A DNA stretch of 64,000 nucleotides, taken from Diadema setosum (lineage: Eukaryota; Echinodermata; Echinoidea; Diadematoida; Diadematidae). The position numbers and the translations under genes were made by a program. The notes beneath the pieces are model-generated. The model had not been told where the DNA came from and did not search any database. It was given only the letters and a program-made list of their open reading frames with translations. The number at the start of each line of letters is the position of its first letter. Position 1 is the stretch's first letter. This document shows, piece by piece, positions 1 to 64,000 of this stretch. The DNA lies in assembly GCA_033980235.1 (NCBI GenBank), contig CM067070.1:9750195-9814194 (forward strand), given 5' to 3'.

Positions 1-2197
1 TTTTGTTTTTCGGATTAACGAACCTTCAGAATAACGAATATCCGACACACACAAATTCCCTATATGCTTAGAGGTTTGTTAATCCTAAATTCACAAAAGG
101 TTCGTTAATCCGAACATTTGTGACGTTATTCCGAAGGTTCGTTAGTCCGAAAATAAAATAGGGTTCGCTATTCCAAAAGGTTGTTTATTCGAAAATAATA
201 TAGGGTTCGTTATTCCGAGATTCGTTAATCCCAAAATCAAACAACGTTCTGGAACGGGTCATAAGACTTTTTTGCACGTTCTTAAAACGTTTTTAAACGT
301 TCTAGAGGGTTTTCAAAAGTTATCGGGATGTCTATATCGTCCAAACGTTTTTCTGTCGGTCCTTAAAACTTTAGAAATTTTTTTTTAGTGTTATCTTACC
401 GTTTAAAACAACGTTTTCATAACGTCCAATTGAAACGTTTAAATACGTCAAAAACCTTCCACAAGAAGACGTTCTGAAAACGTTTTGATAAAACGTTCAA
501 ATAACGAACTTGGAATGTTTCAAGAACGTTTAGAAAACGTCTTTGTGTTAGCTGGGTAAAGACGTAAAATTCAAGTCAGTTTTGAGACGTATTATTCACT
601 TCATATATACGACGTATTAGTGAAATAAAATGTACTTTGCTTTGCAACCTATTTACCACGTCATATTAATGACGTGACGTTAAATTTACGTCAGTTTTGC
701 GACGTCTTTGTGACTTCATATAATAAGGCCTACGAATTATAATTCTATAGAGTTATATCAGTTTGCGACATATTACTGTCGTCAGAACGACAATTTCACG
801 TCAGTCAACTGTCAAAAATAAGATTTTTTTTTTTTGCTCAAATGGAAGACATAGAGAGACGTCATTATCTAGACTTTAGAAAGGCGTAATAACTGTCGTT
901 TGTTTGCGGTAAAAAATAAGCAAAGAAAAGAGACGCTATTTAGACGTCTCAAACTGACGCCAATAAGTCGTATTGTTGTTTGAAGATATATAAAAGACGT
1001 CATATTTGTGACGTCTTTCTGACGCCTGGTTGGTTATACGAAGACGTTGTAAAGACGTGTAGATTACTAATTTAAAGTCTTATAGACGAAAATAAACACA
1101 GATACTTGACATCATAAACGTTTCAAACTAACGTCAATATGTCGTATTTTTGCTCAAATGGAAGTTGTCCCAAAGATGTCATTGGTGGTCATTAGATTCG
1201 TCTAGATGACGTGTAAATCACAATTCTAAAGACAAGATTTACGTCAGAATAACGTCATGAGCACGTCATCTACACGTTAATTCATGCCTTTTTAATGTAT
1301 ATTGGAAAAGAAAAAAAGGAAGACGTCTGAAAGACGCCTTTTTCACGAAGACTATGTAAACAAGGAAATGGACGTGATTTTGACGTCATTTTTAGATCGT
1401 GGGCGGTTAAGGTCTAATAGAGCGCATATGAGTACCTCAAAATACAACCATGATACAAATCTGGGTCCTAGCTGACATTTGGACGTTTCTAAACATTCTT
1501 GAAACGTTCCAAGTTCGTTATTTGGACGTTTTGTCAAAACGTTTTCAGAACATCATTTTTCTGGAAGGTTTTCGACGTATTCAAAACGTTTCAACTGGAC
1601 GTTGTAAAAACGCTTTTTTTAAACATTAAAATAACAAGAAACCTTTCTAATTTTTTAAGGACCGACAGAAAACCTTTGTACGTTATAGACATCCAGATAA
1701 CTTTTGAACAAAAAAAAAAAAATCTTATGACCCATTCCAGAACCCTGTTTGATTTTTGGATTAACGAACCTTCGGAATAACGAACCCTATATCATTTTCG
1801 AATAAATGAGCCTTTGGAATAGAAACCCTATTTTATTTTCGGACTAACGAACCGTCGGAATAACGTCACAAATGTTCGGATTAACGAACCTTTCTTGAAT
1901 TTAGGGTTAGCAAACCTCTAAATATAGGGCATTTGTGTGTTTCGGATATTCGTTATTCCGAAGGTTCGTTAATCCGAAAATCAAAAAGGGTATGTTAATC
2001 CGAAGGTTCATTGATCCGACAATGTAATAGGGTCCATAACGAACCTTCGGAATAACGAACCTTTGGAAAACGACACTTCGGAATAACGAACCGAATTCGA
2101 AAAAAAGAACCTTCCGAATAACGAATCTTTGGAATAACGAATCTTCGGAATAAAGAACCTTCTGAATAACGAACCTTCTCAATAACGAACTGTAACC
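1..2197. mobile_element. Large foldback element of the TTCGTTATTCCGAAGG family, left end cut off
   Basis: Bases 1 to about 545 are matched in reverse complement by about 1458 to 1991, giving arms of over 500 bp at high similarity around a central region of about 0.9 kb. The outer parts of both arms are made of degenerate TTCGTTAATCCGAAAAT units. Inner arm parts are rich in AACGTTTT words and the centre in GACGT words. The right end, CGAACTGTAACC at 2186-2197, matches the termini of three smaller relatives in the window that show 8-bp target duplications. The left end lies outside the window. No ORF of note is present, so this is a non-autonomous foldback element. Superfamily hAT is inferred from its relatives' target-site length only. 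Confidence 0.75.
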
Positions 2198-3267
2198 ATG
2201 ATATTTTGGGTGCTATCATCGTTCAAACTTATAGTTATCAGTTTCCTATGAATGTATTTCATAAAAACTCGAAAGTAGCCTCTGTGACTTTGAACTAATG
2301 CTCGTTGCTCCAACGTAATGAAAAGATCTTGAATTTGGCTAATATCGGGCAAATTGATTTTCATTTGGTTATCGATTAATATCATTAAAAATAAGTGAAA
2401 TCATTTTTTCCCAATTAACACATTATAAAACGATCGTTTCAAATCTCTTCTAAAAATGTGTCTTACTTGAGAATCGGATCTGTGGGTTTGATTTTTTTTT
2501 CTCTCTCTCTCACATAGTAAACAGGGGTCATATGGCTCTGCTGATATTGATAAACTTCATCTGGTAAACTTCTATCACAGCTCTAATATCTCATCACTTT
2601 TTATGTGTACGATACTGCACGACTTCGGGACAACAAATCACGCATGGCTTCCCTTTTTGGGTGTCAGTCGACAACAAATGGTTTATACACATTCAAAGTC
2701 ATGAACCCACCTAGGAATCTGATACCAGTTAAAGCCTGGTGTTTGTTTCTATAATATATCGATCATGACGTTTTCTAAAAAGTTGCGGGTATATATAACA
2801 AGAACTCTCGAGTTTTGGAGCGCGCTCGGTAACCAGCTATTTTGTACGTGTGAATGCGGCTAGTGTTCTTACAAACAAACAAACAAACAAACCAACAAAT
2901 CAGTGTTTTAATATTCAATTGCTTCTCTTCATCATTTCAATTACGGGTGCTAGGCCATGTGCGCATTGGAGGGAGGGATATGAATATATTGCCAGCCGCA
3001 ATACTTATTTAGACTTATGATAATGATGATGATGCTGAAAACTTTGAAAGAGATTTCGTGAAGTTGTTGTTGATGGATTGATGACATGTAAAAAAGTATT
3101 GATATTGGTGGAAGATATATTGCTTGTGGTGATATGTATACGATGGTAATACGAGTGATAATCGTGGTGATAAGATGATATCCAGTTGTGAAATGATAGT
3201 AATGATGTTTATGGTCGTGCATGGTAATCTAATAAAAGCAGTGATGGTAGTGATGATTGGTTGATAT
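2198..3267. other. Noncoding stretch with simple repeats
   Basis: No exon or element is recognised. It holds a short CT run near 2502-2513, a CAAA array at 2871-2893 and a degenerate GATGAT-rich part at about 3018-3200. The short minus ORF over the last part is low-complexity translation. Confidence 0.5.
2871..2893. repeat. (CAAA)n microsatellite
   Basis: About six uninterrupted ACAA/CAAA units are seen directly. It may be the tail of a lost retroelement, but no body is recognised to its left. Confidence 0.75.
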
Positions 3268-3814
3268 TAAAGGAAACCAAAACCCAAAGACCAATGATAT
3301 GGATTGAGTGAACGCAGCAACATTAGCATTATACATCAGTGAAAGTTTGAGGAAAAATCAGACAATAGATGCAAAGTTTTTCGTTTTTATATTTTTTTGT
3401 GCTGTAATCACTGAATAAAGAGACTACTAGAGACCATGGTGGGCAACAATGTAAAGAAAATATGAAGAAAATTCCACACACAAAAAAAAATCAATTAAAT
3501 TATACATTCCATCAACTTAATTGATACTGACTTATATTAAGGGTATACCATTCCCCTATCTTTCTGAAAGTGGTTAATCATATGCTCTTCCATTACTCAA
3601 GAAAAGTGAAAACATGTTTGGTTTCTTTATATTTTCTTTATGTTGTTGCCCACACATGATGTCATGCATCCAGTGGTTCCAACATCAAAACTTTAAAAAT
3701 TCATAACTTTTGCATCGATTGCCCGATTTTCCTTAAACTTTCACTATAATGTGTTCTACTATTGTTGCTGCTTTCACTCAATCCACATTTCTTTTTGGGT
3801 TTTGGTTTCCTTCA
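3268..3814. mobile_element. Foldback MITE, TIR AAGGAAACCAAAACCC
   Basis: The left terminus AAGGAAACCAAAACCC at about 3270 is matched in inverse orientation by GGGTTTTGGTTTCCTT ending near 3812. The inverted homology continues inward for more than 150 bp, including the word GGGCAACAA near 3442 and its complement near 3645. There is no coding capacity. The size of about 545 bp and nearly full-length inverted symmetry fit a non-autonomous DNA element. A target duplication could not be fixed. Confidence 0.75.
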
Positions 3815-5728
3815 ATGCTGGTTGTGATGGTAGAGGTGACGATGGTAAGTGAGGAGAAGGACTATAGGGTTGGCAAAGATAAAGTGAACATCAAGAAATT
3901 ATTGATAGGGCAATTCAAACCGTAATACAAGAGCAATTTTGCACATGTATGGACTGGGAAAATGAATTGATTTTGATGGAAATAGCACATCTTTTGATTT
4001 TTTAATGCCGATCCAAAATGCTTTTTAAAGCTGATTGAATTGAACTATTTATAGAGAGATTTCATCGATCAAAATCGATGATTACTAGCTCCCCTCCCCC
4101 CCCCCTCCCGCAGTTTCTCTTCCCTCCCCCATCTTCATCATGGATGTTATTGCATGAGAATGTAATCATATACGTTGATATATATGAATCTGAACTAAAA
4201 AGGAGCCTATACTACGCCTTTCTGAAATCATTGTGAAGTTGGAGGATAAACCCAAATTAACCCAGGAGTTCATCCATGTTACCCAAGACCAAATGTCCTC
4301 TTCGAATCTGATTTTGTGGGGCTTAATAAACATGATCAATGTTAACAGTAGCAATCGCTGCAGACCTAAATATTTGTGAATTTTGTGATTTTTATTGGCT
4401 CTTTCGACCTCCTCTCGGGGTATGAGAGTAGCAAACAAAGAGTATAGATAACAATATAAAAAACCAGTGAATACAAAACTCAGAGATTACACATGACACA
4501 AAAGATATACAAGATTATAGTGTATATGGGAATACAAACATGAGTAAAATGAAAAGATATACAGACGTTAATCTACATGTAAATAGCTGATTACAAATTT
4601 GACAAAGAAGGTTGCTTCACTAACCTATATACCGCTACGTGCGCTACGTATATACTTTGATTATGATTTATTCCAAGCTTCAATTAGATTTCCAATTTAC
4701 TTTTTGCAAGATATTGATGACGACGTCGAGTTTGCATGCATCCTAGCCAGTAACGCAAGTCTCGCGAGACACAGGAAAAGTGTCAGCAGACGGCGAACAA
4801 AACTACAGAAATACCACCTACAGCAAAACCGAACGAGATGTCGATGACATGTGAAGTGAAAACACACACAGACACACAGACACACACACACACACACACA
4901 CACACACGAACACTCACATACGCGCATACGCATACCCATACACACAAACCCGTTGTTATGTTTCTGCTTGAAGGACGGCGTCCCATTCTCACATTGTAAT
5001 CTGATTCTGTGGTTAGCAGACGACCATGCCAATGGTACTCATGTATACTAAGTACTGTGTAACAGTACGAACTCAACGCCTAACTGCTGAAGTCCACGCA
5101 CATGCGTACAAAAACCAACTTGTACACTGATAGTCTTTACTCAAGTGCCACAATTGGCAATTTTGACGCGTAAGGGTTACGGGAAAAAAAAATCGCCGAC
5201 CGGACATACCGTTCGGAAGCCTGGCCCCTTCAAAACATGTTTGCCAACCCCAAAATCGCTCAAAAACGTGATTTTGTGTACAAAGTCAATACAAATTGAG
5301 TTTTTGTCAATTAATTCATATAAAGGTTCATATATTTAATTTTAATGGCTGAAATCAATTTATTTTAGTATAATTATGCTTCAAAAAATGTGTATGACAA
5401 ATTCTGCTAAAGAACAACAAAAGCAAAAGTTCGATAAAACAAAGAAATACATTAAAAATTGATAATTTTGATACTGAATTTTTTTTCACGCACAAATGTT
5501 TCGAATGTCACTAGGAATATTTACACCAAAAATCAGCATTCCATTTGCTTTTTTAAGCCAATTACAGACGAAAATTATGTTTTCTGCATATATTTGCATA
5601 ATTAATTGATTTAAAATGTAAAATGCAAATTTTTTGAAAATCTAACTTAATAATTTTGTAGATTACATCCGGCTTTATCTTCATGCAAAATTTTGCGGCG
5701 ATCGCGCGATCAACGACCGAGATCTGAA
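3815..5728. other. Noncoding stretch, no gene recognised
   Basis: The short ORFs here, including the minus 4697-5076 ones over a CA array, look like chance or low-complexity frames. A C-rich run lies at about 4093-4107. No match to the cytoplasmic exons of the downstream paralogue (42386-43958) was seen here, although the 3' end of IgR-1 would be expected in this direction. Confidence 0.45.
4862..4908. repeat. (CA)n microsatellite
   Basis: An almost uninterrupted CA dinucleotide run with two GA interruptions at its left side. Confidence 0.9.
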
Positions 5729-5746
5729 GGGGGGGGGGGGGGGGGG
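5729..5746. repeat. Poly-G run at a retroelement 5' truncation
   Basis: Eighteen consecutive G stand directly before the first base that translates as reverse transcriptase. Homopolymers of this length are often miscounted in assemblies. Confidence 0.8.
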
Positions 5747-5850
5747 CATAGACTTCTTAAATTTATTAATAAGTATGCTTTACTTATTCCCAATCAATAT
5801 GGTTTCAGAAAAAATTATTCAACTGATTTAGCACTAATACAAATTTATGA

Positions 5851-8800
5851 CTAGACTTGGAATTTGTCAACACTGACAAATTAGGTGATCCGATCTGTTC
5901 GTAAATCAACGATTTGAGTCTCCTGATCCCAATAGGCATGACCATACCGGTTTCATCTGTGTTTAGTGGACATTGGCCGTGTGATGTTTGGATTCTCATT
6001 TAGAAAAGGTAGTCAGACCTGACATCTATGGTACACAATTCCGTATACACTAACGAAGATACAGAACGAAGTATATTTGACCTTTGACCCCAATTTGCAC
6101 AGACAAGATGGCATCTGAGCAAAAAGTGGTTATTTTGTGAAATGATCCTTGTAACATGGTCTTTACGTGTGCAAAATATGGGAAAGATAGGACATGTATT
6201 CACCAAGATACAGGATGATACATTTATGACCTTTGACCCTAATTTACATACCCAAGATGACGTCTGATCAAGTAGTTGTTATTTTATGAAATAATGTACG
6301 TGACATGAACTAAACATGTGCAAAATATGGGGGTGATAAGGCCTGTTTTTCTTGAGTTATTGTAAAGAAAGTTGCAGAAAGAAAGAAGTATCTCAATACA
6401 TCGAAGATAAGCTTTAATTTCAACCACGTTTTTTGACGTGATCCCGACATCGTATGAAAAAATGGAGGGCACATTTTCGATAGCCCAGTCTCAGCTACAA
6501 CCTATTAAAATCTGGGAGAAATTCACCAAAGCATAAGTGAGCTACTGCTCGAAAAGGACAGTCATGTCAATTTTCATTCCAGAAAAACTGCACTCCCATA
6601 GAGATAACACGTAAACTGGTCAAATTCGACAAGGTTACTTTCAATCCATTTTTACGAGGTTATGCTGTCATTCAATCAAAATTGTGTTATTACATAACTG
6701 ATAGAGCATTAAATTAGCTACAGCATACTGAAATCTGGGTGAAAATTGGCCAAGGATAAGTGAGATACGCTCGAGTAAACTTGAAATTTGATGACGTCAT
6801 TTTGAAATTTTACTCTTTTTGATTTATTAAGAAATTTGATACCTTTTCATCTTTTTTTCAGCATTGCCAACCCATGAAATGACATGTTCAACTCATCAGT
6901 TTTCAAAATATGTCAAGAAAATGGGGGGTCACCGGCTATCCTGGCGAGTAAACTCGGATTTAAAATTGGCGTTTTTTTGGCATTGTTGCACTGTATATCG
7001 CCATTAACGCGCGCGCGGATTTTCAACTTCGACGGGCCCGTATGACGTCATATTGAGTCGGATTGACTTGAAACTTGGCAGAAATATTCCTTGACATTTC
7101 AGACATCCGATCTGTGTAAAAAAAGTGGACATTTCTATTGCATATAAGCTATACGTGCGTATATGCGCGCGCGCGTACGCGTCCGTCCAATTTTTTCAAT
7201 TTTTCAAAAAATGCTCCAAATGGTCTGAAACGTGTGCAAAAAAAATTTGAGCTCGATTTGAGCATACAAATATTTCGACGCGCGCGTACGCGCGCGTTTT
7301 AAGAGAAAATATGAATTTTGAGAATATGAGTAGAATGCGCATAACTTGAAATATATGTGACGTAAATTTCATTGAAAAATTCTATTCCATTAATGAGATA
7401 TGATTGAGAATGTGTTTTCATATAATGACGTCATAGTGACGTCACGGTCGACTGATCAGTATTATACATTAGATATGTCGTCTTTGGGACATGATACATA
7501 TATGGTATAATTTTGAAATTGATAGGACGAGGACTTTCTGAGCTAACCTCTACACAAATTTTGTCCAGAAATAAAGAAGAAGAAGAACCAACAAAGAATC
7601 CGTACAGATACAGAAGGTGATCCGAGAGGATACTCGGATCACCTAATGAAGCTAAGCTTTGATTACTTAAGCCGAGCTTTTCGACGTGCTTTTGACGTCG
7701 TATGAAAAAACGGAGGACGTATTACGATAGCGCAAAGTCTCAGCTACAACATATTAAAATCTGGGAGAAATTCATCGAAGGGTGAGTGAGCTGGTGCTCG
7801 ATAAAGACAATCATGTCAATTTTCACATCTAGAAAAATTCCCTCCCATAGAGATAACACGTCATAATGACGATAAAGAAAGAAGTACATATGACCTTTGA
7901 CCCCACTTTGCACAGACAAGATGTCATCTGAGCAAAAAGTGGTTATTTTGTGATATGATCCTTGTAATATGGTCTTTACGTGTGCAAAATATGGGAAAGA
8001 TAGAACATGTATTCACCAAGATACAGGATGAAACATTTATGACCTTTGACCCTAATTTACATACTCAAGATGGCATCTGATCAAGTAGTTGTTATTTTAT
8101 GAAATAATGAACGTGACATGAACTAAGCATGTGCAAAATATGGTGTTGATAGGGTATGTTTTTCTTGAGTTATTGCAAAGAAAGTTGCAGAAAGAAAGAA
8201 ATATTTCAATACAACGAATATAAGCTTTAATTTCAACCAAGTTTATTGACGTGATCCCGACATCGTATGAAAAAACGAAAGACACACTTACGATAGCCCA
8301 AAGTCTCAGCTACAACATATTAAAATCTGGGAGAAATTCACCGAAGCATAAGTGAGCTACTGCTCGAAAAGGACAGTCATGTCAATTTTCATTCCAGAAA
8401 AACTGCACTCCCATAGAGATAACACGTAAACTGGTCAAATTCGACAAGGTTACTTTCAATCCATTTTTACGAGGTTATGCTGTCATTCAATCAAAATTGT
8501 GTTATTACATAACTGATAGAGCATTAAATTAGCTACAGCATACTGAAATCTGGGTGAAAATTGGCCAAGGATAAGTGAGATACGCTCGAGTAAACTTGAA
8601 ATTTGATGACGTCATTTTGAAATTTTACTCTTTTTGATTTATTAAGAAATTTGATACCTTTTCATCTTTTTTTCAGCATTGCCAACCCATGAAATGACAT
8701 GTTCAACTCATCAGTTTTCAAAATATGTCAAGAAAATGGGGGGTCACCGTCTATCCTGGCGAGTAAACTCGGATTTAAAATTGGCGTTTTTTTGGCATTG

Positions 8801-9461
8801 TTGCACTGTATATCGCCATTAACGCGCGCGCGGATTTTCAACTTCGACGGGCCCGTATGACGTCATATTGAGTCGGATTGACTTGAAACTTGGCAGAAAT
8901 ATTCCTTGACATTTCAGACATCCGATCTGTGTAAAAAAAGTGGACATTTCTATTGCATATAAGCTATACGTGCGTATATGCGCGCGCGCGTACGCGTCCG
9001 TCCAATTTTTTCAATTTTTCAAAAAATGCTCCAAATGGTCTGAAACGTGTGCAAAAAAAATTTGAGCTCGATTTGAGCATACAAATATTTCGACGCGCGC
9101 GTACGCGCGCGTTTTAAGAGAAAATATGAATTTTGAGAATATGAGTAGAATGCGCATAACTTGAAATATATGTGACGTAAATTTCATTGAAAAATTCTAT
9201 TCCATTAATGAGATATGATTGAGAATGTGTTTTCATATAATGACGTCATAGTGACGTCACGGTCGACTGATCAGTATTATACATTAGATCTGTCGTCTTT
9301 GGGACATGATACATATATGGTATAATTTTGAAATTGATAGGACGAGGACTTTCTGAGCTAACCTCTACACAAATTTTGTCCAGAAATAAAGAAGAAGAAG
9401 AACCAACAAAGAATCCGTACAGATACAGAAGGTGATCCGAGAGGATACTCGGATCACCTAA
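5851..9461. mobile_element. Tandemly repeated DNA element, TIR TTAGGTGATCCGA
   Basis: TTAGGTGATCCGA at 5881 is complemented by TCGGATCACCTA ending at 7645 and again at 9460. The two right ends are 1815 bp apart. The segment about 6065-7646 recurs at about 7880-9461, and from about 6480 on the copies are nearly identical, with only scattered differences. The piece 7647-7879 resembles 6393-6612, so the array is a partial tandem duplication. No transposase is encoded. It holds a CG-rich self-complementary stretch (CGCGCGCGTACGCGCGCG). It splits the RT of a CR1-like element. Confidence 0.75.
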
Positions 9462-9462
9462 T

Positions 9463-10596
9463 AAAGTTACGAGTGCTTTTGCAAACAACGAACATGTTGC
9501 AGGTATATTTTGTGATTTGAGTAAGGCATTCGATACTCTTGACCATTCTATTTTACTCACCAAACTTAGTCATTATGGTATTCGAAGACGAGCACTTTTA
9601 TGGCTTAAAGATTATCTAACTAATAGAAGACAATATGTTACTTTTAATGATTGTGAATCTGACCCCCTTTTAATTAAATGTGGTGTTCCTGAAGGCTCAA
9701 TTCTGGGCCCACTATTATTCCTTTTTTATGTTAATGATATCATAAATACATCCTCTCTTCTCTTTTTTGTTCTATTTGCTGATGATACTTATATATTTTA
9801 TTCTCATAAAGGTCTTAACATTTTAAATGATACTTTAAATTTTGAAATTAGTAAAGTATCAAATTAGTTTAAGTCTAATAAACTTTCTTTGAATGTAAAA
9901 AAACTCATTTCATTTATTTCAAACTTCATTCTCATAATGAAGATACGTTGATACATATCAACATTGATGATATCCCATTAGAAAAGAAAACGAATTCAAA
10001 ATTTGTGGGAGTATTATATAGATGAAAGTTTGACTTGGAATGAGCATCTGCATTATGTTACAACGTGTATTTCTAGAAATATAGGGATAATTTCCAAGCT
10101 GAAGTTCTTTCTTCCTCGTTCAACTTTATTTCTATTATTAAGTTATTGCAATGATGTATTGGGTACTTGCGGCTCTACCAAAATAAATTCTATATTCAAA
10201 TTACAAGAGAAGGTTATACGTATTTGTACAGGATCGCATTTTCTGGCTCATACTGATTCTTTATTTCATGAGCTTAAAACATTGAAGGTTTCTGATTTGA
10301 ACATTATTCAAGTAGCAGTAATTATGTTTAAATATATACATGATCAACTTCCATCATCGTTTGATAACATGTTTAGGTTCAATACTTCTGTCCATTCGTA
10401 CCCTACTCGTATATGTAGAAATTTCCACCTTTTGAATCCCAAATTATTAGTGACACATAAATCTATAAGACATTCGGGTCCGGACATTTGGAATAATCTC
10501 CCGGATAATATAAAGTCCTGTTTAAGTATTTATTCTTTGAAAGCTGCACTAAAACGATATTTGATACAATCATATTCTCCAAACCAATTGAGCTAA
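9463..10596 (+). pseudogene. CR1-like reverse transcriptase, 3' half
   Basis: The translation carries the RT motifs DLSKAFDTLDHSIL (palm), GVPEGSILGPLLF (B box, with E for the usual Q) and FADDTYIF (catalytic YADD-like box). A stop at 9865-9867 and a frameshift near 9990 break the frame. The C-terminal part, 10003-10596, contains HSYPTR and PDIWNNLP, the post-RT domain typical of CR1/L2-like elements. The same family is represented by the fragment at 51598-51930. It is not a host gene. Confidence 0.85.
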
Positions 10597-11021
10597 CAAA
10601 TATTTATAGTATAGATTGTCATCGTATTGTCAATCTCTATTTTCTTCCTTCAACTGCATCTTGCACTCTCACCTGCAACTGCACTGCACTCACCTGATCA
10701 CCTTCCTCCAAGAGAGTTATGTCGTTGGATAGTCATTTTATGAGACCGCCATCCATTTCAAGCTTAATCGCTTATGATGGTGGTCTCCTGCATTCAATAA
10801 TCTCTGTTGTTTACTGAAAAATACTGTATATCTTATTTTATGTTTTTGTGTATCTACATTGCTCAATGCAATCACCTATGTGTATCTATTTATGTAGGCC
10901 TACTGTTATCGATTTATTTCACTGCACTTGTTATTCTCTGTCTTTGTACTTTTTGAAGTTTGCATTCAAATTGCATCTGATTGAATGCAGAAATAAAAGC
11001 AAACAAACAAACAAACAAACA

Positions 11022-11537
11022 ATAATGCCCCCCCCCCCCCCAGGAATTCAAGCTCGCTAACTAGCCCAGGTAAGTTAGGGTTAACATACGTCAGTAGCAA
11101 GTCGAAGAACTGTGTGCTTTATTCAAAAAGTAAAGTTTTGTGAAATTCTCTTTTTATTTCCCTTACACATGTATAGTTGCACGCATGTGACATCATATAC
11201 TGTAGTAGTCTTCTCTTCCAGCAGTGACTACGCAGATATTTAAAATATTCATAACTTTTGAACGGATTGTCCAATTTTACTTATCTTGAATAAGTTACAT
11301 ATTAGTTAGATATAAAGATATCTAAATCTCAGAATCTTAAACCTTGCATTTTTCATCAGATTTTAATTTCCGCATAACTTATTGTCTTTATCTCAACTTG
11401 TTGAGGCCTGAAAACGCATGAACTGATGTGTTAATAGGTGTTTTTTTTTCCCTTTATCCTCCTCCGAGGGAATTTATTTTATATATTTAAACTGTTGACG
11501 CCTAACGCATTAACTTAAGAGTTGATAGCTGACTAAC
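11022..11537. other. Intron or 3' flank of IgR-1
   Basis: A C run (11030-11041) is followed by AT-rich sequence with no coding signal. In the paralogue the equivalent interval leads to the cytoplasmic exons. No homologue of those exons is visible here. Confidence 0.4.
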
Positions 11538-11651
11538 CTCTATAAAGCTTGAAAGAAATAACCATCACACAGCATGCAATTATCATGAAGCAGCCTGTCA
11601 CAATAGGGACGACTTTGCAGAGGAAAAATGAATCCTTTTCAGCTGGAGGAT
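11538..11651 (-). CDS. IgR-1 transmembrane exon
   Basis: This 114-bp exon encodes a membrane-proximal stalk (PPAEKDSFFLCK) and one hydrophobic helix, VVPIVTGCFMIIACCVMVIS, followed by the basic stop-transfer FKLYR. The acceptor is TCTCTGCACAG and the donor is GTTAGT. Both junctions are phase 1, as the preceding Ig exon requires. The paralogous exon at 45117-45227 aligns along its whole length and is one codon shorter. The function inferred is to anchor the receptor as a type I membrane protein. It is the last IgR-1 exon found in the window. Confidence 0.85.
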
Positions 11652-12768
11652 CTGTGCAGAGAAATATTGTAGACCAAGCTGATAATGGTTATAACTAAAA
11701 CTGCAAAACACTGTGTAGAATGTATTTTTCTTCAGGTAAAGAATGATGATGATACCAGAGTTATGTTGTTGATAGAGTAATGAAGAATTGGCAGGTTTTT
11801 AATGCTACGTAAAACACGATGTGTTTTTTTCATTGTAAATATCCTGACAGAGATGATATTAATATTATAAGAATGCACGTGAAAAAAATCCCTACATATT
11901 TTAGTTCTTTCCGCCAATGGACAATGAAATAATGCATTCCATAAACAAAGAAGGCAAAAATCCACAAAATCGAACAATCACAGAGAAAAATATCCCTGTT
12001 ATGCAATCAAAATTCTTACGCCTCCGATCACAGTACAATAAAAATGTATCATTGCCAATGTTGTTGTCCGTGGTGTTGTTCCGCTCATCTTCTGTAATTC
12101 TTGTGATGTGATAGAGAGTGTCGAAATAGAAAATGATGACACTCTTGAAGAACTGATAGGATTGACAGAAGTGATCAATCACAGGGAAAAATACTCCTAT
12201 GTGATTAAACTTTTGCTCGTACATTCATAATTATTAAAGTGACAATGCATTATAAGCGTATCATTGCCATGGTTGTTGTTCGTGATATACAATGTAATTC
12301 CACTGATTCTCTTTTCTGTAATTCTTGTGATGTGATAGAGAGTGTCAAATGAATGATGGCACTCTTGTAGGCTGATCAGAGAGTGCGATTTCTGAAAAAA
12401 AAAATGTAATATTACATGCCTTCCTTTCACCAGCTTAAATTAACAATAACAGATAATGCTCACGTGAATACCAATAGGCCTACAAACTTCAATAATGTTC
12501 CGTAATGCATGCACTTCGCTGTTTATTGCTTCTCAACCTTTTCTTCCTAATACTCCTTGCTTCTTTCTTGTCTACATACTGCTTTCCTCTTCATAATCCC
12601 TCTGAATATACTTATTTTGATTTGTTGTGGGTCCTCTAAGCGATGTTATATGACGCTTTTTTGTGAGAAAGTACAGACCTACAGTAATCGGCATGCTAAT
12701 CAAAACATCAAACACAATTATGGAATCCCTAAACGTATATTTCGAGACACGTAATGATATCAACTTGC
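11652..12768. other. IgR-1 intron between transmembrane and third Ig exons
   Basis: No coding exon is supported. The stretch 11700-12480 aligns with 45300-45750 and 51930-52010 of IgR-2. The IgR-2 intron is therefore about 6 kb longer here because of retroelement insertions. Two internal copies of a TGATAGAGAGTGTC-containing segment lie near 12110 and 12335. Confidence 0.5.
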
Positions 12769-13092
12769 CTTTCGTAGTCTCTAAATCATTTAAATCAAAC
12801 AGGAGAATTCTCGAATCATTTCCGAGGCTATTGTTTGCGATGCATTCAATTGTTCGACTGCTCTTTCCTGTTAATTCGAGCGTTGTGACAGCGAGAGTCG
12901 ACATGACGATGACACCATCAATTCCAGTAAAAACAGTGCGAGTTGTTACCATGTCCTCTAAGTCGGACCCTTTACCGTTGCCATATCGCCAATATACAGA
13001 TGGTGGTGTGTTTGACTCCATGATACAAGTGACTATTACAATTCCCTTATCTTCGGCATAGTCTTCTCTTAAGCTGAGTATAGCCGGTGCCT
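12769..13092 (-). CDS. IgR-1 third Ig-domain exon (C2-like)
   Basis: This exon of 324 bp is phase 1 at both ends and encodes one Ig fold. Visible hallmarks are the strand B cysteine in IVTC, the core tryptophan in SVYWRYG, and the strand F cysteine in RTIECIANNS. The acceptor is ACTCTTCGCAG. The donor is a noncanonical GC: AAAG followed by GCAAGT, the usual strong context for GC-AG introns. The paralogous exon 52224-52538 uses the same GC donor. IgR-1 has three extra codons in the segment LLFDLNDLETT. The domain would lie next to the membrane in the extracellular part. Confidence 0.85.
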
Positions 13093-13191
13093 CTGCGAAG
13101 AGTCAGAGGAACAATGGAAATAATTTAGGACTTATGCATATTTATTAATCATTAATTAATAATAGGAAAGTATATAAACTATCATATTTCA

Positions 13192-13472
13192 GGTGACAGC
13201 TCGTTATTCCGAAGGTTCGTTATTTAGAAGGCTCTTCAGTCCGAAGATTCGTTATTCCGAAGGTTCGTTTTTCCGAATTTCATTTTCGGATTAACGTACC
13301 TTCGAAAAAACGAACCTTCGGAATAACGCCACAAATGTCCGGATTAACGGACCCTTTTTATTTTCGGATTAACGAACCTCTAGGTATAGGAAATTTGTGT
13401 GTTTCGGATTAACGAACCTTCGGAACAACGAATCTTCGGTATATCAAACCTTCGAAATAACGAACAGCACCC
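13192..13472. mobile_element. MITE of the TTCGTTATTCCGAAGG family, 281 bp
   Basis: It is flanked by the 8-bp direct repeat ATATTTCA at 13184-13191 and 13473-13480. Its termini are GGTGACAGCTCG and CGAACAGCACCC. The interior is made of TTCGTTAATCCGAA-type units. The corresponding intron position of IgR-2, near 52618, lacks it, so insertion postdates the duplication. The 8-bp duplication suggests hAT mobilisation. Confidence 0.85.
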
Positions 13473-14544
13473 ATATTTCATTAGGATGGTTGGGTCTTCA
13501 TCCTCGCACAGCTTGCTTTTTTTGCCGTAAGAATTAAGGGATGTATAGCCCATTATGTTTCCCAAAATGATAACAAAAAAATCCAGAAATGCTTATTTTA
13601 CTTTTGGTTAAAGGTACTTAAAGTATTTTTTATATATCAGCTTTCAACTCGTTCCGTATGCCTCTCAATCTAAAGTCACTATTTGCCTTTCTTATACAGT
13701 CTCCCATGTAGCTTCCTCATCATTTCTCAAGTCTTCTTTCTAAGCTCTTCTACCAAGAAACGGTCCCCGCAGGGGGTACACATGATGAAACCGAAACCCT
13801 CTCCCCCTCAAGGTATTATAGGTTGATGTTTCGTCAGAAGAGACCAAATTGACTAGTTTCACTGAATTATCAAAAAAAAAGTACATTCTCCTTTACCGTT
13901 CATATCAGCACTCTTGGTGGTAAGGTGTTCGCCATAAATCGGAAATTACATTTTATTTTTCAAATTTAGATTCTGAGTTACCTTGAGCTGTTGTCACAAG
14001 CTAGTATGAGTATTATCATTATCACATTACTGTTTCTATAGGCCTATAAGATAACTGTAAAATTTGCTCGCAATGGTATCGTAACTTTTAGCTACTCACC
14101 GAACAGGTAGAAAAAAAAATATTACCAAGTCATCATTGCAGTGAAATACTTTTTTGTTCATGCACATAACAGGTAGCAATTAGAGGGGAACAGTATTGCC
14201 CGAGATCAAGTATCAAGTTGATTGTCAACACGATCAACGTTTTGATACCGACACTGGTACAGCATAACAATGCGGTAAAATATCGTTAGTTTTAAGCACT
14301 TGCAATAGTACGAGGTGTATCACTACTACCATCATAGCTGGTTTTCTTTGGGTTTGCACTGCAGTGACAATGGTGCCTTGCTTAAAATTTCCAGCAAGAT
14401 GTATGGCATATTAGAGCTATCATAACTGACCGAAAAGCCGTGATAAGATGTCGCAATCTGCCTGAACCACATGTATGCATTAATATTTAGGCCTATTTAT
14501 TCATTCTTTCAGAACAGAGAAAGGTATGAGAAATGAAAGCTTAC
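13473..14544. other. IgR-1 intron between second and third Ig exons
   Basis: No exon is supported. The sequence aligns in order with 52620-53769 of IgR-2, including a region ending in the conserved words CCTATTTATT and TTCTTTCAGAACAGAG near the exon. Confidence 0.5.
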
Positions 14545-14889
14545 CTCCTCTTACAATATTGACTGTAGATTCGGTCACCTTGTAATATCTCCTTTTCTTA
14601 AGCAGACATTTCATTGACTCGTTGTTATCAAGTTTGGTGACGTTGAAAGTAATTCTCACAGAATTGACGGAAATGTTGTGGCTGCTGTGGTAGGGTCTGT
14701 TTTCAGTTTGTAAGTCAACGCTAAAGTCGGCCAGAGTTGTCTGAAACTCCAACTTCATATCCGGTTTCAAGAGGGTTTCCGTGAAGCAAACTATCGATTT
14801 GTGGGTTCCACTGGGCAGAATAATCGTTTCCATGTCCTTCAAGATGTGGTTATTCTGTTCGTCATGTAGGACGAGAGTAACTGACGATA
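14545..14889 (-). CDS. IgR-1 second Ig-domain exon
   Basis: This exon of 345 bp is phase 1 at both ends. The acceptor is TTTTTCACACAACGCAG and the donor is GTAAGC. It encodes an Ig-like domain with a strand B cysteine in KSIVC and a strand F cysteine in ESMKCLLKKRRYY. The usual strand C tryptophan is phenylalanine here (KLEFQTT), whereas IgR-2 keeps W (KLEWQTT). N-glycosylation sites are present (NIS, NVT). The ORF runs open upstream of the acceptor, so the start was set by phase and the pyrimidine tract. It is clearly paralogous to 53770-54111. Confidence 0.8.
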
Positions 14890-16463
14890 CTGCGTTGTGT
14901 GAAAAATGAAAACCAATTTGCTGAGATCGACTCGTGGAACAAAACATAATACTTTGCAATAGTTATTCAGCAAAAAAAAAAAAACTGACAAACATTTTGG
15001 GATTATTTAGAGATTATTTGGGATGTTTAACGCAAAAATCGTAATCATTATTGTGTCAAATATACAAATGCAGTTCTAATGACGAGTCAGAGGGAAAGAA
15101 TGTCAAGATATAAGATGGAGGCATTCCGCATTAAAGACACAAATCAGGAAGATAAAGAATGCTAATCAATAATTTGTGCTTTGTGTTGTTTTTTCTTCAT
15201 AGCAATTAATTAGAAAATATGTCTTTAATCGACGTAAATTGACATCAGTCATTACTTTGAATACGTATGCAGTACCTGCTGATAAAAAGGGGTCGGACCC
15301 CATCACTTGCTATCGTCGAAAGCTTGGTAAATATCAGGGCCACCGGAACCGCTGCGTTAAAGCGTGAAAGTGCTTATATTAGTATTCCTTCTCCGGTCTC
15401 GTATTATATTTGTAAAAAAAAAATGAGGTCAGCACACTTCATTTGATTTGAAAAACTTCACTTCATGAACTTTATTAAAGTGTTCAGGTACTGGAATTCT
15501 ATTTTTTTTTTTGTTATGGAACATTATGAAGGAATGATATTATTCAAAACAAAACAAAAAATATCTAACTTAAAACCATTTGTGACTCAAATAAGCTAAA
15601 GTCAATATAAGAGTCCGATTATCTTTTCCCCACTTAAGATACTTCTCTAAGCGCATGAAATGTGTATATTTCTTGCTTTTTGACAGCAGCTCCTCATGGT
15701 CCGTAGCTCATTTCACATTCTTAGAGATATTTTTTTTTTTTATAATAAGCTTTTCAGACAGTTGATGGGTGGCATCGAATATAATGATTTCTTCGGTAGA
15801 GTCCCAAGGCTTGTATAATCTAAAACTATACTTGGGCTGCGCTACCGGCAGGCGAAGATTTACAAAGACGTATAAAATCTTATATCACAGGTTAAGTAAT
15901 AGGTCCAGCGTTCATAATTGAAGTGTTGCTTTCCTATCAATTTTGTAGGAGTTCTAAAGAACACTCACCTACCTCTTGTAAAAGGAGAGAAAATATTGCT
16001 TGAGTAACACATCTTATTAAACAGCGTAAGTAAATGTGTACTATACCAACATAAGTTAAAGAGTGTAAAAACACTTTGTATATTTTGCTTGATATCGTTC
16101 TATTGTTGTGATAACAAGAAAAATTGTGGAATTTTTCTCTGGAGAGGGCGGAGGGGGAGGGGGAGGGGGAAAGAGTCATATAATTAACAAAAAAAAATAT
16201 ATAGATGCTGAAAACTTCTGGATATCCGATTCCTTGAGATTCAAACTTGGGGTTTCATAGATTTCTGCACTAACAGATTTCCAATATGTATATATAAATA
16301 AATATATATATATACGTATGTATCTGTGAGGAAACTTACCATTCACGTGACAAGGTATCGCAATTACTGACTAATAACCAAATTTAAAAGAGCTTTCTTG
16401 AGGTTGTTGTCAAGCAATTACGAACTACAGGGAGAATGGGCTCCTGCCAAACTTTAAACTCAC
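14890..16463. other. IgR-1 intron with a V-exon flanking cassette
   Basis: Segment 15350-15600 recurs at about 16920-17180 and at 54720-54990, and 15750-15860 recurs at 56130-56240. These are conserved noncoding flanks of the V-type exons. The small minus ORF at 15937-16179 has a GT-rich donor-like end but no convincing acceptor, so no exon is called. Confidence 0.5.
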
Positions 16464-16775
16464 CTGTAACAGTTAAATTTACTGTACATGTTATGGGCCG
16501 AGCTGATGGGTTGGCAGCGGTGTACTTGTATATTCCTCCGTCATGGAAAGAAACATTTGTGATGATCAGGTTGCACGACACCACGTCATCACCTGATCGC
16601 TCTAAGTCGAAACGCGGCAGGTTGAACAGACCCTTCTCTCTTGGTCTATATCTAATCAAATCAGAGTTATCGATTCCAAGCCTCCAGGTGACCTGGTGAA
16701 CTGATAAGTTGGAGCAGCAGGGTAATTCGACATTGTCTCCAACAGTAGAAATAACGTGTGTCAAGTTTCCTCTGC
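16464..16775 (-). CDS. IgR-1 V-type Ig exon b (intact)
   Basis: A 312-bp exon of 104 codons, phase 1 at both ends, with acceptor CTTGTCTTCCAG and donor GTGAGT. The domain has ELPCC in strand B, QVTWRLG with the core W, FNLPRFDL, VVSCNLIITNV, and HDGGIYKY at strand F. The canonical strand F cysteine is Tyr. Extra cysteines lie in VVSC and in PITC. All three V-type exons in the window share this pattern. The frame is open throughout. It is the likely ligand-facing N-terminal domain if spliced to the signal exon at 32870-32996. Confidence 0.85.
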
Positions 16776-16919
16776 CTGGAAGACAAGAAGTGATGAAAGA
16801 TGTAGCAAGAAAGATAATGATACTGATATTAAAGACATCACATATATTTCACAAGAAGCTTATGTGTATTAAACATGATTTATAATTTTCAGCCGAGAGT
16901 CATTCTCTCTATATACCAC

Positions 16920-17186
16920 GCATTTTGCGTTAAAGTGCTTAGCATTCCTTCTGTACTCTTCGGTCTTGTATTATATTAAAGAAAAACACATGAGGTCAAC
17001 ACACATCATTTGATTTGAAAAACTTCACCTCACAAACTTCACTAGAGCGTTGAGGTACTGATTTTTTTTTCTTTTGGGGAACAGGTAAAGGATTGAAACA
17101 TATTCAAAACAAAACATATATAACTTAAAAACCGTCTGTGACTCTAATAAGCTGAAGCAAATATAAAAGTCCGACAATCGTTTTTG
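16920..17186. repeat. Second copy of the V-exon flank cassette
   Basis: The stretch from ATTTTGCGTTAAAGTGCT to the AATATAAAAGTCCGAC word repeats 15350-15620 and 54720-55005 at clear similarity. Its place directly right of V exon b suggests that flank plus V exon was duplicated as a unit within IgR-1. Confidence 0.6.
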
Positions 17187-17720
17187 TCGAGCCCACCGGA
17201 GGTGTGGGGAGACTATAAGGGATCGCCTGCGGCGTCTGTTCGTCCGTCGTCTGTCCGTAACGCTACAAAAACTTGAATAACTCTCTACTGAGGATTTCAA
17301 CTTCAATCAAACTTAGAGGGAAGAGTGGTTATACAAAGGTACACATTTTACCAAACATGAAGGGACTTCAAGGTCATAGGTCACAGGCAGAGGTCAATGA
17401 ACTTTAGGGCCCAATGTTGTCTTTAGGGCGCGTTTCGTTTATGGCTCGTAGCTTTTGATGTATATATGTCTGTTTGTGACCAAACTAAAATGGTAGATGT
17501 CCCTTGGGAATTTGAAGGTTACTACAAGGTCAAAGGTCACAGTCAGGGGTCAACGAACTTTTAGGAACCAATGTTATGTTTTTATGGCGCGTTTTGATTA
17601 TGGCTCATAACTTTTGATCCCTTTGTCTGTTTGTGACCAAACTTGGATGGTAGATGTCCCTTGGGGAGGTGAAGGTCATCACAATGGCAAAGGTCATAGG
17701 CGGGTCAATTAACTTCTTGG
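17187..17720 (+). repeat. Interspersed repeat beginning GTCGAGCCCACCGGAGGTG
   Basis: The start, including ATCGCCTGCGGCGTCTGT, occurs again at 28740-28830. Inside are about three degenerate copies of a 140-170 bp unit with AAGGTCATAGGTCACAGGC, GGTAGATGTCCCTTGG and GGCGCGTTT words. No coding capacity is seen. It behaves as a dispersed repeat of unknown class. Confidence 0.6.
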
Positions 17721-17784
17721 ACTTCGAAAAATATTAATTTCTTGTACGCGAACGGGCGAGACACAATTTGGCACTTGCCTTGTG

Positions 17785-18115
17785 TATATTTGGCAGTGCC
17801 CGACATTATTGCCCTGATCAAAATGTTCACCAGTATGCTAGTAGTTCTGTTTGTAACTCACATTTTGAAACATGTCTATTATAGCTGCAGTTCATTTTTT
17901 GTATATTTGGCAGTGTTTGACATTATTGTTCTGATTGAAATGTTTATTGGTAGGTGCTTATGTTGGTAGTTTTTCTTTTTGTAAGTCACATTTTGAAACA
18001 GTGGTATAGCTGCTGTTCACATTTTGTATATTTGGTAGTGTCTGACATTATTGTTCTGACTAAAATGTTTACCGGTATGATGTTGTTGGTTTTTGCTTGT
18101 AGCTCATATTTTGAT
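17785..18115 (+). repeat. Tandem repeat, about 120-bp unit, three copies
   Basis: Copies start near 17788, 17901 and 18027 at TATATTTGGCAGTG or TATATTTGGTAGTG, and each continues through GACATTATT and AAAATGTT-like words. The frame-shared translations (DIIVL.EMF) come from the repeat and do not indicate a gene. Confidence 0.75.
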
Positions 18116-18224
18116 AATTTTGAATTGTGTGTGTGTGGGGGGGGGGTGGAGTTTCTGTTTTGTTTTGTTTCATCTGCACATGCGTGTTCCAGGGAACAGG
18201 ATTCTGGGCCAGGGACAAATAATA

Positions 18225-18258
18225 CACATTCCTCTCTCTCCCTCTCTCCCCCCTCTCC

Positions 18259-18303
<45 letters not shown>

Positions 18304-18306
18304 TCT
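18225..18306. repeat. (CT)n microsatellite with C run
   Basis: A CT-rich tract with an internal C run at about 18258-18269 and a pure CT run at 18270-18301. Confidence 0.9.
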
Positions 18307-18849
18307 CTCGTGTGGGTTATGGAGCAAAGGGCTTTGGGTATATATTGTAAGTAAATGTTGAAATACTATTATACATATGTTTGAAGTGATTTGATGTACT
18401 TATTTAACTCTATAGGGAACATCAGAGGGTTTATTTAGTTATGTTTGATATTACTGGTTGTTATGACAATTGCTAACCGAGGCTCATGTTAGTCATTTAT
18501 GTGTGTGTGTGTTATTTTGAATTTTCTGATACAATTTATATATTTTGTAAATTTAAAAATTTGGGCCTGAGAACGGTTGCAATATCTTGATTTATGTAGG
18601 GTAAAACAGAACTGATATATTGTATATGTACATGTTTAATTGTGTAATAGAGTTGTAGGGTGTTGTTTGTATTCATTGTGCTTATTATAGACGTAATAAT
18701 ATGTAATTATGTAATTGTGATGTAAAATGTGTTTGCATTGTCATGATCATTTTGTTGCAATGTAATGCCAGTGGAAGCCAAATTTCTTTGTCTGACATAG
18801 ACCAATAAAGAAATACAAAAAGAAAGTAAAGAAAGAAAGAAAGAAACAG

Positions 18850-19350
18850 TGTGGGTCCCAGCACTGATCCTTGTGGTACTCCACATGTAATCGTTCTACT
18901 TCTGGATATTTCATCCTTGTAGCACAATACCTGCGATCAGTTTGAGAGGTAATTTTGGAACCTATGCCATAATATTCTAATTTCGCTGAAAGGATGCGAT
19001 GATTGATTGTGTCAAACGCCTCTTTGAAATCTACAGGCTGTACAAATATACCACCTTTATCATTTGAGTGTAATATTGTATTAACCAAATTAATTAATGA
19101 TAAGTTTGTACTGTATTTCTTACGAAATCCATACTGATGTGTGTACAAAATGTTATTACAGATTCTAAAAAGTCCATTAGACGACCATTGACTAATTTCT
19201 CAAAAGCTTTTGCAATTACTGGCAGAACTGAAATAGGTCTGTAATTACCTGGGTCATCTTTCGACCCTTTCTCGTACAAAGGCGTCACTTTTGCTATCTT
19301 AAGTGCATCTGGGAATAGGCCGGTTTGTATGCACAGATCTTTAATTTTGC
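18850..19350 (-). pseudogene. Non-LTR reverse transcriptase fragment, middle part
   Basis: Reading right to left, the translations give KVTPLYEKGSKDDPGNYRPI, then YGFRKKYSTNLSL, then FKEAFDTINHRIL and CGVPQGSVLGPTLF, the ordered RT motifs from fingers to the B box. Frame changes occur between the blocks. Coding similarity stops abruptly at about 18850, where AG-rich sequence and a plus-strand-looking 3' end (AATAAAGAAATAC near 18805) follow. The fragment at 21470-21760 is probably the upstream part of the same element. Confidence 0.8.
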
Positions 19351-21469
19351 ACACGGCCGCAACCTCGGGCAAACAAAGGATACGAGCCTGCAACGTCGGC
19401 TGCTGCAGCCGTCCCCGACACATCCTCACATGTAGACTTACGTGTATGTTGGGTACATGTGTGCGATGCATCAACTTCGACTTTACCTCCTGGCATTTCG
19501 TGTGGCTCTAAATCAATTCCCAACCTTAGATGAGGGAGATTTCTGCTGTGATCAAACGCAATGTGGACTATAGTTTCGATTATGTTGAATTTTGGTTTCG
19601 ATTATGTCTTCAGTAGTTTCTCAAAATGGATGGAAAACACTGCTGCTACGGAACATGCAACAGTATGACCGCCTCACTTCATACTTCAATGATTTTAAGC
19701 ATTATGATTGATTGTAAAATCTGAACTTCTCAGAATTTTTTTTTTTTGGGGGGGGGGGAGGGAGGGAGGGGTGTAGACAACGAATCTCTCATAATCGATA
19801 TATTTCGTTGTTGTTGCTTTATATTCTTTGACAAATTTGCGTACAAATTTGACGCAGAAAATACACACGGCACCAAGGCAAGCCTCGTTAATATTAAGTA
19901 GAATAAGAAAAATATTAACGAGGCTTGCCTTGGTGCCGTGTGTATTTTCTGCGTCAAATTTGTACGCAAATTTGTCAAAGAATATAAAGCAACAACAACG
20001 ACAAAAGTACACACCCCTGAACGAGTGGATAAAGGCGGCTCGCTCCAGTCACCGGCCAACAGGTTTGTGGGGTAAACGCGCTATACGGGGGCACGCAGAG
20101 CGAGTCGCCTTGTTTAAAGGCTACAGCGGTGCATGCTTGCATGCAACACGTTTATCGTGACTGCTGCTCAGCACGGAAACGTTGCAGTTTCCCGCTTTGT
20201 TAGACTGTTTTATTTAGCAAGTTGAGGTAGAAATTAGAATTTAAACCACAACACAAGAGAAAAAGAAGGTAACATTTATCTAACAAACCTTCATCATGCC
20301 ATTTCGAAGAAGAATTAAGCTGAAATAACGGCATCAAGGAATACCTCTTCACTGCCGATTCTGCTGTTGTGCGTACATCTGATCACGGCAATCGCGAATC
20401 TTGAGCTGATTACGGTAGGTTTTGTGCTTTTTAAACGTCGTATTTACGTAAATTTGTGAGTGTAAAAATCAATTACAGCTCTTTGACTTAGTTATCACGA
20501 GTATGTTAGATTACCTGCGCTATACGCAATTCCCCACAATGATCGATTTGTTGTGTCAATAATAACAGCATATTGTGGCTGTACGAAGGAACAGCTGATC
20601 ACGGCAATCGTGAATCTTGAGCTGACGATAGGTTTTGCGCTTTTAAAACTTTGTTTTTCCGTAAATTTATGGGTGTAAAATATGATTCCAATGAACACAA
20701 ACAAACAAACATTTTCACGACGTGAATATATAGTTTTGGAAGACGGTTCATTCTAGATTGACAACAAATTACACACCAATTTCCTGAAAAGTGCACATAG
20801 TTTGCCTATACATACGTAAATCCCACTGGGTTGCATACACACGTGGTGACGTCACAGATTTGGCACTTTTCGTAGCCGCATCGAACTTTTTCCAGTGCTC
20901 AAATTTGGTAAAAATAAAGATCCTTATATTCAAAGCGGAGACAACTTTATTGCATGATTTATGTCAGAAATTAATCAAAATAACATTAAATGATGGAAAA
21001 CAGTCAATTCATATGATATTATTTCCTACAAAATTCTTCTTTAACCGTCCAACCCTTCCGCATGGCTTGCTCGAACTTTGGCTAGAACTTGAAGCTGACG
21101 CCATCACAAAGCAAGATTATAGCAAACAAAAGTTGTCGATTACCCGCAGCGAGTAACGATCGTAGACAATGCACGCGTGAATGCAAAAACAATGTGGCGT
21201 CCGCGCTTTCTCATTTACCCGACATAGTTACAATCACTAGGGTCGCGTGGGGTGTGACGTCATTATACATATCATTAGTAAACCGGCCTATTGGCCCATT
21301 TCTAATGATAAATTAAAGATATAAGTCAATGGGTAAACAATATATGGTGCTGCGTTCTTGATCAATCTTTTTGACAAATTATCAAAACCATGAGACTTTG
21401 TAGCATCAAGAGCATATATCCATATTTTCTTCTTCTCTTATAAGTTTCCAAGCCAAGACTTTGTATTTC
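19351..21469. other. Probable insertion between two parts of one retroelement
   Basis: The RT fragments at 18850-19350 and 21470-21760 are both minus strand and in the right order for one element, so this 2.1-kb interval looks inserted. It contains a perfect palindrome (19805-20001), a G-rich run near 19747-19760, and a CAAA-type run at about 20696-20712. Two segments near 20380 and 20600 share GATCACGGCAATCG. No transposase or host exon is recognised. Confidence 0.45.
19805..20001. repeat. Perfect palindrome, 91-bp arms, 15-bp loop
   Basis: Bases 19805-19895 are the exact reverse complement of 19911-20001, with AAGTAGAATAAGAAA between. I checked the arms base by base and found no mismatch. 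Transcription from either strand would give the same long hairpin. Confidence 0.95.
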
Positions 21470-21760
21470 TGGCACCCGGATAATCTTGAAAACAACTATT
21501 AGGAGGCCCATGTGGTATTCGTTCTGCCAAATTTGACGCAACAGTGACAAAGTAGTTATTGAGCTCTTCGGCTATTTCATTTTTAGAAGATACAACTTTA
21601 TCAATTCCACCTTGATTGATAATTAACTTTTCTATATCAAAATACTTATTCTTACCCTTTCTACCAATTAACTCATTAATGGTTTCCCAGGTCTTTGTCA
21701 TATCACTTTTATTACGATTAAAAGAATTGCAACTAGAAAAGCGCTCTGAGAGCGCAGACC
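21470..21760 (-). pseudogene. Non-LTR ORF2 fragment, endonuclease-to-RT linker
   Basis: The minus translation contains MTKTWETINELIGRKGKNKY and EELNNYFVTVASNLAERIPH, typical of the linker before RT in CR1-like ORF2 proteins. It ends where sequence unlike the family begins. It is probably the 5' part of the element whose RT lies at 18850-19350. Confidence 0.75.
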
Positions 21761-22389
21761 TCCGCCAAGCATGCAGCTCATTTCCACCACTGATTTTGAT
21801 TTCCACCCAAGTGCTTCTTTTTTAATTCATGTTCCATATTCCACATTTCGTACAAGTTTTATATTCCATTTGATTTGAAGCAGAAATGTTTTTTCACACA
21901 ATGGTCAGTTTCAACCAATAATGCACAAATGTATAAGGACATAATAATTAACGTGTAATATGAGGAACCCAGTAAAAAGCTAAGCTTGTTTATAGGATGT
22001 GGGTTCCAAAAATATAACATAGGGTTTTAGTACAGTATGAGCATTGTCTTCAAGCGATAAGGACGTGTTTGTTTGGAGCTCCTGGTTACATCCGAATATT
22101 TCTGACTTCCGCTGAAGTAATCGCGAGAAATTTTATACCATAGTAATCACCTAATCAAGAGGATTGTCGCTAACCCGAAATTATTCCTTTTCTGCAAAAA
22201 CTGGCGAAGATACCATTGATTTTTATTTCAAATTTGAACGATTTTTTACGCTCTCTATATCTAAAAAAACTCCGCTTCAGGATCACTAAGGCGTATAAAC
22301 GCACCCCACCAGCGTACTTCTTTCTCTATCTCGCGCTGTGCCTCCAGTCTCCATAACAGCGCAACATCACCATTGTGACGTCACGCAGT

Positions 22390-23205
22390 ATGCCGAAGAA
22401 GCCAAACAACTCTACCACCCCGGCCCCCAGCAAGAAAGATGGAGAGAAACCGGAAGCTGAGATTTCAGAGCTGAGAGAGGAAATCGCAAACCTCTCCCGT
22501 GTACTAAACAACAAGCTATCGCTGCTAGAAACGGTGGTCAAGGAGGTCAGAGAAGGGCAAGCGGGAATAGTGAGCTCGATATCTGTTCTCGATGAAAAAT
22601 TTGAGAAAATGAAGAAGACAACGGAGAAGCTGGCGAAAGACAACAATGAGCTCGAAAAAAAAAACCAAGCTCTGCAAAAACAAGTCGAGGGTCTGAACCG
22701 CCAGGTCATTGATCTTGAGCAGTACAACCGCAGGATGAATCTGGAAATAAGCGGGGTGCCAAAAAAGAAGGGAGAGGAGCCGGCGAAAATCGCTCTACAA
22801 ATAGCTCAGAGGATCAATCCCGCCATCACTGCCAGCGACATCGACATCGTGCACCGCCTTGGAGCGTTAAAGGAGGGAGAAGAGCGACGAGCACGGTCTA
22901 TCATCGTACGATTCAGCAACCGGCGATCGAGGAATGCTGTGTATGACGACAGGAGAAAGATGAAGGGCGTCACGGTCCAGGGCGTCACGGTCCAGGACTT
23001 CGGCTACCAGGGTCGAGGCCAGATCTTCATCAACGAGAACCTCGTGGCATCCACCAAGGAAATTCTGAGCGGCGTGAACAAGACTAGGAAGGACGCAGGC
23101 TACAAGTTCCTCTGGACACATAATGGAAAGATCTACGTAAAGAAGAACGAGAAGGCCTTCCCGATCATAATCCACGGCAAAGACGTCATGTCTAAACTTA
23201 AGTAA
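22390..23205 (+). CDS. Retrotransposon ORF1 protein
   Basis: The frame is intact, 271 residues from the ATG at 22390 (the frame extends upstream without another ATG). Residues about 20-110 are charged and heptad-like (EISELREEIANLSRVLNNKL onward), predicting a coiled coil. They are followed by an RRM-like segment with NLEISGVP, DIDIVHRLG and RSIIVRFSNR, and a basic C-terminal part ending in YVKKNEKAFPI. This is the layout of L1-type ORF1 RNA-binding chaperones, which CR1/L2-like elements may also carry. A 15-bp tandem duplication at about 22966-22995 gives a repeated GVTVQ. The coding sequence is distinctly more GC-rich than its surroundings. Confidence 0.85.
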   Translation: MPKKPNNSTTPAPSKKDGEKPEAEISELREEIANLSRVLNNKLSLLETVVKEVREGQAGIVSSISVLDEKFEKMKKTTEKLAKDNNELEKKNQALQKQVEGLNRQVIDLEQYNRRMNLEISGVPKKKGEEPAKIALQIAQRINPAITASDIDIVHRLGALKEGEERRARSIIVRFSNRRSRNAVYDDRRKMKGVTVQGVTVQDFGYQGRGQIFINENLVASTKEILSGVNKTRKDAGYKFLWTHNGKIYVKKNEKAFPIIIHGKDVMSKLK

Positions 23206-23250
23206 ATATTCTCATCAATTTTGATTTCTAATTGTTTATCTTATGATACA

Positions 23251-26200
23251 ATGTCAACAAGATTCAATGTTATTGTAAACGAAACAGAAGAGTTTATTCA
23301 CCATAATATTCATCATAGCCAGGAAGCAGACACAGTTGCTGAAAGGCTAAATTCTACCACAATGTCCCTTGAATACTGCATCGATGAAGGTTCTGAAACA
23401 ATTTTACTACCTTCTTTTTACCAAACTGAAAAAACACTTTTGTGAAAATCAAAATGCGAATGATGATTTTTCCCTTTTTCATTTAAATATTCGTAGCATT
23501 AACAAAAATTTTGATCAGTTGAATTTACTCTTAAATAACATAAACAAAACATTTTCTGTTGTCGGACTTACTGACACATGGACCTCTCACGATTGCAACG
23601 GCATGTTTGCTCTTCCTGGCTATCACAGTCCAATTACAAATAGCAGGCTGAATAGGACAGGTGGTGGTGTAGCTTTATATATCTCCTCTAATTTTGAATA
23701 TAAGCTTAAACCAGAACTTACTGTTATGAGTGAAGCTTAAGAGACTCTATTCGTTGAATTGATTATTCCCGCCCACAAAAATATTGTAATTGGAATTATA
23801 TATAGACCGCCACAGAGTAGTACTGAAGTCTGTATTAATGAATTACAGGATATTCTCTCGAGCCCTTTATTGAATAACAAAACATTGTTTCTAATGGGAG
23901 ATTTTAACGTAAACCTCCTACAATTTGGAGAAAATATCTCTGTGAATACTTTCTTGAATACTCTTATTTCATTTGCTTTGTTCCCACTCATTAATAGGCC
24001 AACAAGAATCACTGATACCACCTCAACCTTGATAGATAATATCTTCACAAATTTACAGCCGCTTCCAGCGGCAGGGATTCTATTAAGTGACATTTCAGAT
24101 CACTTTCCTATATTTGCTAGCTTATCTCTAAAGATTAAACGGTATGAATTATGTAAAGAATTTGTACGAAGTTTCAGCCCTGTGAATGAACAGAAATTTA
24201 AGGATGACTTAGCTGCGGAAGAATGGACCTCTGTTTTGAGTGAAAATGATGTGAATAAGTTTTTTGATAATTTCATGCAGATAATAACTTTGCTATTCAA
24301 TAAAAATTTCCCTGTGTTAGAAAAGAAATCCTGTAATTCTAAGAAAACTCCTCGTATGCCTTGGATTACACGTTCTTTATTGAAATCAATAAATAAGAAA
24401 AATAGGGTTTTTTTAATCAATATAAGTATAAAAAAAAACACCAGAATCAAAGGAAAAGTATACTCGATATAGAAATATTCTTACTACTACTTTGCGTAGT
24501 GCTAGGAGAGAGTTTTTTTTTTTTTGTAATCAATTCAAAGCTACATCTAATGACATGAAAGGAACTTGGAAAGTTATAAGACAATTACATAATACAAAAT
24601 CAAAACTCACAGGACCCACAAAACTTACGATTAATGGTCACCAAACTGGAGACAAATTAATCATTAGTGAATCATTTAATGAATACTTTGTAAATGTAGG
24701 GAATAGGTTGTCAGAAAATGTTCCAAACAGCACAAAGAAATTTGTTGACTTTCTAGAAAGTCCGAACTCTGAAACATGTTTTTTGATTCCAGTTACGGAA
24801 GAGGAGGTAATTGATATTATCAATAACCTCAAGACAAACAAGTCCCCAGGATGTGATGGCCTCACAAACAAGCTAGTGAAGAAAGTCGCTGTATTTTTTG
24901 TGAAACCTCTCACTCACGTATTCAATTTATCTATTTCTAACGGTGATGTACCACAAAATATGAAAATTGCAAAAGTAGTACCTATCTTCAAGAAAGGAGA
25001 TTCTCAAGAAGTAGGTAACTACCGCCCCATTTCTTTGCTCACAACCTTTTCCAAAATCCTTGAAAAGCTCATTTATGTTCGTTTGATCAAATTTCTGAAG
25101 TCATGTGAAATATTAACTAATGTACAATTTGGTTTTCGTGAAAAGCATACAACATCACATGCGATACTACATTTTATTGATAAGGTTGCCTCGACAATTG
25201 AAAGGAATTTGCATACTGTAGGTATACTCTTAGACTATTCTAAAGCTTTTGATACCATTGATCATGATATTTTATTGTACAAACTATCCTACTATGGAAT
25301 CAGAGGAAATGCTTTGGAATGGTTTAGAAGTTACCTGACTAATAGAAAACAATTTGGGTTTTTTTTTAATGGTGTGGAGTCTACTTTGCGATCTATTTCT
25401 TGTAGTGTTCCACAGGGGCCGCTGCTTGGTCCCCTACTTTTTATTTTGTATATAAACGATTTTCCCAAATCGTCACAACTTCTTTCTTTCATATTATTTG
25501 CCGATGATTCTAGTATTTTCTTCTCTCACAAAAATCCACACCAACTACTGAATATTATAAATTCAGAACTGAAATCTGTAGTTACATGGATCCATGCAAA
25601 CAAGTTATCTTTGAATTTCTTGAAAACCAACTATATGCTATTTAGCAATTCATTATCATCTTTACCAGGCCATATACTCTTTAATAATGTGCAAATAGAC
25701 AAAGTCACGAATAAGCCAGTTCGTAATTAGCTCACGTACACCTTGGTACAAATGACCTTTATTTTTTCTCAGTTGGTTAGGCACATCACTCGTTTTCAAA
25801 GCAGTATAATGCATAAGCTGCCCAACATAACAATTTATGGAATTCGTGTTCAAACAAAGTATGAACTTGTGTTTAGACCAGGTGACCAGAATAGTCCGTC
25901 AGTTGACACTTTAGCAGGCATCTAATTCATTGTTTCGTATTGAATGCAATAACAACCTTTTTCTTTTGATATTGCCAAATACCAGGCTTGCTGTCAGGTG
26001 GATGTGCTGGCAAGCACTGTTTAGATAAGGATCACATGAATAATCATCACATTACAGATGCTTATCTCGGTGAATTAATAAACCAAAATGCCCGTTGGTA
26101 CAAATGACCTTTTTCTGCTCATGCGCAAAGTGGAATTACGAACTGGTCTATACAAAATTTCTTGGCCTACATATAGATGACAAATTGAATTGGAGAATGC

Positions 26201-26769
26201 ATAATATATGCTATTTAAGTAAACTTCTTTCCAGAAATGTTGGCGTTATCAATAATATAAAATCTATATTTCCAAAGAATATATTGCGTATGCTATACTC
26301 AACCCTTGTACTACCCTATCTCAATTACGGCATTCTTGCCTGGGGAAACTCAGCAAAACTATACCTGGATAAATTATTATTACTCCAAAAACGGGCAGTG
26401 AGAATTATTTTTGGTGCAACATCACGTTCTCACACTAATGAACTCTTCTATGAAAATAAATTACTAAAAGTACAGGATATATATTTTATGAATCTAGGAT
26501 CCATTATGTACAGCTCGAAGGATTCTGAATTTCCACAAGTCATTTCGTCACTTTTTGTTATGAATGAACAAGTGCACAATTACTACACTCGGCAGTCTTC
26601 TTCTTACCACCTGCCATCCATTAGAACCAATTTTAAACACAATACACTTGCTTTCGCTGGACCAAAATATTGGAATTCTTTAGACTATTCTCTTCAACAA
26701 ACCATAAGCCTCAAAACATTCAAATACAAATTAAAACTAAGTCTTTTGAGTAAATATGTTACGATGTAA
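23251..26769 (+). pseudogene. Retrotransposon ORF2 (endonuclease and reverse transcriptase), broken
   Basis: Endonuclease motifs are visible: FHLNIRSINKNFD, VVGLTDTW, GGVALYIS, IIYRPPQS, LMGDFNVNL, SDHFPIFA. RT motifs follow: NNLKTNKSPGCDGL, GNYRPISLLTTFSK, FGFREKHTTSHA, LDYSKAFDTIDH, SVPQGPLLGPLLF and FADDSSIFF. The C-terminal part has YLNYGILAWGN and GPKYWNSLD. Breaks seen: a one-base frameshift in an A run near 23430, an in-frame TAA at 23738-23740, a frameshift near 24440-24490, and a MITE at about 25716-26146 that ends the RT frame. The usual GVPQGS box reads SVPQGP here. Confidence 0.9.
25716..26146. mobile_element. MITE with TIR CCAGTTCGTAATT inside ORF2
   Basis: CCAGTTCGTAATT at 25716-25728 is matched by AATTACGAACTGG at 26134-26146. 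The RT protein reads VTN before and TKFLG after, so removal of about 436-439 bp rejoins the frame. ATA on both sides (25711-25713, 26150-26152) may be a target duplication. GGTACAAATGACCTTT occurs twice in the same orientation (near 25743 and 26097). No coding capacity is seen. Confidence 0.75.
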
Positions 26770-27344
26770 CTAGTTTTTTATAATCCTATGCGAAATATCT
26801 GGACACTTTTACCCAATAAGGTAATCTTATATCATTTTTTATATGGTATATCATTCATGTGGAATTCCTATTCATTATAATTCCATTGTTTATTTTTCTC
26901 TTTTTTTTTCTTTTTTCTTCCTCCTCTCTCCCCCTTTGGTTCTCACTTTATTTCCTCTATTTCTCTCGTTCTCTCCCTCTCTTTCTCTTTAATTTTTACT
27001 ATCTTTAAGATGTATATATGTATAAGTTATGTAAATATGTTTCAGGAGTCTATATATATGTTATATTCTCAATCACTCTGTACATAATTATGAATATTAC
27101 TCGTTGAATGGTGACCTACAAATTTTACAAGCTATGCTTTTAGTTGGGTCACCTCATTTCCGTTTTGTATAGTAACTCTATATTCTGTTAATTCATGCTG
27201 TTATATTATTGTAATACTATGTGTCAACATGTAATCATCAATGCAATGCAATGTAAATGAAAATGCAAAAATGCAATGTAAAATGAAAATGAAATGAATA
27301 AATTCAATTAAAAAAAAATTCAATTATATCAAAGTCAGAAGTAC

Positions 27345-27659
27345 AATACTTATAGCATTGTGTGCTGAAAGTTGCCCCATTTCCCAATATAGAAGCCTTT
27401 ATTACGTCATAAACCCTCAGCTGCACGGCGCGCCTCGCCGAAACAAGCAAACCTCAAATACGCGCAGCATGAACTCCCAAGTTCAATGACCCTACCTACC
27501 AAAATATCAAAAATCCTTCATAAATTCACCAAAAATTCTCGGATCACTTCCAAAAGTTAATTGTTTGTAATACTTATGTTATTCTCAACCTTTCCTGCAA
27601 GTTTCATTCCAATCCGTTAACTACTTTTTGAGTTATTTTGCACACGGACAAACTAACAT
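27345..27659. repeat. Interspersed repeat hosting a retroelement insertion
   Basis: The words AAGTTTCATTCCAATCCGTT and GAGTTATTTTGCACACGGAC on the left, and ACTAACGAACTAACGG with TCCCTTGGCGGAGGTAAT at 28640-28720 on the right, look like two halves of one dispersed repeat split by the RT fragment at 27660-28640. This is inference from layout. Confidence 0.4.
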
Positions 27660-28640
27660 GACTTGCCTGATGGTCTCGCGACAAAGGTTCGCCTTTTTGC
27701 CGATGATGCAATTTCCTACATGACCATCGACAATCAACATCATACGCAAAATCTTCAAGAGGACTTAAACAAAATTGGTGACTGGGCGAAAAAATGGATG
27801 ATGGATTTGAACACAGATAAGTGTAAGGTTTTGACAATATCCAGGAAAAGAAGAAAGGTGCAACACGTGTATCATCTAAATAACGCCCCTCTTGAATCTG
27901 TTGAATCCGTGAAGTACTTGGGTGTAATCATCACTTTTGATTTGAAGTGGACCCAACACATCAACAATACTATCAATAAAGCCAATAACGTGCTTGCATT
28001 TCTAAGACGCAATCTTCGCATAAAATCTTCTGATGTTAAAGCCACAGCTTACAATACGTTGGTTCGACCAATTGTTGAGTATGCTTCCACAGTTTGGGAT
28101 CCATCTACCAAGAACCTAATCCACCAAGTGGAAATGATCAAGAGAAGAGCTGCGCGATTCACTTTAAATCGCTATCATAACACCTCGAGTGTCACCAAAA
28201 TGCTACAAGAACTTAATTGGACCACTCTGGAACAGCGCAGAGAAAATGACAGGCTAATTATGATGTACAAAATACACAATTATCTAACACCTCTTTCAGC
28301 ACAGGACTATATTATCAAACAGGCTACTCAGTTGACCAGAGCCTCGCAACCACACTCCTATCAGGTACCATATTCGAGAACTGAATCGCATCGCCATTCG
28401 TTCTTCCCAAGAACTGTAAGGAACTGGAATTCCCTGTCGTCAGAATTTGTTTCAGCGCCATCTGTGGGATCATTTCGAAATCGTCTAACGGTTGATCACA
28501 GTGGCTAGTTATTTTCGTCATATTTTCTATGTGCTTGTAAATATCTGTAAATAAATTGTATTATAATGTAAATAGCACCAGTCTGCAAGAATCTTCAGTC
28601 TATTGAAGGAGGCACACTTAATCAGAAGAAGAAGAAGAAG
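27660..28640 (+). mobile_element. 5'-truncated non-LTR retrotransposon 3' end
   Basis: An open frame at 27663-28508 starts in mid-RT at RLFADDAISYMTI (the catalytic FADD box). It runs through LNTDKCKVLTISRK, VKYLGVIITFDLKW, YNTLVRPIVEYASTVWDP and QRRENDRLIMMYKIHNYL to a stop at 28506-28508. A short 3' UTR ends in an (AGA)n run at 28622-28640. The family differs from the CR1-like copies nearby and resembles Jockey- or Nimb-type RTs. That subfamily call is tentative. The frame is open, so insertion is probably recent. Confidence 0.85.
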
Positions 28641-28739
28641 ACTAACTAACGAACTAACGAACTAACGGACTAACCAAAGGTAACGAAAACATAACCTCCT
28701 CCCTTGGCGGAGGTAATAACACAATCTCTTTGCATTTTT

Positions 28740-28830
28740 ATCGAGCCCACCGGAGGTGAGGGGAGACTATTAAGGGATCGCCTGCGGCGTCTGTCCGTCC
28801 GTCCGTCCGTCGTCTGTCAGCAACGCTATA
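28740..28830 (+). repeat. Interspersed repeat, second copy of the GAGCCCACCGGAGGTG start
   Basis: TCGAGCCCACCGGAGGTGAG through CCTGCGGCGTCTGTCCGTCC matches the start of 17187-17720. A GTCC tetranucleotide run is expanded at 28795-28811. The copy is truncated at about 28830. Confidence 0.65.
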
Positions 28831-28867
28831 AAAAAAGGCAGAAAAAAAAAGGCAAAAAAAGGCCCAC

Positions 28868-30119
28868 GAGACCGACACTAAGCAAAGAAAGCCCACGAGA
28901 CCGACAGGATAAACACCGCCATCTACATATCAATCACCTGTACAGGATGTTCCATGAACGGAAAAATAACATACTTGCGGGTGTAATTTCGTAACGCTAT
29001 CAATTGAAAGATGGTGACCATCTACATAATTATCAACGTCATCAAATATGTATTTCTAAATACTGCTGGGGAGGGGGGCAAGTGTGTCAGGGAGCGACAT
29101 TGTTATCAAGTAGAAAAATTGAATTGCATTCTTCATGCCCCCCCCAAAAAAAAAATAGAAGAATTAGTATTCTTCATCCCCCTAAGAAAGAGACAAAAAA
29201 CACAAATGAATTTAAAAGAGGACAATAACGATGTATGGATTAATTTTAGAGCTTTGATAATGCCATCGTGCTATTTTTGATAGGCTTTCCCAGTTTTTAG
29301 CTAGAAGATGGACAAGCTATAAATTTTACCTCTTCTCTTTCCCGATTCACTAGTTGCTTATTCTATTTTAGATATTCTACCCTCCTACTTTGAAGTTTTG
29401 CAGTAAGGTCTATTTGTAAGTTTCTCTGTAACTATAATGTAATTCTACTGATTAAAACGTTCTATATAGCAGGGATTTTCACCTCAATTTTGTGGCTTGT
29501 GTTATTCTCCTCCGAACAGTACATTCTATCATGAAATACAATAGCTGTTTTCATGGATGCATCTGTCTTTTCCCGAACCCTAACGCTACCTTAATAGACG
29601 ATTCCATTATTTTTTTTATTTTTTATTAATACTAAATCAACACCCTCGCAGGTTTATTGTGGAAAGACCTGTTATACACTTTTACTGTACTTTGTTATTT
29701 TTTTTTTACAAACACACACCCATGCAAACACAGTTAAAGATCCTGATCATTTCAAGGGGGGGGGGCAACGGATGGGGTAACAACCTGCCGGAGATGGCAA
29801 CTCTTCTTTTCCCTCTCTCATATCTTCCTATGCTATTATCAGGACACCCTATACAATTTATTGGTCTATATACACTTTTACTGTACTTTGTTAATTTTTT
29901 TTTACAAACACACACCCATGCAAACACAGTTAAAGATCCTGATCATTTCAAGGGGGGGCAACGGATGGGGTAACAACCTGCCGGAGATGGCAACTCTTCT
30001 TTTCCCTCTCTCATATCTTCCTATGCTATTATCAGGACACCCTATACAATTTATTGGTCTATAGGTGGCGTTGTTCATCCTGTCGGTCTCGTGGGCCTTC
30101 TTTGCTTAGTGTCGGTCTG
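28868..30119. mobile_element. Inverted-repeat-bounded segment, GAGACCGACAC arms
   Basis: Bases 28868-28925 are complementary to 30062-30119 over about 58 bp with only a handful of mismatches, both containing GACACTAAGCAAAGAA and CGAGACCGACAGGAT. The interior is about 1.1 kb, with no convincing coding frame and including the tandem duplication at 29673-30063. It is interpreted as a foldback-type element with minisatellite-like ends. The right arm continues into more units of the same repeat. Confidence 0.6.
29673..30063. repeat. Recent tandem duplication, 196-bp period
   Basis: The unit beginning TATACACTTTTACTGTACTT at 29673 repeats at 29869 almost without change. The visible differences are mainly in T and G run lengths. 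The ORFs here on both strands are repeats of each other. It could be a real recent event or an assembly effect. Confidence 0.85.
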
Positions 30120-30460
30120 ATGAACCTCTTTTGCGTCATGTCGGTCTCGTGAGCCTTGTATGCGTAGCGCCGGTCTCGTGGACCTTTTAAGTGTAGTGTC
30201 GGTCTCGTGGGCTTTGTTTGCTTACTGTCGGTCTCATGAGCCTTTTGTGCGTAGTGTCGGTCTCGTGAGCCGTATAACTCCTGGGCTTATTTTACTTGAT
30301 GTCGAACTCGTGGGCTTTATTTATTCAGTGTCGAACTGGTGGGATGTATAACTGGTGGGCTGTATGACTTGTGAGCTGTATGACTCGTGGGCTGTATGAC
30401 TTGTGAGCTGTATAACTTGTGGGCTGTATGACTCGTGGGTGTCGGTCTCGTGACGTGCAC
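30064..30460. repeat. Minisatellite, GTCGGTCTCGTGGGCC units
   Basis: Roughly 33-38 bp units of the form GTGTCGGTCTCGTGNGCCTT repeat about seven times to 30310. They pass into shorter 18-19 bp units such as GGGCTGTATGACTTGTGA up to about 30440. The reverse complement of the same unit occurs at 28861-28910. Confidence 0.8.
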
Positions 30461-30495
30461 CCCACCTTACTAAACAGCGTAAACTGTAAACTTAC

Positions 30496-30972
30496 CCAAA
30501 ACAGTTAAGTTTACTCTACACGTAATAGGCGAGGCTGATGACCTGGTGGCTATGTACTGATAGTTTCCTTCGTCATGCAAAGATACGTATGTGATGATCA
30601 GGTTACATGACACTACGTCATTGCCTGATCGCACCAAGTCGAAACGTGGCAAGTTGAATAGGTTCTCGTCCCATGGTCTATATATAATCCAGGGGCGGAT
30701 CCAGGAATTCTGTAAAGGGGGCGTGACTAATATTTCTGGTGCCACTTCCGGGTTTCATTTCCATTTTTTTTTCTTTTTATTTCTTTTGTTTTTAACGAAA
30801 AATAAAGGGGGGCGTGCGCCGGTTGCGCCCCCCTCTGGATCCGCCACTGTAATTAAATGGGAGTCATTGATATCACGCTTCCAAACGACTAAGGAAACCA
30901 ACAGGTCGGAGCAACAGGGTAACTCGTCATTCTCTCCAATAATAGCGATGATATGTGTCAGGTTTCCTGTGC
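30496..30972 (-). pseudogene. IgR-1 V-type Ig exon a, interrupted by a MITE
   Basis: Acceptor GTCTTCAAG and donor GTAAGT flank an exon of 477 bp that equals the 312 bp of its paralogues plus exactly 165 bp. The extra bases are a 161-bp element and a 4-bp duplication. Either side reads open: NLTHIIAIIGENDELPCC before, IYRPWDENLFNLPRFDL and VVSCNLIITYVSLHDEGNYQ after. It shares the V-exon cysteine pattern. The inserted element brings an in-frame TGA near 30760. Because the exon is phase 1 at both ends, skipping it would keep the frame to V exon b at 16464-16775. Confidence 0.85.
30689..30849. mobile_element. 161-bp MITE, TIR GGCGGATCCAG, target duplication TAAT
   Basis: The left end is CCAGGGGCGGATCCAGG and the right end CTGGATCCGCCACTG. 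TAAT stands at 30685-30688 and 30850-30853. The centre is T-rich followed by GGGGGGCGTGCGCC. Exon length in three paralogues fixes the insertion at exactly this size. Confidence 0.9.
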
Positions 30973-32869
30973 CTTGAAGACAAGAAGGTACACTTGTATG
31001 GCAAATATAGCAAGATGATTATATAAGAGGTTTTTTTTTTTTCATGTTGAAACTCGTCATATCAATTTGATACTACAAATGATGTCAAGATGTATCGTTG
31101 TCCCTCACAATTTTTCTTTGCGTATAATAATTACAAACAGAAGTGTGTTTAAGAATGTTCAAGTCTTGTAGAAAACCGGAAACATAATCTGATATACATC
31201 ATCATATATTATATAACGTATGATAAGTTCTTCGCCAGGATATTCCAGCAATGAAACAACCATTTCTTCTTTTGCTTCGAATGTATAAAACCTGAGATGA
31301 CATAATTCAAAGAAGTACAAAAAATAAAACTCTGTATGACTCAACCATGAGATGGGTCAACTATTTTTTTTCTTTGCTCTGACAACATTGCCCCTCAACA
31401 AATGGTGATCAAACGGATAATCTCGCAAATTGTGCCAATTAATTTGAAACAATGTCTGAATGTCATGTTTAGAAAAGCATAATGTATGCAAATACATTTT
31501 ATTGCATGTTTAGTATTATTTGTATTTCTTTTTTTTTCCTTCTTTTTTTTTCAAATACAGAGCTTTTCTTTTTTCCTTTTATACGGAAATTTCTTGATTA
31601 TACAAACCTTGCTTTCTTTTAAGTGTCTTTAATATCCTTATGATTTAGTGAATTTTAATTCGCGCTGACTTCGTGGAGATCTATATTTTTGCATGTCTTG
31701 TGAAAATTTATGTGCATGTTTGTTTATATGTGCATACATACTTTTTTATTTTTTATTTCTTCTTATCTATTTCATGTATATATTTTTACTAGCTTTAGTA
31801 TCTGATGTCAATATGTTTTTTCAACTGATTCTACAAATCATATTTGTAACTTGTATTGTGTTATTTGGAATTGGAAAATAGAAAAGGAAATGAACTGATA
31901 TCTTAAAATTGTCTTTGCGGTTATTCATAATCTCTTATGAGTTATTATGAAGTACCTGCAATAAAATGAAATATTATTTTAGGTTCATATGTAGCAACAA
32001 TAAAAAACCAAAGTAGGTCTGGGGATAGTTAGAGGAAATTTTTTATTTTTCTACATGTCAATACTTGGCCATGATGCTTTTCCTTTAATTTCAAATCGGG
32101 CAAAAATCAGAAAACGGATCTCCTTCGAAGAAATGTGTGTGTTTTTTTTTTATTTCTTACATCGTCCATTCTATTGTTGTTGTTTTGAACTTAAAAACAT
32201 TGCGTGTGTGATAGATTCACTTCACACAAAGATTGTTCCTGGCAATGATTATGCTGTACTAATTAAAAACAAAAAACAAACGAAGGAATAAAATGATGGA
32301 GCTGAGGCAAAAAACATGAACAAAGTACGAATATTAAAGGAAAATTAAGGAAATACGAAGAAGTAACCAAAAAAAGGAAAAATTTCCCAATTAACCGCGT
32401 GGATGTTCATCGTAGAAAACATATAGGTCACGTTGAGAGCAATTTGATTGTTCTAAATCGAAATGATAATTTAACAAAAGGAATTATATTACTCGAAGCA
32501 TGTTTAATAGTCCCTACTATATTGAAGTTCATGTACATCCAAAGATCGGTTAGTTACTCCGCAGATTCGTTTTTCGAATCAATAAATAAATCCGAATCTT
32601 AAAAGGGCTGGCTAGCCACTGATCAGTGGGAATCAGTGGGAATGCTGGGGGGTGATTGCTCTAATTCTTGTGGGATTCATTTAAGAGTACATTAAATATT
32701 TATTGTTGTGTGAAAATTATTTGCTTCAGACTGGTCTCATATTCAAGTAATATGCAGTGCAATGTTTCCAGGTTAGCATGCCTGCACAGTGACGGGGCGA
32801 TCGTTAACGGCCTGTGAGACATAATTATACAGAATTGCAGTAGCTGACGTGTAGCTGAAATTATCTCAC
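30973..32869. other. IgR-1 intron between signal and V exon a
   Basis: Bases 31190-31400 align with 57540-57730 of IgR-2. The rest is AT-rich with long T runs near 31030, 31530 and 31745. A duplicated GATCAGTGGGAATCAGTGGG word lies near 32620. No exon is supported. Confidence 0.45.
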
Positions 32870-32996
32870 CCAAATGCAAAGTATGGAGGATGAAGAAGAA
32901 AGCCTTGTAAATCATGTTTCTTAATCTGCACGATATCATAATGCGATAGAATCGAAGTTTTCAAGCGATCTTCGTCATAATCTTCACTTGATACAC
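32870..32996 (-). CDS. IgR-1 signal-peptide exon (5' UTR plus start)
   Basis: The acceptor ATCTGTAATTGCAG precedes about 81 nt of 5' UTR. The ATG is at 32915-32913, and coding to 32870 gives MIYKAFFFILHTLHLG across the junction, a short basic then hydrophobic signal sequence. The donor GTGAGA leaves phase 1, matching all Ig exons. The paralogous exon 57887-58005 shares acceptor, UTR words (GATATCGTGCAGATTAA) and donor. The next usable exon is V exon a (broken) or V exon b, 16 kb away. Confidence 0.85.
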
Positions 32997-34490
32997 CTGC
33001 AATTACAGATGAAACAGAGAAGATAAAAAGGGGAGTCTCAGTAACACTGTTTATGAAAATAATTACAAGAGAATGAGAATCTAAAGAAACAAATCTTTAC
33101 AGAAATTATTACAAATTTGATCCAGCAAATGATTCCTTTCCGTAGAAATTGTACATGCATATATATAACGCAGGCGCGTACACTCACATATTGAAAATAC
33201 CAACATCAAGTTTCCTCTCTTCTTCTAACTGTAACTCACTGACACATGCATGAACCAAAACCCGTAATCGCAGTGCCGCTACATGTTGGGATGATCTGAA
33301 GTTATCAAAATCACACTGAACATGCTGAACATCACTGAGTTGAGCTTGAAACAGCTCTGCCTCACTGCGATCGGCTTTCTTATTAGTTTGTCAACGGAAT
33401 CTGAAAACTATTTTTCAATTTCAATCGTATTTTCCTTCATCTGAAAAATACGTAAAATATAACAAAATATAATAATACAGAATGTCCAGCTTTAATAGAT
33501 ATATACAAAAACAAAATGCAAACATAGTACATAGCTGTCGATGTGTCATTTTCAATCAAAGAAAAAGAATGCTATACAATTTTGTATAGAGAAATACGAT
33601 GGAACCTACTAAAAGCAAAGCTTGTTGAGTGTATACTCTGGAACGTGAGAATAGACTTGTCTAGCTTGGTTTCAATGAGCGGAAAAGATTGCCCAATGGA
33701 ATTATCCACAGTGTAGTCCCTGGTGTCTGGCCCTATATAGACGACTTCATACAAGTTTTTAAGAACACTTGAATATCACCGAATTTAAGGTTTGCTCAAA
33801 ATCTTCTCAGATTTGTTGTACATTAAATTGTAACACATCCAGCCATAAACTACCAATACTACATTCCAACATATCAATATTTCGAGTAGAATTCCTGAAA
33901 TGCACCAATATAATTTGCATGAGTAAGTGCAGAAAACTGCGTACCACTGCCAGTATGCCACTACTAGCACTGCAAATACTATGGGAAGCCGGACTGGTAT
34001 AGTATCTGAACCAATATCATCATTGTGTTTCATGCGCCATAATGACAAAGGAAACTTAACAGTACTTCCCTACAAAATCATTGATGCATGTTGGGGGAAA
34101 TGCAGACCTAATCCTGGTGAATGGAATCCGAAATTAATCAAACCATTGATCATTTTACAGGTTTAACAGGTTTTCATATCTTCTAGAAAATATTTCTACA
34201 AACTATAGGCCTGTATTATACTATTAGTAATAAGATCACTGTGACATCAAACCCATCATAGCACAGGCGAAGACGTCGCCACAGAAGTTGTTCACAACCG
34301 CAGAAGACATAGGTAGCACATGTGTGCTTACTTTGCTAAAGGCATGGACTAGAAACTACAGGTGTATACAATAGAAGCCCTCTTATCATTATCATTCAGC
34401 TCATCAAGAACAACATTCTACATTCAACGAAGTGAACAGCATTTTATTGATACAGTGTCCTAGAAAAGTTCAGTTTATAATAATTCTTAC
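32997..34490. other. IgR-1 first intron
   Basis: Blocks 33180-33390 and 33615-34030 align with 58140-58170 plus 59150-59300 and with 59318-59710 of IgR-2, showing shared ancestry of the intron. The minus ORF 33785-34048 contains a hydrophobic stretch but its counterpart in IgR-2 does not preserve it, so it is not called as a gene. Confidence 0.45.
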
Positions 34491-34625
34491 CTAAAAAGGG
34501 GGCGAAGTGTTTTCCAGTCGCATTCTACTTCTAGGGGTCTCTAATTAGAGCTGAGTGAAATTTGAAACTTGTGCACCACATCCTTCTGTTGCCAATGACA
34601 GTGAAATTTTCAGTGACCATATAAA
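34491..34625 (-). promoter_or_regulatory. IgR-1 promoter and noncoding first exon (proposed)
   Basis: A TATA-like TTTATAT (complement of 34619-34625) precedes the conserved block with CTGTCATTGGCAACAGAAGG by about 30 nt. A donor GTAAGAATT follows at 34490. The same arrangement occurs at 61321-61460 before IgR-2, with donor CAG then GTAAGAATT. Conserved sequence continues upstream to about 34920. The transcript start is inferred at about 34590. No transcript evidence is available. Confidence 0.5.
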
Positions 34626-34639
34626 AGAGATAGCAATAG

Positions 34640-35012
34640 GGATGAATGTGAAAGCTGAACTAGAAAAGTACTGTCGAATATAGGACAACAAATTGGTTTG
34701 AATGAGAGTCTCTTCTTTTCTTTACAATAGAATAGAAAGTTCATGAATGCTAAGTTCCAGGCATACCATGGCACTCTGGCTGTGTTCTTAGCGAAGTGTC
34801 ATTGAATTTGCATCCTCCACTTTTCACAATGTAAAACTATTTGTCCAGCAGCGTTGACTACCACTTGAAGTGACAAGCGCTCTTTCCACAGAGCTTGTAC
34901 AGATGAGGGACAAAGGGTATCAAAAGAAGCCCATAAACAACAAAAATTGCTTTTCTTTGCCTACACGGAAACACAGATGAATACGCATCCCATGCATGTC
35001 ACCCAGATGAAC
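34640..35012 (-). promoter_or_regulatory. Conserved upstream region of IgR-1
   Basis: This interval aligns with 61480-61848 upstream of IgR-2, sharing CAGCGTTGACTACCACTTGA, AGTGACAAG and GATGAGGGACAAAGGGTATC. The conservation between paralogues in noncoding sequence may reflect regulation or merely the age of the duplication. Confidence 0.45.
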
Positions 35013-35335
35013 TTAAAGGAGACCTCCGGATGATTTTCATATTTTTACATATGAACAACAATAAATTAGTGATACTGAGTTCACAGTTTCAGAATTTATC
35101 GTGATCGGGATGAGAAATAAGAATATTTTCAAAATTTTGAGAAATTGCAATGAACAAGGATGGTGACATGGCAGGGTCACCACAAGAATGCATGAGTTGG
35201 GGCTCAAGGAAGCAGAACAAAAGAAGAAGGCATGCCTAGATTATACACACTGGTGAACTCGCAAGCAAGTGGTATTGTGATGGAATTACACAGCTACATG
35301 TAACACCCCTAAAAGGGTATAGGGGCTAGAATGAT

Positions 35336-38300
35336 GAAAGAATGAGGAGAAACAAGTCGTTGGTTGTGGTAGCAGCATCTATGCATGGAATGGCACCATT
35401 TATTGCTCTCGTAAAAAGTCACAATCAGACAATTAAGTATTGACAAACACTTCAGAGCAATCAATGTTTAACAAAACAATAATAATCAGTCCTCAGTTTA
35501 ACACATAAATTCACACGAGCTCGATGTAACTGTATCCAAATCTGTCATAAACAGTGTTTCCACGTTGTACATGAGCTTACTGACACTCGTAATCACTAAT
35601 GAGTGTAATATCTGAATGTCAATGACTGTAATTCTCACAAACTATTATCTGATTTCATTCTCCTTCTCTTTTCATCGATGATATATTCATAATATATTCT
35701 AATATCTTCCTTATACAAATAACTAGTGATTCCTGCCTGTGCTGAATTCTCATTACAATACAAGTCTCACATCTGTTCAAATCTTTCTTCCGAATAATGT
35801 CAATTCTTATCAGTTTGAAGTGTATGAACACATCTGGCCTTTTCTTTACATGAGTGAGATAATTCTAAATATTAATTGTAGAATTTGCCTAATCAAACAG
35901 TCTTTTCATATAATAATTCCCAATATTAACCCTTTAGTATGAGTCTTCATACTAAAGTATAAAGCTAAACTATGATTCAAACAATTATATTTATTCCACA
36001 ACCATAAACCAATATTTCTCCTAACTAGTTCATCTAACGTTTTTCCCATAAAGAGAACATTGGGAATAACTAACTTCTCTGCTTGATACTCTTTCTTCAG
36101 ATAAATTTCTACAACAACTCACTCACTAGTACAGAGCCAGCAAGCATAAACTGAGGGAGGAAGTCTATAAACTCTTTTCTTAACAAAGAGCACCACGGCC
36201 CTTGCCTTCATGTTCATATTAAACTTCCCTTATCCTCCTACCTGTAAGTTTGCTCTTCTCTGTGAGCTGGGGGGACAACATCTCGCTGGAGACTGTACTA
36301 ACATACAGCATTTCCTGTCCCCTTGATAGTCTATAACGCAGACCACAGAGCTATATATACACTCTAGTCTTTCTTTCTATCAATGTTTCCCTACTAACAA
36401 AACCTGCTCTTAAATCCTATCTGTGAATTAACATCAATAATATATCTATACAATGTGCCTGAAGATCCTTACAGATAAAGACACAAATGGCATACAAATT
36501 ATATACATACATATAGCAGTTAAATATTTCCTCACTTGTAGTAGGTCTGAATAACTCAGACTAGATACACAGGTTTGGAGTTCCATCCACTGACCATAAA
36601 ACTCTTAATCTCTGCCTAGTCAGTGTCACAGGAGAAATGTATTTGGTTTTTTGTTTCTATTTTATTAGAATCTATACCAGTGAATAGAGTAGGAACATTT
36701 GCCATTGCTGGTGTAGTATAAGTGCGTTGAAATGTGATGAAGCGCGATTTGTGTTGTAACAAAATAACGAGTGTGTTTTCTATAACCCACTGCAGAAAGC
36801 TGTGTGGGGAATGCGATGAGACAAAAGCGATGCGACAAAAGGGTGGAATTTCCACAGGTGCCAGATTCCGCGGGCGAGCCGTCCAGGGTTTCTATGTAGT
36901 ACATTGTGTAGTTTTGTACATGATAGGGTAAGAATATTTTAAGTGTGTGACAGACTGAGCAGGGATGTGGTCGAAGGAGGAGTCGTAGCAGAACCTCGCC
37001 AGTTATTAATCCTTTTAAGCCAGTCTGAACCACTTGAAGCCAGGGTTCTTTTTCCTCTCCACGGAGAAGAATACTATCCATACAACCAGCAGTAAGTACT
37101 CTCGGTTATTTGTGTATTTCTTCTTTTTTTTATATATACAGGAACAATAATGATGTGACATGAAACGCATTATTTGTCATGTATGCCGTGTGAGATTGAA
37201 TATCACTAACGTGATGGTGAAAACAGCGTTATAACAACATGATATTATTGAAGTTAGGTATGAATAAGACTGATACATTGATGTGTACTGTTTAGAGTAC
37301 ATGTTACATCGTGATATTATACGAAATTGAGTATTTAAGCATTAAGATTTATGTACAAAAAAAGTCAGCTGCCCGTAGTATGTAAGGTTTCGTAATAAGT
37401 TTACTGCTTTGATAATTTAGATGGCAACTGGGTTTCGGGACTTCGCCCCAAAGTCGGCAATGCCATTCAAGATGCGGTGAAGGCTGCTGTCAACTACGAT
37501 ACCGGCCAGTGGAAAACCAGTTCACTGGATGTGCTGAACGTTGGCAAAACTACGCTCTTCAATCCGCCTGTCGACACTTCTGTATGCTTTTTCGCGTCCA
37601 GCAACATTGGTGATGTACACTGACAATTGAACACTGGATATTTCATGTACGGTACTAGGAACAGTGGCCAAACAAGTTAACTGGCGATGTTATACGCCCG
37701 ATTATATTTGAGTTGGCTCATCACGTTGCAATTTGGAGAGGAGTGAGATGTTCATTAGTGCCTATGATACACGTCAACAATATTTTTTTTCATCATATAT
37801 GGTGCGACCGTGAGGTGTTCTTTTTTTGTGTGTGCATGACTGACAAGATAAAGGGATAAGAAGCCCGAATGATTATTAGCTCAGCAAGAGCTTGTTCAGT
37901 TTATGTCCCTTTCACGTACACGCCTTCCTATGGCGAATTGTGAGTGATGTACCTGGAAGTTTGTTTGAGGAACCGTGTATAGTGAGCTCGAGCATTTGAT
38001 GTTCCATTGTGATGCTCTTTTCGTAGCATTTGGAGAAGGTTGAGTGAATATATATATTTTTTGTTGTTCGATAACATAGATAACTTAGAAGTTAAACACT
38101 TAATGATATATCAGTAGGAGGATATTTAGTCGCTTCATTGTGTACCACTAGGACCATATAAGTGGGGGTGGTATATAGATGTTAATGGAGTACCGATTAC
38201 CCGCGTGTATAGTTACAATTATAATTTCTACACCCCCCCCCCCCCTTTTTTTTTTGAGGAAGTGTTACAAGTGTTATCGAATCGTGTTAAATATGAGTAT

Positions 38301-39308
38301 ACTAGCCCATGTTACTCAGCTAGGTCCCATACTCGCCCTAAGTGAAAGGTGAGTTGCAGAAGTGGTGTAACAACGTACTGCAACAGTTGTAACAGTAGTA
38401 AGGGCGACGGAGTGGTTATTGATGTAGAGATATCACGGCAGGTTCATATCAGGAACCTGAGATATCCCATAAGGTACTTGTGTATGGATTTGAGAATCAA
38501 AATTCGTGTACACGAATGTGCAACTCAGTTGATGAGATATAAGTTAACGATATTTTGAAGTTGTGAAGTCCTGAGGGTTGTTGTGTTCGAATAAACACTA
38601 CAGATTGGTTGAGATACTAGATCAGTAGTTGGAATGTGTGATTATATCCGACTCTGGTTTAACCCATGTGACAGTCAGTGACTGCATCTATTCAGTCTCT
38701 CACACAGAACAAAAGCCTAGACCCCATCCATGGGCAGAATGATAAATGTACTGGTACTCTAAATGCTGTATCTAGGCATGAAACAAAGGACCAGTTCTCA
38801 AGCCAGTGCCCTATGGTATAAACCATGTGTGTACACCTGTATTGCAGGGTGCAATGTACATTCACATCCAAAACTTGCTTCTAGGTCTCTATATACATTA
38901 AATACAAACTAGACATCCTCAAAAACCATGTACAAATTATATACAAATTACACATTCAGAATGTATATCTCCTCATGTGCAACAAACCACCACCAGATAC
39001 ATATTCATTTATCACTGGTAAATCAGAATTAGCATAGTAGCAACACTCAAACTCAAACTCACATAGTTACTATGTCATACAATGCTTTCTGACTGAAGTG
39101 TTCTCTCAAAATAAATCTTATCCTTGAAATGAGCATATGTCAGTGTATTCCCAAGAATACACATTTCAATGTTAAATGAATAACATTCCCTATTGCAATA
39201 ACACCACAAATATATGAAATCATAATGAGAAGAGACTTACATAGAATGAAAGAATGAGGAGAAACAAGTCGTTGGTTGTGGTAGCAGCATCTATGCATGG
39301 AATGGCAC
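35336..39308. mobile_element. Unclassified 3.97-kb insertion bounded by 61-bp direct repeats
   Basis: Bases 35336-35396 and 39248-39308 are identical over 61 bp (GAAAGAATGAGGAG to GGAATGGCAC). The interior has no recognisable transposase, gag or RT. It is AT-rich at both sides with a GC-richer exon-like block at 37421-37623. It may be a TRIM-like element with very short terminal repeats, or another class using a long duplication. The class is unknown. Confidence 0.5.
37421..37623 (+). CDS. Unassigned exon-like ORF (terminal exon?)
   Basis: After an acceptor-like TGCTTTGATAATTTAG, a frame reads DGNWVSGLRPKVGNAIQDAV, AAVNYDTGQWKTSSLDVLNV and CFFASSNIGDVH, then TGA at 37621. It has no ATG. The frame is open back to about 37378, but base composition shifts sharply to GC-richer coding-like sequence at 37421, where the acceptor is placed (phase 1). 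I do not recognise the family. It lies inside the 3.9-kb insertion, so it may be element cargo or a captured host exon. It could also be chance. Confidence 0.4.
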
Positions 39309-39683
39309 AAAGGCTGCTGTCACTTCCTGCCACTGCCTCTCCTCACCCAAACTCCTTAGACTCTTCCATTTTCTAATAGGGAGGGGTTATGTAATCTGGG
39401 AAGGGGTGCCTCTTATCAAAGTGTAAGGAAGCATGTGTTGTAACCCTTTAAGGTAAGTAATTAAAGAAAGGGGGGGGCAATTTCCATCTCATTCCCAGGA
39501 TCACATACATTTCTGAAATATGTGAACCTCCTATTTCATCATCCTTGTTCAGTGTAATTTGTTTAAGGTTCTTCAAAGTACTGTTTCTCTGCTCAAGAAC
39601 CACTATAAATTCCACAAATCTGTACATGACGTTGTTGATTTATTGATGTGAAATTATGAAAATCGTCTGGAATGCCCCTTTAA

Positions 39684-40704
39684 AAAGAAAGAATCCATGG
39701 AATAGGCAAAGTCTAATAAGAAATCAGAGCGGTTTATGCGTTAATTTGTTGTTGTAATCATCTACAGATAGCTGCAATCACACCGCTGTTATATGTAAAT
39801 TTTGCGTCTAATCAAGGAAAAAAACACCCTTGCGACGCATTAGGTTATCAGTTACTCACAAGAGAAAACGGTATACATTTGTTCCTTATAGCCTTCTCTT
39901 CACCGTGTTTACAGCGTTATCAGTAGACGGGATCTAAAATTAAACACAATTATGTAGCCTTGAAACATTTTCTTGAGCATCAAATAAAGCGAAATTTCTC
40001 AGCAGTTCACGATCTTGTTGCTAGTGAATTTCGAGTGTGCACACGCTCATACAAGTTCCTGAGGTATTTCTTTGCAGAATCTTATGATAATTATTAAAAA
40101 AAAAAATTATCATTAACCAGAAAAAAATGGGAACTTGTTTGTGCGAGTGCATTGTTTAGAAATGGGCATTGTCACGCTGCCGTATACATTGTACTAGTAC
40201 AGATAATGATGTAAATTTTGCTTTTGCAAAATTGTTATTTAAAGAACAGGCACCTACATATTCTCAGTCCCCACAAAATACAGAGTAATAGATAAAACGC
40301 TCGGCCTCAACGGTTTCTTTAGTATACATTCTTACCGTCAGTGCTTCTATGGGGAAGCTACTTACAATTTATTTATGCTATATTATTAGTCGTTAAATCA
40401 TAAATAAAAATTATCAGTTCTTGATATACTCATACAATAGCAGTTTCGCGCATACCTTTTTGTCATAATTTTACATTTTATCTGCATTCCTACATTGCTG
40501 ATCGATCATTGATAATGTCATGTGTTTCACAAGGTCATATTAACAAACAGTGCAGCTAACGGAACCCCCCCCCCCCCCTTTAAAGGCATAATTTACCATT
40601 TGCAGAAGAAACAAAAACCCAGCATTTGTTTTTTGATTTTATTGGTTCATGCGTTATACATACTCATGCAAATACATACACATATATTATATACATTGTT
40701 GGTG

Positions 40705-40749
<45 letters not shown>

Positions 40750-40845
40750 CATTAATTGTTAGCAAAGTAAGTTACTTCATTGCCTTTACAATGTACAAAA
40801 ACATATCAGCGATGCAATGAAAAACACATAAAGGCTACAGCTTAA
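39684..40845. other. Far upstream region of IgR-1, no gene seen
   Basis: Bases 39685-39850 align with 61853-62010 near IgR-2 (CATGGAATAGGC, CATCTACAG, GCAATCACA), marking the right edge of the duplicated unit. Beyond it, nothing coding is recognised. A C run lies at 40564-40578. Confidence 0.5.
40707..40745. repeat. (TA)n microsatellite
   Basis: An uninterrupted TA dinucleotide run of about 19 units. Confidence 0.95.
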
Positions 40846-41207
40846 AGGGATAGTACAGTATTGATGGAGATGAAAATTGGGCTTGCGAGATACCAAGAAA
40901 ACACTTATGAAATAGTACAGAGCATACCATTTGAAGAGGAATTCAAAGTTTATTTGATAAAAATCGGGTTTGGAATAGCTGAAACATCCAAAAACAATGT
41001 AATACAAAACGATCGTAATAAAGTGTGGGTCCCACATTTTATTAGGATCACTCTGTTTTGGATATCTTGGCCATTTCAAAACCAATTTTCATCAAATAAA
41101 CATTGAATCCCTCTTGGAATTACATGCTCTTTCATATTTCATACGAGGTTTCTCACTATCTCACCAAAAAAATGATAAAAACCTGAAGTTAAGGCTCAAC
41201 CATCCCT
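40846..41207. mobile_element. TTAA-flanked MITE, TIR AGGGATRGT
   Basis: TTAA at 40842-40845 and 41208-41211 flanks AGGGATAGT and its complement from ATCCCT. Inverted similarity covers most of the 362 bp, for example AAAACGATCGTAATAAAGTG against CATTTTATTAGGATCACTCT. There is no coding capacity. It is related to the element at 44580. Confidence 0.8.
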
Positions 41208-41758
41208 TTAAGCATTGCTTGATTTACATGCAGCCCTCGTACATAATACATAACGTGTAGGAGAATAGGAGGGAGGAATGACTTGCATAGAGATAGGATA
41301 GAAGAAAGGAGAGAATTAGAAAATAGTTCTTATATGTGAGTATACCAGTGTAAAAATTCGAATTCGTATCATCGATGCTAAGTGATTTTAAATAGGCAAA
41401 AAGTGAACAATAGTTATAATAAAATTGTTTACAGACTTAACTTTCTACAGTTATGGTTTAATGAGAAAAAATACTGATATCTCCTTATATTTCAGGTTTT
41501 ATTGCGAAAATTTAAAATGTTAAGATGCTTTGTGCCACAACAGACCTACACATATGAATCAAATGTGATATCTTGAACATTTTTCAAATCACTGCTCCCA
41601 AAGGTAAACAGGATCTTTAACATTATTCTACGGCATAAGAAAGATTTGACAAAATATCAAGTCATTGTCGCCCTTCCGTTGCTAATATGTCTTGTAATAT
41701 TTTAATTCCTACAATAGAGAGATAAGACTCATTTACGTGAACAAATGGGTATTTCTTG

Positions 41759-42107
41759 CGCTTGCAGTTCGTTATTAAGAAGGTTCTTTAGTCTGAAGGT
41801 TCGTTATTCCGAATATGTGATAAGGTTTGTTACTCCGAAGGTTCGTTAATCCGAAAATGACACAAAGCTCGTTATTCCGAAGGTTCGTTAGGACTCTATT
41901 TCATTTCGGATCAACTAACCCTCGGAATAACAAACCCTGTTTCATTTTTGGATAAACGAACCTTCGGAATAACGAACCCTATTTCATTTTCGGATTAACG
42001 AACCCTCGGAATAACGAACCTCCGGAATAACGCCACATTATGTTCGGATTAACGAACCCTTTTTCATTATCGGGATTAACGAACCTTTGGAATATCGAAC
42101 AGCACCC
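41759..42107. mobile_element. MITE of the TTCGTTATTCCGAAGG family, 349 bp
   Basis: The 8-bp direct repeat ATTTCTTG flanks it at 41751-41758 and 42108-42115. The right end CGAACAGCACCC is identical to that of the 13.2-kb copy. The interior alternates between the two orientations of TTCGTTAATCCGAAAATGA units. It lies about 280 bp downstream of the IgR-2 stop codon. Confidence 0.8.
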
Positions 42108-42115
42108 ATTTCTTG

Positions 42116-42385
42116 CACACTGTAAGTCAGATATACAGTTTTAGCCTATTCAATTCCCGCCCATGACGTCTTCCTTCAGTACAATTTATGGAAATCATAT
42201 GACATCCGAGCACAGAAGTATAGGTGTGTTTATAGGTAGCAAGTAACAGTAAACTCGAGTATCAGACATCATTTATCACTGATGTTATCACAGTGTGCTG
42301 CCAGCATTTCAAAATCTGGACACGTAGGCCTATATGTAAAGCCATCGATTTTCTACTATATGATTTCCTAAGTTGTGGTAAGTTG
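42116..42385 (-). other. Presumed IgR-2 3' UTR and flank
   Basis: About 270 bp follow the stop codon before the MITE. No AATAAA is seen on the minus strand here, so the poly(A) site may be nonconsensus or lie beyond the MITE. Confidence 0.35.
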
Positions 42386-42724
42386 TTAGACGTTCCAATA
42401 AACATGATGAATGTCCTGCTGCGTGTCACCAATGGTCTCATAATGAGCCAATCCATGTACTGAAGCATCTTCGCCCTGGTTAGACCTCATTCTTTGGGGA
42501 TGGCCAGATGGAGTGTTTGATGTCTCTCCCATGGGTAACTTCGGTTTCACGTTCTCGTCTGACTTCATTGATAGAGATACACCCAGATGGGTTAATGCCT
42601 TTATCAGGTCTGAGGTTGATATTCCAGGAAGCACCGATGTCATGGGCATGTAACCAGTGGAATCCTGGGAACTGCTCGTCTGCTGGTTTACGGTGGATAA
42701 TGTCGAGAAGTCTTTGAAAGTGTT
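42386..42724 (-). CDS. IgR-2 terminal cytoplasmic exon with tyrosine motifs
   Basis: The acceptor TACTTCTCAATTACAG gives a phase 0 entry, matching the preceding exon. The frame runs 112 codons to TAA at 42386. It starts NTFKDFSTLS and is rich in Ser, Thr and Pro. It has three tyrosine motifs: STGYMPMTS (YxxM, the PI3-kinase SH2 consensus), LAHYETIGD (YxxI) and HHVYWNV at the very C-terminus (YxN, a Grb2-type motif, also YxxV). None is a perfect ITIM. This suggests phosphotyrosine signalling, which is inference from motifs only. A 269-bp MITE lies 98 bp upstream. Confidence 0.85.
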   Translation of the reverse strand, partial: NTFKDFSTLSTVNQQTSSSQDSTGYMPMTSVLPGISTSDLIKALTHLGVSLSMKSDENVKPKLPMGETSNTPSGHPQRMRSNQGEDASVHGLAHYETIGDTQQDIHHVYWNV

Positions 42725-42822
42725 CTGTAATTGAGAAGTATAGCATATGTAGTCCCTATGTTTGCATCTCAAAATAAGTATACTTTTCGGTGAGTTACGT
42801 ATTGTTACAGTCCGCCACTGTG

Positions 42823-43091
42823 GCCCGAATTCACGAAGGTGGTACATTTGAAACCATGGTTTAATCTATGGACAATTTGTATGGAGCACCAAGTGACCAT
42901 GTCGTCAATGAAATGTTCATTTCGTTGACGAAAAGATTTTCGTCCACGAGATGTTGTCATTTCGTTACGAAGTGATTATCTCGTCGACGGGATGACAGAT
43001 TTCGTAACGAAATAGGCCATGCGACACTTGGCGCTCCATTGTCCACGGTTATAACCATGGTTTCAATTGTACCACCTTCGTGAATTCGGGC
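42823..43091. mobile_element. MITE, TIR GCCCGAATTCACGAAGGTGG
   Basis: The left terminus GCCCGAATTCACGAAGGTGG at 42823 and its complement ending GAATTCGGGC at 43091 bound 269 bp with inverted symmetry (ACCATGG at both sides). The centre holds several TTTCGTTACGAAAT-like words. It sits in the last IgR-2 intron, just before the terminal exon's acceptor. Confidence 0.85.
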
Positions 43092-43728
43092 TTTCAAGTC
43101 TAGTTTCGCCAGTGTTAACATTGCCTTGTCTATACTGTCATTTCAATGTCCCAAGCATCACCAAATTTTGAGCATGGATTTTTCTAAAATATTGTATTCA
43201 TTTCCCCAGGTTTATCAGATTACTGTTTAAATAGGCCTACTACTAGGTCACGAGGAACGTAATAGCCCTATATAGCAAAACTCCTTGCTAAAAGACGACT
43301 TGCATAAAAAGGCCCAAGGAGTACAGCAAGATTTACAGTGCCCGAACGAACCCAGTAGTATTCGTGATACTCGTGACTTAAAAGTAGCAGCAAACCTATC
43401 TATTATAAACGAGCTGAAGACTTAGCGAAAGAACATTTCAATCTTCATCTATGTGACCTCTCATGTTTACCGTTTGGAAATGATTATCGTATTAACAATC
43501 AGTCCAGGTCAAATATGGTGAATGAACAACTGTTTATAGTTCAATTTAATGTCTGCCTCATATAACACAGCTTTCTTTTATTCTTTTTGTCTGTCTGTCT
43601 GACGAAATGAAACTATGTTCTACCTTCATCTAGCAATGGTCTAAAAAAACAAATATATGTTGATATAGTTATTAGTCATCATTATCATTGCTACATTAAA
43701 GGCAGTTCAGTACTGCTTTTGCATGTAC
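43092..43728. other. IgR-2 last intron
   Basis: AT-rich with a short TCTG run near 43589. No additional exon is supported. Confidence 0.4.
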
Positions 43729-43958
43729 CTCATCTGAAGTCGAATCAGCAAAACACGGATCTTTTCTGTGCCTATCACCCTCCACTGAAGTCGTGGGCTT
43801 TGACAGAGGTGTCATCTCAAGACGAGTAGGAGACAGGAACTGACTCTGATGAGTGTCTTGTAGTTGTCGTTCTTCAGATTGTTCATTTGACACAATGTCT
43901 TTTGTATTTAACGGATTGTGCGGAGAGGATTTCCGCCCTGGTGACTGAGTCTTTGGCC
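43729..43958 (-). CDS. IgR-2 first cytoplasmic exon
   Basis: The acceptor TCTTTCAATAAAACAG enters in phase 1 and the donor GTACAT leaves phase 0. The 230-bp exon encodes a polar tail segment with GPKTQSPGRKSSPHNPLN, SNEQSEERQLQDTHQSQ and SPTRLEMTPLSKPTTS. SP and TP sites are frequent and there is no tyrosine. It has no recognised domain and is probably disordered. It joins the transmembrane exon to the tyrosine-bearing terminal exon. Its frame is supported by the total coding length being divisible by three. Confidence 0.75.
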
Positions 43959-44579
43959 CTGTTTTATTGAAAGACATAATCAATTTGAAATTTCTTTCAC
44001 ACACAGGCTGCCATAGACTTATGAGAGAAATCAACTTTAAAATCAATTTTAAGTCTTTATAAAAACTGAACACTGGTGTCTCGAGTCCTCTACTAACACT
44101 TTTTAATTTGAACTGCAAAATGAAAATGTTACTCAGAAATAACCCTCTCTGAGTTCCCCCGTTTTATTTTCCTTCTTTTTCAGGTTAATATCCAAAATTA
44201 CCCCTTTTAACTTGTTTGCTATAGTGTTTGCGAAATTTACCCGTGCTTTATTTCACTGGAAAATGTTTCAATTGAATAAAGTGAAGATAAATTGAACTGG
44301 ATTTACTTCCTGACCACAAATAAGTCAAACCTACTAATAGTAAAACATTTTATGATGAAAGGAAATTTTCTTTTAAAGATATTTGTCTTACAGCAAACAC
44401 TGATAAATGAAATTTAATTTAATGGAACAGCTTGAATCTAATCAGTTAATAGCAAATATGGCTGGTAGAATCAACCACTTAAATCTTCCATCCATGACTC
44501 TTTTCCCGTTGATAGTCTCATTCCATTCTCTACTGCATTTTCCAGGAAAATCTGATGATACATACGACCAAAATCTTAA

Positions 44580-44955
44580 AGGGATGGTATAGTTTGGCTA
44601 AGGTCGGATTCAAATTTTAATTTTGTGCCGCATAATGAGGAAACATTTCTGGAAATATAAAAGAACATGCAGTTCTACGAAAAAATCAAAGTTTATTGAT
44701 TTTTTTTTTCAAACTGCTGAGATATCCAAAATCATTGCAAAGCAAAGTGGTCCTAATTAAAGGTGGGTTCCAGCTTTTATCAGGACTATATTTTCTACTT
44801 TCTTTAGGATATAATATCAACCATTACAAAACTAATTTTCCTCAAATAACTTAGAATTCCGCTTAGAATTGTATGCTCTTTAATATTTCACGGAAGGTTT
44901 CTGCTTATCTCATAAAAAAGTTGAAATCTTGAAGCCCCTTCTCAACCAAAGTTAA
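44580..44955. mobile_element. Degenerate TTAA-type MITE
   Basis: Starts TTAAAGGGATGGTATAGTTT at 44576, as in the 40.8-kb element. The right part (CCTTCTCAACCAAAGTTAA) has lost a clear terminal repeat. It lies in the IgR-2 intron between the transmembrane and first cytoplasmic exons. Confidence 0.55.
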
Positions 44956-45116
44956 TTAATTCTTTGGACAGAAAGACATTCATGTCAGACATAATTGTAC
45001 TTGCTGAACCTGGAATATTCTTTCCGTTTTTTTTATTTTTACACCTTATTTCTGTTTGTCTTTACTTTTTAAGAACTAAGTTATTGACTTAACAGTAATG
45101 TTGGAAGCTGGCTAAC

Positions 45117-45227
45117 CTCTAAGCTTGAAGGCAAAAACCATTACACAGCATATGATTATCATGAGGCAGCCTGTCACAGGGGGGGTGACTTTGCAGAGGA
45201 AGAATGGATCCTTTTCAGCAGGAGGAT
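45117..45227 (-). CDS. IgR-2 transmembrane exon
   Basis: This 111-bp exon is phase 1 at both ends, with acceptor ATTCATGCACAG and donor GTTAGC. It encodes PPAEKDPFFLCK, then the hydrophobic helix PVTGCLMIIICCVMVFAF and the basic KLR. It matches 11538-11651 with conserved cysteines inside the helix. The acceptor has a weaker pyrimidine tract than in IgR-1. It places the three Ig domains outside and 190 residues of tail inside the cell. Confidence 0.85.
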
Positions 45228-46436
45228 CTGTGCATGAATTATAAATTTTGAACGCCAAGAAAATAATGCATCAGGAAGAACAGACACTGGACAAACCAAT
45301 CAGTTAACTAAAATATCAAAACACTGGGTAATATGCATGTTTTCATCAGGTAAAGAATGGTGATTCTAGAGCAGTTTCTTGAGAAGATAACGAAGAATTG
45401 GCAAGTTTTTGTAATGTCAAGCAAAAACCGGTGTGTATGTGCAATGAAAATATCCTGACATAGATAAGATATATTTATAATACGGAATGCATGCGACAAG
45501 AAATTTCTGAAATATAGAGTACTTTCCACCTTTGGACAATAAAGTAGTTTATTCCATCCAACAAAGAAGGCAAAAATTTACAAAATTGAACAATCACAGG
45601 AACAATATGCAATTAAAAAATATGCCCCTATAATCATAAAATAACAATGCATGCGTGTATCCTTGCCGTGGTTGTTGTTCGTGATATTGTTCCGCTGATC
45701 CTCTTTAATTCTTGAGATGTGATAGTAAGTGTCACATTAATGATGACACTCATGAAGGCCGTGTGATTTGTGAAAAAAGGCCTAAACTACCTGTCAACAC
45801 TGGTCTCTTCCAACAATTGTTAAAGGGTAGCAATAATCAAGCAATCATGCATGTATTCGCAGGTGATGCAGATGATGTAGTAATTTATTGTTCACATATG
45901 GCATTGGGCGAATCTCATTAGTCTCCTGGCCACCTCCTAAACGGAACCCTAACTTCGAGGAAAGCTGCAGCTCTCCCTCTTTCAAAAATTTGCAGACGCG
46001 GCATGATGCAAAATGGCCATTAGCACATTAGTGTGATCAACCAAATTGGAATTAAAAAGCACGTGGCTTCGATCAACATTTTCATATTGGAAAGGCCTTT
46101 TGTTGAAAAAGTATGTACATCTGTTTAATAAGGAAGCACATTGTACCTAAAAAAAAAATTCCTGAGAATTACATAACAATTGAAAAAGGTCATTTGCTAA
46201 CTTGCATAGGAAAATGTACACAATATGCTTCATATAACCTTGAGTGCAATTTTTTTCCATGCATTTTGACATAAAATGCATTTTTTCCCACAACAATAAT
46301 GATATCTGGTGGCAATGATATGCCATTTATGTTATGAGTGATAAAATTCCTTATCAATTCCCGTTTGAATTATAAAAATCGGTAAAATACTTTTTGAGAC
46401 ATACCAAAAAATGCTAGGGGGATATTACTTTTTTGG
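45228..46436. other. IgR-2 intron, part shared with IgR-1
   Basis: Bases 45300-45750 align with 11700-12350 of IgR-1. From about 45950 the sequence is unrelated, as part of the roughly 6 kb that IgR-2 gained. No exon is recognised. Confidence 0.45.
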
Positions 46437-47330
46437 GTGAATTATGTTACGCCAAATGAGTCAATTTTGGATAAAGATTCAATTAAACTTTTGTATACTG
46501 TGGTTATTCAACCGTGTATTGATTATTCATGTTCCGTTTGGGAAAACTGCTTTGTGAAAATTAAAGAAATTCTTCATCGTTTACAAAAGAGGGCAGCACA
46601 AATTATCGCATCAAATTTTGATTACGAAACTGAAAATGGGAATGAGATAAGCAAGCTTTTGAATTTACAAGCATTTGAAAACAGAAGGAATCATTTTTGT
46701 CAACGCTCATGTATAAATGCATCCATTGACTTGCCCCCACACGAATGTACAATAATATTGAGATGATTTTCAAAAGGCATGGGTTTAATACAAAAGCAGC
46801 TGATTCTTTAAATGTGTTCCACCTATAGAAACTAAATGTACAGTGCTTTAAATGCTGCTTTAGATATGCAGGAGGAAAGGATCGAACTCACTAACGACTT
46901 TGACATAGGCATGCACCTTTTCCGCTTTTTTATGATTGTGGGTTTATAAATTCAATTTCGTGTTGTTCTGTTTTAAAGAAAGAAAAGTGACAGAAAAATT
47001 GTTCCTGCTGAAAGAGTTTTTACACTCCTTTTGTAGGCCAATGGTTTGATTGTATAGAATATCACATAATTTTAAATAGTTGCTTTTTGATATTAGTTTT
47101 ACATTGTTTTGTCATATCGTAATTGATCCAGTTATAATGGATTTTATTTAGACGTTTTGCTCCTTTTAACTTTGTTTGTTTGTAGTGTTTCTTTTTAATT
47201 ATTTATGTAATATGATTTTATATTAATATATTTAGATTGTACAGGACCTTGATATCAAACCACATTCATCTGATGACCTTCTTATCCTGTCAAATGTATG
47301 TTGAAATATATAAATAAATAAATTTGTTTG
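46437..47330 (+). mobile_element. 3' fragment of a non-LTR retrotransposon
   Basis: The translation LDKDSIKLLYTVVIQPCIDY, CSVWENCF and RLQKRAAQII is the post-RT region of a Jockey/CR1-like ORF2. A frame break follows near 46763. About 550 bp of 3' UTR ends in a TAAATAAATAAATTT tail near 47322. It is 5'-truncated and opposite to the IgR-2 orientation. Confidence 0.75.
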
Positions 47331-47607
47331 ATAGATACTTTATTTTCTGCAAATCAATATACATAAGATACATAATCATGAACATGTGGGAAACATACAA
47401 AGTATATTCAAAACAGAGTCGTTTGACTTGCATAAACAACGATATGAAAGGAAATTAATGATCAGTATGCATGTCTATGCAGCAGGGATTACAATAACAA
47501 TTATACACATTGTAGTTAAGAAGCGATCATGCAGAAGGCCGCCTTTGTAAGTATTGCTTGAAAAGATGGCCGGCCCGAGGAAAAGGTAGGGACGTACTAG
47601 ATTCGTT

Positions 47608-50600
47608 CAAGTTGTTCAAGTTGATTTTATTTCACTTCCAACAAACAAATAAGAAATACAAAGAAACACTCATATACACAGACGTCATGAAATCAGTACC
47701 ACAATGCGATGAACAGAATAACATCGTAAGAAAAATATAGGTAAATTATCAACAGAGATACAAATATCTGTTACGTCACTGTGGTAAATGCTAAACGATA
47801 TTGCTGGAAATGGAGGGGACTGCTAAAAAGCAGAGCTTGTAGAATGCAGTCCCCTCATCAAGAAAAAAAAAAGATGCAAAAAAAAAATGAAAAAAAATGA
47901 AAAAAAAAACAGACAAGACATAATACAAAGATACAAGCACATTTACGGACGCACATTAACAAACACATGGCGGCTCTCTTGTAAGGAAAAAATTAAGGAG
48001 GATATAGTAGTGAAGAAGGTAGTAAGTCCGAAGTGGACAAGGGGGGGGGGGAGGAGGGGAGAGGAGAGGAAAATGGTGGGTCATATCCAAGGCACTGGAG
48101 GCACAGAAGCACGGGCTCGATGGTGAAGAAAGAGTAGTGAGAATAACGAAGCAACAACAACTTTGAAAATCAAAAGTAAAAAAAAAGAAAAATGAATTAT
48201 GCTGCGTACGAAGTTTTTAGATAATTCTTTAACTTTAAAGAAAATGTATGAAAACTTAAAGCTTCTTTTATGTTATTATCCAGAGAATTCCAGAATTTTG
48301 GTCCAGAGAAGGAGAATAAAGATTTTGCAAAAACCGTTCTAGTCAAAGGCAAATGATATTCATGGGATTGACGGGTTGGATATGCATGAACAGTTTCATT
48401 CTTTAAAAACATGGAATCAAACACAAGGGGGAGAGAATGGTTGGTAAGTTTATACATGAATTGTCCTAATTGCAAACGATAAAGATCATGAATTTTCAAG
48501 ATATTATTTTCGTGGAATAAATTATTAGTATGAGTTCTCCACGATTCGTGACAAATGATACGAAGAGCTTTTTTCTGCAATAATAATATTCTTTCTGTAT
48601 AAGTAGAAAAAGTGTTTCCCCATGCGAGTATCCCATAATTTAAGTAAGGTAGTATCAAAGTAGAATATAACATAAAAAGTACATTTTTGGGAAGATAAAA
48701 TTTAACTTTGTTTATAACACCTATATTCCTTGAAATAACACGACATACAGTATCAATATGCGAACCCCAGGTAAGTTTATTGTCCAGGATCAAACCTAAG
48801 AATTTGATGGAGGAAACTTCTTCTATGACCGTGTCTTCCAGGAAAATATTTCTCGGTAAATTTTCCAGCGAATTACTGAACAACATGCATTTAGTTTTTT
48901 GCAAATTTATTGATAACTTGTTCACTCTTATCCATTGAAGTAACTTCATTAATTCACTATTTAAATTATCAATTAATCGATCAGAATCAGAATCAGATAA
49001 AAACACATTGGTATCATCCGCAAATAATAAGAAAGAGAGGATGTTTGAAGAATTTGACATATCATTCACATAGAGAATAAATAAAAGGGGACCTAGTAAG
49101 CTTCCTTGAGGAACACCACAGTTAACATTTTGTGTAGTCGATGCATGTCCGTTGATAAATACAAACTGTTTTCGATTAGTAAGATAACTCCTGAACCACT
49201 CCAAGGCCTTTCCTCTGATACCATAATGTGATAATTTGTGAAGTAGTATGCTGTGGTCTATGGTGTCAAAGGCCTTGGAGAGGTCCAGGAAGACTCCAAT
49301 AGTATGATGAAATGTGTCTATCGCTATCAAGGAAGGTAAGGATTGCATGAGATGTGCAATGCTTTTGCCGAAATCCGAATTGATAATCAGAAATAATTTC
49401 GTGGGTGTCTAAGAAATTCAAAAGCCTGGTGTAAACAACCTTTTCTAATATTTTCGAAAGAGAGGTTAGCAGGGATATTGGTCTATAATTGGAGACATCT
49501 TCCCTTTCCCCTTTTTTATGGACGGGAATTACTTTGGAGACTTTCATAGCCTCAGGGACAACGCCATTACTTATAGACAGATTAAATACATATACAAGTG
49601 GATCAACAATATAATCAATAATACTTTTCAAAAGAACATTATCAATGCCGTCATATCCAGAGCTTTTTTTATTTTTCAGATTCTGAACTATATCTAATAA
49701 TTCATTTCTGTGCAAAGGCACGAAAAACAATGAGCTTGGATTGGGGACTTCTAAATAATCTTGAAAATTCAGATAACTATGTGGAATATTTTGGGCAAGA
49801 TTACTTCCTATTTGTGAAAAATACTGGTTGAAAATATCAACTATTGAGGAAACATCAACAAATACATCACCATGTTTGATTGATGTAATACGGGGTTTAT
49901 CCTTATTTTTGTTGATAGCCATATTGATAACTTTCCAAGTATTTTGAACATCATGTTTAAACAAACTTATCTGAGTAGTGAAATATTTCCGTTTCTCATA
50001 ACGTAATATTTGAGTGAGGACGTTTTTATATGAAGTGTATTTATCATGAGATTGCTGGGTACGTTTAATTTTGTCAGCATAATACAAATTATTCTTTCGA
50101 TTGATTGATCGCAGTAAGGACTTGGATACCCATGGAAGTCTAGGGGATCTTTTATAATTTCTGGATTTCTTTTTAACAACAGGAACATGCTTATCCATAA
50201 CCGAAATTAAAGTACTCATAAACAAGTCATAAGCCTCATTTGTATTTTCGGTATTATATACAAAAGACCAATCCACATTACCAAGGTCATTTTGCAACCT
50301 CTCTATATTTCCAGGTGTCACCTTCCGGAAAGTTGACACCGGGTCGTTTATGGTGATTTTTTTCTGAAGGGGAATGTGAGTGAAAATAGGGTAATGATCT
50401 GATAAATCTGAAAGGATGATACCGGAGACCGGTAAGGGGTTAATATTACAAAATATATTATCAATCAGAGTTGCCGAGTGATTGGTTACTCGAGTTGGTT
50501 TGGTTATAAGGGGTAAAAAAGATGTGGACATCATAATATCAAGAAAAGATTGAGCAGTATTCATTGTTTGAAACTTAGATAAATCTATATTGAAATCTCC

Positions 50601-51387
50601 CATAATATAACAGTCTTTATTATGAAATATTGGATTATGGAATAGAAACTGCAAATAATCCAAAAAATCTTGGGTGTTAGAATTAGGAGGTCTATACATT
50701 ATAAATACAAGTATATTTTTGGCATGGGCGACCTTGATTTCAACACATAATGATTCAACGATTCCGTTCATACAAATTAAATCTTTCTGTATAACGTAAT
50801 CAAGGTTTTGTTAAACGTATAAACCAACACCTCCGCCCATTCTATCGCGCCTACTATTCTCTATAAAATCATAGCCTGGAAGAGAATATGCGGAAGCAGA
50901 ATCCTGAGTAATCCATGTTTCAGTAAGACCTATTATAGAAAAAGATATGTCATGAGTATTATCCAAAAAACAACAGAATTTATCAAAATTCTTGTTCAAA
51001 CTCCTTATGTTCAAATGCAATAATGAAAAACAATCGGTGAGTCCGGTTAAAGATTTGAATTGATTCATAGTATAACACTTGGAGCTTAAATATCGTTCAT
51101 TATTATCCTCATCAAATTCTACATCTGTTTCACAGAAATCGAAATCATAAACAGCAGGATACTCATCATTTTGGGAGTCATTAATTGTGTATGATACTGG
51201 ATCTTGATGAAACATTTCAAAAAATTCGTCGTTATTTAGTGAACTGAAAGCGAAGTTTTCAATTCGCATCATCTAAAATATAAAGGATGAATGGCAAGAC
51301 CGAACTCGAGTTGCAGCGAGAACCATGCAGAGTGTGTTCGAGTGCACAAGGCAATGACCCAAGGAACAGAAGAAAAGGTTCTAGATT
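47608..51387 (-). mobile_element. 5'-truncated CR1-like retrotransposon with 11-bp target duplication
   Basis: CTAGATTCGTT occurs at 47597-47607 and 51388-51398 as the target duplication. Between them, on the minus strand, lie a short leader, ORF2 (51272-48197), a 3' UTR with A-rich and G-rich runs, and the 3' tail CAACTTGAACAACTTGAACG. ORF1 is missing, so the copy is truncated just before ORF2. It lies in the IgR-2 intron between the transmembrane and third Ig exons, in the same orientation as the gene. Only two frameshifts were seen, so it is young. Confidence 0.85.
48197..51272 (-). pseudogene. CR1-like ORF2, nearly intact
   Basis: Three frame segments abut. 51272-50811 holds the N-terminus and early endonuclease motifs (LHLNIRSLNKNFD, IGLTETWIT, GGGVGLYV). 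50771-49266 holds the rest of the endonuclease (MYRPPNSN, IMGDFNIDLS, SDHYPIF) and the RT start (NKKSSGYDGI, NYRPISLLTSLSK, YQFGFRQKHCTSHA). 49348-48197 holds the RT core (LDLSKAFDTIDHSIL, CGVPQGSLLGPLLF, FADDTNVF) and the C-terminal domain (YLNYGILAWGN, GPKFWNSLD). Frameshifts lie near 50800 and 49325. All key catalytic motifs of endonuclease and RT are visible. Confidence 0.9.
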
Positions 51388-51597
51388 CTAGATTCGTTAA
51401 TATACAAATTCTGCTGCGAATATAGCAGGGGAAAATAAACTCTGATGTGATGGTGGTGAATGTGCGTGCAAGTGCTTGAAAGTGCACAAGGGCAGATAGG
51501 CTGGAATTTAGAATAATAGAATTGGTTTGCTGGAAGAAGGAACGATATGCGATGTTGCTATCGAGAGACCAACATTAGTCATATAAATTATTTGCTT

Positions 51598-51930
51598 TTA
51601 ATTCGTATTTGAAGTATACTGTAATAAAATGTGCTTCTTTAAGTTTGATTTGAATGGAAAAAAAGAGGCACACTGTTTCAACTCCTCAGGGAGAGTGTTC
51701 CAGGTATCCGGAGCGTGATGTCTGATCGACTTTTGAGCAAGTAAAAGCTTTGGATTACTTAAATGAAAATCATGGGAACGACGGGTAGGGTATGAGTGAA
51801 TGTGGTGATTGGTTACTAGGGCATTATGGAAAAATGGTAATAAATTTCGAGTGTGTTTATACATATATATGGCAGATAGGTATGAATTTACATCATGGGC
51901 CTTTATAACTAGTAAAATAACCTTCGCGTA
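51598..51930 (-). pseudogene. CR1-like ORF2 C-terminal fragment
   Basis: The minus translation IHSYPTRRSHDFHLSNPKLL and SIRHHAPDTWNTLPEELKQC matches the C-terminus of the element at 9463-10596. It starts abruptly near 51930, where IgR-2 intron sequence homologous to IgR-1 (about 12480) begins. It is a 5'-truncated relic. Confidence 0.75.
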
Positions 51931-52223
51931 AAACATAGGCTTACAAACTTCATTACCGATCATGATGATGATGTTCCGCAAAGCTTTTTATTGCCTTCTC
52001 CTCTTCCTCATCCTCATACTCCTTACTGCTTTCCTCTTCATAATCCCTCTGACTATTCAATATATTAAATTAAATATGCCGTGGGTCATTTTATAAGCAA
52101 TGTCATATGACACTTTTTTTGTGAGGAAAAAATAGGTCAAAAGTAATCAGCTGCTAATCAAAAACTCAAACAAAATTATATAGGACGATACGTATTTCAA
52201 AAAATGTAATGATAAAAACTTGC

Positions 52224-52538
52224 CTTTTGTAGTCTCTAAATCTAACTGGAGAATTCTTGTATCATTTCCGAGGCTATTGCCTGCGATGCATTCAATTGTT
52301 CGGCTGATCTTTCCCGTTAAATCGAGCGGTGTTATAGTGAGAGTCGACGTGACGATGACACCATCAATTCCAGTAAAAACAGTATGAGTTGCTACCATGT
52401 CTTCTAAGTCAGAACTTTTACTGTCGCCATATCGCCAATAAACAGATGATGGTGGGTTTGACTTCACGATACAAGAGACTATTAACATTTCCTTCTTCTC
52501 GGCATAGTCTTTTCCTAGGCGGAGTATAACAGGTGCCT
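52224..52538 (-). CDS. IgR-2 third Ig-domain exon (C2-like)
   Basis: This 315-bp exon is phase 1 at both ends, with acceptor TTGACTATTCACAG. It encodes an Ig fold with LIVSC (strand B), SSVYWRYG (core W) and RTIECIAGNSLG (strand F C). The donor is AAAG then GCAAGT, a GC donor shared with IgR-1. The start codon-like ORF limits are irrelevant because the exon is internal. Compared with 12769-13092 it lacks three codons near the end. It forms the membrane-proximal extracellular domain. Confidence 0.85.
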
Positions 52539-53769
52539 CTGTGAATAGTCAAGACGAACAATGGAAATAATCTAGCACTAAAGCTTTGCCATTCATAATA
52601 GGAAAGTATATAAAGTATCCTAATACATTCGGATTGTTAGACCTTCATCCTCACACAGCTTGCATTTTTGCCACAGGAATTAAGGGATGTATAGCCCATA
52701 CATGTTTTCCCAAAGACTTACTGATAACAGCAACAACAACAACAAAAAAGATTCAGGTACGTTTATTTTACTTTCGGTTACAGGTACTTAGTGACATCCA
52801 TATCAACTTGCAACTCGCTGCTGCCTCTCAGTCAATTTGCACTATTTCCCTTCCTTACAATCTCCCCATGTCGCTTCCTCATCGTCTCTCTTCTTTCTAG
52901 GCTATTCTTCTGCAAAGCAACAGTCCCCCAGGGACTACATAATGGAACTGAAAACCTCTCTCCTTCAAGGTATCACAGGTTGATGTTCAAGCATGGTCAA
53001 TGTTTCCTCAGGATAGACCAAAATGTCTAATTTTACTTAATTATTTTAAAAAAAAAGTATATTCATCTTTACCATCTACTGTATATCAGCACTCTGGCTA
53101 TAAGACTATCGCTATATCTGAAATAATTTTTTTTTTCTCCAAATTTAGATTATCAGTTACCTGCAGCTGTTGTCACAGATTATGAATATTATCATAATCA
53201 CTATACCGTTTCTATAAGCCTATATCATAACTGCAAAAATTTGCTCACATTTGGTTCGATCGTACATTTTAGCTACTCATCGAGCAGGTAAATGTATTAT
53301 TTGTAGGGAAAAAACAAAACAAAACATGTTAACAAGTCATCATCACAGTCAAAGTAATTGTTTATTCATGCACATAAAAGGTAGCAATTTATTAGAGGGC
53401 AACAGTACTGCCCGAGATCATGTACCAAGTTGATTATCAACACGATCAAGGTTTAAATACCGACGCTGGTACATCATGCGGTAAGATACGGTAGTCAAAC
53501 TCTTGTAATAGTACAATGTGTATCACTACCGCCACAACAGCTGGTTATCTTTGGGTTTGCACTGCGGTATTTTTACCATCACTGCCTTAGACAATGGTAC
53601 CTTGCTCAAAATTTCCAGCAAGGTGTATGGCATATTAGAGCTTGTCATAACTGAGCGAAAAGCCGTGATTACATGGCGTAATGTGCCTAAACAACATGTA
53701 TGCAATAATATTTAGGCCTATTTATTGATTCTTTCAGAACAGAGAAAGCTTAGAGAAATGAAAGCTTAC
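52539..53769. other. IgR-2 intron between second and third Ig exons
   Basis: Aligns with 13093-14544 of IgR-1 apart from the MITE present only there. No exon is seen. Confidence 0.5.
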
Positions 53770-54111
53770 CTCCTCTTACAATATTGACTGTAGACTCGGT
53801 GACCTTGTAATATCTCCGTTTCTTAAGCAGACATTTTATTGACTCGTAATCACGTTTGGTGACGTTGAATGTAATTCTCACAGAGTTGACGGAAAGGTTG
53901 TGGCGGTTGTGGTAGAATCTGTTTTCAGTTTGTACGTCAACGCTAAAGTCGGCTAGAGTTGTCTGCCACTCCAACTTCATATCCGGTTTCAAGGGGGTTT
54001 CAGTGACGCAAAGTATCGATTTGTGGGTTCCAATGGGCAGAATAATCGTGTCCATGTCCTTCAAGGTGTGGTTTGTCTGTTCGTCAAGTAGGACGAGAGT
54101 AACTGATGATA
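53770..54111 (-). CDS. IgR-2 second Ig-domain exon
   Basis: The 342-bp exon is phase 1 at both ends, with acceptor TTTTCCACACAACGCAG and donor GTAAGC. The Ig-like domain shows KSILC (strand B), KLEWQTT (core W), TFNVTKRDYESIKC (strand F) and an N-glycosylation sequon NLS. The ending STVNIVRG continues through a GAG codon into the third Ig exon. One codon shorter than the IgR-1 copy (14545-14889). Positioned between the V-type and C2-like domains. Confidence 0.85.
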
Positions 54112-55137
54112 CTGCGTTGTGTGGAAAATCAAAACCAAGTTGCTGTGATCGACTCGTGGAACAAAACATATAAATAACAATAGTTATTTATGTAAAAAAG
54201 AATAGAAAATGTAAACATTTTCTGATTATTTCAAGGAAAATTATTTATGTATAACGCAATGACTTATTGAATTATTATTGTGTCAAATATAGAAATGCAG
54301 TTCTAATGATGGGTCAGAGGGAAGAATGCCGAGATATAAGATTGAGGCATTCTGCTTTTAAGACACTAATCAGGAATATAGTGAATTCTAATGAAGGATT
54401 TGTTCTTTGCGTTGCTTTTTGTTCATGGCAATTAATTGAAAAATATGTCTTTCATCGACGTAAATTGACACTAGTCATTATGGTCTTTCAATACGTTTGC
54501 AGTACCTGCTGATAAAAGGGGTCAAATCCTATCACTTGCATGTTATCGTCGAGAGCTTGGGAAATATCGGGGCCAGCGGAATCGAGGAGGCCGGGCCCCT
54601 CTCCCCCATTTTTGTAAACACAATATTACACACAAATACAATGACTATAACCACCCCCCCCCCCCCCCGCAATTCTATGCGTGTTAAACATAATTATTAT
54701 TTTCAGCCGAAAGCCTGTCTCTCCACCACAAATTTTGCGTTAAAATGCTAAGTATTCTTTTTGTATTCTCCGGTCTTGTATTATATTGAAACAGCCATGA
54801 GGTTAACACAATACATTAACTTGATTTGAAAAGCTTCACTTCACAAACTTCACTAAGTGTTGAGGTACTGGAATTCTTTCTTGTTTTGTTATGGGAACAG
54901 ATAAAGGAATGAAATTATTCCAAACCAAAAAACAAAACAAAACAAAACAATATCTAACTTAAAACCATTTGCGACTCAAATCAGCTTAAGTAACTGTAAG
55001 AGTCCGATCACCTATTTCTCATATAATGATAGTTCCCTGTAAAGTGCAGATATATGTATATATGTTTTTGACAGCTCCTCGGCGTCAGTAGCTCATTTCA
55101 CATTCTTAGGGACAAGCGCGCCGGAACACTTCTGGTT

Positions 55138-55620
55138 TTGGGGGGACAAAATCTCAACGGGGGAACATTATTATGTGACGATGTTAGATCCTCGGCGCGG
55201 GAGCGAAGCGAGCGAGCGGGGGGAGGGGGATGGATATACCCCCTCCCCACTGTAGGAAGCTTTTGTAAAACAGGATACAAAAGTCGCGTTTATAGACCAT
55301 TTAAAAGCAATTTTCTAAGGAATTAAACATATAGTGAAAAATAATCAGTGCGGAGGACTATGATTATTACATACGGGAGTACATAATAATGTGATGGTGC
55401 GAGATCATCGGCGAGAGGGTGTGGGAGGGGGAATACCCCTTCCCATAGTAGGGACTTTTTGTAAAAGCAGAGTATAAACGGTAGGGACTTTTTGTGAAAA
55501 CAGAGTATAAAAGTCGCTTCTATTGAGCATTTTAAATTAAATTTCTGAGGAATTAAACATAGTAAAATAAATCACTGCGAAGGACTATGATAATAACTTA
55601 TGAAAACTTTTCATTTTACT
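55138..55620. repeat. Two tandem copies of a unit of about 235 bp
   Basis: Copy 1 (about 55150-55380) and copy 2 (about 55381-55620) share GGAACATTATTATGTGA/GTACATAATAATGTGA, GATCNTCGGCG, CCCCTTCCC-like, AGGAATTAAACATA and GGACTATGAT words. Copy 2 has an internal GGTAGGGACTTTTTGT duplication. Confidence 0.65.
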
Positions 55621-55982
55621 ATAAGTACGGGCAGAACGAGCGAGCCACTTTCACTTCGCAATTTATCTGAAATGTACTCATTAAAAGCTTAAACGTGATT
55701 GCATTGTTCGAACAATGAAAAATATTCTTATACTGCTAGAAAGCAAAGAAGAAAATGAAAAACTGTAAGGCTTACTAAAGGTATGTTTCAGCGGGCACAC
55801 TCGAGGACACGAGGCTACCATCTATACACTAGATTTGCTCATAAGTTATATAGATACAATAATGTCTGTTGTAAGTGTAATACACCCATTTTCAGTTATG
55901 AAATTATAATATTTAGACAAGAAATATGCCTTTATTGTTCATTTTCGTCTTTAAATAAGTAATTATTTGTTACAGGGAGCAC

Positions 55983-56110
55983 TTGGGGGGGCGCAAAAAC
56001 TCGTTTTGCCCCCCACCCCCATTTTTTTTTTTTTGGGGGGGGGGGTGGGGGGGGGGCAAGTGCCGCCCTTGGCCTGCCCCCCCCCCCCCCCTGCTTCCGG
56101 CGCCCTTGCT
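55983..56110. repeat. GC-homopolymer-rich inverted repeat
   Basis: Runs of G and C of up to 14 bases and a T12 run alternate, with complementary ends GGGGGGCGC and GGCGCCC. It is prone to assembly error. Either strand gives long spurious ORFs of Pro/Gly. Confidence 0.6.
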
Positions 56111-56396
56111 TAGGGACATTCTTGATAATAGGCTTTCAGGAAAATTGATTGGTGGTAATGAATACCATGATTTCTTCGGCAGAGTCCCGAGGTTTGTATA
56201 CACTAAAACTATATAGCTATAGGGGCGCTACCGGGCAGTCGACAATTTACAAAGACTTATAAAATCTTATTTTCATATACCACACCTAAAGTAATAGATC
56301 CAGCGTTCACAGTTGAATTATTAAGCTGTTGCTTTCCTAACAATTCTGTAGGAGTTCTAAAGAACACTTACCTACCTTGTCTAAAAGGAAAGAAAA

Positions 56397-56455
56397 TAGT
56401 AAGATGTGTCACTCAAGCAGTACTATATCATATTACTGCTTGAGTAACACATCTT
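56397..56455. repeat. Short hairpin, 26-bp arms
   Basis: TAGTAAGATGTGTCACTCAA and its continuation pair with TACTGCTTGAGTAACACATC and its continuation, with one mismatch and an 11-base loop. IgR-1 has only the right arm (about 15995-16018). Confidence 0.75.
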
Positions 56456-56927
56456 ACTAAACAACGTAAGTAAATGTGTACTATACCAACATAAGTTAAA
56501 GAATGTAAAAGCACTTTGTATTTGTATATTTTGCTTCATATCGTTCTATTGTTGTAATATCAAGAGAAATTGTGGAATTTATCTCTGGAGAGGGCGGAGG
56601 GGGAGAGGGAAAGAGTCATGAAATAAGAAAAAAAAAAACCTATAAATGCTCAAAACTTCTGAGATTCCGATTCGCTGAGATTTAAACTTGGTGTTTCAAA
56701 TTATAAAAAAAAAAAAAAAGCTCTGCACTAACAGAATTCCAAGATAATATACACGTATGTATATGTTTATACATGTTTTTATATATAAGAATTTGAGGAA
56801 ACTTGCCATTTACGTGACCACAAGGTATCGCAATTACTGACTAATAACCAAATTCAAAAGAGCTTGCTTGAGGTTGTTGTCAAGTATTTAAGGGAGACTA
56901 CAGGTTCCTGCCAAACTCTAAACTTAC

Positions 56928-57239
56928 CTTTAACAGTTAAATTTACTATACATGTGATGGGCAAAGCTTCTGGCTCGGTAGCGGTATACCTATAAATTCC
57001 TTCGTCATGTAAAGATACATTTGTGATGATCAGGTTGCATGACACCACTTCATCGCCTGATCGCACCAAGTCGAAACGTGGCAGGTTGAACAGACCTTCC
57101 TTTCCTGGTCTATGTCTAATCAAATAAGAGTTATTGATTCCAAGCATCCAGAAGACCTGGTGAACTAATAAGTTGGAGCAGCAGGGTAATTCGACATTGT
57201 CTCCAACAGTAGCGCTGACATGTGTCACGTTTCCTCTAC
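56928..57239 (-). CDS. IgR-2 V-type Ig exon
   Basis: This 312-bp exon is phase 1 at both ends, with acceptor TTGTCTTCCAG and donor GTAAGT. The translation starts GRGNVTHVSATVGDNVELPC across the junction. Core features are the strand B CC pair, QVFWMLG, FNLPRFDLVRSGDEVVSC, and HDEGIYRYTATE at strand F, where Tyr replaces the canonical cysteine. A further Cys lies in LPITCIVNL in strand G. Sequons NVT and NLT are present. It follows directly from the signal exon at 57887 and is the membrane-distal domain. Confidence 0.88.
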
Positions 57240-57886
57240 CTGGAAGACAAGAAGTGACGAAAGAAGTGGCAGAAAGCCACTTTCAAACTCCTCGGATCAG
57301 TTTTACTGAAAACAATATGTCAAGTTTAGTCAAATGTCTCACTCTTTTTCTTTCGGTGATAATGAGTCAAAATGTGCACAAATTTCACACACAAACCTAT
57401 AGACGTGTGATTAGCGTGCCACGCAGACGGTTAAGAATTTCTGGGCATGTATTATCAAAGAGAGAGAGAGAGATGGATCCGATATACCTACTTCGTAATG
57501 TGCATGTGTAACTATGATCATAATATTGCAGTTCCTCTCCAAATGTAGTGTAGCAACGAAACGATCATTTCTTCTTTCTTGTCCAGTGAATAAACCACGT
57601 ACAAATCATATAGGATGATACAATTAAAAGAAATAGGATAATAAAACCCTCTGTGACTCAGACAGGCTGAAATAACCAAAAAAATGGTCAACTAGCATTA
57701 TTTCACTCTCAAAACAATATTGCCCCATAGTATAAGGGTCGAGCCCACTGCTATCAGCCTTTGCCCCCCCCCCCTTTTTTGAACACGTTTATCTTGTCAT
57801 GTATATATTAAAAGCGCTAAAATGACATACACTGTGTATACTATTTTATGTAGAATGACAGAAATACGTGTGGCCGAATATCTCAC
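57240..57886. other. IgR-2 intron between signal and V exons
   Basis: Only 647 bp, against 1.9 kb for the IgR-1 counterpart. 57540-57730 aligns with 31190-31400. A C run lies at 57764-57774. Confidence 0.5.
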
Positions 57887-58005
57887 CCAAATGGACAGCA
57901 AGGAGAATGAAGAAGACTATGAAAAACATGCTTTTTTAATCTGCACGATATCACGCAGAATCGAGGTATTCAAGCAGTCTTCGTTATAATCATCACGTAA
58001 TAAAC
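57887..58005 (-). CDS. IgR-2 signal-peptide exon (5' UTR plus start)
   Basis: The acceptor CAGAGATTGCAG precedes 76 nt of 5' UTR. The ATG is at 57929-57927, and the coding part reads MFFIVFFILLAVHLG across the phase 1 junction, a strongly hydrophobic signal sequence. The donor is GTGAGA. Homologous to 32870-32996. With the six downstream exons, coding length sums to 1692 nt, exactly 564 codons including stop, which supports all chosen junctions. Confidence 0.87.
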
Positions 58006-58169
58006 CTGCAATCTCTGTTAAGAAAAGAAAAACACAAAAAGACAAGTCTCAATGTTGTTGTATATGAAAATCATTACACGAGCATAAGAATATTCACCCA
58101 AAAAAAAAATAAATCATTATGATTCACCGAATGACTTCTTTCAATACATACACGCGCATTATTGAAATT

Positions 58170-59147
58170 CTCTTCCTTCAATTCAATTCAATTTATTTCA
58201 ATAGTGTATTTATTTCCATCAAAAATACATGATACAAACCGGTACATGTGTCAATTTTACTTTCATCCAGCTAGAAAGGACAGTCCACTGAACACTGAAA
58301 TATATGCACGAATGGTATTATAAGAGAAACAAACAAAAAAAAAAACACACACACACAAAACAAAGCAAATTGGCTTTGTCGATGTAACAAAAAAAAAAGG
58401 AGTAACCAAAAACGATGGAAACGAGTGCTCCGCTAAAAACTCAAGCTTGTAGGACGTGAACACTGAAAAAAAAAAACAACAGCAGCACCAATATACCCAT
58501 AAGATGTATCTATGGTAAATTCACCAATTTTTCATTGTATCAATGTACATTATTTGGGTCGTTGATGCTGATAATACAAACATGCTATCAACAATACTTG
58601 TTTTAGCATGCAAATAAAATATATTGTAACATAACAATATTATAGACACTTTTCATCTGGTTGTGTATACCAGGAAAATTTTGATAAAGAAAATGACAGA
58701 GAAGACCATTATACGTGGTCACGCAAAACAACAACATCATCATCAACAACAACAGCAATAAAACACAGAAACAACAGAAATGAAAAAAATATGCATACGC
58801 TGTTACTTGACAACGAGGAACGAGGAAAGATGAGCAGGGAAGAATGGAGAAACAAAAGGAAGAGGAAAGGAATGGAAGGGGTCTGTGGACACGTTACTCA
58901 CGGATCAAGGATGGGTGAAAGTGTGGAAGACAATTAAGTGGTAATAGGTTATGTGGAAAGCATTTTTTTTTTTCAGTTAACAGATTCTTTTAAATAATAA
59001 GCTTTTCCAAAATTTGGGTCCGGTATAAACAAATGAATTTTGAGAATGTACGGTTCTCATTCATGGCAGATGAAATTCTAATCATTTGATCGTCTCATGA
59101 TGGGATAGTATATTTGCGTGGTTATTTTTAAAGATTAAAGAGTTCCT
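58170..59147 (-). mobile_element. 3' end of a non-LTR retrotransposon in the first IgR-2 intron
   Basis: The right part on the minus strand translates to a degenerate CR1-like ORF2 C-terminus (IRISSAMNENRTFSKF, about 59100-58990). The tail at the left end is AAATAAATTGAATTGAATTG (complement of 58172-58194). The IgR-1 intron is continuous at this position (near 33220), so insertion followed the duplication. Much of the interior is A-rich UTR. Confidence 0.7.
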
Positions 59148-59251
59148 AACTCACTGACTCATGAATCAAAACCCTTGTCTGCAGCAGCCATAGCAGAGTG
59201 GATTTCAATTTATCCATATCACACTAAACAGGAGTGAGCTGAACTTGAAAG

Positions 59252-59253
<2 letters not shown>

Positions 59254-59290
<37 letters not shown>
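59254..59290. repeat. (CT)n microsatellite
   Basis: Pure CT run of about 18 units, absent at the aligned IgR-1 position (about 33350), which reads GCTCTGCCTCACTG. Confidence 0.95.
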
Positions 59291-59293
<3 letters not shown>

Positions 59294-60429
59294 ACAATCA
59301 GATTCCTTATCAAGCTTGTAAACCAGAGTCCAAAAACTACTCTGGAGCACTGAAAATAGGCTTGCCAAGTTTGGTTTTGATACCGGCATGTTGCCCAATG
59401 ATATCTCAGCCTAATAGTATGTGTATTGTCCCTGCACAGACAACTTCAGAACACCTCCAGTGAATCTCAGACTTTGTAAAATCTTCCTCTTGGTTTCATT
59501 GCATGACAGGAATTTTGAACAAATCTATAGCCATACTACAAGGATTATATTCCAATATATTAATCTCGCGATTTGAATCCTTGAACTTAATCTGATATGG
59601 ACCGATATGAATGAGTCAGTTCAGAAGACAGTATGTGCATTGCCGGTACAACTACAAGTACCAGAAGAAACCGAACTGGCAGTATCAGATTCTGGTATGT
59701 GAACTAACATCATCACTATTTTTGTTTTTTGTTTTGTTTTGTTTTTTGTTTTTTGTAAATGCCAGAAGACTGCACAAAGACAAGCAGAGTAAATATGTAT
59801 ATTAAAAAATGAACATTCCGTCAAAAGAGAATTTCAAGCACTAATGAAATACTGCAATAAAAAAAATCACTAAAATATATAGCCAGACATGGATTTTTTA
59901 GGGCAGACTTTGATAGAGTATAGAAACTAAGCTTTAAACTGATGTATAAATCAATACAAATGTAGTTTCCTAAACTACATGAATAACGGTAAAAAATACA
60001 CAATCCAAAAAGTGCTTACTGAGCAGAGAGGATTGTAACGGGCTTTAATGCAGGTGCTCCATCCTCATCAAGTTGCGTTCTGCGCAGCTGTGAATGAGTT
60101 TGACCATTGTCAAGACTTCAGAGGAATGAGTTCGTGAGACGCCCATAAATTTGTGTCTAAGATGCTACACTTTATCAGTTTGTTTTTGTGATTTGCCTTG
60201 TGTAACCAATACAAGATACCTGAAGTTTACAACTTTTGCACCACATTTTTTGTAAGATGTCCTTGGACTTGTGATAACTTGTTTTCTACCTCTGTTAATA
60301 CCATAAATTACAGAATCACAAATCTGTGCTAGATAGAAATCTCTTGAATGGAAATTAAGCTTTTGAAAATTAATGTCCTCTAACATAATTTATCTAATGC
60401 TGGATTAATCGAATCCCCAATGATCTTTT
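59291..60429. other. IgR-2 first intron, conserved blocks
   Basis: 59318-59710 aligns with 33615-34030 of IgR-1. Beyond 59710 the alignment fades. No coding exon is supported and short ORFs differ between the paralogues. Confidence 0.45.
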
Positions 60430-60961
60430 GGGTGCTGTTCGTTATTCCGAAGGTTTGTTAATCCAAAACACACAAATTCCCTATACCTAGATGTTCGTTA
60501 ATCCGAAAATGAAAAAGGGTTCGTTAATTCGAACATTTGTGGCTTTATTCCGAAGGTTCGTTATTCCGAAGGTTCGTTTATCCGAAAATGAAATAGGGTT
60601 CGCTATTCCGAAGGATCGTTTATCCTAAAATGAAATAGGGTTCGTTATTCCGAAGGTTCATTAATCCGAAAATGAATTAGGGTTCGTTATTCCGAAGGTT
60701 TGTTGATCCGAAGTGATAGGGTCCGTAACGAACATTCGGAACAATGAGCTTTGTTTCATTTTAGGATTAACGAACCTTCAGAATAACAAACCTTATTTCA
60801 TTTTCGGATTAATGAACCTTCGGAATAACAACCTCAACACATTTTCGGATTGACGAACCTTCGGAATAACGAGTCTTCGGAATAACGAACCTTCGGAATG
60901 ACGAACCTTCGGACTAAAGAACCTTCGGAATAACGAACCTCCGGAATAACGAGCTGTAGCC
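60430..60961. mobile_element. MITE of the TTCGTTATTCCGAAGG family, 532 bp
   Basis: The 8-bp direct repeat GATCTTTT flanks it at 60422-60429 and 60962-60969. The left end is GGGTGCTGTTCGTTATTCCG and the right end CGGAATAACGAGCTGTAGCC. The aligned IgR-1 site (near 34155, GATCATTTT) is empty. The interior is built of TTCGTTAATCCGAAAATGA units in both orientations with the fixed word ACACACAAATTCCCTATA. Confidence 0.9.
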
Positions 60962-61320
60962 GATCTTTTAACAGGTTTTCATATTCTTCTACAAAATATA
61001 TGATACTATAATTATTAAGGTCACATCCATGTATCAATATTGTTGTGATATCAAACGTATTATAGCATAAGCATAGGCCTACATGACGATAAAGAAGATG
61101 ACTGAAGCCTACAACAGCACAACATATCTTAAGTGACACATAGATGGCTTTTTTTTCTAAGGGAATGGAATAGAATAAATTATACAGTTAAAAAGTGATT
61201 ACTAAAGCCCTCCTTCATATTCACTCACCTTATAGAGAACATTGTGCATTCAGTGAAGAGAACGATGACGGCATTTCGTTTACAAGACACTCTTAAAGAT
61301 CAATTTATAATAATTCTTAC

Positions 61321-61460
61321 CTGACAAGGAGCGAAGTGTTTTTCAGTCGCACATTAGAGGTCTCTAATAACTCTACTAAATGAGTGACAATTTAAAGCTT
61401 GTGCGCCACATCCTTCTGTTGCCAACGACAGTGAATTTTACAGTGCCACATAATATTATA
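61321..61460 (-). promoter_or_regulatory. IgR-2 promoter and noncoding first exon (proposed)
   Basis: The donor CTTGTCAG then GTAAGAATT ends the proposed exon at 61321. It contains CTGTCGTTGGCAACAGAAGG, conserved with IgR-1. A TATA-like TATAATATTA (complement of 61451-61460) stands about 30 nt before the inferred start near 61425. Position, spacing and donor match 34491-34625. Confidence 0.5.
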
Positions 61461-61479
61461 ACAAATATCAGTAGGGATA

Positions 61480-62010
61480 TATGTGAAAGCTGAACTAGCC
61501 AAGTATTGTAGAAATAGGGCGACAAATTGGTTTGAATAAGAGTTTTCTTCTTTTCTTTAGGATAGAAAGTTCCTGAATGCTATGATCTAGGCATGCCAGT
61601 CAGGCTGTGTTCTTAATGAAGTGTCATTGAATTTGCATCCTGACACTAAGGGTTAGTCTTTTAAAATTGCAAACTATTTGTCCAGTAGCGTTGACTACCA
61701 CTTGAAGTGACAAGAGCTCTTTCCACAGAACTATACAGATGAGGGACAAAGGGTATCAAAAGTAGCCCATAAACACAAACTGTTTTTCTTTGCAGACAAC
61801 GAAACACACAGATTAACACACATTCCATGCATACCACCCAGATGAACTTTAAAGTAAAGAATCCATGGAATAGGCATAAAATAAGACCTATGTATACGAA
61901 ATCAAAGCGGTTGATGCATTATGAAATTTTGTTATTGTTCAGTCATCTACAGGTAGTCGCAATCACATCGCTGTTTGATATGTAAGAAAAAAATACCCCG
62001 GCGATGCATT
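61480..62010 (-). promoter_or_regulatory. Conserved upstream region of IgR-2
   Basis: Aligns with 34640-35012 and then, across the insertion in IgR-1, with 39684-39850. It contains AGCGTTGACTACCACTTGAA and GATGAGGGACAAAGGGTATC. It holds the empty TTAA site (61849-61852) for the 4.66-kb insertion. The duplicated unit fades out at about 62010. Confidence 0.5.
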
Positions 62011-62224
62011 TCCTCTGGAACAATCACCACCTTTACAGCAATGCAGCACTGATGAGCCTTCTCATATTATTAATAAAAGTTTAAATATTGATAATAAGAT
62101 AATGTTTAATTTAACTGAATTAGGTATAACCAAACAGGTACCGTCGATCGTCTATATTCTCCTTGTGAGAAAAGAAAAAAAAAATGAATTCACTTCATAA
62201 TTTAGGCTACCTGCATACTGCTAC

Positions 62225-62477
62225 CTTCACTCTCCCTCCCGGTAATAATAACAGAATGTCCCTAGGATAGGACATAAAATGGAGGTCCCGTGTGTGAGAG
62301 AGTAACAACTCATGCACGTAAAAGATCCCGCTTCATTCATTCATCGCAAAGAGCAGGGTTTTTAACCCGGTGAAGACTAGTGGTCCCTACTCACATCCAA
62401 CTGGACCCCACGGAAGACCAGCTGAATATGGGCTATCCAGCCATCTTCTCAGATGGAAATGAACAAACAAACGAATA

Positions 62478-62490
<13 letters not shown>
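62225..62490 (+). mobile_element. SINE-like interspersed element (tentative)
   Basis: The words GGACATAAAATGGAGGTCCC, CTCATGCACGTAAAAGATCC and TTTAACCCGGTGAAGACTAG followed by a CAAA-type tail resemble the body and tail of SINE-like repeats. I see no clear tRNA A and B boxes. The class is uncertain. Confidence 0.4.

Positions 62491-62513
<23 letters not shown>
62481..62513. repeat. (AC)n microsatellite
   Basis: AC run with a single G interruption at its start. Confidence 0.9.
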
Positions 62514-62514
<1 letters not shown>

Positions 62515-62669
62515 GCCCCTTGATATCATGAAAAATTCGGAAAAATACTCAAAACACATTTAGAGTTTAATGGCAAAGCTGGTTAAGCGTTATTTTTAAA
62601 CAATTTAAAGTAATCTGTCATCATAATACTAAAATACGTGTAGTAAAATAACAGTGATATAGCCTGTCT

Positions 62670-63610
62670 TGTTAACAATAATAATAGTGAGACTCTTATA
62701 AAGCGCTCATTTCTACCTAAAAAAAAAATACTCAAGGCGCTTTGGAACAGAGTCCTTATACATATTGTGTCACGTTACAACAGTATCACAGAAAATAATA
62801 AGAACAATAAACAAACAAACAATATATACGTACACATACAATTGTCAATATAAATTGAAAAGGTAGGTCTTGAGATTCTTTTTGAAACCATCAATGGAAG
62901 ATGCTTCGCTAAGAGATTTTGGTAGGCCATTCCAAAGTTTTGGGCCCATATGAAAAAGCCCGATCCCCCCAATTATGCTTGATTCGAGGTAGGCCTACTT
63001 GTAATTTTAGCGAGTTTGATGAACGGAGATTACGTGGTGGTTGGTGAAGATGAAGAGTATTTTGAAAGTAGACAGGGGCAAAGTTGTGCAATGTACGGTA
63101 AACAAGAAGAAGAATCTTGAAGTTAATACGTTTTTCTACAGGGAGCCAGTGTAGGGACCGAGGTATTGGGGCATGTATGCACAGTTTTCTTCGTGAAAGT
63201 AAGTAATCTACCGGCACAATAACTGAAGACGTTGCAGTTTACTGAATTCTCTTTATGGAAGGCTGCAAAACAGAGAATTGCATGTAAAATCTAGACGAGA
63301 CGAAATAAGAGCATGAATCAGTTTTTCTGCTGCTGATCTAGTTTGAATATCTCCGAATTGAGCTCAGGTTACGAAAATGAAATCTTACAGACTGGGATAC
63401 ATATGAAATGTGGTCTTTGAATGTCAGATTTGCATCATAAACAACACCAAGATTACGAACTTTGTTCGAAGGCTTGATATTACTATTGCCAATTCTAAAC
63501 ATAACATGTATCAGAATTCACTTTAGACAACATCTGTTTTGATCCTATCAGAATAAATTTCAGACCATTTCTTTCCATCCATGCCTTAACATCATAAATT
63601 CTAATCATTT
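62670..63610 (-). mobile_element. 3' part of an L2/CR1-like retrotransposon
   Basis: On the minus strand the translations run AWMERNGLKFILIGSKQM (about 63590-63530), then KVRNLGVVYDANLTFKDHI (about 63460-63400), then SLHWLPVEKRINFKILLLVY (63160-63100) and RAFSYGPKTLEW. These are the post-FADD region and C-terminal domain of L2-like RTs. Several frame breaks separate them. The 3' UTR holds AGCGCCTTGAG (62730s) and an A-rich run. 5'-truncated near 63610. The family differs from the other copies here. Confidence 0.8.
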
Positions 63611-64000
63611 TACAGCTTCAGAGAGTTCAGTCCTGGTTGGTGAAAAAGATACAAATATTAAATATTTGTATATCAAATATTTGTATATCATCTGCATACT
63701 GTGATACTGAATATTGTGTCTTTCACAAAATACTAATCCTTACAATAATCCGTACAAATTGTTACACAATATGGAATATTCATGAAATCATGACTGCATC
63801 ATTTTATATTTTCTTATCATTTTCTGTTTTGAAGCAGCTTAAATGCCCAAAAGCTCGAATTAACAAAAATGGAGTTAACTCGTGTTGCCATTAAACACTT
63901 CAGACGTTCATAATGATTAGGAAGGGCTACAAATTCTTGTACATTGATCGATCTCGACGGCATAAAGAATAAAATATTGTAGTATGTCATTATAAGCCAC
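63611..64000. other. Noncoding end of window
   Basis: AT-rich with the repeated AATATTTGTATATCA words at 63660-63690. No gene is recognised. Confidence 0.4.

What the first reader, a model, noticed from the sequence alone, without database searches (positions are those of the whole stretch)
42386..61425. A complete, apparently intact IgSF receptor gene with three Ig domains and a tyrosine-motif tail
Seven coding exons on the minus strand join with consistent phases (1,1,1,1,1,0) and sum to 1692 nt, exactly 564 codons including stop. The layout is signal peptide, V-like, two further Ig domains, one transmembrane helix and a 190-residue tail. I do not recognise it as a named family. It could be an invertebrate immune-type or adhesion receptor.
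Basis: partly seen in the sequence, partly recalled or inferred. Interest (0 to 1): 0.75.

Follow-up and report, generated by a model that had tools for sequence, protein, structure and literature searches.

The report
Tandem immune-type receptor gene family
The gene is real and belongs to a tandem family of cell-surface receptor genes in an unnamed animal genome; the family has an unusual cysteine pattern in its outermost domain and tyrosine signalling motifs inside the cell, but whether this particular copy still makes its full signalling tail is uncertain.

Summary
The exon chain is in the sequence as described: seven coding exons, 1692 nt, 563 residues plus stop. It is not a lone gene. The window holds a second copy at 35.0-11.5 kb, whose tail exons lie just outside. 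The genome shows four genes head to tail (C12, 9.69-9.81 Mb) and a second cluster at 16.55-16.73 Mb on the same contig. Copies 2 (without its broken first V exon) and 3 give open spliced frames of 581 and 682 residues; copy 3 has two V exons.
Constraint is visible: no frameshifting indel against 15.3 expected; V-exon dN/dS 0.24-0.62.
The V domain is atypical: 13 of 13 intact copies lack the F-strand cysteine and share four others.
The tail keeps YE[STC]I in 6 of 6 copies, as an ITIM in three and an ITSM in one.
Correction: 'intact' is uncertain. Tail exon 1 starts inside a copy-specific insertion; the acceptor shared by all five aligned copies leads here to a stop six residues on.
Best reading: a family of ITIM/ITAM-like IgSF signalling receptors. 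Ligand, cell type and species unknown.

The parts
61321..61425 (-).
   Evidence: sequence; surrounding 61858-61153 conserved with 35022-34332
57887..57929 (-). Gene 1 exon with start codon, hydrophobic leader MFFIVFFILLAVHLG
   Evidence: start codon and donor at the same place in genes 2, 3 and 4
56928..57239 (-). Gene 1 V-like Ig domain (D1), phase 1-1; four conserved Cys, no F-strand Cys
53770..54111 (-). Gene 1 domain 2 (D2), no Pfam Ig match; Ig-like by predicted fold
52224..52538 (-). Gene 1 Ig domain 3 (D3), Ig_3/I-set-like; followed by a GC donor
45117..45227 (-). Gene 1 stalk and transmembrane exon
43729..43958 (-).
43729..44112 (-). Gene 1 tail exon 1 if the acceptor shared by all five aligned copies is used: stop after VQIKKC
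42386..42724 (-). Gene 1 last coding exon: YMPM, YETI, YWNV and stop
48197..51272 (-). LINE-type retrotransposon inside the D3-TM intron of gene 1
   Evidence: RVT_1 8.1e-28 and Exo_endo_phos_2 4.7e-07 in two of its three frames
34332..35022 (-). Gene 2 promoter and 5' exon region
   Evidence: 76.7% identical to gene 1
32870..32915 (-). Gene 2 leader exon, open, same donor
30496..30972 (-). Gene 2 first V exon, broken by a 165-bp insertion
16464..16775 (-). Gene 2 second V exon, intact
14545..14889 (-). Gene 2 D2 exon, intact
12769..13092 (-). Gene 2 D3 exon, intact, GC donor
11538..11651 (-). Gene 2 transmembrane exon; its tail exons are outside the window at C12:9737618-9737356 and 9736686-9736345

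Best explanation
The finding is gene 1 of a tandem family of type I membrane receptors of the immunoglobulin superfamily. Shown: an array of four genes in one orientation, each with a conserved promoter region, leader exon, one or two V exons, D2, D3, TM and two tail exons (gene 4 with broken parts); coding constraint; a V domain with a fixed non-canonical cysteine set; a tail with a conserved YE[STC]I site. Inferred: the V domain(s) bind a ligand on a cell or microbe. Clustering then lets Src-family kinases phosphorylate the tail, which recruits SH2 proteins: phosphatases where the site is an ITIM, PI3K at YMPM/YMSM/YVPM, Grb2 at YWN, and possibly Syk at the YESI-x10-YWNV pair. The mixture (ITIM in genes 2, 4 and one cluster-2 copy; ITSM in gene 3; PI3K and ITAM-like but no ITIM in gene 1) suggests copies tuned to different signs of signal, like paired receptors. 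The product of gene 1 is either this full-tail receptor, by its copy-specific acceptor, or a nearly tail-less form by the shared acceptor.
For: Paralogue array and complete frames of genes 2 (without its broken first V exon) and 3. No frameshifting indel in 1068 coding bp against 15.3 expected from introns (P 2.2e-07), and stop-free in only 1.4% of 4000 neutral simulations. dN/dS gene 1-gene 2 median 0.60, 4 of 300 bootstraps at or above 1; all 28 pairs of 8 V domains below 1. 13 of 13 intact V domains share four Cys and have Tyr or Phe in place of the F-strand Cys. YE[STC]I in 6 of 6 tails, preceded by His in 5. In gene 1, 3 of 3 tail tyrosines are YxxPhi (131 of 20000 shuffles) and the relaxed ITAM pair occurs in 218 of 50000 shuffles; both tests were chosen after seeing the motifs. 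CD28 YMNM binds PI3K and Grb2 (PMC6753945, passages); ICOS carries E-Y-M-[D/P/F]-M (PMC11599192, passages). A sea star egg transcriptome lists Syk, Grb2 and Src-family kinases (PMC11593052, passages), which bears on the case only if the animal is an echinoderm.
Against: No transcripts, ligand or expression. Gene 1 itself has no strict ITIM, ITSM or ITAM. A shuffled gene-1 tail shows an ITIM in 5739 of 50000 cases, so one ITIM alone means little. Tail dN/dS is only mildly below 1 (tail 2 0.48-0.74; tail 1 0.58-1.72). YxxM is absent from genes 2 and 3, and YWNV is absent from 3 of 6 tails. Codon scores of the gene-1 tail exons lie at or above the top of the intron windows, but other frames of the same exons score as well or better.
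Confidence: 0.55

Rival explanations
1. A cell-adhesion family of the Kirrel/SYG-2, nectin or NCAM style: the Ig domains bind the same or a partner molecule on neighbouring cells and the tail tyrosines link to Grb2 and the cytoskeleton.
For: The best sequence matches of the gene 1 ectodomain among solved structures are SYG-2 (E 0.0003) and KIRREL3 (0.00038). The V profile meets contactin-2, neurotrimin, OBCAM, NCAM2 and CD226 weakly. The D2 model is closest to NCAM Ig1, with Rst D2 also in the list. Neph1 binds Grb2 (title in the reference list of PMC8294545).
Against: Weak E-values and no Pfam family beyond generic Ig at or above cut-off; three or four Ig domains by exon count. Tandem duplication, multiplied V exons and an ITIM-type site are more typical of immune families (recalled).
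Confidence: 0.3
2. Gene 1 itself is a truncated-tail copy: the shared acceptor is used, giving a receptor that ends FKLRVQIKKC, a decoy or dominant-negative member, while genes 2 and 3 signal.
Confidence: 0.35
3. Gene 1 is a decaying pseudogene in a family of which other members work.
For: The array holds broken members: gene 2 V1 (insertion), gene 4 D2 (stop and frame change) and gene 4 TM acceptor.
Against: All seven exons of gene 1 are open with splice sites present, and it shows constraint against gene 2.
Confidence: 0.08

Closest known systems
CD28/ICOS-type costimulatory receptors of vertebrates
   Same: V-type Ig domain, single TM, YMxM-type PI3K site and YxN Grb2-type site in the gene 1 tail; a stalk Cys (FFLCKV) in genes 1-3, which recalls the CD28 stalk (recalled)
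   Different: Three or four Ig domains instead of one, no F-strand Cys; no convincing homologue of CD28, CTLA4 or ICOS was found by others in sea urchin, acorn worm, sea squirt or lancelet (PMC11599192, passage); the motif is a resemblance only
Hydractinia Alr allorecognition family
   Same: A clustered family of IgSF receptors with V-set and I-set domains in an invertebrate (PMC11999971, passages; 41 members)
   Different: The primary paper is not held. No sequence comparison was made; cysteine pattern and tails of Alr are recalled only
Oyster CgIgIT2
   Same: Invertebrate IgSF receptor with Ig domains, TM and an immunoreceptor tyrosine motif
   Different: Five Ig domains; the review calls the motif an ITAM while one title it cites calls it an inhibitory receptor (PMC11999971, passages). 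No sequence compared
Sea urchin V-type and IgV-IgC1 receptors
   Same: Putative transmembrane receptors with V domains, hard to find by similarity (PMC3308324, passage)
   Different: Here three or four Ig domains, and C1-set was not among the Pfam matches listed; no sequence compared
Kirrel/SYG-2/Rst adhesion receptors
   Same: Best sequence hits of the ectodomain in the PDB; I-set-like domain, Grb2-type tyrosine site
   Different: E-values of 0.0003 to 0.011 only; invertebrate KIRREL1 orthologues mostly have more than 3 and up to 5 Ig domains (PMC8294545, passage)

Membership tests
Immunoglobulin superfamily | Ig fold domains | tested here: met
V-set domain, canonical | Disulfide between B-strand and F-strand cysteines | tested here: not met
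   F-strand position is Tyr or Phe in 13 of 13 intact V domains; four other Cys are invariant; strand names inferred from the V-set pattern
Type I receptor | Leader and single TM | tested here: met
   Hydropathy: residues 1-22 and 345-377 (19-residue windows above 1.5); a third such stretch at 106-128 is the V-domain G strand; 8 of 8 sequons on the outer side; no dedicated predictor
ITIM-bearing inhibitory receptor | [SILV]xYxx[ILV] in the tail | tested here: inconclusive
   Gene 1: none. Family: VHYESI in genes 2, 4 and cluster-2 copy c; gene 3 has THYESI (ITSM); 6 of 6 share the tyrosine. Consensus partly from PMC11599192, partly recalled
ITAM-bearing activating receptor | Yxx[LI]x6-12Yxx[LI] | tested here: not met
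   Gene 1 has YETI-x10-YWNV, last residue Val; relaxed form in 3 of 6 tails; consensus recalled
CD28/ICOS family | Ectodomain of a single V domain | tested here: not met
   Three or four Ig domains by exon count
CD28/ICOS family | YMxM-type tail site | tested here: met
   YMPM in gene 1; YxxM in 4 of 6 tails
Kirrel/nephrin family | Orthology by sequence | tested here: inconclusive
   E 0.0003 and 0.00038 with gene 1 ectodomain, 0.0065 and 0.011 with a two-sequence profile; no tree
Hydractinia Alr family | Sequence homology and shared domain set | not tested
   No Alr sequence fetched; primary paper not held
Diversified immune receptor with alternative V exons (Dscam-like) | Alternative use of tandem V exons in transcripts | not testable with these tools
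   Tandem V exons exist (gene 3: two, phase 1-1; cluster 2: four within 4.5 kb) but no transcripts are at hand

The most novel reading that the evidence does not exclude
A receptor family with a new cysteine layout of the V domain (B-strand CC, E-strand C, G-strand C, no F-strand C), amplified V exons (two intact in gene 3, four in a row at 16.547-16.552 Mb) that could be chained or chosen by splicing, and a tail whose one conserved tyrosine site has been tuned to ITIM, ITSM, or PI3K/ITAM-like surroundings in different copies. That would be an independently evolved system of paired, splice-variable immune receptors in an invertebrate.
Probability: 0.25. Interest if true: 0.75.

Novelty: new variant of a known kind. 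Interest (0 to 1): 0.5.

Why it matters
If the family is expressed in immune cells, it offers a compact locus (four genes in about 123 kb) in which tandem IgSF receptors with ITIM, ITSM and ITAM-like tails and duplicated V exons can be followed as they diverge. That bears on how paired activating and inhibitory receptors arise. The conserved lack of the F-strand cysteine also gives a structural question that one crystal structure would settle.

Tried and rejected
Homologues by protein search: 7761 candidates, none at E 10 or below; no Ig protein at all came up, so the database may be poor in animal proteins and the result is weak. Structure of the V domain: pLDDT 39, not used. Foldseek on the D2 model ranks RhoGDI first and other beta sandwiches too, so the Ig reading of D2 rests on the second-look list, the Cys pair shared by genes 1 and 2 and the one-domain-one-exon layout. 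Rfam: no match at gathering score. My first view that the second copy lacks a tail was wrong; the genome showed its tails outside the window. A positive-selection reading of the V domain was dropped: 28 of 28 pairs of 8 V domains have dN/dS under 1. The 15-codon windows were too small to use. Whether a paper describes the family: ten text searches listed none that I recognised as this family; they used words, not sequence, and a held library only. Counting gene copies by D2, D3 and tail protein was not possible.
Full report
The observation. On the minus strand, seven exons join to a frame of 1692 nt with end phases 1,1,1,1,1,0 and a terminal TAA: 563 residues plus stop. Leader and TM are the clear hydrophobic peaks, with a third stretch over the 1.5 line at the V-domain G strand (residues 106-128). 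All eight sequons are outside. In the whole window 16 stop-to-stop frames reach 150 residues, against a mean of 0.5 (maximum 2) in 60 Markov windows; by Pfam, position or similarity I assign every one to Ig exons, the two tail exons, or LINE frames and their antisense.

Copies in the window. The window holds a second gene: promoter region at 35.0 kb, leader at 32.9 kb, a V exon broken by a 165-bp insertion at 30.97-30.50 kb, an intact V exon at 16.8 kb, then D2, D3 and TM to 11.5 kb. Between gene 1 and gene 2 the four shared exons (356 codons) have three indels, all multiples of three, and no frameshift; at the intron rate 15.3 frameshifting indels were expected (P 2.2e-07). Stop-free results came in 1.4% of 4000 neutral simulations. 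dN/dS has a bootstrap median of 0.60 (0.41-0.93; 4 of 300 at or above 1).

The genome. Fetched flanks show four genes in one orientation between 9.689 and 9.812 Mb. No family exon was found at E 0.001 in the 50 kb fetched upstream of the window or in the 29 kb fetched beyond the last tail. Gene 1 is the finding. Gene 2 is the second copy; its tail exons lie 12.6-13.85 kb outside the window; leader, V2, D2, D3, TM and both tails give 581 residues without a stop if the broken V1 is skipped. Gene 3 gives 682 residues with two V exons, four Ig domains by exon count. Gene 4 has a stop and a frame change in D2 and no AG before its TM exon. Each of the four has a match to the promoter region (in gene 4 only half of it, at 60-62%) and a leader exon. 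Genome-wide, the V protein finds 15 matches, that is 14 V exons, all on C12: six in this array and eight at 16.547-16.734 Mb, four of these within 4.5 kb. The tool scores only its best candidates (41 of 41 here) and calls counts of large families lower bounds. Attempts to count the other exons genome-wide did not complete.

The V domain. In 13 of 13 intact V domains the same four cysteines are present (CC in the B strand, SCNL in the E strand, one before the last strand), and the F-strand cysteine is Tyr or Phe. Strand names follow from the V-set pattern and are inferred; disulfide pairs are not known. All 28 pairs of the first 8 V domains have dN/dS under 1 (0.24-0.62), and so do the six pairs of the four tandem V exons (0.26-0.43).

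The tail. Gene 1 has three tail tyrosines: YMPM, YETI and the C-terminal YWNV. It has no ITIM, ITSM or strict ITAM. All three as YxxPhi is seen in 131 of 20000 shuffles, the relaxed ITAM pair in 218 of 50000; these tests were chosen after seeing the motifs. Across six tail copies YE[STC]I is kept in 6 of 6, with His before it in 5 (cluster copy a has QYECI); the residue two before the tyrosine makes it an ITIM in genes 2, 4 and cluster copy c, an ITSM in gene 3, and neither in gene 1 and cluster copy a. YxxM is kept in 4 of 6, YWNV in 3 of 6. One of the six (copy c) has its tail exon in two frames. Tail 2 dN/dS is 0.48-0.74 over six pairs, tail 1 0.58-1.72 over six pairs: weak constraint.

A doubt about gene 1. 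Alignment of the tail 1 region of five copies shows a shared acceptor in 5 of 5. In the complete frames of genes 2 and 3 it opens the tail. By pyrimidine content the shared site looks stronger. So gene 1 may make the full tail, a truncated one, or both. Only transcripts can tell.

Mechanism. By established knowledge of IgSF receptors, V domains bind ligand, clustering permits phosphorylation by Src-family kinases, and SH2 proteins dock. CD28 YMNM binds PI3K and Grb2 (PMC6753945, passages); ICOS keeps E-Y-M-[D/P/F]-M (PMC11599192, passages). Src-family kinases, Syk and Grb2 are listed in a sea star egg transcriptome (PMC11593052, passages). Everything after the anatomy is inference here.

Comparison. 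Kirrel/SYG-2 give the best ectodomain hits in solved structures, but weakly. A review reports a 41-member IgSF allorecognition family in Hydractinia and the oyster receptor CgIgIT2 (PMC11999971, passages). Sea urchin V-type receptors are mentioned in PMC3308324 (passage). I compared no sequence of these last three, so membership in them is open. The species is unknown; the echinoderm guess was not tested.

Verdict. A real member of a real, tandem, constrained receptor family with a non-canonical V domain; a new variant of a known kind; interest moderate.

Noticed in passing
window 12572-13102 (minus), compare 52270-52000: Reading through the GC donor of the D3 exon in gene 2 gives a second TM-like stretch (IIVFDVLISMPITVGLYFL, mean hydropathy 2.17) and a short tail ending YEEESSM; in gene 1 the same reading stops earlier. 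A possible alternative membrane form.
   Followed up: partly
C12:16547468-16551947 (L030, L032, L033, L034): Four intact V exons in a row, 1.2-1.5 kb apart, each with a GT donor, 6.7 Mb from the array on the same contig.
   Followed up: partly
window 30496-30972: The 165-bp insertion in the first V exon of gene 2 has complementary ends (CAGTGGCGGATCC ... GGATCCGCCCCTG), like a small DNA transposon.
   Followed up: no
window 48197-51272 (-), 22357-26769 (+), 27657-28508 (+), 9982-10596 (+), 18747-19199 (-): LINE-type frames with endonuclease and reverse transcriptase, whole or in fragments; 9982-10596 and 26074-26769 had no Pfam match and are placed by similarity.
   Followed up: partly
window 60477-60952, 41767-42120, 13199-13465, 1740-2207, 1-250: Related arrays of a 16/42-bp unit (TTCGTTATTCCGAAGG), in both orientations, in and around the genes.
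   Followed up: no
window 17174-16861 against 55007-54676: The DNA just before the second V exon of gene 2 resembles the V-D2 intron of gene 1, perhaps a trace of V-exon duplication by unequal exchange.
   Followed up: partly
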